NCBI GenBank assembly: GCA_021819725.1
Contig: JAKAQR010000034.1
Location: 1 to 30,709 of the forward strand
Origin: Actinomycetes bacterium
GTDB lineage: Bacteria; Actinomycetota; Acidimicrobiia; Acidimicrobiales; Acidimicrobiaceae
Reading direction: 5' to 3'
Length of the DNA stretch: 30,709 bases
A model generated the notes under the pieces. It saw only the letters and a list, made by a program, of their open reading frames with translations, did not search any database and was not told the origin of the DNA. Below are positions 1-30,709 of this stretch, piece after piece; position 1 is the first letter of the stretch, and each line of letters begins with the position of its first letter. The position numbers and the translations under genes are program-made.

Positions 1-51
1 CTCGGCGAGTTTGGTGATGACTTGTTCTGGTGTATGTCGTTTGCTCAACAT
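1..51 (-). CDS. IS3-family transposase OrfA, N-terminal 17 residues (runs off window)
   Basis: Reading leftward from an ATG at 51, preceded by a good ribosome site (GGGAGG, 6 bases upstream), the frame gives MLSKRHTPEQVITKLAE. This matches the start of IS3-type OrfA proteins, where a KRHTPEQ.. stretch opens the helix-turn-helix DNA-binding domain. The rest lies outside the window. The fragment is short, but motif, ribosome site and neighbouring insertion boundary agree. Confidence 0.6.
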   Translation of the reverse strand, partial: MLSKRHTPEQVITKLAE

Positions 52-119
52 GAGCTTTCCTCCCGTATCTATTATGGTCGGTCCTCTCACATTCGAGGTG
101 GTTCATCTGGGGTGGATCA
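1..119 (-). mobile_element. Terminal part of an IS3-family insertion sequence
   Basis: The region from the orfA start to 119 carries the leader and outer end of an IS3-like element. Read on the minus strand, the end begins TGATCCACCCCAGATGAACC, a typical TG-starting IS3-type terminus. At 120 the sequence switches to homology with the end of istB of the IS21 copy further right, so the element appears inserted in that older IS21 copy. The other end and any target duplication are out of view. Confidence 0.55.
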
Positions 120-314
120 CTCCATCAGCGAACCGTCGTTGATGCCATCATGGATCGTATCGTGCATAACGCGATCCCCGTCGAACTCAGAGGAGAATCC
201 ATGCGCAAACAGAGGAGCCAAAGAAAGGAGAACGGATCTACGGAGCCTGGTCCAAAGTTAAGCGAACGAGTGGTCCAGGGTTGCGCGAAACCGTGGTCCA
301 GGGTGCGAGAATAG
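120..314 (+). pseudogene. istB 3' remnant (IS21-type helper ATPase, C-terminal fragment)
   Basis: The frame from 120 reads LHQRTVVDAIMDRIVHNAIP and on to a TAG at 312-314. It is nearly identical to the C-terminus of the intact IstB at 8487-9263, with small differences such as VELR for VELK and one lost codon near the end. All upstream parts, including the ATPase core, are missing because the IS3 end begins at 119. The fragment is non-functional. Confidence 0.8.
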
Positions 315-317
315 CTA
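120..317 (+). mobile_element. Truncated right end of an IS21-family element
   Basis: Homology to the right end of the complete element at 6679-9406 runs from 120 to the terminal ...GAATAGCTA at 317, where the two copies diverge. This divergence defines the true IS boundary. Only three TGGTCCA iterons remain (starting 248, 271 and 294, spaced 23 bp) against seven in the complete copy, so four repeats were lost, probably by recombination between repeats. Confidence 0.8.
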
Positions 318-559
318 ACCTGCGCATTAATGGGTCGACGGAAAAGTCCGCCTAACACACCAACTAACCACAATTAGTGAAGAAATGGCCGGCGAAACTG
401 GAGAATGATAGCGCATAGCAAATATTTATGAAAAAATTATGAACACGTGCTTTTGGTAGTAGTACAATTACGCTGCGTTGCACTGCGTGGGAACATAAGG
501 CAACCGTACAGCATGGATATCGCCCGGTGATGGATACACAGGACGCGAAGGGGGATCTA

Positions 560-3500
560 ATGAAGAACCAGTCGAATCATAGAAGGACTTCCACACTATT
601 AAAGTCCATTAAGCCGCCTCTCTGGCTGGAACGGTCTTTGATGACCGTGGTTCTTGTTGCGGGCTTACTTGGTAGTATCGCCTTCACTGCTGTTGCAGCA
701 TCCGCTACTGCTACTACTACTACGTGGACAGGTGCGAGTACCACCTCCTCCAACTGGGCTACTACTAGCAACTGGTCGTCGTCGACCGCACCGTCAGGTG
801 CCGACGCTCTCTCTTTCCCGACACTGTCGTCCTGTGCCACTGGGAGCGCCTGTTATCAGAGCAATAATAACATTCCTGGACTGACTCCGGACTCGCTAAG
901 CATCGAGACGCCGACCTCGACGTCGAGCTCCACACCCGGATATGACATCACCGGATCCTCCATCACGCTCGGCTCGGGCGGCCTTACCAGCACCGAGGTA
1001 GTGTCGTCTTCGACCTTCAATAACGGTGTGAACCAGATTGCATTGCCGATCGCGCTCGGTGCGGCTCAGACCTGGAGTGTCACCGGATACGGACCGCAGC
1101 TCACCGGTGGGCTCACCGGCAGCAACACCTTGGGCATCACACTGGGCGCATCGAATAATGGTTCAATGTCCGTTCCCGGCAGCATCGCCCTCAGCGGTGA
1201 CAACGAGGTCGGCGACGTCTCCATCACCGGGGTGAACGGATCCGATACCGGCTTTGCTGCGTCTTTCAACGGTGCCGTGATCCTGCCGCCATTCGGGAGC
1301 ACTGCCTCCAGCCTGAACAAGACGGACGGGAACACGGTGTCGGTGGCCGATGCGAGCCTGGCGTCCGCCGGCACAATCGGCACGCTCACGACCAGCGGCG
1401 CCAATGTCCAGGTTGGCCTGCTTAACCCGAACCCGAGCTCCACCTCGGCTGACAGCGCCGGCCAGGGCGCTATGGACGTTGACGGTACAGCGACCTTCGA
1501 TAGCACCACGGTGCTCACATTCCCCGGCATCGACGGGACCACTGCGGGCACCACCTACCCGCAGCTCAGCGCTACCGGCAACGTAAGCCTGAACGGCGCC
1601 CAGCTTGGCCTGTCAACTGCCTGCGGCGCGAGCCTCGCTGTTGGCAATACGCTCACGCTCGTCACCACCACCGGCACGCTCAGCGGCCAGCTCAGCCAGC
1701 CGGGCGCTCAGGGGAGCGGGTCAACGAGCCCCATCTTGAACGATGGCGTGGTGGCCGCGGGGACCGATTGCTCCGGCGGGACCTCCACGCCCACATACTT
1801 CCAGATCAACTACACCTCCACTACCGTCACGGCGACCGTAACGGGGCTCCAGTCGACGATGACCATCGCCTCGGTGAGCCCAACCTCGACCACTTTCGGC
1901 AGCTCGGTCACCTATTCGGCGACCGTGGCCCCTTCCGACGGTGCCACCGGCACCCCGACCGGTACGCTTACGTTCGCTACCGGATCGGGTTCCAGCTCCA
2001 CAACCCTGTGCGCGTCATCGCTTACATCGTCGGGGACAGGGAGTTGTACCGCCACCAACGCCCCGGTGGGTACCGACACGGTGACCGCCACCTACTCCGG
2101 CAACTCGACATTCGGCGCGTCGGCGGACACCACGACACTGATGGTCGTAGCACCAGAGGCACCCGGCACCCCAACCAACGTCGTAGCTACCCCGGGCGAT
2201 ACAAGCGCTTACTTGGCCTGGAGCCCACCCAGTTCTAATGGTGGCTCGGCAATTATCGGATACGTCATAACTCCATCTAGTGGGTCTCCAAGAACGGTCG
2301 GAGACGTCACAAGTGATAGCATCACCGGTTTGACCAATGGAACCGCCTACACCTTTACGGTGGCTGCGATCAATGCAGCAGGAACTGGCAGCGCGTCTGT
2401 CGCGTCTAACTCGGTGACTCCAGAGGCATCCATTACGGCACCCGGCACCCCAACCAACGTCGTAGCTACCCCGGGCGATACAAGCGCTTACTTGGCCTGG
2501 AGCCCACCCAGTTCTAATGGTGGCTCGGCAATTATCGGATACGTCATAACTCCATCTAGTGGGTCTCCAAGAACGGTCGGAGACGTCACAAGTGATAGCA
2601 TCACCGGTTTGACCAATGGAACCGCCTACACCTTTACGGTGGCTGCGATCAATGCAGCAGGAACTGGCAGCGCGTCTGTCGCGTCTAACTCGGTGACTCC
2701 AGAGGCGCCGACACCAGTCACGCCAACTCCAGTCGCGCCGACACCGCCTGCAGGATCCACCAGCCACGCAAGTGGATCGTCGGCCAGCTCTACCGGTACA
2801 GCGAGTGCCACTAATGACAACACTTCGGTGATCGCCACCGGAGTTGGAGCCGTCACCGTAGCACAGTACTCGTCGAACCCGGTGAGTACTCTGACCCCCT
2901 CCTCCACTGGGGAGTACTTCGACATCCAGGTTTCTTCTGGTAGCTCTTTTACAACTATGACCGTGAAGGACTGCAACCTGAACGGCGGCACGACCCTTGC
3001 GTGGTGGAACCCTGTGGCCTCGGGCGGTAGTGGGGCTTGGGAATCAGTCTCGCCTACACCAACCTATAGTGTCGGTCCTCCGGTTTGTCTGTCAACGACA
3101 CTTTCCAGCTCTTCGAGCCCCACCCTCTCTGAGCTTACCGGAACGGTCTTTGCCGTAGCGACTGCAGTACCAACAACCGCGGTATCTGGCTTTGCCCTCG
3201 TAGGGGCTGACGGAGGATACTTCAACCACAACGCTCCCTTTGCGAACTCGTTGCCAGGCGAGCACGTCACAACGAGCCCAATCGTTGGCGCTGCGGTAGA
3301 TAGCGCTAACAACGGTTATTGGATGGTATCAAGTACCGGGACTGTCTATGGCTTTGGCGGGGCGCGCGTCTATGGATCCGTTACGAATCCAAACTCTCCG
3401 GTGGTGGGGATGGCAGCTACCCCTGACGGTGGCGGCTACTGGATCGTCACCTCGAACGGTACTGTATATGCCTTCGGCAACGCCGTTAACCATGGCGATG

Positions 3501-4018
3501 TCATGACCTATGGGATCACTGGTCTCACCGGTAGCCACCCCTTGAGCGCTCCGATCACTGGGATAGCGGTAGATCCAGCGGGCACTGGCTACTGGCTTGT
3601 TGCGGCTGACGGTGGAGTTTTCAACTTCGGCAGTGCTAGATACTTCGGGAACACCTACGCCCTTGGACTAACCGGTCTCACTGGCTCCCACCCGTTGAAC
3701 GCGTCGATCGTTGGGATTGCCTCAACCCCGAGTGGAAAGGGCTACTGGCTAGTCGGCAAAGATGGTGGAGTTTTCAACTTCGGCAACGCGAGTTACCTTG
3801 GCAGTACCTACACTCTCGGGCTAACCGGTCTCACCGGCAGCCATCCTCTAAACAAGCCTGTCGTTGGGATTGCTAGTGTCTCTGATGTCAATGGGCACCA
3901 AGGTGTCTATCTATGGGCCGCTGATGGGGGAGTGTTCAATCTTGGTGTTGCCACGTACCAAGGATCCGATGCCTCGCTTAGCTTGAATAAGCCCATCGTG
4001 TCTGGGATAGTCTTCTAG
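560..4018 (+). CDS. Large exported repeat protein with Ig-like, fibronectin III and [10 protein letters not shown] repeats
   Basis: This is a secreted or surface-anchored protein of 1152 residues with no recognised enzyme domain. The start at 560 is preferred over in-frame ATGs at 527 and 530 because AAGGGGGA lies 6 bases before it. Residues 1-50 form a basic, then hydrophobic signal segment (VVLVAGLLGSIAFTAVA). Next comes a long Ser/Thr/Gly-rich region opening with W.G..NW motifs seen in beta-helical secreted proteins, and a bacterial Ig-like domain (about 434-530). Two fibronectin III domains (about 533-622 and 626-715) are identical in sequence. A Pro/Thr linker, a beta-rich domain (about 755-870) and about six GYWLV..DGGVFNFG..YLGST repeats to the end complete it. 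The repeats resemble those in the protein at the right edge. A role in adhesion, cell-surface matrix or substrate contact is inferred. Confidence 0.85.
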   Translation: MKNQSNHRRTSTLLKSIKPPLWLERSLMTVVLVAGLLGSIAFTAVAASATATTTTWTGASTTSSNWATTSNWSSSTAPSGADALSFPTLSSCATGSACYQSNNNIPGLTPDSLSIETPTSTSSSTPGYDITGSSITLGSGGLTSTEVVSSSTFNNGVNQIALPIALGAAQTWSVTGYGPQLTGGLTGSNTLGITLGASNNGSMSVPGSIALSGDNEVGDVSITGVNGSDTGFAASFNGAVILPPFGSTASSLNKTDGNTVSVADASLASAGTIGTLTTSGANVQVGLLNPNPSSTSADSAGQGAMDVDGTATFDSTTVLTFPGIDGTTAGTTYPQLSATGNVSLNGAQLGLSTACGASLAVGNTLTLVTTTGTLSGQLSQPGAQGSGSTSPILNDGVVAAGTDCSGGTSTPTYFQINYTSTTVTATVTGLQSTMTIASVSPTSTTFGSSVTYSATVAPSDGATGTPTGTLTFATGSGSSSTTLCASSLTSSGTGSCTATNAPVGTDTVTATYSGNSTFGASADTTTLMVVAPEAPGTPTNVVATPGDTSAYLAWSPPSSNGGSAIIGYVITPSSGSPRTVGDVTSDSITGLTNGTAYTFTVAAINAAGTGSASVASNSVTPEASITAPGTPTNVVATPGDTSAYLAWSPPSSNGGSAIIGYVITPSSGSPRTVGDVTSDSITGLTNGTAYTFTVAAINAAGTGSASVASNSVTPEAPTPVTPTPVAPTPPAGSTSHASGSSASSTGTASATNDNTSVIATGVGAVTVAQYSSNPVSTLTPSSTGEYFDIQVSSGSSFTTMTVKDCNLNGGTTLAWWNPVASGGSGAWESVSPTPTYSVGPPVCLSTTLSSSSSPTLSELTGTVFAVATAVPTTAVSGFALVGADGGYFNHNAPFANSLPGEHVTTSPIVGAAVDSANNGYWMVSSTGTVYGFGGARVYGSVTNPNSPVVGMAATPDGGGYWIVTSNGTVYAFGNAVNHGDVMTYGITGLTGSHPLSAPITGIAVDPAGTGYWLVAADGGVFNFGSARYFGNTYALGLTGLTGSHPLNASIVGIASTPSGKGYWLVGKDGGVFNFGNASYLGSTYTLGLTGLTGSHPLNKPVVGIASVSDVNGHQGVYLWAADGGVFNLGVATYQGSDASLSLNKPIVSGIVF
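2158..2706 (+). repeat. Two identical 270-bp direct repeats encoding fibronectin III domains
   Basis: The segments 2158-2427 and 2437-2706 are identical on reading through, offset by 279 bp (93 codons) and separated by a nine-base spacer. Each encodes one fibronectin type III domain starting PGTPTNVVATPGD. Identity at synonymous sites points to recent duplication or ongoing gene conversion. Confidence 0.9.
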
Positions 4019-4041
4019 CTGTTAATCGATCAAGGCTCAAG

Positions 4042-4082
4042 CGCGCATCCTCTCGAGGACTAATCCTCCGAGAGGATGCGCG
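4042..4082 (+). terminator. Strong hairpin after the large exported protein
   Basis: The arm CGCGCATCCTCTCG (4042-4055) pairs fully with CGAGAGGATGCGCG (4069-4082). The stem can extend inward through AGG/CCT around one bulged C. It begins 23 bases after the stop codon. There is no U-run after it, so it may end or process the transcript without a classic intrinsic tail. Confidence 0.65.
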
Positions 4083-4245
4083 TGTATTGGAACCCTCGCC
4101 AGGCTAATTTCCCTGGAGCCTTCTGCGACTCGACCTATAACTAGGGCACTGCAGTGCTCCTCCGTCGGTCGTCTCGTAACGCTTTGATTGCGCCCTATGA
4201 GTGCACGAGTAACACCTCATAGAGCCTGCTTAAGCCTGGATCCAC

Positions 4246-6275
4246 GTGCGTCCAGAAGCTCGGACGTATATCACAGCAAACAAGGAGGTCAGATGACATA
4301 GACCGAGCGACAAGCTCACGATAGCTAGCCGGTGAGAGTCCGGTCCAAGGAGACGCCAGAGTCCTTGGTAGAGAAACCCCCGGTTTAGATAGAGATGTCT
4401 GGGTCGAAGCGGGGTGGATCAAATGTGCGGTCCGCAGCATAAAGCGAATTCTGCAGCGTCGTAAAGGCTTCTGCGAGAGCAGGAGGTAGAGGGAGCCGAG
4501 CTTGTGTGTTTCTAGCGAAGGCCACGGAAGACACCTCAGGAATCTGGAGCGGGTGTCAAAGAACCCTCCGGCGTAGGGGAAGCGGAACGTACAGAAAGGT
4601 GTCGTGGGAACTGGAGAGGCCCTCCTTGGCCCTGATTGAAGCGGAGATCAGGAACGAACCTATCTATAACCGGTGCTCCCGGGAAGTGATGGGCGCCCAT
4701 GTGGGAGTCGGAGGGGGCCATAGTAGTGATGACGGTTGGGACAACATAACCCAACTAGAGCGAAGGGCCCCTACTTCATCAACGCATGACGTCAAAGAGA
4801 GGAACGCTCATGAGTGCTGAGCAATCAGCTAGGACCATAAGACAAGCCGACGGCTTGGACCCCGTTCGAGCTCACAGGCGTGTGCTATATCGCAGTGCCA
4901 AGCAGAATCGGACACGCAGGATCCACGCCCTATACGATAAGCTCACCCGCAGTGACGTGATGTATAGAGCCTGGACTGACGTGGCCAGGAACCAAGGGGC
5001 TCCAGGAATAGACAAGGTGAGCATCACCGACATCTCCTCTGGTGGTCCCGAGTCGATACAAGCCTTCCTAGACGTACTCACCGAGGAGCTACGGACCGGT
5101 ACCTACCGACCCAAACCCCTAAGGAGAGTACGCATCCCAAAGCCAGGTAGACCGGGCGAGACCCGTCCACTTGGCATTCCATGCGTGAGAGACCGCGTGA
5201 TAATGGCAGCCGCGAAGCTGGTCCTCGAACCAATCTTTGAGGCTGACTTCTCACCGGTAAGCTTCGGGTTTCGCCCAAAACGCTCTCCCCACCAAGCCCT
5301 CGAAGTCGTAAGGACTACGGCCAACAAGGGAATGGCATGGATACTCGATGCCGACATCAAGGCCTGCTTTGACACAATCGACCATGACAAGCTCATGGCC
5401 CAGATTGAACGTCGCGTCGTTGACCGACAGATGTTAAAGCTCCTCAGAAGCTGGCTTCGAGTAGGGATCTTTGAAGGCGGAGTAGTATCTGAACCAACTT
5501 CAGGTGTCATCCAAGGCTCACCACTTTCCCCGTTGCTCGCCAACATAGCGCTCAATGTCCTCGATGAGATATGGGCGGACAAAGGTAAGCGACTCGGAAA
5601 GTTGGTCCGCTACTGTGACGACTTTGTAGTCCTCTGTCCCACAAAAGAACGAGCCGAACAAGCTCGATCCCTCGTAGAAGAAACCCTGGCTCCCCTCGGG
5701 CTGGTTCTCCATCCCGACAAAACCAAGGTGGCAAATCTACGAGAAGGAGCGGAGGGCTTTGACTTCCTGGGCTTTCACCATCGTATGGTGAAGTCCCACA
5801 AGTACACGGGTCGTTACTACCTCAACAAATGGCCCTCACCAAAAGCCATGGCTTCGATCAGGTCCAAAGTCAGAGACCTGACCCAGCCACGACAGGTGGG
5901 GCGTCCATTTGAAGCAGTAGTCGAACAACTTAACCCGGTACTCCGTGGTTGGGGCACCTACTTCTGTCAGGGTAACTCCTCGGCCAAGTTCGGTGCAATC
6001 GACTCCTACGTGCATATGAGAATGGCGAAGCTAGCCTCCAGGAAGTACGGCTTATCCGGTTTCAACTGGACGAACCGATTCACCTACAAGTGGCTGAATG
6101 AACTGGGCATCTATCGACTCACCGGAACCATACGCTACTCGACTGCGCATGCCTGACGAATGAACGATGTCGGAAAGCCGTGTGCGGGAGAATCGCATGC
6201 ACGGTTTGATAGGGGGCTGCTGGTCCCAGGCGGTGGGCAGAAGATGCCACCATATAGCCTGGTCGGGATCTCAAC
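4246..6275 (+). mobile_element. Group II intron with internal maturase gene
   Basis: The 5' boundary is set by GTGCG at 4246. The seven bases before it (GATCCAC, 4239-4245, the IBS1 site) pair perfectly with GTGGATC at 4414-4420 (EBS1). Inside domain I, GGTGAGAGTCCGG (4332-4344) is a characteristic intron element. Domain V (about 6174-6208, AGCCGTGTGCGGGAG.. pairing with CGCATGCACGGTTT) follows the maturase gene. A domain VI-like stem with a bulged A spans about 6222-6270. The 3' end at TCAAC (about 6275) is an estimate from the AY rule. The intron is about 2.03 kb and encodes no endonuclease domain. Confidence 0.85.
4810..6156 (+). CDS. ltrA: Group II intron reverse transcriptase/maturase
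   Basis: The protein splices and mobilises its host intron: it binds the intron RNA and copies it into DNA at a target site. It has 448 residues from the ATG at 4810, chosen over 4786 because AGAGAGG precedes it. The reverse transcriptase blocks are visible: GAPGIDKVS, the RIPKPG..RPLGIP block, FGFRPKRSPHQAL, the DIKACFDTIDH catalytic aspartate block, SGVIQGSPLSPLLANI, and the active site YCDD at residues 268-271, with cysteine where many introns have alanine. A maturase (GIIM) domain follows with NPVLRGWGTYF. No HNH endonuclease is seen at the C-terminus, so mobility probably uses replication forks or single-stranded DNA. The gene lies in intron domain IV, with domain V starting 18 bases after the stop. 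Confidence 0.93.
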   Translation: MSAEQSARTIRQADGLDPVRAHRRVLYRSAKQNRTRRIHALYDKLTRSDVMYRAWTDVARNQGAPGIDKVSITDISSGGPESIQAFLDVLTEELRTGTYRPKPLRRVRIPKPGRPGETRPLGIPCVRDRVIMAAAKLVLEPIFEADFSPVSFGFRPKRSPHQALEVVRTTANKGMAWILDADIKACFDTIDHDKLMAQIERRVVDRQMLKLLRSWLRVGIFEGGVVSEPTSGVIQGSPLSPLLANIALNVLDEIWADKGKRLGKLVRYCDDFVVLCPTKERAEQARSLVEETLAPLGLVLHPDKTKVANLREGAEGFDFLGFHHRMVKSHKYTGRYYLNKWPSPKAMASIRSKVRDLTQPRQVGRPFEAVVEQLNPVLRGWGTYFCQGNSSAKFGAIDSYVHMRMAKLASRKYGLSGFNWTNRFTYKWLNELGIYRLTGTIRYSTAHA

Positions 6276-6317
6276 CGCGATTGGACGATGCTCAACCAGT
6301 GGCCTACCTTACCGACG

Positions 6318-6335
6318 CACCCCGGATTCGGGGTG
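6318..6335 (+). terminator. Short hairpin downstream of the intron
   Basis: CACCCCG and CGGGGTG flank a GATT loop, giving a perfect 7-bp stem. There is no U-run. It lies in the 3' exon of the intron (6276-6503), which holds no gene I can recognise. Terminator function is tentative. Confidence 0.3.
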
Positions 6336-6503
6336 AGGCGGTGGTCCTGAGGTTGTGATTGTGTGCCGTAGAGCTAACCCGTGGCTCTGGATCGGTTCTG
6401 GCCCGAGTCGGAGCGTGATGGGTTAAAGGTTGGTTTTGGTCTTTCGTTTGTGGGAGCGCCTGGAGAGTGTACTTGTGACCGCGCCGAGAGTCGGGGCAGT
6501 CCC

Positions 6504-6678
6504 TTAGATGGGAACTGGTTCGAGTGCTCGAAGAGTAATGAGTGCTTTCATGAAGCTCTTGGCCCATGGCCAACGAGCTGGGGTACGAAGCGTGATCTTT
6601 CCCGATCGGTTGACGAGGCGTCCCGCCAGAGCGATGAAGTTGCGCCGAAAGCTACGAGCGATGACCATGGATTCATTC
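6504..6678 (-). pseudogene. IS1380-type transposase, C-terminal fragment
   Basis: On the minus strand the frame reads ARSFRRNFIALAGRLV.., then TPARWPWAKSFMKALITLRA, with a TAA at 6504-6506. The WPWAKSF..AL..LRAL block is typical of the end of IS1380-family transposases. If the IS21 element is removed and one CATTC copy kept, this frame joins exactly, in phase, with the fragment ending at 9412 (..LGEITPN | ESMVIARS..). It is the displaced 3' end of the same gene. Confidence 0.8.
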
Positions 6679-6693
6679 TGACTTTTCTTATAT

Positions 6694-6864
6694 CTCTGGA
6701 CCAACGATTCGTGTGACTCTGGACCAATAGTTCGCAGATCTCTGGACCAACGATTCGTGTAACTCTGGACCAGGTGTTCGCCAAACTCTGGACCAGGTGT
6801 TCGCCAAACTCTGGACCAGGAGTTCGCCAAACTCTGGACCAGGAGTTCGCGTAACTCTCGACCA
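6694..6864 (+). repeat. Left-end iterons of the IS21 element: eight copies, 23-bp spacing
   Basis: CTCTGGACCA or a close variant starts at 6694, 6717, 6740, 6763, 6786, 6809, 6832 and 6855 (the last reads CTCTCGACCA). The exact 23-bp period places each site on nearly the same DNA face. IS21 elements carry a few such multiple terminal repeats as transposase binding sites; eight is a large number. They end 58 bases before istA and could also affect its transcription. Confidence 0.9.
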
Positions 6865-6921
6865 CCGAGAAGAAGCTGCCGAAACTCTAGGACATCGTTT
6901 CCTAAAGGGAGGTAAACAGAG

Positions 6922-8494
6922 ATGAAAAACAAGACAAGAAAAGGAAGTTGGACATTGCAACCAGATCAGATCCGAAAAGTTATTGGCTACCTCGATCGAC
7001 ACCCAGATGCCTCGGCCCGCACCATCGAGGCCGCCACTGGAGTATCGCATCCCTCAGTCACCAGACTTCGCAAGAAGTTAGCCGAGGTCACCATCACCGA
7101 GGAGGACTTGTCAAAGGACTCGAGCCTCCTAGCGGTTCTCTATCCGACGAGGGCTGGAAGGACCAGCACGAAGGTAGCCCCCGACTACGAGGCACTCGTT
7201 AAGGAGTTGAGGGATACCCCGCATCTCACCCGAGAGCTCCTATGGGAGGAGTACTGCCAGATCAACGGTGAGAACTCCTACTCATACTCCGAGTTCTGTC
7301 GAAAACTCGCTCGAGTGATGGACCAAGGGGAGCTCACCATGTTGTTGGTCCATGAGTTGGGCAGTGCTCTCATGGTCGACTATGCGGGCGACACCGTTCC
7401 CATCTGGGACCGAGCCACCGGCGAGATCGCTTTCTATGCCCAGGTCTTTGTCGCCGCCCTGGCCTACTCGGGCTACACCTTCGCGGGGGTCTATGAGTCC
7501 CAGCGCATCGATGACTTCCTCTTTGCCATCATGGACGCGCATGAGTTCTTCGGTGGGCTTCCCGTGAAGATCATCCCCGATAATCTCCGGAGTGCGGTGA
7601 CCAAGCACACCCGTGACGAGCTCATCTACAACGTAACCTTTACCGAGTTCTGCACCCATTATGCAATCGAGCCCGCGGCTACTCGCCCCTATCGGCCAAA
7701 GGATAAGGCAAAGGCCGAGGGCAGCGTCTACCGGGTTGAGACGAGGATCCTGGCTCGACTCCGTCACGAACGCTTCTACAGTGTTGCCGAAGCCAATGAG
7801 CGCGTCAGGGGGATGCTCACAGATCTCAACGAGGCTCCCTTTAAGGTCCTCGCCGGATCGAGGGCTACGCGATTCGCCGAGGAACTGCCCTCTTTGCGAC
7901 CCCTACCCACGAGCCGCTATGAGCTCGCCGAGTTCTTGACCGTCCCCGTTGGTCCTGACTATCACTTCATGGTCCATACCAACCGTTACTCGGTCCCGGT
8001 TCGCTTTTCCCAACACCAAGGTACGTGTCAAGGTTGGCAAAAGGAGCATCGAGGTCTTTAGTGATGGTGAGAGCATCGCTGTCCATAACCGCGCCGATGG
8101 CGAGAACCAGATCATCACCAATCCAGCTCACCGACCCCTCGAGCACCAGGGCTACCTGGAGGCCGAAGAGCTCCTCTACCGTCAGGCCCGTGCCATTGGG
8201 GAGAGCACCGAGAGCGTCATTGGCTCCATCATGGACTCGACCCCGTTCCGATCGGTGGCTCAGGCATCAGCCAAAGGACTCTTGCGTCTGTTGCGAGGGT
8301 ATCCAGAGACTGAGGCAGAACTCGCCTGTCAACGCGCCCTCATGATTGGCTCTCCTACCCGGGAGTCAGTGGAGTCCATCTTGACCAAGGGACTCGCTAA
8401 GGTCGGGCTGGGTACCGAACCCGAGATGAGCTACGCTCCCCATGTCAACCTCCGTGGTCCTGAGGCCTTCAGGGTTGGAGGTACCGATGAGTAG
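6922..8494 (+). pseudogene. istA: istA transposase of the IS21 element, one frameshift
   Basis: This is the DDE transposase of the IS21 element. The start at 6922 follows GGGAGG by 9 bases. The N-terminus has a helix-turn-helix (SARTIEAATGVSHPSVTRLR). The catalytic triad is visible as D153 (MVDYAGD), D220 (IIPDN) and E266 (KDKAKAEGSV). The frame runs to a stop at 8061, but homology leaves it at codon 362, within the T4 run 8005-8008. It continues in the next frame (PNTKVRVKVGKRSIEVF..) to the TAG at 8492-8494. Removing one T restores a complete protein of about 523 residues. The catalytic core lies before the break; the lost part is the C-terminal beta-barrel and helical region. A sequencing error or programmed slippage on TTTT CCC is possible. 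Confidence 0.88.
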
Positions 8495-9263
8495 GGCCAC
8501 CAACCTAGAACACTTGAGCGCACTACACCTCTCTCACGCCAAGGCCCAGTACCGCGCTCAGTTCGAGGATCCCTCAATGACCGAACTGGACTTTGATGAG
8601 CGACTTTGTCGCATCCTTGACTACGAGATCGCGATGCGAGCCAACGCCAGGGTGCAAAGGAGAACCCGTGAGGCGGGCTTTAGCATGCGTGCTGCCCCCG
8701 AGGACTTTGAACTTAGTGAGGGACGAGGGCTTACCCGCGAGCGCTATCGCTCACTCGTATCTCTCTCATGGTTGAGCTCTCATCACCACCTCGCCATCAC
8801 CGGCCCCACTGGGGTGGGTAAGACCTACCTTGGGATCGCCCTTGGCGTGAGTGCGATTCGTGCGGGCTACCTGGTGCGCTACTACAAGCTCTCAAAGCTC
8901 CTCGAGAAGGTAGGGATCGCCCGAGCGGATGGAACCTATCCATCCTTTGCGGCTGCACTCGCTAGAACGCATCTGCTCGTTCTCGATGACTGGGGGATCT
9001 CGCCGATCTCACCCCTTGGTTCCAGGGAGATCCTCGATCTCCTAGATGACCGAGGGGAGAACGGTTCGCTCATCATCTCCTCGCAGTTACCGGTCTCGGC
9101 GTGGTATGAGAGCCTCGGCGAGCGAACCGTCGCTGATGCCATCATGGATCGCATCGTTCATAACGCGATCCCCGTCGAACTCAAAGGAGAATCCATGCGC
9201 AAACAGAGGAGCCAAAGAAAGGAGGAGAACGGACCTACAGAGCCTGGTCCAGAGTTAGAGTAA
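8487..9263 (+). CDS. istB: IstB, AAA+ helper ATPase of the IS21 element
   Basis: IstB is the ATP-dependent partner that selects target DNA and activates the IstA transposase. The protein has 258 residues from the ATG at 8487, chosen because GGAGG lies 5 bases upstream; it overlaps the istA stop by 8 bases, consistent with translational coupling. A Walker A motif GPTGVGKT starts at residue 106 and a Walker B motif (HLLVLDDWG) follows. The SSQLPVSAWYESLGERTVADAIMDR region typical of IstB lies near the end. The length matches the family and the gene appears intact. Its final codons are present again in the remnant at 120-314. Confidence 0.94.
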   Translation: MSRATNLEHLSALHLSHAKAQYRAQFEDPSMTELDFDERLCRILDYEIAMRANARVQRRTREAGFSMRAAPEDFELSEGRGLTRERYRSLVSLSWLSSHHHLAITGPTGVGKTYLGIALGVSAIRAGYLVRYYKLSKLLEKVGIARADGTYPSFAAALARTHLLVLDDWGISPISPLGSREILDLLDDRGENGSLIISSQLPVSAWYESLGERTVADAIMDRIVHNAIPVELKGESMRKQRSQRKEENGPTEPGPELE

Positions 9264-9389
9264 CAGGTGGTCCAAAGTTACGCGAACGAGTGGTCCAGAG
9301 TTAGACGATACTGTGGTCCAGGGTAACGCGAAACAGTGGTCCAAAGTGACGCAAACGAGTGGTCCAAGGTTGCGCGAAACAGTGGTCCA
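9245..9389 (+). repeat. Right-end iterons of the IS21 element: seven copies, 23-bp spacing
   Basis: TGGTCCA starts at 9245, 9268, 9291, 9314, 9337, 9360 and 9383, each 23 bp apart, in the orientation opposite to the left-end set. The first copy overlaps the 3' end of istB. The truncated copy at the window's left edge keeps only three. Confidence 0.9.
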
Positions 9390-9411
9390 GGGTACGAGAA
9401 TAGCTACATTC

Positions 9412-10548
9412 GGGGTGATCTCACCAAGATAGCTCACCTGACGCATCAGGTTATGGGCAAGGATCGCATGGGAGAGCCAGGCGCTGTTGGCATCGAACTT
9501 ACCGGAGGGGATGTGTTCTAGTCCGGCTCCCTCTTTGAGATCTTTGATGGAGAGTTCAACCCGTGCTCGGTTCCGGTGGAACTGATCTATCTCAACGGCG
9601 CAACCCTTTAGATCGGTAACAAAGCCGAAGTGACGCCAGTTGGCAAAGAGCTCTGCTTGGTCACCAATGAGGCGGGTACGACGGACGATGAGACGTCTGC
9701 CCTTATAGGTAGTCTGGGCTACCCCGAGCCTCACCATTGTCGGTGTAGTCAATCGGTATCCAAGCATTGGAGTCGATAGCCTCTATCAGGGACTTTACCC
9801 CCTTGGCGTTGGCATGGACCGCCATGGTGTAAGAGATTCCGAGACGTTCTAGTTCCTTTAACGTCGCCTCTGACTGGTACCCAGAGTCAAAGCGGATGGT
9901 GATCTTACCAGTCGCCCCGGCTCTGCGACACCTGGGGATGAGCTCTTGGACAAAGCGCTTGGTCCCCCTCTGAGTATTGGCTGAACCCTTTCGCATGCGA
10001 CCATGGAGTACCTCACCAGTGTCAGAGCGAACCGCGAGCATTGGGTGATAGCCGAGCTTCTTGGTATACCCATAGGCAGCTCCTTGCTTGTTGTACCCAG
10101 AGACCTCACAGATCGTAGAGTCGATGTCGATCACCATTGGATCATCTCCTGGGGCCAGACCCATTCCCCAAGCACGGGTGAGCTCTGCCTCGATCACCTC
10201 ATCTAATTGACGGACGTGACCAAAGGTGAAGGAACGAAGGTAGGTACCAAGGGTTGAGGGAGCAGCGACGTGAAAAGGGAGAACCTTCGATGATGCCCCG
10301 GCTCGCAACATGTATGCATGCTCAATATGAGAGGCACCCGCTACCATCGCATGAATCAACGTCAGTGACTTACTCACTGGATTGGCTCCACCTACGCGAC
10401 CAGTGAGATCGACTCGTTCAGAGATGAGAGCATCGAGACCAAGCTTGGAGGCAAGAGTGGAGACCAAGACAAGTCCCGCATTAGCGACCAGATTCTCGTC
10501 GTCAAAGGCTACTTCGATACTGTCAGGAGTCTGGTAAGATCGTGTCAC
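9412..10548 (-). pseudogene. IS1380-type transposase, N-terminal and central part, frameshifted and interrupted
   Basis: This is an IS1380-family DDE transposase. A GTG at 10548 is the likely start, with AAGGAG 10 bases upstream, giving VTRSYQTPDSIEVAFDDE.. Catalytic-type blocks are visible: MVIDIDSTICEVSG, KITIRFDSGYQSEATLKEL and, after the frameshift, ARVELSIKDLKEGAGLEHIP. Homology changes frame at the C4 run 9722-9725: one extra base turns NGEA-RVAQTTYKG into a frame that stops at 9703, while the rest continues in the next frame. The IS21 element then cuts the gene at 9411. The remaining C-terminus is at 6504-6678. The gene is doubly inactivated. Confidence 0.88.
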
Positions 10549-10639
10549 AGAAAGTGTTCTCCTTGAGTGGCGTAGTTCGGTTCCTAACAACACCTATTTT
10601 ACCAGCTCAGAGGGCACTTTCTTCAGTTTTGGGGGACTA

Positions 10640-10776
10640 ATTCCCAGAGTCGGTCGGTGGTTCCAGGCTCAGGCAACAACTCCTTCGGCGGAATTGCTGG
10701 TTACTCCGCCGCGACAGGGATCGGAACTCCGAATGTGAGTGGCCTCATCACGGCCCTTGGAAGTCTCTCGTCGTAG
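10640..10776 (+). pseudogene. C-terminal tail of an S53 (sedolisin) acid peptidase
   Basis: The plus-strand frame ending at TAG 10774-10776 reads VPGSGNNSFGGIAGYSAATG followed by IGTPNVSGLITALGSLSS. This matches the end of S53 peptidases, where a G..N motif and GYD.ATGLGTPN..L build the calcium site and C-terminus. The catalytic region is absent; the sequence upstream is IS1380. No matching 5' part is visible on the other side of that element, so the locus was also rearranged. S53 enzymes work at acid pH, which fits the inferred lifestyle. Confidence 0.65.
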
Positions 10777-10804
10777 CCAGACTTCTCGGGTGATCAAGCG
10801 GGTT

Positions 10805-10843
10805 CGCGGTGAGTTTACGATGAACTCGCCGCGATCTTTTTTT
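10805..10843 (+). terminator. Intrinsic terminator after the S53 remnant
   Basis: An 11-bp stem pairs CGCGGTGAGTT (10805-10815) with AACTCGCCGCG (10823-10833), including one G-U pair, around a 7-base loop. ATCTTTTTTT follows. This is a classic Rho-independent terminator for the plus strand. Confidence 0.9.
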
Positions 10844-10882
10844 CCTGAACGGGGATCGATACCAGCTGGGGCGACAAATTCG

Positions 10883-10906
10883 GGTGAATCTCCGCCGAGA
10901 TTCACC
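10883..10906. promoter_or_regulatory. Perfect 10-bp inverted repeat upstream of the E1-like gene
   Basis: GGTGAATCTC and GAGATTCACC flank CGCC, centred 57 bases before the start codon at 10952. It lies just upstream of GCGAGAGTCGTTGC (10911-10924), a motif with a near copy upstream of the PHP gene. It could be an operator. Confidence 0.45.
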
Positions 10907-10937
10907 GTGGCGAGAGTCGTTGCGTCGGAAAGTGCTC

Positions 10938-10943
10938 TAGGGT
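10938..10943 (+). promoter_or_regulatory. -10 box TAGGGT, leaderless start
   Basis: TAGGGT ends 8 bases before the ATG at 10952 and no ribosome site is present, so the transcript probably starts at or next to the start codon. Confidence 0.55.
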
Positions 10944-10951
10944 GACTGTCC

Positions 10952-12430
10952 ATGGCCTTTCGATCTCGTCCACAGACACGTTTCCAGGTTGAGCTTGCTG
11001 CTCCAGAGCTTGAGGAGCTTGCCAGGCGATACTGCTGGCTTAGATATCTCCAGACCCTTGGGGTCTACCGACGATCTCCGCTCGCACTGCTTGGTCTCGC
11101 CCAGGGTTTGCGGGGACCTTTGGGCCTTGGTGTTGCCTCAGGTCTTGATGCACTCGTCGTGGGTGGGACATCGCCGCTCGAACATCTCTACCATCCGCAA
11201 TCTGCGTCACTGGTCGATGCTGTTGCGATGGGCCTCCTTGCCAATGGCCATGCAGATGCAATACTCGGGGAGCTCCGAAGCAACGGATCCCCCATGGCTC
11301 AAGTAGAGCTGCTCGGGGAGGCGGTGCGGTTGGGTCTGCGTTTGGTGCTGATTGCAGAGGAGGGTGAGGCCCGAGCGATCGATGCAGCGAGTTCACTTGG
11401 GTGGCGCATTGAACACCTCGACGGTGGTGATCTGCTCGAGGGTTGGAGTCTTGGCCGCGCTCTATGGCATGGGTTTCAAGATGTTAGCATCCCGGTTGTC
11501 GTCGTGGTGCATGGGTACGCCGACACCTTCGAGATCGGAGAACTCGGCTACATCGCACCCCAGACGCTCGACCGTTTTGAACGCGAGGCGATCGAGGCAG
11601 CGAGTCGATTATCAGCTGATCCACGTCCCCAGTTGGTACGCAGAGCGGCTAAGAGGAGATTGGCTACGACGATTACCGAGTCACAACCGGAGACGCTTGC
11701 GGTTTTGGTAACCCAACTTGCGACACGACTCGGTGCTGGCTCCGTGGTGCTATCGAAAGAGTCCGTTGGGCATCTCGACGGAGATCGGGTCGAAAGTTCT
11801 ATCCGACTCAGTGATCCGACATTCTTGGCCGAGGCGCTGGTGCGCTGGGGAGGATTTCCCGTCGTTATTGGTCCCATGACACCAACCCGAAGTGCGGCCA
11901 CCGGTACCCTCACCTTGACCACGGATAGAGATCTTCGTCCTGGCAGTCCTGGCGTTCTCGTAGAGAGTCAGGAGGAGTTCCTCTACTTCGTCAATCGATT
12001 GTTGGGAGAGGAGGCCCCTACGACCAATGACTATCTCGTCGTCACCGACCGGTTCGAGAGGGATGGCTTTGGGCGCCTCGAGGAGCCGACGGGGCGCTGG
12101 TTGCGTCCGCCAAGTGACCTTGTGGTGATCACGTGGGGCAGGGGTGTCCAAGTGGCCCTTGAGGCCTGCGTCTTTCTTGGCGATGCTGCTCGTGATGTGG
12201 GTGTGCTCGAACTCCACCAGCCGGGACTCGTTGATGAGAAGCTCATCGCGCGGGCCATGCGGGCACGGAGGGTCTGCATTCTCTACGATGTGACCCCTGA
12301 CGTGGGTTACCAGCTGGTGACCTATATGCAGGAGTATTTCTTTGCGCAACTGAGTGCACCGGTTCTGTTGCGATCAGCTCGGCCTGGGCCAGGGCCGATC
12401 GCAGTGATGTTGCGTGGGTTGCTTGCCTAG
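10952..12430 (+). CDS. Divergent E1 alpha/beta fusion (2-oxoacid dehydrogenase-like), probably without ThDP site
   Basis: The 492-residue protein resembles the fused alpha and beta subunits of 2-oxoacid dehydrogenase E1 enzymes, weakly. Residues about 20-95 recall the E1 alpha start. About 125-190 (AIDAASSLGWRIEHLDGGDL .. PVVVVVHGYAD) match the E1 alpha segment after the cofactor site. About 230-310 follow the E1 beta start, and about 395-490 (GVLELHQPGLVDEKLIARAM .. LSAPVLLR) the E1 beta C-terminal domain. The expected GDG..NN thiamine-diphosphate motif is not visible; the aligned place reads GELRSNGSP..AEEGEA. It may be an inactive or repurposed paralogue. It stands alone, with no E2 or E3 gene beside it, and looks leaderless. 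The family call is my alignment by eye. Confidence 0.55.
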   Translation: MAFRSRPQTRFQVELAAPELEELARRYCWLRYLQTLGVYRRSPLALLGLAQGLRGPLGLGVASGLDALVVGGTSPLEHLYHPQSASLVDAVAMGLLANGHADAILGELRSNGSPMAQVELLGEAVRLGLRLVLIAEEGEARAIDAASSLGWRIEHLDGGDLLEGWSLGRALWHGFQDVSIPVVVVVHGYADTFEIGELGYIAPQTLDRFEREAIEAASRLSADPRPQLVRRAAKRRLATTITESQPETLAVLVTQLATRLGAGSVVLSKESVGHLDGDRVESSIRLSDPTFLAEALVRWGGFPVVIGPMTPTRSAATGTLTLTTDRDLRPGSPGVLVESQEEFLYFVNRLLGEEAPTTNDYLVVTDRFERDGFGRLEEPTGRWLRPPSDLVVITWGRGVQVALEACVFLGDAARDVGVLELHQPGLVDEKLIARAMRARRVCILYDVTPDVGYQLVTYMQEYFFAQLSAPVLLRSARPGPGPIAVMLRGLLA

Positions 12431-12864
12431 TCGCGGGCAGCATCGAAACCCTATGCTTGGGTTGGTCGTAAGGACCTATCTCGCATGAACCTGAGTTTGC
12501 GTCGTAACTACCGATTGGTAGTGTCTCCGACCAGGTACTTTGTCGGGGATTAGTGTATTCGTCTGTAGCACTTGCCTCCAGCGGCGAGGAGAATCTGCAG
12601 ACACGTGACCGGATTGGCCCACTGCCGACAACGAGGAGGTGTCGTTGTCTGCCTTGGCCTCGTGGAGCCAGATGCAAAAGTCGACGTACGTTCCTGACAG
12701 GTATTCATTGTCGGGACCAACTGCGTGAATATCGGCCAGGAATCACGGGGAAGGATTTGTGGGTGGTGTGCAAACGCAGCAAGTCGCTGATGGATCCGGT
12801 ACACCCCGCTGAACGCTTGCCTCCATTTCAGACACCTCTTTGGAGGTTGGCTTCTAGGAATGCC
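12431..12864. other. Intergenic region without a recognised gene
   Basis: About 430 bases separate the E1-like gene from the convergent nucleotidyltransferase gene. Short open frames exist on both strands but resemble nothing I know. Two hairpins are visible: CTACC-GATT-GGTAG (12508-12521) and GACAACGA-ggaggtg-TCGTTGTC (12627-12649). Neither has a U-run. Confidence 0.5.
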
Positions 12865-13428
12865 TCAGAGCTTGGGCTTGGCAGACTTTGTCGGATCTTG
12901 GGGTTGTGCATAAATGCTTTCGAGCAATGGCCTTGCTCGAGCGGGCAAGGGATCTTCTGGATAGTACGCCTTGAAGATGTCGATGGCTTGCTCAACCGAT
13001 GACACGTGCAGTTTTCTGCTGAGGAACTCGATATCGGAAGCATCCCTGCTCGGCCTGCTGGCTCTCATCTTCATGGCTAGAAGGACCTCGGGGGAGGCGA
13101 TCCAAACTGTGACCGTCCCAACGGTTAGGAACACTGTCGCGTGCTCGTCATCTACGACCGGTGAGATGAACATGGCTGCTCTGTCATTGAGCCAATCATC
13201 AGGCAAGCCATGTTGTCTGGCCACTTGAAGCGCTGCGTTATGAATTGCATCCTTAGGATAATACTGAGCGTCGATATCCCGAGTGGCAACCCTGCATTGG
13301 TATTGTAGGGTTAAAGCAGCGCCACCAACGATATATAGCTGGGCATGGGTGCCTTCTGCGGCAAGCATCCGCGCCAAGTCAGCCAGGGCCTCGGCCAACT
13401 GAGCGTGTGTCAAGCGTATATCAGGCAT
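12865..13428 (-). CDS. Nucleotidyltransferase-fold protein (DUF6036/AbiEii-like), candidate toxin
   Basis: The 187-residue protein carries a minimal nucleotidyltransferase signature near residues 33-55: VGGAALTLQY followed by RVATRDIDAQ, i.e. a GG.A..L helix start and a T.DID metal-binding strand. A conserved PEVLLAMKMRASR..RDASDIEFL block follows, as in DUF6036/AbiEii-like proteins. It overlaps the upstream XRE regulator by 8 bases, so the two are translated as a pair. In related pairs the transferase is the toxin of a type IV-like toxin-antitoxin or phage-defence module. That role is inferred; the fold call is firmer. Confidence 0.75.
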   Translation of the reverse strand: MPDIRLTHAQLAEALADLARMLAAEGTHAQLYIVGGAALTLQYQCRVATRDIDAQYYPKDAIHNAALQVARQHGLPDDWLNDRAAMFISPVVDDEHATVFLTVGTVTVWIASPEVLLAMKMRASRPSRDASDIEFLSRKLHVSSVEQAIDIFKAYYPEDPLPARARPLLESIYAQPQDPTKSAKPKL

Positions 13429-14020
13429 GCGTCAAGTCTGCCTGGCAAATGTAGATACCCCGATTGGAGAACGAGGCTGGGCTTTCATTACGCTCCAGTT
13501 CGCGAAGGGCCAGGATCCCAGAGACGTACCAATCAGTTGTCACCCTCCATGGATCAGTTACCCAGCCGGGTGGCTCCACGGCCTTAAGTCCACAGACGTA
13601 TTCGACGAGCGCGGCGATCAAGGCGTCGTAGCGAGAGTCTCCAGTAGGAACCGCAGGACTATGGACGAGTTCGGTGAGCCGAACTACGCTAACCGCCTCT
13701 AAGTCATCGAGAAGCACAAGCCAATTGCGATACGCGCCGTCTTCATCAGATTCTGTCAGGCGCTCTCGAATCGCTCGCGATGCCGTAATCGCATCCACCC
13801 TGTTGTCGACGTATCGCCCAGAGAGCTCCACACCCGAACCACACACGTCCAAAAGTCTGCCAAGTGTGGGAATACTCGGTTGAACCCGATGGGATTCAAT
13901 GCGTGCTACTTCCACATTGCTAACCCCGGCGAGCGCAGCGAGTTGGCGCTGAGACAGGCCTGCTTGTGCCCTTGAGCGCTTGAGCAAATCCCCAGCGAAG
14001 CAGCTCCATTTATCGGTCAC
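13421..14020 (-). CDS. XRE-family regulator, candidate antitoxin partner
   Basis: The helix-turn-helix domain is clear: LLKRSRAQAGLSQRQLAALA followed by GVSNVEVARIE and SIPTLGRLLDVCG. A second, uncharacterised domain follows (DALIAALVEYVCGLKAVEPP to the end). I favour the GTG at 14020 (199 residues) because TAGCAT lies 7 bases upstream, a leaderless arrangement repeated in this window. A TTG at 14074 would add 18 residues that look unlike the family. The stop overlaps the start of the nucleotidyltransferase gene, and the pair probably controls itself. It is divergent from mntA. Confidence 0.8.
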   Translation of the reverse strand: MTDKWSCFAGDLLKRSRAQAGLSQRQLAALAGVSNVEVARIESHRVQPSIPTLGRLLDVCGSGVELSGRYVDNRVDAITASRAIRERLTESDEDGAYRNWLVLLDDLEAVSVVRLTELVHSPAVPTGDSRYDALIAALVEYVCGLKAVEPPGWVTDPWRVTTDWYVSGILALRELERNESPASFSNRGIYICQADLTHA

Positions 14021-14027
14021 CCCTGCA

Positions 14028-14033
14028 ATGCTA
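14028..14033 (-). promoter_or_regulatory. -10 box TAGCAT for the XRE gene
   Basis: On the minus strand TAGCAT is followed by 7 bases and GTG (14020), suggesting a leaderless transcript. Confidence 0.45.
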
Positions 14034-14299
14034 GCAGATATGCTTACACTATCCGTTGGTTGCTTCTCCTGCAAGGCTGGTCAAACAATCTCGTGGATCC
14101 CACGTTGCCTCTTACCGCTGAGTCCCGAATAATCGGTCGCGCATCACAATCGATACCAGCCTGTGCGCCTAGCGCAAGCGTCGGGTAACGTGTCGAGACC
14201 CTGCCTCTTCGCGGACGAACTCGCCAAACAGATCGAGGATGTGCTGTTGGCCTCGAATAATATCCTTCAGCTTGTACTACACCAGTTGACACACGAAGG

Positions 14300-14305
14300 T
14301 ATTAT
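14300..14305 (+). promoter_or_regulatory. -10 box TATTAT for mntA
   Basis: TATTAT lies 6 bases before the ATG at 14312. Only a weak GAGG sits between, too close for a ribosome site, so a leaderless start is likely. Confidence 0.45.
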
Positions 14306-14311
14306 TGAGGT

Positions 14312-14779
14312 ATGGATGATCTGGGTAGACGGATTCGGACGGCGCGGGTGGGAGCTGGTTTATCACAAGCGCAGCTTGCTCGTCGGGCCGGTACGTCCCA
14401 GCCAGCGGTCAATCGCTATGAGAAAGGTCGGAAAGTTCCCTCCGAGGAGACTGCGGAGCGCCTGTTGATGGCTTGCCGTGCCGACATTCGTCCGAGCGAA
14501 CTCTTGGCGAACAACCGGGAACGCGTGCGAAGTTTGGCGAGAGCGCATGGCGCAGAGCGTGTACTTGTATTCGGGTCGGTCGCACGAGGTGAAGATAACG
14601 CTGATTCAGACCTCGATTTACTTGTCGAGATCCCTACGGATCGCATTCGCCTGTTTGAGCTCTTCACCCTTGGGCACGAGATTAGCGAAATTCTTGGCAT
14701 CAAGGTCGACATCGGCACACCTGAGATGTTGAGGCCAAGCATCCGAGAGCGAGTGTTGGCTGAAGCTCGACCACTGTGA
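14312..14779 (+). CDS. mntA: MntA-type antitoxin: XRE domain fused to minimal nucleotidyltransferase
   Basis: The 155-residue protein has an XRE helix-turn-helix at residues about 5-60 (RIRTARVGAGLSQAQLARRA .. TSQPAVNRYEKG). A minimal nucleotidyltransferase domain follows with the complete signature GSVARGEDNADSDLD, i.e. G88 S89 and D100 x D102. In MntA/HepT systems (type VII toxin-antitoxin) the MntA protein transfers AMP to a tyrosine of the HepT toxin and silences it. Here the next gene is a HepT with the target motif, starting in a 4-base overlap (GTGA). The fused DNA-binding domain suggests the antitoxin also represses its own operon. Confidence 0.88.
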   Translation: MDDLGRRIRTARVGAGLSQAQLARRAGTSQPAVNRYEKGRKVPSEETAERLLMACRADIRPSELLANNRERVRSLARAHGAERVLVFGSVARGEDNADSDLDLLVEIPTDRIRLFELFTLGHEISEILGIKVDIGTPEMLRPSIRERVLAEARPL

Positions 14780-16119
14780 CACGGTCCAACCGCCGCGATG
14801 CTGAACGTGCTAACGATATCCTCGGTGCGATTGCAAAGATCGGGCGTTGGCGCTCCAAACATAACTCGAGTGACGACATGTTTCGCTCTGCAGTCATGCG
14901 TGAGCTCGGTGTCATCGGAGAGGCCGCCAATGCTCTGAGCGACGAGTTTAAGGAGCGGCGCCCAGAGATCCCTTGGCGAAATATTGTTGATCTGCGCAAC
15001 GTACTTGCCCATCACTATTGGGATACTGCCTGGGCACTTATCGAACAGATACTCGATGACGAGCTCGAGCAGCTTCGTCGATCGGTTGATACTCCTAGCG
15101 TCTGCGAAATTCTTCAGATACCCCAGAGCCAACCGAAGCCTCGGCGGTTCATCCTGATGGACGGTGTCATCGGTGGATGCCGCGGGCGCGCGCCGAGTGT
15201 GATTTGCCGTTGGGCCACGCTGGAGGATGTCGTAGGAGGGCTGTCGGTCCGAAGGGATGAATCGGTTTGGGCCTTCCAGGTTTTACGGGTACCTCTCACG
15301 CTGTCGAACGAGATCTTTTCGTCGTCAAGTGTGGCTGTTAGGGGATGCACAATCAAGGATGTTGATGAGTTGCAGGTGGCTGCATCTCACGAACCATGTG
15401 AAGGTGTGTCGATCGACGGATGCGGAAGAGGAGGTTGCAGGGGCCATCGTGACGAATATGCAGATCTTTTTGCCTCGCCTCAGCGGTTGAATCTTATGGT
15501 CCATTGCCGAGCGGTATCATTAGAATCTGCTCGGGGGATTTGGGGTGTGGATCGCAGTATGCCGTTGGTGAGCGAAGTGGGTGCATTGAATGTACAACCC
15601 AATCGGATTCTGGTAGCAGGGGTGTCTGGATCAGGCAAGTCCTCCTTGTGTCGTCAGCTCCATATCCAACTGGCCCTTCCCTACGTGGAACTTGACAGCC
15701 TCTTTCATGGACCCAACTGGAGCGTGCGGACGAGCTTTGAAGCTGAGGTGGATGAGTTCATCTCTCAAGATTGTTGGGTGCTGGAATGGCAGTACGATCA
15801 GGTTCGCCAGCGACTCCTCTCACGGGCCGAACTATTGATCTGGCTCGATTACCCTCTCGTTGTGGTGATGAAGAGGGTGATCTGGCGTACCATCCGACGC
15901 AACATGAGGCACGAACCGCTCTGGAATGGCAATGTCGAGCCTCCACTGTGGACGATCTTGACCAATCCGGAACATATCATACGCTGGGCTTGGCGCACCC
16001 GGGCAAGCTATCGGGGGCGTATCCGTCAGCTCCTCACTGATTACCCAGCCCTTCCCATTCTCCGAATCACCGATCCGCGTGATGCGCGAAGAGTACCGGA
16101 GGCGCTTCGGTCGTCGTGA
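14776..16119 (+). CDS. hepT: HepT (HEPN) toxin frame running without a stop into a P-loop kinase
   Basis: A single open frame of 447 residues begins with GTG overlapping the mntA stop. Residues 1-117 are a HEPN-fold HepT RNase: RELGVIGEAANALSDEFKER, then R74-NVLA-H79-H-Y81, a perfect RX4HXY motif in which R and H are catalytic and Y is the AMP acceptor. Residues about 120-255 look unlike any family and have the character of translated spacer. Residues about 262-447 form an adenylate-kinase-like P-loop protein: Walker A GVSGSGKSS, VELDSLFHGPNW, LLIWLDYPLVVVMKRVIWRT, WNGNVEPP, EHIIRWAWRT. Kinases of this type are normally separate proteins. Either the HepT stop was lost, or two genes happen to share a frame, with the kinase starting at GTG 15547 or ATG 15559. 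Confidence 0.75.
   Translation: MTRSNRRDAERANDILGAIAKIGRWRSKHNSSDDMFRSAVMRELGVIGEAANALSDEFKERRPEIPWRNIVDLRNVLAHHYWDTAWALIEQILDDELEQLRRSVDTPSVCEILQIPQSQPKPRRFILMDGVIGGCRGRAPSVICRWATLEDVVGGLSVRRDESVWAFQVLRVPLTLSNEIFSSSSVAVRGCTIKDVDELQVAASHEPCEGVSIDGCGRGGCRGHRDEYADLFASPQRLNLMVHCRAVSLESARGIWGVDRSMPLVSEVGALNVQPNRILVAGVSGSGKSSLCRQLHIQLALPYVELDSLFHGPNWSVRTSFEAEVDEFISQDCWVLEWQYDQVRQRLLSRAELLIWLDYPLVVVMKRVIWRTIRRNMRHEPLWNGNVEPPLWTILTNPEHIIRWAWRTRASYRGRIRQLLTDYPALPILRITDPRDARRVPEALRSS
15559..16119 (+). CDS. P-loop adenylate-kinase-like protein (alternative separate start)
   Basis: If the kinase is independent of HepT, ATG 15559 gives 186 residues starting MPLVSEVGALNVQPNRILVA. A GTG at 15547 would add four residues. 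The Walker A motif GVSGSGKSS lies at residues 21-29, close to the N-terminus as in this family, which favours a separate start. TTGCCG (15506) and TATCAT (15516) upstream are too close together to be a standard -35/-10 pair. The substrate is unknown. Related proteins are annotated as adenylate kinase or topology-modulation (FlaR-like) proteins. Confidence 0.55.
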   Translation: MPLVSEVGALNVQPNRILVAGVSGSGKSSLCRQLHIQLALPYVELDSLFHGPNWSVRTSFEAEVDEFISQDCWVLEWQYDQVRQRLLSRAELLIWLDYPLVVVMKRVIWRTIRRNMRHEPLWNGNVEPPLWTILTNPEHIIRWAWRTRASYRGRIRQLLTDYPALPILRITDPRDARRVPEALRSS

Positions 16120-16166
16120 GCAGCGAAGACCTTGCAGGAGATGTTGCGGGTGAGATCATCGGTTCG

Positions 16167-16754
16167 TTAGGAGTGTTCGAACTCGAGCCCGCCCTCGTAG
16201 GGTAATCCGAGATCGGGGGCGGTGATGAGCGCCACGAAGGGGACCGGTGCGACGACCCAGGAGGCGCTCCCGCCACGATCGACGATCGCAAGTGTCTGTA
16301 CAACTCTCGCCCCGGTCGCCTCAACCGCCTCGATCGCGGCTTTCAGCGAGGTCCCCCGAGAAGGGGTGTCTTCGACGACACAGACGCGATCTCGCTCGGT
16401 GAGGTTGCCTGCGATGCGACCACCCTGTCCGTACTCCTTGGGCTCCTTGCGGACCGAGAAGGCACCCAGGTTTCGCCCATCGGCTTGCGCGATCGCGGCA
16501 GTGGCGAAGGCGATTGGGTCGGCCCCCATCGTCAGTCCACCGATGGTCGTTACCTCGTCGGCGAGTGCCGCCAGGGTGAGCTGGGCGGTACGAAAGAGGG
16601 TTGGAGGCCGACAGATCGCTCGCTTGGTATCGATAAACCAGGTCGAGTGAGCACCAGACTTTAAGACAAAATCACCATAGGTAATGGCGTACTCTTTGAT
16701 GCTTGCGATCAACTCTGCTCGCGCTGCTGCTACGTCAGCGGGCGTTAACTCCAT
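16167..16754 (-). CDS. pyrE: Orotate phosphoribosyltransferase
   Basis: PyrE joins orotate and PRPP to make orotidine 5'-phosphate in pyrimidine synthesis, in the cytoplasm. The 195-residue protein has the usual length. The PRPP-binding loop reads VCVVEDTPSRGTSL, and the catalytic lysine-rich loop FSVRKEPKEYGQGG precedes it. The N-terminal FVLKSGAHSTWFIDTKRAIC block is typical of actinobacterial PyrE. The start lies 10 bases inside the end of purM, so it is the last gene of a purF-purM-pyrE operon. It converges on the kinase gene with 47 bases between and no clear terminator. Confidence 0.95.
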   Translation of the reverse strand: MELTPADVAAARAELIASIKEYAITYGDFVLKSGAHSTWFIDTKRAICRPPTLFRTAQLTLAALADEVTTIGGLTMGADPIAFATAAIAQADGRNLGAFSVRKEPKEYGQGGRIAGNLTERDRVCVVEDTPSRGTSLKAAIEAVEATGARVVQTLAIVDRGGSASWVVAPVPFVALITAPDLGLPYEGGLEFEHS

Positions 16755-17749
16755 CGTGCTCTGTCATCTCCTTCTTCAATGCGACCGATCTCGACCGAGC
16801 CGAGATGGGAGTCAAGGATTACTGTTGCCTTCTCTGGCGCGGCGACCAGCGCCATGCCAATGCCGAGGTTGAAGGTTCGTCGCATCTCGGCGAGTGGTAC
16901 CGAACCATCGCTCATCAACTGGGTAAAGACGCTTGGCCATTGCCAGGTGGTCGGGTCAATGGTGGCACTCAGTCCTTCCGGAATCACTCGAGCGAGATTG
17001 TTCACCAACCCACCGCCGGTTGTGTGGCTGGCAGCATGGAGAAGTGTGTCGTCGATGAAGGTGAGCATCTGTGGGGCATAGAGGACCGAGGGGGCGATGA
17101 GTTCCTCGTAGAGTGCCAGCTCGCCCTTTGTAGCCACCCCGTCGCTGACATGGGTGAGCAGATCAGCGTAGATGGCACGTACCAACGAGAAGCCGTTGGA
17201 ACGAAGATTCGGAGAGGGGAGGCCGATGATGCGGTCACCGGGTCGCACATGCTCAGCACCGATCGCCGTCGCTGGGTCCACGAGGCCAACCGCAAAGCCG
17301 GCAAGGTCGACTTGGTCGGGGGCCATCGAACCTGGGTGTTCGGCGATCTCACCACCGATGAGCGCGGTGTGAGCCGACTTGAGTGCCCTCGCCATTGATG
17401 CCACCAGGGTTGCGATCAGCGTTGGTTCGTTCTTGCCGACGGCAAGATAGTCGAGGAAGAAGAGAGGGTGGGCCCCCGTGCAGACTAGGTCATCAAGGCA
17501 CATCGCTACCAGATCCTGACCGATCCCTTCCCAACGACCGCCAGCCCGAGCGACCTCGGTCTTCGTGCCTACTCCGTCGGTGGTGGCGACCAGCGTCGGG
17601 GTGCCCTCGCCGCCGATACGGAAGAGGCCGCCGAAGCCGCCGAGGTCGGAGAGGACGTGGGAGTTATAGGTACTCTTGACCAAGGCTGTTATTGCCTTGA
17701 CCGCCTCCTCAGCGTTGACTAAGTCGACGCCAGCTTGCTGGTAGTCCAC
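16745..17749 (-). CDS. purM: Phosphoribosylformylglycinamidine cyclo-ligase (AIR synthetase)
   Basis: PurM closes the imidazole ring: it converts FGAM and ATP to AIR in purine synthesis. The 334-residue length is normal. Family blocks are visible in order: LVATTDGVGTKTEVA, the GQDLVAMCLDDLVCTGAHPL metal/ATP region, ALIGGEIAEHPG, GLPSPNLRSNGFSLVR and HTTGGGLVNNLARVIP near the C-terminus. The start is a GTG at 17749 with AAAGGAC upstream, 11 bases after the purF stop. It overlaps pyrE by 10 bases. Confidence 0.96.
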   Translation of the reverse strand: MDYQQAGVDLVNAEEAVKAITALVKSTYNSHVLSDLGGFGGLFRIGGEGTPTLVATTDGVGTKTEVARAGGRWEGIGQDLVAMCLDDLVCTGAHPLFFLDYLAVGKNEPTLIATLVASMARALKSAHTALIGGEIAEHPGSMAPDQVDLAGFAVGLVDPATAIGAEHVRPGDRIIGLPSPNLRSNGFSLVRAIYADLLTHVSDGVATKGELALYEELIAPSVLYAPQMLTFIDDTLLHAASHTTGGGLVNNLARVIPEGLSATIDPTTWQWPSVFTQLMSDGSVPLAEMRRTFNLGIGMALVAAPEKATVILDSHLGSVEIGRIEEGDDRARWS

Positions 17750-17760
17750 GGATGTCCTTT

Positions 17761-19212
17761 CTAGAGCACCTGTTGACCGGCGAGATGGGTGCTGAGTTCG
17801 ACAGGATAGCTACCCGTCAAACAGGCATCACAGAAGCCCTCTGGAGTGCCGATCGCCTTACGGAGATCGCCTAACTGGAGGTAGGCGAGACTGTCTGCGC
17901 CGAGGATCTCGGTGATCTCTTCCACGCTGTGGTTCGCCGCGATGAGATCGGGTCGGTTTGGCGTGTCGATCCCGTAGAAGCAGGGCCAACGATAGGGGGG
18001 CGAGGAGATGCGAAGATGCACCTCGGCCGCACCCGCTTGCTTTAAGAGACGGACGATCGACTTGGTGGTCGAGCCCCGAACGATGGAGTCATCGACGACG
18101 ACGACGCGTTTACCCCGCACATTTTCCTCAAGCACGTTGAGTTTGCGGCGGATCGCGTCCTGGCGACTCTTGATGCCAGGGTTGATAAAGGTCCGCCCGA
18201 TGTAGCGGTTCTTCACCAGCCCTTGACCATAGGGAATGCCAGAGGCTAGTGCATAGCCTTCGGCGGCAGGTACTCCTGAGTCAGGGACACCCATTACCAT
18301 GTCCGCTGCAACTGGGAGGGTATGAGCGAGATACTCGCCCATCGCCCGTCGGGTGCCGTGTACCTCCTTGCCAAGGAGCTTGGTGTCGGGACGAGCAAAG
18401 TAGACGAACTCAAAGATGCAAAGGTGAGAGGGCGAAGCCTCGGGCGAGGGGAAACTGTGGGCGCCATCTGCGTCGATGATCACGACCTCGCCTGGCTCGA
18501 TCTCGCGAACGAACTCAGCGCCAATGACGTCCAGGGCCGGAGACTCTGAGGCGATGACCCATCCATTCGGTGCAATGGTGCCGAGGCAAAGAGGTCTAAA
18601 ACCATCGGGGTCGCGTGCACCGATGATGCGTTCACCATCGAGCATGGCAAGGGAGTAAGCTCCACGCAGTTCGATGAGAGCCCCACGCACGGCATCCGCA
18701 TAGTCTTGGACCGAAGTCGGCCGTGATCGCGCGACGGAGACCGAGATGAGTTGAGCGATTATTTCGGTGTCGGAGGGCTGTCGGGCGATGGTGTCGAAGA
18801 GGCGATCAGCGAGCTCGAAGGAGTTCGTGAGGTTGCCGTTATGCGCAACGGCCACACCGTACTCACCGCTGGCTCGGAAGATGGGCTGTGCGTTATGCCA
18901 ACTGCGGTCCCCGGCGGTGGCGTAGCGTGTGTGTCCGATCGCCATGTCTCCCGGCAAGGACGCGAGCGTTGAGTCATCAAAGACCGCACTGACGAGGCCG
19001 AGGTTCTTGACTACGGTGATCTCTCCGTTGTCAGCGACCGCCATGCCGGCGGACTCCTGACCGCGATGCTGGAGTGCGTAGATGCCGTCGAAGGTTAGGT
19101 AGGAGACGGCTTCGTTTGGCAACGAGATACCGAAGACCCCACAAGCCTCCTCCGGATGGTCACGTTCGAGTTGATCGTGCTCCGGATTGTCGTTCTGGGG
19201 ATCTTCGATCAC
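17761..19212 (-). CDS. purF: Amidophosphoribosyltransferase
   Basis: PurF makes phosphoribosylamine from PRPP and glutamine, the first committed step of purine synthesis. The 483-residue protein shows the N-terminal-nucleophile glutaminase domain, with Cys24 (EEACGVFGI) exposed after removal of a 23-residue propeptide, and a phosphoribosyltransferase domain with the PRPP loop VVVVDDSIVRGSTT. Cysteines in HLCIFEFVYFARP, RWPCFYGIDTP and FCDACLTG match the four ligands of the [4Fe-4S] cluster in the Bacillus-type enzyme, so an oxygen-sensitive cluster form is likely. The GTG start at 19212 has no ribosome site but has TAGGCT 9 bases upstream. It is the first gene of purF-purM-pyrE. Confidence 0.96.
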   Translation of the reverse strand: MIEDPQNDNPEHDQLERDHPEEACGVFGISLPNEAVSYLTFDGIYALQHRGQESAGMAVADNGEITVVKNLGLVSAVFDDSTLASLPGDMAIGHTRYATAGDRSWHNAQPIFRASGEYGVAVAHNGNLTNSFELADRLFDTIARQPSDTEIIAQLISVSVARSRPTSVQDYADAVRGALIELRGAYSLAMLDGERIIGARDPDGFRPLCLGTIAPNGWVIASESPALDVIGAEFVREIEPGEVVIIDADGAHSFPSPEASPSHLCIFEFVYFARPDTKLLGKEVHGTRRAMGEYLAHTLPVAADMVMGVPDSGVPAAEGYALASGIPYGQGLVKNRYIGRTFINPGIKSRQDAIRRKLNVLEENVRGKRVVVVDDSIVRGSTTKSIVRLLKQAGAAEVHLRISSPPYRWPCFYGIDTPNRPDLIAANHSVEEITEILGADSLAYLQLGDLRKAIGTPEGFCDACLTGSYPVELSTHLAGQQVL

Positions 19213-19221
19213 GGTATGTTA

Positions 19222-19227
19222 AGCCTA
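19222..19227 (-). promoter_or_regulatory. -10 box TAGGCT for purF
   Basis: On the minus strand TAGGCT is followed by 9 bases and the GTG start at 19212, consistent with a leaderless purF mRNA. Confidence 0.5.
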
Positions 19228-19449
19228 GCATCTCTCGACCACCTCACGATGGGTCGCGCTCTTTTCTGGCACCTTTGTGGAGCAAAATCTCGTTCTAACA
19301 CGAGTGATCTCACTGAGGTGGTTCTTGGTAAGGAGCTCGATCGCCGCGCAGCGTCAACGATGCGGTCGGTTTGATGTTCGACGTGCCTGTCGCGCCAGCA
19401 GGCCCAATCGACACCGTGGTGACTCATCCGAGAGCAGTGTTGACAACAT

Positions 19450-19539
19450 GATCCTGAATGGGACGATCCTGAATGGGACGATCCTGGCTGGGACGATCCG
19501 GACTGGGACGATCCGGACTGGGACGATCCTGGTGAGGGT
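19450..19539 (+). repeat. 15-bp tandem repeat, five copies plus a decayed sixth
   Basis: GATCCTGAATGGGAC starts at 19450 and 19465 (identical), then GATCCTGGCTGGGAC at 19480, GATCCGGACTGGGAC at 19495 and 19510 (identical), and a diverged unit at 19525. The pattern of pairwise identity suggests stepwise duplication. Confidence 0.92.
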
Positions 19540-19927
19540 CACCTTGGTGGTGACGCACCGCGCATCGATAGATGGGTTACTCCTTGGGGTCAAACTTCGG
19601 GTGTTGATTCTCGTTTCAGATGTCGGTGGTCGCGTCAGCGACCCAAGCCCCCAGCGAGCTTGACCTCAGTGGCCTTGTCACAGGTGCCGGGTACCTACAA
19701 GGCAAAGGGCGGTGCGTCGCTTTGTGCAGACCCCGTGCTCCATGGATCGTTGTGCTCACGCGCAGCTGGCGTGCGTTGCGATCTGCTCCGAGCTCGCCGG
19801 TCGGCCGCCGAAGGAGATGACCTCCGCGTTAGGCGATCTGATCGTGCCAAACAGCACTGCACGATTCGTGGAGGACCTCCGGTTGTAGCAAGAGTCGTTG
19901 CTTCCCGACGGCTTTGAGAGCGAAGGC

Positions 19928-19933
19928 TAGACT
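19928..19933 (+). promoter_or_regulatory. -10 box TAGACT for the PHP gene
   Basis: TAGACT is followed by 7 bases and the ATG at 19941. No ribosome site is present, so a leaderless start is likely. Confidence 0.5.
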
Positions 19934-19940
19934 TACCTCT

Positions 19941-20798
19941 ATGCAAGCTCGTTGCGACCTTCATCTTCACTCGGACGCCTCGGACGGGTCGGTGCCTCCT
20001 GATCAACTGGCGGCGAGTCTTGGACATGTCCATCTAGCAATATTGACCGATCACGATACTCTTGCCGGGAGCGCGGCTTTCGCGAAGGTGATCGATTCAG
20101 AGCTCCCACCTCCCGATGGCGTTGAGCTCTCGTTGCGATGGGATGGTGGCACCTTTCATCTTCTTGTCTACGGGTATTCACTCGCTCGCACCGAGCTCGC
20201 GGCGAGGATCGATGCACTGGCAATAGCGCGTCGAAATCGTAATCTTGAACTGTTGGATCGTGCCAATCAGCATGGGCTTGCGATCACCGAGGAGGAGGTG
20301 CTCGCGGCGGCGGGAACAACGGACTTTGAAGCCAAGAGTGTGGGCCGTCCTCATTTTGCGAGGGTGCTGGTGGACCATGGTTATGCCGAGAGTATCCAGG
20401 ATGCCTTCGACCGGTACTTGGCAAAGGGGAGGCCCCTCTACAGCCCAAAGACGTTGTTTGGCTTCGATGAGATTGGACCACTCTGTGCCGATCTCGGGTT
20501 GGTGCCGGTTGTCGCACACCCCCTCAGTCTTGGTCTGCCCCTCGCTTCGTTGGTTACCACCTTGGTTGGCTTCCGTCGGTTAGGGCTCGTCGGACTGGAA
20601 TGCCTCTATGCAGGATATACACCAGACCAACGTGCAGAACTCACCCAGATCGCCCAAGACGCAGGTCTGCTGGTCACCGGCGGCTCTGATTATCACGGCA
20701 CCTTCAAGCCAGGACTTGAACCATTGATGGGCTTCGGTGACTTGGTCGTCCCAGCTGAGGTCGGCGATCGACTGCTCGAGTCACTGAACCGTCCTTGA
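19941..20798 (+). CDS. PHP-domain phosphoesterase (YciV/RNase AM-like)
   Basis: The 285-residue protein is a metal-dependent phosphoesterase of the PHP family. Metal-binding motifs appear in the usual order: DLHLHSDASDGS at residues 6-17, LTDHDT near 35, the inserted helical middle region with KSVGRPHFARVLVDHGY, then VVAHPLSLG and GGSDYHG near the end. This arrangement fits the subgroup that includes 3',5'-nucleoside bisphosphate phosphatase / 5'-3' exoribonuclease AM, though the substrate is not shown by sequence. The start at 19941 is chosen over an upstream candidate at 19914 because the family begins directly at this methionine and a -10 box sits 7 bases before it. Two tRNA genes follow. 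Confidence 0.9.
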   Translation: MQARCDLHLHSDASDGSVPPDQLAASLGHVHLAILTDHDTLAGSAAFAKVIDSELPPPDGVELSLRWDGGTFHLLVYGYSLARTELAARIDALAIARRNRNLELLDRANQHGLAITEEEVLAAAGTTDFEAKSVGRPHFARVLVDHGYAESIQDAFDRYLAKGRPLYSPKTLFGFDEIGPLCADLGLVPVVAHPLSLGLPLASLVTTLVGFRRLGLVGLECLYAGYTPDQRAELTQIAQDAGLLVTGGSDYHGTFKPGLEPLMGFGDLVVPAEVGDRLLESLNRP

Positions 20799-20815
20799 GT
20801 TTTCTGCTCGCTGCA

Positions 20816-20843
20816 GTGACAGAGAGAACGGGTCTTATATACT
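20816..20843 (+). promoter_or_regulatory. Promoter for the tRNA pair
   Basis: GTGACA (20816-20821) and TATACT (20838-20843) are separated by 16 bases. The -10 box ends 25 bases before tRNA-Asp. Confidence 0.5.
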
Positions 20844-20868
20844 GATCTACTTGCAAGCGATTGCGTAG

Positions 20869-20946
20869 GGACCCGTGGTGCAGCTCGGAGTGCACGCCGG
20901 CCTGTCAAGCCGGAGGTCGCGGGTTCAAATCCCGTCGGGTCCGCCA
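20869..20946 (+). tRNA. tRNA-Asp (anticodon GTC)
   Basis: The acceptor GGACCCG pairs with CGGGTCC. The D stem GTGC/GCAC, the anticodon stem CCGGC/GCCGG with loop CTGTCAA, and the T stem GCGGG/CCCGT (one G-U) with loop TTCAAAT are all complete. The 3' CCA is encoded (20944-20946). Confidence 0.97.
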
Positions 20947-20960
20947 CTATCGCTCGTTAT

Positions 20961-21036
20961 GGTCGGATAGCTCAGCAGGTAGAGCGCACGCCTGAAAAGC
21001 GTGAGGTCACCGGATCGACGCCGGTTCCGACCACCA
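20961..21036 (+). tRNA. tRNA-Phe (anticodon GAA) with unusual T-loop
   Basis: The acceptor GGTCGGA pairs with TCCGACC. The anticodon stem CACGC/GCGTG encloses loop CTGAAAA. The T stem ACCGG/CCGGT encloses loop ATCGACG, with A instead of T at position 54. CCA is encoded (21034-21036). It lies 14 bases after tRNA-Asp, so both are probably co-transcribed. Confidence 0.95.
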
Positions 21037-21186
21037 GTAGCTTATACCCCATGTTCGGGTACGAGCTGTTTAGCCGTCTGTCCCGTTGAAGAGCAGTCCA
21101 TGTGGGGCGTTTTCGGGATAGACCTACGACATGGAGCTTGGAATAACAGGGCGCGTGTGGTGCAGCTGATTTCCTGCGAGACCTTC

Positions 21187-21192
21187 TAAGCT
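21187..21192 (+). promoter_or_regulatory. -10 box TAAGCT for the TetR gene
   Basis: TAAGCT lies 6 bases before the ATG at 21199. The GAGG between them is too close to the start to be an effective ribosome site, so a leaderless start is likely. Confidence 0.45.
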
Positions 21193-21198
21193 GAGGCG

Positions 21199-21813
21199 AT
21201 GGAATCTAGTGACAAAGGTAACCCTCGGCGTGAGCAATTGACCGAACAGGCGGCCGAATATCTCAAGACGAACGGCCTTGCCTCGCTGACCTATCGCAAG
21301 CTCGCCGAGGAACTCGGTGTGGCACCGAACACACTTGAACACCACTTTGGCACCAAGGACAAGCTCCTTGAGCAGTTGCTTGCACGCCTTGCGGATGAAC
21401 AGCGCGGTGGATTGCAAGCGACGCTGACTGAGAACGAGGCCGGACCTGAACTCGTATCTCGTTACTTCCGAGCGGCGATGGTCGATATCGCAAAGCCTGA
21501 GAACGAGGGCGCGGATCAGCTCTTCTTCGAGCTCGTCGGGGCGAGCGCGCGAGAGCGTGAACTCTATGGCGAGTTTCTCTCTCATGCCATGAATGACTGG
21601 ATTGATTTTATCTCTGTCGAGCTGGTTGGGCGTATAGAGATCCCTGAGGATCGGGCTCGAAGCGTTGCGCACTTGATTTTGGCCACCATCCGGGGGCTCA
21701 TGTTGAGTCGTGTCATGGTAGAACCAGACGAGTATCCCTTTTTAGATGAGGCGGCAAATCTGTTAGCGCCACTGCTCGAAAGCTTGGTCCGAGCCGAGGC
21801 TGGAACTTCCTGA
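21199..21813 (+). CDS. TetR-family transcriptional regulator
   Basis: The 204-residue protein has an N-terminal TetR DNA-binding domain at residues about 10-60: LTEQAAEYLKTNGLASLTYR followed by KLAEELGVAPNTLEHHFGTK, with the helix-turn-helix and the H-F-G-T-K end of helix 4 clear. The C-terminal part is helical and probably binds an unknown small ligand and dimerises. It precedes the ABC transporter operon by 650 bases on the same strand and might control it, but no operator is proven. A possible site is the TTGTACTAA tandem pair at 22168-22185. Confidence 0.92.
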   Translation: MESSDKGNPRREQLTEQAAEYLKTNGLASLTYRKLAEELGVAPNTLEHHFGTKDKLLEQLLARLADEQRGGLQATLTENEAGPELVSRYFRAAMVDIAKPENEGADQLFFELVGASARERELYGEFLSHAMNDWIDFISVELVGRIEIPEDRARSVAHLILATIRGLMLSRVMVEPDEYPFLDEAANLLAPLLESLVRAEAGTS

Positions 21814-22167
21814 TTCGTGTTGGTGCCTGTGCTCCTGGATTGGGGCGAGGGCATTCCCTGAGCTCTTTCCGGTCTACGGCATGCTCACATCGAGCGTGGT
21901 CACTCTCCATTCCGCTCGGGTACATTGGAGTGCCCACGAGCTCAGAATCTGCTGCGCGCGTGCTGACAGGGTCCGATACGTTGGCCGTTGCGGCTGTTCT
22001 AAGTTGACACAATGACGCGCCTCACCAGCTGAAGCTCCGGTTCCCGGTCGCTGCTGGCACTGAGCGTGGCCAAAAAGGCCTCGCTTCTCCTCAAACGATG
22101 ACGGTTATGGGGAAGCCGATCGCAGACCCAAATCCGGCGATTTTACTCCAAGGCAGCTTTGGCTAGT

Positions 22168-22185
22168 TTGTACTAATTGTACTAA
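22168..22185. repeat. Tandem 9-bp repeat TTGTACTAA, possible operator
   Basis: Two exact head-to-tail copies of TTGTACTAA lie 81 bases upstream of the -35 box. Each contains the palindrome GTAC. Regulator binding is a guess. Confidence 0.3.
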
Positions 22186-22265
22186 ATAAGACTGCAGTCA
22201 TGGCGTAAAGTTACTGTTTGGTAATCTATGAATCGTTTTCTTTATTACACTTTTGTTGGCAGAAG

Positions 22266-22294
22266 TTGACAATTGTGTTACGGGCAAGTATCTG
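22266..22294 (+). promoter_or_regulatory. Sigma-70-type promoter of the ABC transporter operon
   Basis: TTGACA (22266-22271), a 17-base spacer, then TATCTG (22289-22294). A perfect -35 box with optimal spacing makes this the best housekeeping promoter in the window. Confidence 0.7.
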
Positions 22295-22463
22295 TAATGA
22301 TAACCAAGTGGGGAACCGAGCTTGATGTTGATCGCTCACTGGCGTTCGCGAGATTCGCAATGAGGCGAGTAAAACGGCTCTATTGATCATGGGGATGATC
22401 GCAAAGGATGCAGAATCTAACGATTCATGGCCTTTGTGGATAGCTGTAGGGGGAAAAGTCAGT

Positions 22464-23741
22464 ATGACGAAGAAGTTCAAGAAGTCACGTCAACGCGTCG
22501 TTGCAATCGCCGGTGTAGCCATGGCCGCTGCGCTACTCGCCGCTTGAGGTTCGAGCAGCTCTAGCAGCTCTACAAGCTCATCGAGTTCGAAGAGCAAGTT
22601 CACTGAGACGGTCACCATTGGTGTCGATACCGCGACCAGTGGATTCTTTGGTGAGTCCGGTGTCGACGGTGATGATGGCATGACGATGGCGGTTAACGCG
22701 ATCAACAAGAGCGGGGGTCTCCTCGGCAAAAAGGTGTTGGTCGATTTTCGTAACGATAACGCATCGGTACCGACCGCCATCTCAAATACCCAGAGCCTTA
22801 TTCAGGATGACCATGTGTCCGCGCTCTTCGGCGCGTCTACCAGTTCAACCGTCGGTGCCATGGAGTCGTTGGCAACAAAGTATCAATTACCATTGATGAT
22901 CTGGAATGGTAACGATATCGCTACTGTGACCACCGATTATTCAAAGTATGCATTCCAGTTGCAGCCGAATACCTACATGGAGCCGTTGGGTGCTGCCCAG
23001 TACTTATCGAAATTGCCATACCGCCGGTACTACTTCATTACGCCTGATTATTCCTTTGGCCGGGACGACATTGATTCGTTTCAGGCTTCGATGAAGAGTC
23101 TTGGTATCAAGCTCGATAACCTTGGAACGAGTTATACCCAGATCGGTCAGCCGAGCTTCACTTCAGCGATCTCCGCTGCGTTAGCCACGCATCCGCAGAT
23201 GATCTTCCTGGGGATCTTCGGTGGAGATGAGGTCACGTTCATCAAACAGGCGGAGAGCTACAATCTCTTCTCGAAGACGGCGGTGTTTGGCCCAACGGGT
23301 ACCGATACGCTGCTGGCCTTGGGCAAGTCAACGCCGACGAAGAACCTCTACCTCAATGACCGAGCTCCGTTCTTCGCTATCAAGACGGCGGCGATGAAGA
23401 CCTTTACCAATCAGTTCCATACCTTGTATGGCTCGTGGCCTTCAGAGTGGGGCGTGTTGGGGTATTCGGCGGTGCAGAGTTGGGCGCAGGGGGTAGAGAA
23501 GGCAAAGTCCTTTACCGGCAATGCGGTCTCGGCGGCGTTGAAGGGTGATACGGTTCATACCCTCAAAGGCAGCTTCCAGTTCCAGGCCTGTGATAACCAG
23601 GCGGTCGTACCGGATTACTTTGGGAAGGTGGCCAGTACGGTCTCAGCAAAGTATGGCTTCCCGTTGTTGACCGACCTGTTCGTGTCGAGCCCAACCAAGA
23701 CCCTGATGTCCTGTTCACAGGCGCTTAAGCTCCGAGGTTAA
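22464..23741 (+). CDS. livK: Branched-chain amino-acid/amide ABC transporter binding lipoprotein with in-frame TGA at the lipobox cysteine
   Basis: This is a type I periplasmic-binding-protein-fold solute receptor (Peripla_BP_6). The ATG at 22464 follows AGGGGGA. The first 27 residues form a lipoprotein signal: basic MTKKFKKSRQR, then a hydrophobic core ending LLAA. The next codon, where the lipobox needs Cys (L-A-A-C), is TGA (22545-22547), one base from TGC or TGT. The same frame then continues open: a Ser-rich linker, VTIGVDTATSGFFGESGVDG, LFGASTSSTVGAMESLA and so on to 23741. A shorter reading from ATG 22680 would lack the signal and the first strand. Either a nonsense mutation, a sequencing error or recoding explains it. 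The ligand is not known. Confidence 0.82.
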
Positions 23742-23755
23742 CGGACCGGAAATCC

Positions 23756-23795
23756 CAGGTGATGGAGCGTGCAGCTTGGTGCGCTCCATCACCTG
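23756..23795 (+). terminator. 14-bp hairpin between binding protein and permease genes
   Basis: CAGGTGATGGAGCG (23756-23769) pairs perfectly with CGCTCCATCACCTG (23782-23795), with no U-run. It begins 15 bases after the stop. Such hairpins often stabilise the upstream message or partly terminate, so that the binding protein outnumbers the permease. Confidence 0.6.
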
Positions 23796-23821
23796 TGTGA
23801 ACATGAAGGGGGACACGCTAC

Positions 23822-24700
23822 TTGGGAAGTGTATTGGTTACCATCTTGACCGGACTTGCTGAGGCTGGGACCCTGTTCCTCGTTGGTGCAGGACTGACGC
23901 TCATCTTTGGTTCGCTTCGTCTCATCAATGTCGCTCATGGCAGCTTCTACATGTATTCGGCGTTTGTTGTCTCTACCGTGGTCGGGGCGTCAAGCTCCGA
24001 GCTGCACTTTTGGGGTGCGTTGATTATCGCGCCCCTTGTGATTGCCGCGTTAGGTGTTCTCGTCGAGGTCACCGTCATGCGACGCCTTTATCGTCGTGAA
24101 CATCTCTCGCAGATGCTGGCGACCTTTGGGTTGTTCTATGTCTTTGCAGATCTCGGTCTCCTGATTTGGGGATCATCGGATCGCACGGTGTCGGCTGCTC
24201 CGTCGGTTGCGGGCAGCCTCTCCGTCTTTGGGCAGTCGTTCCCGAAGTACTCGGTAGTTATTATCGTGGTCGCACTCGCGGTGGGTTTCGTGATGTTTGC
24301 ACTGTTGCGCTTCACGACGCTCGGGTGGAAGATCCGAGCTGCGGTGGAGGACAACGAGTTGTTGGCCTCGACCGGGGTGAATGTCTCGCGGATCTACCTC
24401 TTTGTCTTTACCTTTGGAGCGCTTCTCGCTGGGATCGCTGGTGCAATCGCGGCTCCGCAGATCTCGATCTCCGCAGGTCTCGACCAGTCCATTCTCATCG
24501 ATGCCTTTATTATTTCGGTCATCGGCGGCCTGGGTTCGATCTCGGGTGCTGCGGTGGCTGCTGTTTTGATCGGACTCGTCGATGCCTTTGGTGCTCGTTA
24601 TCTGCCGCCTCTCGCTCCCATCAGCGTCTATGTCGTGATGATTGTGGTGCTCGTGGTGCGGCCGAGTGGCATCTTTGGCCGTGCCGGAACAGGAGACTAA
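23822..24700 (+). CDS. livH: ABC transporter permease LivH
   Basis: The 292-residue inner-membrane permease belongs to the branched-chain amino-acid/urea-type ABC family. About eight hydrophobic segments are visible. Family blocks include GLTLIFGSLRLINVAHGSFY near the start, the cytoplasmic loop for the ATPase (WKIRAAVEDNELLASTGVNV) and IGGLGSISGAAVAAVLIG near the end. It starts at TTG 23822, with AAGGGGG 9 bases upstream. It ends 4 bases before the next gene (livM, ATG 24705). Confidence 0.92.
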   Translation: MGSVLVTILTGLAEAGTLFLVGAGLTLIFGSLRLINVAHGSFYMYSAFVVSTVVGASSSELHFWGALIIAPLVIAALGVLVEVTVMRRLYRREHLSQMLATFGLFYVFADLGLLIWGSSDRTVSAAPSVAGSLSVFGQSFPKYSVVIIVVALAVGFVMFALLRFTTLGWKIRAAVEDNELLASTGVNVSRIYLFVFTFGALLAGIAGAIAAPQISISAGLDQSILIDAFIISVIGGLGSISGAAVAAVLIGLVDAFGARYLPPLAPISVYVVMIVVLVVRPSGIFGRAGTGD

Positions 24701-24704
24701 CACG

Positions 24705-25124
24705 ATGGCGATTGTTCGATCACGCAAGCCAGCGGCCCCAGCAGGTGGCATCGCTGGAACGGCCAAGGTCGATCGGGGACCCTTAGTCTGGGCCCTCATT
24801 GGGATTGGCCTGTTAATCGTCGCCACCTTCGTGCTGAGCTCAGGGCAGATCTCGATCTTGGAGTCGGTGCTCATCATGGCAGTGTTCGCTGTATCTACCA
24901 ATATCGTGGTCGGCTACAGCGGCCTGGTGACCTTTGGACAGTCTCTGTTTTATGGAGTCGGTGCCTATACCCTTGCCCTTGGCTGGTACCACTATAAGTT
25001 ACCGTTCTGGATGCTCTTCATTCTCGCCCCCATTCTGGGAGCGATAGCGGCGGTTCCGGTTGGTCTCATTGCCCTGCGTACGCGGCGGTGGTTCTTTGCA
25101 CTGGTGACCTTGGCCTTCACGTAG
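24705..25124 (+). pseudogene. livM: livM permease, N-terminal part ending at an in-frame TAG
   Basis: From ATG 24705 the frame encodes the first half of a LivM-type permease: a hydrophobic segment WALIGIGLLIVATFVLSS, the conserved TNIVVGYSGLVTFGQSLFYG block and RTRRWFFALVTLAFT. It then meets TAG at 25122-25124. Relatives have glutamine here (LAFAQ..), so a CAG to TAG change explains it. The same frame continues at once with LVHTIVEQAYSYTQGATGIF, so only this codon is wrong. Without readthrough the permease is truncated to about 139 residues and should be inactive. Confidence 0.85.
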
Positions 25125-26576
25125 TTAGTACATACCATCGTCGAACAGGCCTATAGCTACACCCAAGGGGCAACGGGGATCTTTGGGAATATGGTGCCAC
25201 AGAATATCTCGGGAGTGACCTCTGGCTACCTCTTCATCGCGCTCATCGCGATAGCGATCATGTACTTCATCATGATCTCCCCCTTTGGGGTGACGTTGAA
25301 GTCGATTCGCGAGAACCGGCGAAGAGCGGCTGCGGTGGGGGTCAATGTGTACAAACACCAGCTGATCGGTTTTGTGATCTCCGGTGCTGGCGCGGGGATC
25401 GCCGGGGCTCTGTTGGTTGTCCAAAACTCCTCGGCGTATCCACACCTGTTCAACTGGCTCGAGGCGGGCAACCCCTTACTGGCAGCCTTAGTTGGCGGCA
25501 TTGGGAGTTTTATGGGTCCCGTCATCGGGGCCGTCATCTTCGAGGTCGGCAAGCTTGAGATCAGCCAATACACCTCGCAGTGGGAGTTGGTGCTCGGAAT
25601 CGTGCTCGTCGGTGTCGTCCTACTTGCCCCAGACGGGCTCATTGGACTAGGGAGCCCGATCAAACGGTTTGTGTTGACCAGGCTTGGACGCAGGACTCCT
25701 GTTCCGGAAGATGCCGAGGGGTTAGCCGCGCATGACGTCTTCGATGAGAAGATCTTTGACGATAACGCCGTTGATGACAGACCCGTTGACGAGAATGGGG
25801 GGACTGAGATGGTGGAGCCGATCCTCGCTGTGGACTCCCTGGTTAAAGAGTTTGACGGTTTTCGAGCAGTTGATGGCGTTTCGTTCGCAGTCATGCCTGG
25901 TGAGATTCGTGCCGTCATCGGCCCAAATGGGGCAGGGAAGTCGACGCTATTTTCCCTGATCATCGGTGAGTTACGTCCAACATCCGGAAAGGTCACCCTC
26001 GATGGACGCGACATCACGGGTCTGTCGACCCACAAGCTGATGATGCGTGGGCTCGGTTGTGCCTTTCAAGCCACCAATGTCTTTTGGCGATTGAGTGTGC
26101 GTGAGTGCCTTGAGGTGGCGGTCACGTCGCGACGGCGACATTCCGAGAAGCTCTTTGGCAAGTTTGCTCGTGACGTCGACGAGGAAGTGGCCTCCCTCCT
26201 TGATCAGGTGGGACTGTCGGGGCTCGCGCAGGCAACTTCACGTGATCTCTCCCATGGTGACCAGCGTGCCTTGGAGGTCGCTCTGGCGTTGGCGATGAAA
26301 CCCAAGGTGTTGCTGCTCGACGAGCCAACGGCAGGGATGTCTCCGTCGGAGACTTCGCGAGCGGTGAACTTGGTCAGGGAACTTGTGGAGACGAACGGCA
26401 TTACGGTGCTCATTGTGGAACATGATGTCAGCGTTGTCTTCTCGCTCGCCGATGTCGTGACGGTCATGCACCAGGGACAGACGATTGCTGAGGGGTCGCC
26501 GGATGAGATCCGCAAGAACCCAACCGTAGTTGAGGTGTATCTGGGTACGTCTGAGTTTAGTAAGGGGCTTTCGTGA
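25125..26576 (+). CDS. livG: LivM C-terminal half fused to LivG ATPase
   Basis: This continues the livM frame after the TAG. Residues up to about 25640 are the remaining membrane segments (YFIMISPFGVTLKSIRENRR, SGAGAGIAGALLVVQ, LAALVGGIGSFMGPVIGAVI). An acidic linker leads into a full ABC ATPase: Walker A GPNGAGKST, Q-loop CAFQATNVFW, signature LSHGDQRALE (usually LS.G.Q), Walker B VLLLDEP and the switch histidine IVEHD. A LivM-LivG fusion is known in related operons. An internal ATG at 25809, preceded by GGGGGGA, could still give a separate 255-residue LivG despite the TAG. ATG 25191 is the first methionine after the stop. It ends in a GTGA overlap with livF. Confidence 0.85.
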   Translation, partial: LVHTIVEQAYSYTQGATGIFGNMVPQNISGVTSGYLFIALIAIAIMYFIMISPFGVTLKSIRENRRRAAAVGVNVYKHQLIGFVISGAGAGIAGALLVVQNSSAYPHLFNWLEAGNPLLAALVGGIGSFMGPVIGAVIFEVGKLEISQYTSQWELVLGIVLVGVVLLAPDGLIGLGSPIKRFVLTRLGRRTPVPEDAEGLAAHDVFDEKIFDDNAVDDRPVDENGGTEMVEPILAVDSLVKEFDGFRAVDGVSFAVMPGEIRAVIGPNGAGKSTLFSLIIGELRPTSGKVTLDGRDITGLSTHKLMMRGLGCAFQATNVFWRLSVRECLEVAVTSRRRHSEKLFGKFARDVDEEVASLLDQVGLSGLAQATSRDLSHGDQRALEVALALAMKPKVLLLDEPTAGMSPSETSRAVNLVRELVETNGITVLIVEHDVSVVFSLADVVTVMHQGQTIAEGSPDEIRKNPTVVEVYLGTSEFSKGLS

Positions 26577-27274
26577 TCTTAGAACTGAACTCCATCAACA
26601 CCTACTATGACCGCAGCCATGTCCTGCAAGGCGTCTCTCTCGCGATCGAGGCGGGTGAAGTGGTTGGACTCTTGGGTCGTAATGGGGCAGGAAAGACGAC
26701 GACTCTTCGCAGCGTGACGGGTCTGACCCCACCTCGCTCGGGAACGGTGAGTTTTGAAGGTACCCAGATCCAGGGAAAGCCGGCGTATCGGATCGCGAAT
26801 ATGGGAGTGGGACTGGTCCCGAGTGGGAGGCGGGTCTTTGGAGATCTCACGGTGCGACAGAACTTGGTCTTGGCCGCTAAGGCTGCGCGCAAGAGCGAGA
26901 CCGCCTGGGATATCGACCGTGTCGTCGCGGCCTTTCCAAAGCTTGCAATGCTGATGGATCGTCGGGCTGGCGTACTCTCGGGTGGAGAGGCGCAGATGGT
27001 CAAGCTGGGGAGGGCCCTGCTCGGCAATCCTCAGCTCCTGCTCCTCGACGAGCCCTCTGAAGGCCTTGCCCCCACCATTGTGGAAGAGGTCGGGCGACAG
27101 CTCCATGAACTCAAGGACCTTGGTATGTCGATGCTGATCAGTGAGCAGAACATGGGTTTTGCCCTCTCCATCATCGACCGAGGCTATGTCCTTGAGAAGG
27201 GAAGGATCCGTCTTGAGGCGACGGCTGTTGACCTTCGCTCGAGTGATGAGGCGCGTCATCTGCTCGGTGTCTAG
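26573..27274 (+). CDS. livF: ABC transporter ATPase LivF
   Basis: The 233-residue protein is the second ATPase of the branched-chain amino-acid-type importer. All motifs are present: Walker A GRNGAGKTT, Q-loop region GVGLVPSGRRVFGDLTVRQN, signature LSGGEAQMVKLGRALL, Walker B LLLLDEP and SEQN in place of the usual switch histidine, as is typical for LivF. The GTG start overlaps the previous stop by 4 bases. It is the last gene of the operon and appears intact. Confidence 0.95.
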   Translation: MILELNSINTYYDRSHVLQGVSLAIEAGEVVGLLGRNGAGKTTTLRSVTGLTPPRSGTVSFEGTQIQGKPAYRIANMGVGLVPSGRRVFGDLTVRQNLVLAAKAARKSETAWDIDRVVAAFPKLAMLMDRRAGVLSGGEAQMVKLGRALLGNPQLLLLDEPSEGLAPTIVEEVGRQLHELKDLGMSMLISEQNMGFALSIIDRGYVLEKGRIRLEATAVDLRSSDEARHLLGV

Positions 27275-27386
27275 TATTCGGCCACGGCCCGGAGCTGGTC
27301 CTTCTCTTGGTGGGTTGTGATCGACAGCGAATGAGTTCGTTGTGAAGATCGGCGTGGAGCGAATCGTAGCGGTCCCATCAATTTTG

Positions 27387-28220
27387 CTAGTTGGAGGCGA
27401 TGGACGTGCGCTTTGTGGCCGCGGTCACGAGAATGACCTCGGTGGTGAGCCGATACTCGCCCTCGCGCACGATGTGTTCGCGGATCCGTTCACCGAAGGC
27501 TGGTAAGAGGTCGTAGCCAAGTTCATTGGTCGCCATCGCCGCCGTTGTTGAGGCGGCATAACTGACGAGCGCTGCTGGCTCGGATAGGGTGATGGAACCG
27601 GCGAGTAGGCGATAGTCGACGTCGATAAAACTCTCCTGCACCTCTGCCAGGAGGCGGTCGGTGGGTAACTCGAGATTCATCAGTGACAGATCCGAATTGG
27701 TCGTGTCAAGTCCGCGGTCGTCGAGGAGCTCGCCCCAGAGCAGCCGTGCTTCGATCAGATGTGATTCGGTGTTGGAGGTGACGATGAGTCGCCCCGCCGA
27801 GTTGAGCACCCGTGCAAACTCCGCGATCGCGTTTCGAGGGCGGGGAAGATGATAGAGCATATGGGCGGCGAGCACTCGGTCAACGGAGCCAGTCGCGATG
27901 GGTAGCGCCTCTGCATCCGACTGGGCTCTGGCCCAGACGCCATCCACGCCTCCTAGCATTCCCTTCGAGAGATCGGTGGCAAGGACATGAGCACCGGCTC
28001 GGGTCAGGGCCCGCCCGTGGCGTCCATTGCCACTTCCTACGTCGAGGATGCGAAGGTTCTCTACGGGAGCACATGCGTTGAGCACCTCGTATTCGAGGTC
28101 GATTTTTGGGCTCTGGTAGTCATAGATGGCGATCCGGGCCCCAAGTCGACTCGAATCCACATAGGCATGGTCGTTCAAGTAGTGATGATCGACTCGACGG
28201 GGACGGCGCGGTTCAGACAT
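27387..28220 (-). CDS. Class I SAM-dependent methyltransferase
   Basis: The 277-residue protein has the SAM-binding glycine loop ILDVGSGNGRHGRAL, the acidic end of strand 2 (VLATDLSKGML), motif II DAEALPIATGSVDRVLAAHM and motif III NSAGRLIVTSN. The substrate is unknown; the overall layout is that of small-molecule Methyltransf_11 enzymes. I chose ATG 28220 (MSEPRRPRR) over GTG 28241. A 14-bp sequence covering the start region is duplicated 16 bases upstream, so the exact start is uncertain. The gene follows the hydroxyacyl-CoA dehydrogenase by about 40 bases on the same strand and converges on livF. Confidence 0.88.
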   Translation of the reverse strand: MSEPRRPRRVDHHYLNDHAYVDSSRLGARIAIYDYQSPKIDLEYEVLNACAPVENLRILDVGSGNGRHGRALTRAGAHVLATDLSKGMLGGVDGVWARAQSDAEALPIATGSVDRVLAAHMLYHLPRPRNAIAEFARVLNSAGRLIVTSNTESHLIEARLLWGELLDDRGLDTTNSDLSLMNLELPTDRLLAEVQESFIDVDYRLLAGSITLSEPAALVSYAASTTAAMATNELGYDLLPAFGERIREHIVREGEYRLTTEVILVTAATKRTSIASN

Positions 28221-28235
28221 AGCGCGGTTCAGACA
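28206..28235 (-). repeat. 14-bp direct repeat across the methyltransferase start
   Basis: GCGCGGTTCAGACA (plus-strand reading) occurs at 28206-28219 and 28222-28235. The ATG start sits in the first copy and the second gives an out-of-frame GTG. Confidence 0.8.
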
Positions 28236-28261
28236 CGGCACTCTTGCGTCGGCGCATTCGG

Positions 28262-29131
28262 TTAGTCTTCGGCCTTTGGAGGGTAGTGGTAGAAGCCCTC
28301 ACCAGATTCCTTCCCAAGTTTTCCCTGATCGAGAAGGTGTTCCTTCAGATAGGTAGCAAACTCTTGTTGCGTCTGATCACCGGCGATCGAGACCGCATAG
28401 GCGGTTCGGATGCCGATCACATCAAAGATCTGGAAGGGTCCGCTTGGCGCACCGGTCGCGGTTCGCCAGGTCATATCGATCATCTCGGGTTCGGCGATGC
28501 CCCGCATAAAGAGACTGCTGGCAGCCTGTAGCCAGGGGACGAGCAACGAATTGAGGAGATAGCCAGCCTGCTCCTTCTTGATCTCGATGGGGACCATCCC
28601 GATCTCGGTGGCAAACTGGACGACTCGTTGATAGATGGTCAGATCGGTCGCCGATGTCCCCATGACCTCGGCCGTGTTGTGAATCCAGACCTCGTTGGCA
28701 AAATGCAACGCGAGAAACTTATCAGGCCGCCCCGTCGATTCGGCAAGGTCACTTGGCAACAGCGTCGAGGTGTTGGTCGCAATGACGGTCGTAGGCGAGA
28801 GGAGCGGGGCAAGTTGCCGGTAGAAGCTGCACTTGAGTTCTAGACTCTCAGGCACCGCCTCGATCACGAGTTCAGCGCCGGTCGCAGCCTCCTTGAGCTC
28901 GCTGGTGAGCTTGATCCGATCGAAGGCAACTCCAGCAGCATCTGCACCATGCGTACCAGGGTTGCGAGCATAGCGGTCTCGTAGCTGTTCGAGACGTTGG
29001 CGACCAGCAGCCAAGGCCTTGGCATTGATGTCATAGCCGGTGACGCTTGCTCCTGAATAGGCGACCTGGTAGGCGATCTGTGCACCCAATACCCCAAGAC
29101 CAGCGACCATCACGTGTGTAAAAGACTTCAT
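28262..29131 (-). CDS. 3-hydroxyacyl-CoA dehydrogenase
   Basis: The 289-residue protein is an NAD-dependent dehydrogenase of the 3-hydroxybutyryl-CoA dehydrogenase family. The Rossmann motif MVAGLGVLGAQIAYQVAYSG is at residues 8-27, with GYDINAKAL (the NAD-specific aspartate) after it. LVIEAVPESLELK, TNTSTLLPSDLA and LALHFANEVWIHNTAEVM are visible; the latter carries the active-site histidine and belongs to the subgroup with HFAN rather than HFFNP. GFYHYP closes the C-terminal domain. The pathway could be fatty-acid or butyrate-type metabolism. The ATG at 29131 has TACGCT 6 bases upstream, again leaderless in appearance. Confidence 0.93.
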   Translation of the reverse strand: MKSFTHVMVAGLGVLGAQIAYQVAYSGASVTGYDINAKALAAGRQRLEQLRDRYARNPGTHGADAAGVAFDRIKLTSELKEAATGAELVIEAVPESLELKCSFYRQLAPLLSPTTVIATNTSTLLPSDLAESTGRPDKFLALHFANEVWIHNTAEVMGTSATDLTIYQRVVQFATEIGMVPIEIKKEQAGYLLNSLLVPWLQAASSLFMRGIAEPEMIDMTWRTATGAPSGPFQIFDVIGIRTAYAVSIAGDQTQQEFATYLKEHLLDQGKLGKESGEGFYHYPPKAED

Positions 29132-29137
29132 AGGCCA

Positions 29138-29143
29138 AGCGTA
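29138..29143 (-). promoter_or_regulatory. -10 box TACGCT for the hydroxyacyl-CoA dehydrogenase gene
   Basis: On the minus strand TACGCT is followed by 6 bases and the ATG at 29131. It lies directly after the stop codon of the upstream peptidase gene (29144-29146). Confidence 0.4.
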
Positions 29144-30709
29144 CTACTCATGAAGAACAGCGGTGGAGTTCACGAGTGCTCCGTTGGAACAGGGGCCACT
29201 CTGGGGAGTACCAGCGAGTTGGGTGACTTGGAAACTATCACCGGCGAGCGTCCCCGGCTGAACAGGGAGTACTTGGCAGAGATAGGTCTGTACCTCATCC
29301 GAGATTGAGCCGGTGGTGCCTATGCCAAGGTTGGTGAAGTTGACTGGAGAGTTCAGCGTAGGGACATTAAGGATTGTGTCGCTAGTGGTTGAGGGGGCCT
29401 CAGTGATCCACTCGGCTGATGCACCCGGACCGTTGTAGGGTTGCGTGGTGGTGAAGCTCGCACCGGTGGTGTCATTGATGATCTGAATCTCCCAGTTGTT
29501 CGCGTTCATGGTCTTAAAGATATTCACCGTGACTTGGTTGCCAGCGGCGACAGAGAGAGAGTTGACATTGGTCTGGACGTTGGGCAGAATCTCCCACCAT
29601 GGGTAGATCTGGTAGGTAGTACCATCACCTTGTGGTGTCAGCTCAACGCCAGCTTGAATCAGTGAACTGTTGGTCGCTCCATCGATTCCCACCCACTCCG
29701 AGAGTGAGCAACCAGGGGTCGGTTGTCCGCTGTCGCAGTATGCTGGCTGATTCGCCGCGAGCGAAGGCACGGTAAAGGTGCCGGTGATGGCGTCGAAGCT
29801 ACCAGGCTCGACGTAGTAGCCAGCCCAGTTGGAGGATGCCTGTGGGGTGGCGCTTGACAACTGGCCCTGGAGGGGATTGGTGACGGAGAGTTCAATCGAT
29901 TGGGTGGTGGTAGTGCCATGGGAATCGGTGGCGGTAATAGTAACAGATGCCAGCCCGGCGACGTCCGGTGTCCCCTCAAGGGTGCCATTCGGGGTGATCG
30001 AGAGTCCCGCCGGTAGGCCAGTTGCTGCAACCGTCACGGTGCCATCCCCGCCGCTCACGTCGATCGAACTCGTGTAAGGTTGACCGACGATCGCACCTGG
30101 CAATGCTGTGGTGGAGACCGTGGGACTGGATTGCCCGGCGACGGCAACGGCAACAATGGGGGCAGAGATTTTCTGCCCTCCGAGGCTGCCATAGAAGTTT
30201 GCATCGCCAAAGTCAAAGACCCCACCATCGGCCGCCACGAGCCAATACCCGCCACCATTCGGGACTGCCGCCATCCCCACGATCGGAGCAGCGAGTGGAT
30301 GTGCTCCACCAAGACCAGTGATTCCATAGGTGTAGGTGGAGCCATAGAAGTTTGCATCGCCAAAGTCAAAGACCCCACCATCGGCCGCCACGAGCCAATA
30401 CCCTCGACCATCCTTGGTGGCGACACCGCCCACGATCGGAGCAGCGAGTGGATGTGCTCCACCAAGACCAGTGAGTCCATAGGTGTAGGTGGAGCCATAG
30501 AAGTTTGCATCGCCAAAGTCAAAGACCCCACCGTCTTTGGCGATCAGCCAATAGCCCTTGCCGTTTGGAGTCGGGATGATTGCCACGATCGGAGCAGCGA
30601 GTGGATGTGCTCCACCAAGACCAGTGAGTCCATAGGTGTAAGTGGAGCCATAGAAGTTTGCATCGCCAAAGTCAAAGACCCCACCATCGGCCGCCACGAG
30701 CCAATACCC
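29144..30709 (-). CDS. Secreted G1 (eqolisin) glutamic peptidase with N-terminal 51-residue repeats (partial)
   Basis: The reading frame enters from the right edge, so the N-terminus and signal peptide are outside. The visible 521 residues start with more than three tandem repeats of the type [20 protein letters not shown], spaced 51 residues. A putative Ig domain ([20 protein letters not shown] .. GLPAGLSI) follows, then a G1 peptidase domain: [44 protein letters not shown] and [13 protein letters not shown]1 enzymes use a Gln/Glu pair; candidates are the Gln in LIQAG and a Glu in AEWITE. They act at low pH, consistent with an acidophile's outside. The repeats presumably form a propeller-like binding module. 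Confidence 0.88.
30191..30709 (-). repeat. 153-bp tandem repeats encoding 51-residue modules
   Basis: The marker ATAGAAGTTTGCATCGCC starts at 30191, 30344, 30497 and 30650, exactly 153 bp apart. Neighbouring units are nearly identical at DNA level, differing mainly in the short segment after the conserved GAPIVG-type turn. The array continues past the window edge. Confidence 0.95.

Follow-up and report, generated by a model that had tools for sequence, protein, structure and literature searches.

A TGA codon interrupts the reading frame of a gene for an ABC substrate-binding lipoprotein exactly where the lipobox cysteine is expected, in a 30,709-nucleotide stretch of DNA from a member of the Acidimicrobiaceae (contig JAKAQR010000034.1, positions 1 to 30,709, hereafter the window). 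The question raised by this locus is whether the codon is an ordinary nonsense mutation, an error of sequencing or assembly, or a recoded UGA from which a complete lipoprotein is made.

The livK-like gene and its operon

Reading of the frame confirmed the original prediction that a TGA at the lipobox Cys codon is followed by a long open frame. From the ATG at 22464 the livK-like gene (livK in what follows) encodes a normal lipoprotein signal, MTKKFKKSRQRVVAIAGVAMAAALLAA, reaches the TGA at codon 28, resumes with GSSSSS and stays open up to a TAA at 23739-23741, which gives 426 codons with both stops counted. The part downstream of the TGA matches Peripla_BP_6 (PF13458, E 2.6e-59). Translation of livK would end after 27 codons and leave the signal peptide only, and a restart at ATG 22680, where the frame next offers a start, would yield a protein of 353 amino acids without signal peptide or lipid anchor.

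The gene belongs to a five-gene operon on the forward strand, in which a binding protein, two permeases and two ATPases were recognised by matches to PF13458, PF02653 and PF00005 (Table 1). The same set of genes, with permeases of the BPD_transp_2 type, makes up the operons of the Liv/Urt-type (HAAT) ABC importers. The window differs from these in that the genes for the binding protein and one permease are broken, and in that the matches to the named Liv/Urt NCBIfam models all fell below the curated cut-offs (four proteins, the relatives P0001 and P0028 included and livG left out).

Table 1. Features of the operon and positions of its two in-frame stops in the window.
Feature	Position	Strand	Basis
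livK-like, for an ABC substrate-binding lipoprotein; frame interrupted by TGA at codon 28	22464..23741	+	frame reading, PF13458
TGA at lipobox Cys position	22545..22547	+	frame; Cys in G004, G002 and P0001
livH-like permease, open	23822..24700	+	PF02653, E 3e-33; dN/dS 0.007 vs G004
livM-like permease, broken	24705..25808	+	TAG as codon 140; 9 bp missing near 25236; no terminator of its own
TAG, second in-frame stop of the operon, at invariant livM Gln	25122..25124	+	frame, alignment of relatives
livG-like ATPase, open, fused in frame to livM tail	25809..26576	+	PF00005, E 4.5e-32; start position by our reading of the frame
livF-like ATPase, open	26573..27274	+	PF00005, E 1.8e-30; dN/dS 0.025 vs G004

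The position of the TGA is the feature that draws attention to this gene. Counted on the codons of the same-genus genome G004, 148 single-base routes lead to a stop in livK, spread over 118 of its 425 codons, and one of them falls at the lipobox codon, so that a random nonsense mutation would strike there in about 0.7% of cases. This coincidence is mildly unlikely and was picked post hoc, and other evidence weighs more. Nor do all members of the family have the lipobox Cys: a simple pattern found it in 12 of 26 homologues, the pattern being rough and at least P0002 and P0008 being N-terminally short.

Close relatives and selection

The search for livK orthologues covered 60 genomes, the window's own included. 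Besides G000, a genome that carries the same sequence (see below), close orthologues were found only in the same-genus G004 (99% identical) and G002 (97%), and the next-nearest sequences, from G020 and G014, show 40% and 39% identity. A search of 5.8 billion clustered proteins added P0001 (425 aa), which differs from the window's frame at 3 of 425 positions, namely 28 (C vs stop), 48 (G vs E) and 73 (I vs M), and also P0002, the truncated livK product of 351 aa, which is present on 5 contigs. Inspection of the codon in close relatives, which had been put forward as a check, thus gave Cys in G004, G002 and P0001; in the two genomes the codon that corresponds to the TGA encodes Cys. A close orthologue is lacking in four of the seven genomes of the genus, which indicates that the operon is dispensable there: G001, G003 and G005 have livK matches only near 24-29% identity, and no match was found in G006, which is 83% complete. 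A distant livK paralogue (28% identity) lies on contig C28 of G000. A scan of genome contigs found no relative, and the literature search, mostly of the opening parts of abstracts, found nothing on this site.

Comparison with G004 gave dN/dS values of 0.033 for livK, 0.007 for livH, 0.081 for livM, 0.097 for livG and 0.025 for livF. These low values suggest that the proteins were constrained over most of the divergence, so that the loss must be recent, and they are equally what a working operon could show. When G002 served as outgroup, the ratio of nonsynonymous to synonymous changes in livM was 8:16 on the window branch (stop included) against 4:32 on the G004 branch (p 0.05), and for the whole operon 14:76 against 9:99 (p 0.12), with sites that show three different bases excluded, which removes the livK stop, and with codon 25125 counted on both branches. 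At most, these counts hint that constraint may have been relaxed on the window branch.

Further lesions in livM

The operon carries other lesions in its second permease gene. The ORFs 24642-25124 and 25191-26576 lie in one frame and both match the permease family; reading of the shared frame shows a TAG that corresponds to codon 140 of livM, where G004, G002 and G020 have Gln and where Gln is invariant in all ten aligned relatives. In addition, 9 bp are missing near 25236, and a 1-bp difference from G004 near 25796 removes the terminator of livM, so that the frame continues into livG. The near-identical livM protein P0028 has Gln at position 140, lacks the 9-bp loss and keeps its own terminator. 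Its remaining differences from the livM of the window are three substitutions, two of them in the aligned part and the third in the tail, which fell outside one of the alignments. P0001 and P0028 are probably encoded by neighbouring genes (the longest contig is 62,188 for both), and none of the two nonsense codons and two length changes of the window operon is found in them. The TGA and the TAG would seem to have arisen in the window lineage after its split from the lineage of P0001 and P0028. Translation of livM would end after 139 codons, leaving the importer non-functional even if LivK were made, and the LivK and LivM proteins, together with transport, are presumably absent.

These data support the nonsense mutation among the options first proposed for this site, which is strengthened by the second nonsense codon and the two length changes in livM. 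We consider it highly probable that the TGA arose by ordinary point nonsense mutation and that the operon, which is that of a Liv/Urt-like ABC importer, was recently lost by the lineage. The locus shares in-frame stops, small length changes and intact close relatives with the nonsense-mutated pseudogenes of accessory ABC-transporter operons, and differs from them only in the eye-catching position of one stop and in the still-high conservation of the proteins. We accordingly read the mutation as recent and the operon as that of an accessory transporter in decay.

Agreement between assemblies

If the stops and length changes were artefacts of sequencing or assembly, the operon of the strain would be intact. 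Contig C29 of genome G000 (95.9% complete) carries the same TGA and agrees with the window at every base of 13781-30653 (16,873 bp). The window extends 13,780 bases past the end of this contig, and because of this the two must be different assemblies. The analysis was made on assembled contigs only, the two assemblies may share reads, and protein constraint appears intact, all of which would fit an artefact. Against it stand the agreement base for base of assemblies with different ends, the presence of the truncated product on 5 contigs, and the variety of the changes, which are of three kinds (nonsense substitutions, of which there are two, the loss of 9 bp, and the change of 1 bp) and lie in two genes, livH, livG and livF being open. 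The error that the original prediction allowed for is thus improbable: the agreement of two assemblies counts against it, and the restriction to assembled contigs leaves it a small share of the probability.

The window and contig C29 diverge at 30654, inside an array (30188-30709) in which a 153-bp unit is repeated about 3.4 times; the ORF that contains this array has a Peptidase_A4 match. Where it extends past the end of contig C29, the window encodes a group II intron reverse transcriptase/maturase at 4786-6156 (RVT_1, GIIM). It also holds a 279-bp unit that occurs twice, with 100% identity, at 2158-2706 in a 1163-aa ORF (527-4018), and arrays of a 23-bp unit containing TGGTCCA at 6694-6864, 9245-9394 and, weakly, 248-311.

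The frequency of broken frames was compared between the window region and an 80-kb control stretch of G000 (C14:1-80000). In the window region, 19 frames of G004 were matched and four were flagged: livK, livM, one with a stop at codon 290 of 293, and a 157-aa frame whose match in the window is out of frame with the ORF at 12865-13428. The reverse comparison matched 17 frames and flagged two, the fused livM-livG frame and 12865-13428. In the control stretch, 63 frames of G004 were matched and six were flagged, with stops at codons 6 of 430, 225 of 234, 56 of 367, 99 of 533 and, in a poorly conserved frame, 137 of 238, plus one frame change; reversed, 64 were matched and six flagged, and here it was G004 that had the stops. 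The idea that the assembly is flooded with nonsense errors was therefore rejected, as a few other broken genes or misjudged starts exist, on both sides.

Some of the flagged loci are of separate note. The small gene at 12865-13428, on the reverse strand, matches a DUF6036/AbiEii nucleotidyltransferase, and since three frames are needed to align the corresponding part of G004 with it, G004 may have a frameshifted copy. The internal stops of the control stretch near 48447 (codon 56 of 367) and 74922 (codon 99 of 533) mark other pseudogenes or misjudged starts.

Search for the means of decoding UGA

The remaining explanation is that UGA is recoded, by selenocysteine or by a tRNA that inserts Cys or Trp, and that the lipoprotein is made. 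The exact coincidence of the TGA with the lipobox Cys and the long conserved frame downstream, with its low dN/dS, speak for recoding. An in-frame UGA where relatives have Cys is likewise a trait of selenoprotein genes, from which the present gene differs in that tRNA-Sec, SelB, SelA and SelD gave no match above cut-off and the UGA is not followed by a notable hairpin. For other bacteria, Cys tRNAs that resemble opal suppressors have been proposed.

The search for selA, selB, selC and selD that had been suggested for this site was run on all seven genomes of the genus, and none was found over the curated cut-offs. The tRNA-Sec model passed its cut-off in none of the seven (in G000, 150 of 352 first-look candidates were scored) and in 5 of 14 named genomes used as a positive control; all 15 sub-threshold matches in G000 are ordinary tRNA loci, the best being a tRNA-Ser with anticodon CGA. 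For SelB, the best match reached 206 bits against a cut-off of 242 and belongs to a 395-aa ORF of G000, which we take to be EF-Tu. SelA had no match whatsoever in the seven genomes, and SelD had weak matches below the cut-off (best 56 against 125 bits), presumably to other members of the AIRS superfamily. The same models passed their cut-offs in the named control genomes (SelB in 2 of 14, SelA in 1, SelD in 2). Folding of the 61 nt from the TGA onward, without a SECIS model, gave a z of -0.42, and 68 of 200 shuffles folded as well or better. On tRNA-Sec, SelB, SelA, SelD and this fold, selenocysteine was rejected.

The family search for tRNAs located 47 loci in G000, at all of which ARAGORN also reads a tRNA, and an anticodon for UGA (UCA), UAG or UAA is absent from all 47, in a genome that is 95.9% complete and from which a tRNA may be missing. 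A suppressor tRNA was rejected on this census. In 545,931 sampled bases, TGA ends 142 of 311 greedy ORFs of at least 250 aa, TAG 97 and TAA 72. The same sample contains eight lipobox frames, found with a strict pattern that surely misses lipoproteins, of which seven use TGC or TGT and only livK has TGA, so that a habit of placing TGA at the lipobox was rejected for this genome.

Recoding is also opposed by the relatives, which do not keep the UGA, and by livM, since a decoder of UGA would account for only one of the lesions of the operon and would leave the TAG, the 9-bp loss and the fusion to livG unexplained. The part of the original prediction that invoked recoding, whether as selenocysteine or as near-cognate insertion of Cys or Trp, thus found no support, and we regard it as exceedingly improbable. 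Of equally slight probability is a leaky allele, for which the lipobox UGA would have to be decoded, with a frequency sufficient for some lipoprotein to be made, by a near-cognate tRNA or by a suppressor tRNA whose gene lies in unassembled sequence; this reading would need separate read-through for the TAG of livM.

Meaning of the locus

Recoding at this codon, if true, would mean that a lipoprotein can be made in a new way, and the evidence opposes it. The case advises caution: when a stop is found at a striking position, the rest of the operon and the relatives should be checked before recoding is proposed. As an ordinary nonsense mutation, the finding is by itself of little weight, and represents an accessory transporter under loss that was caught early, with its protein sequence almost intact.
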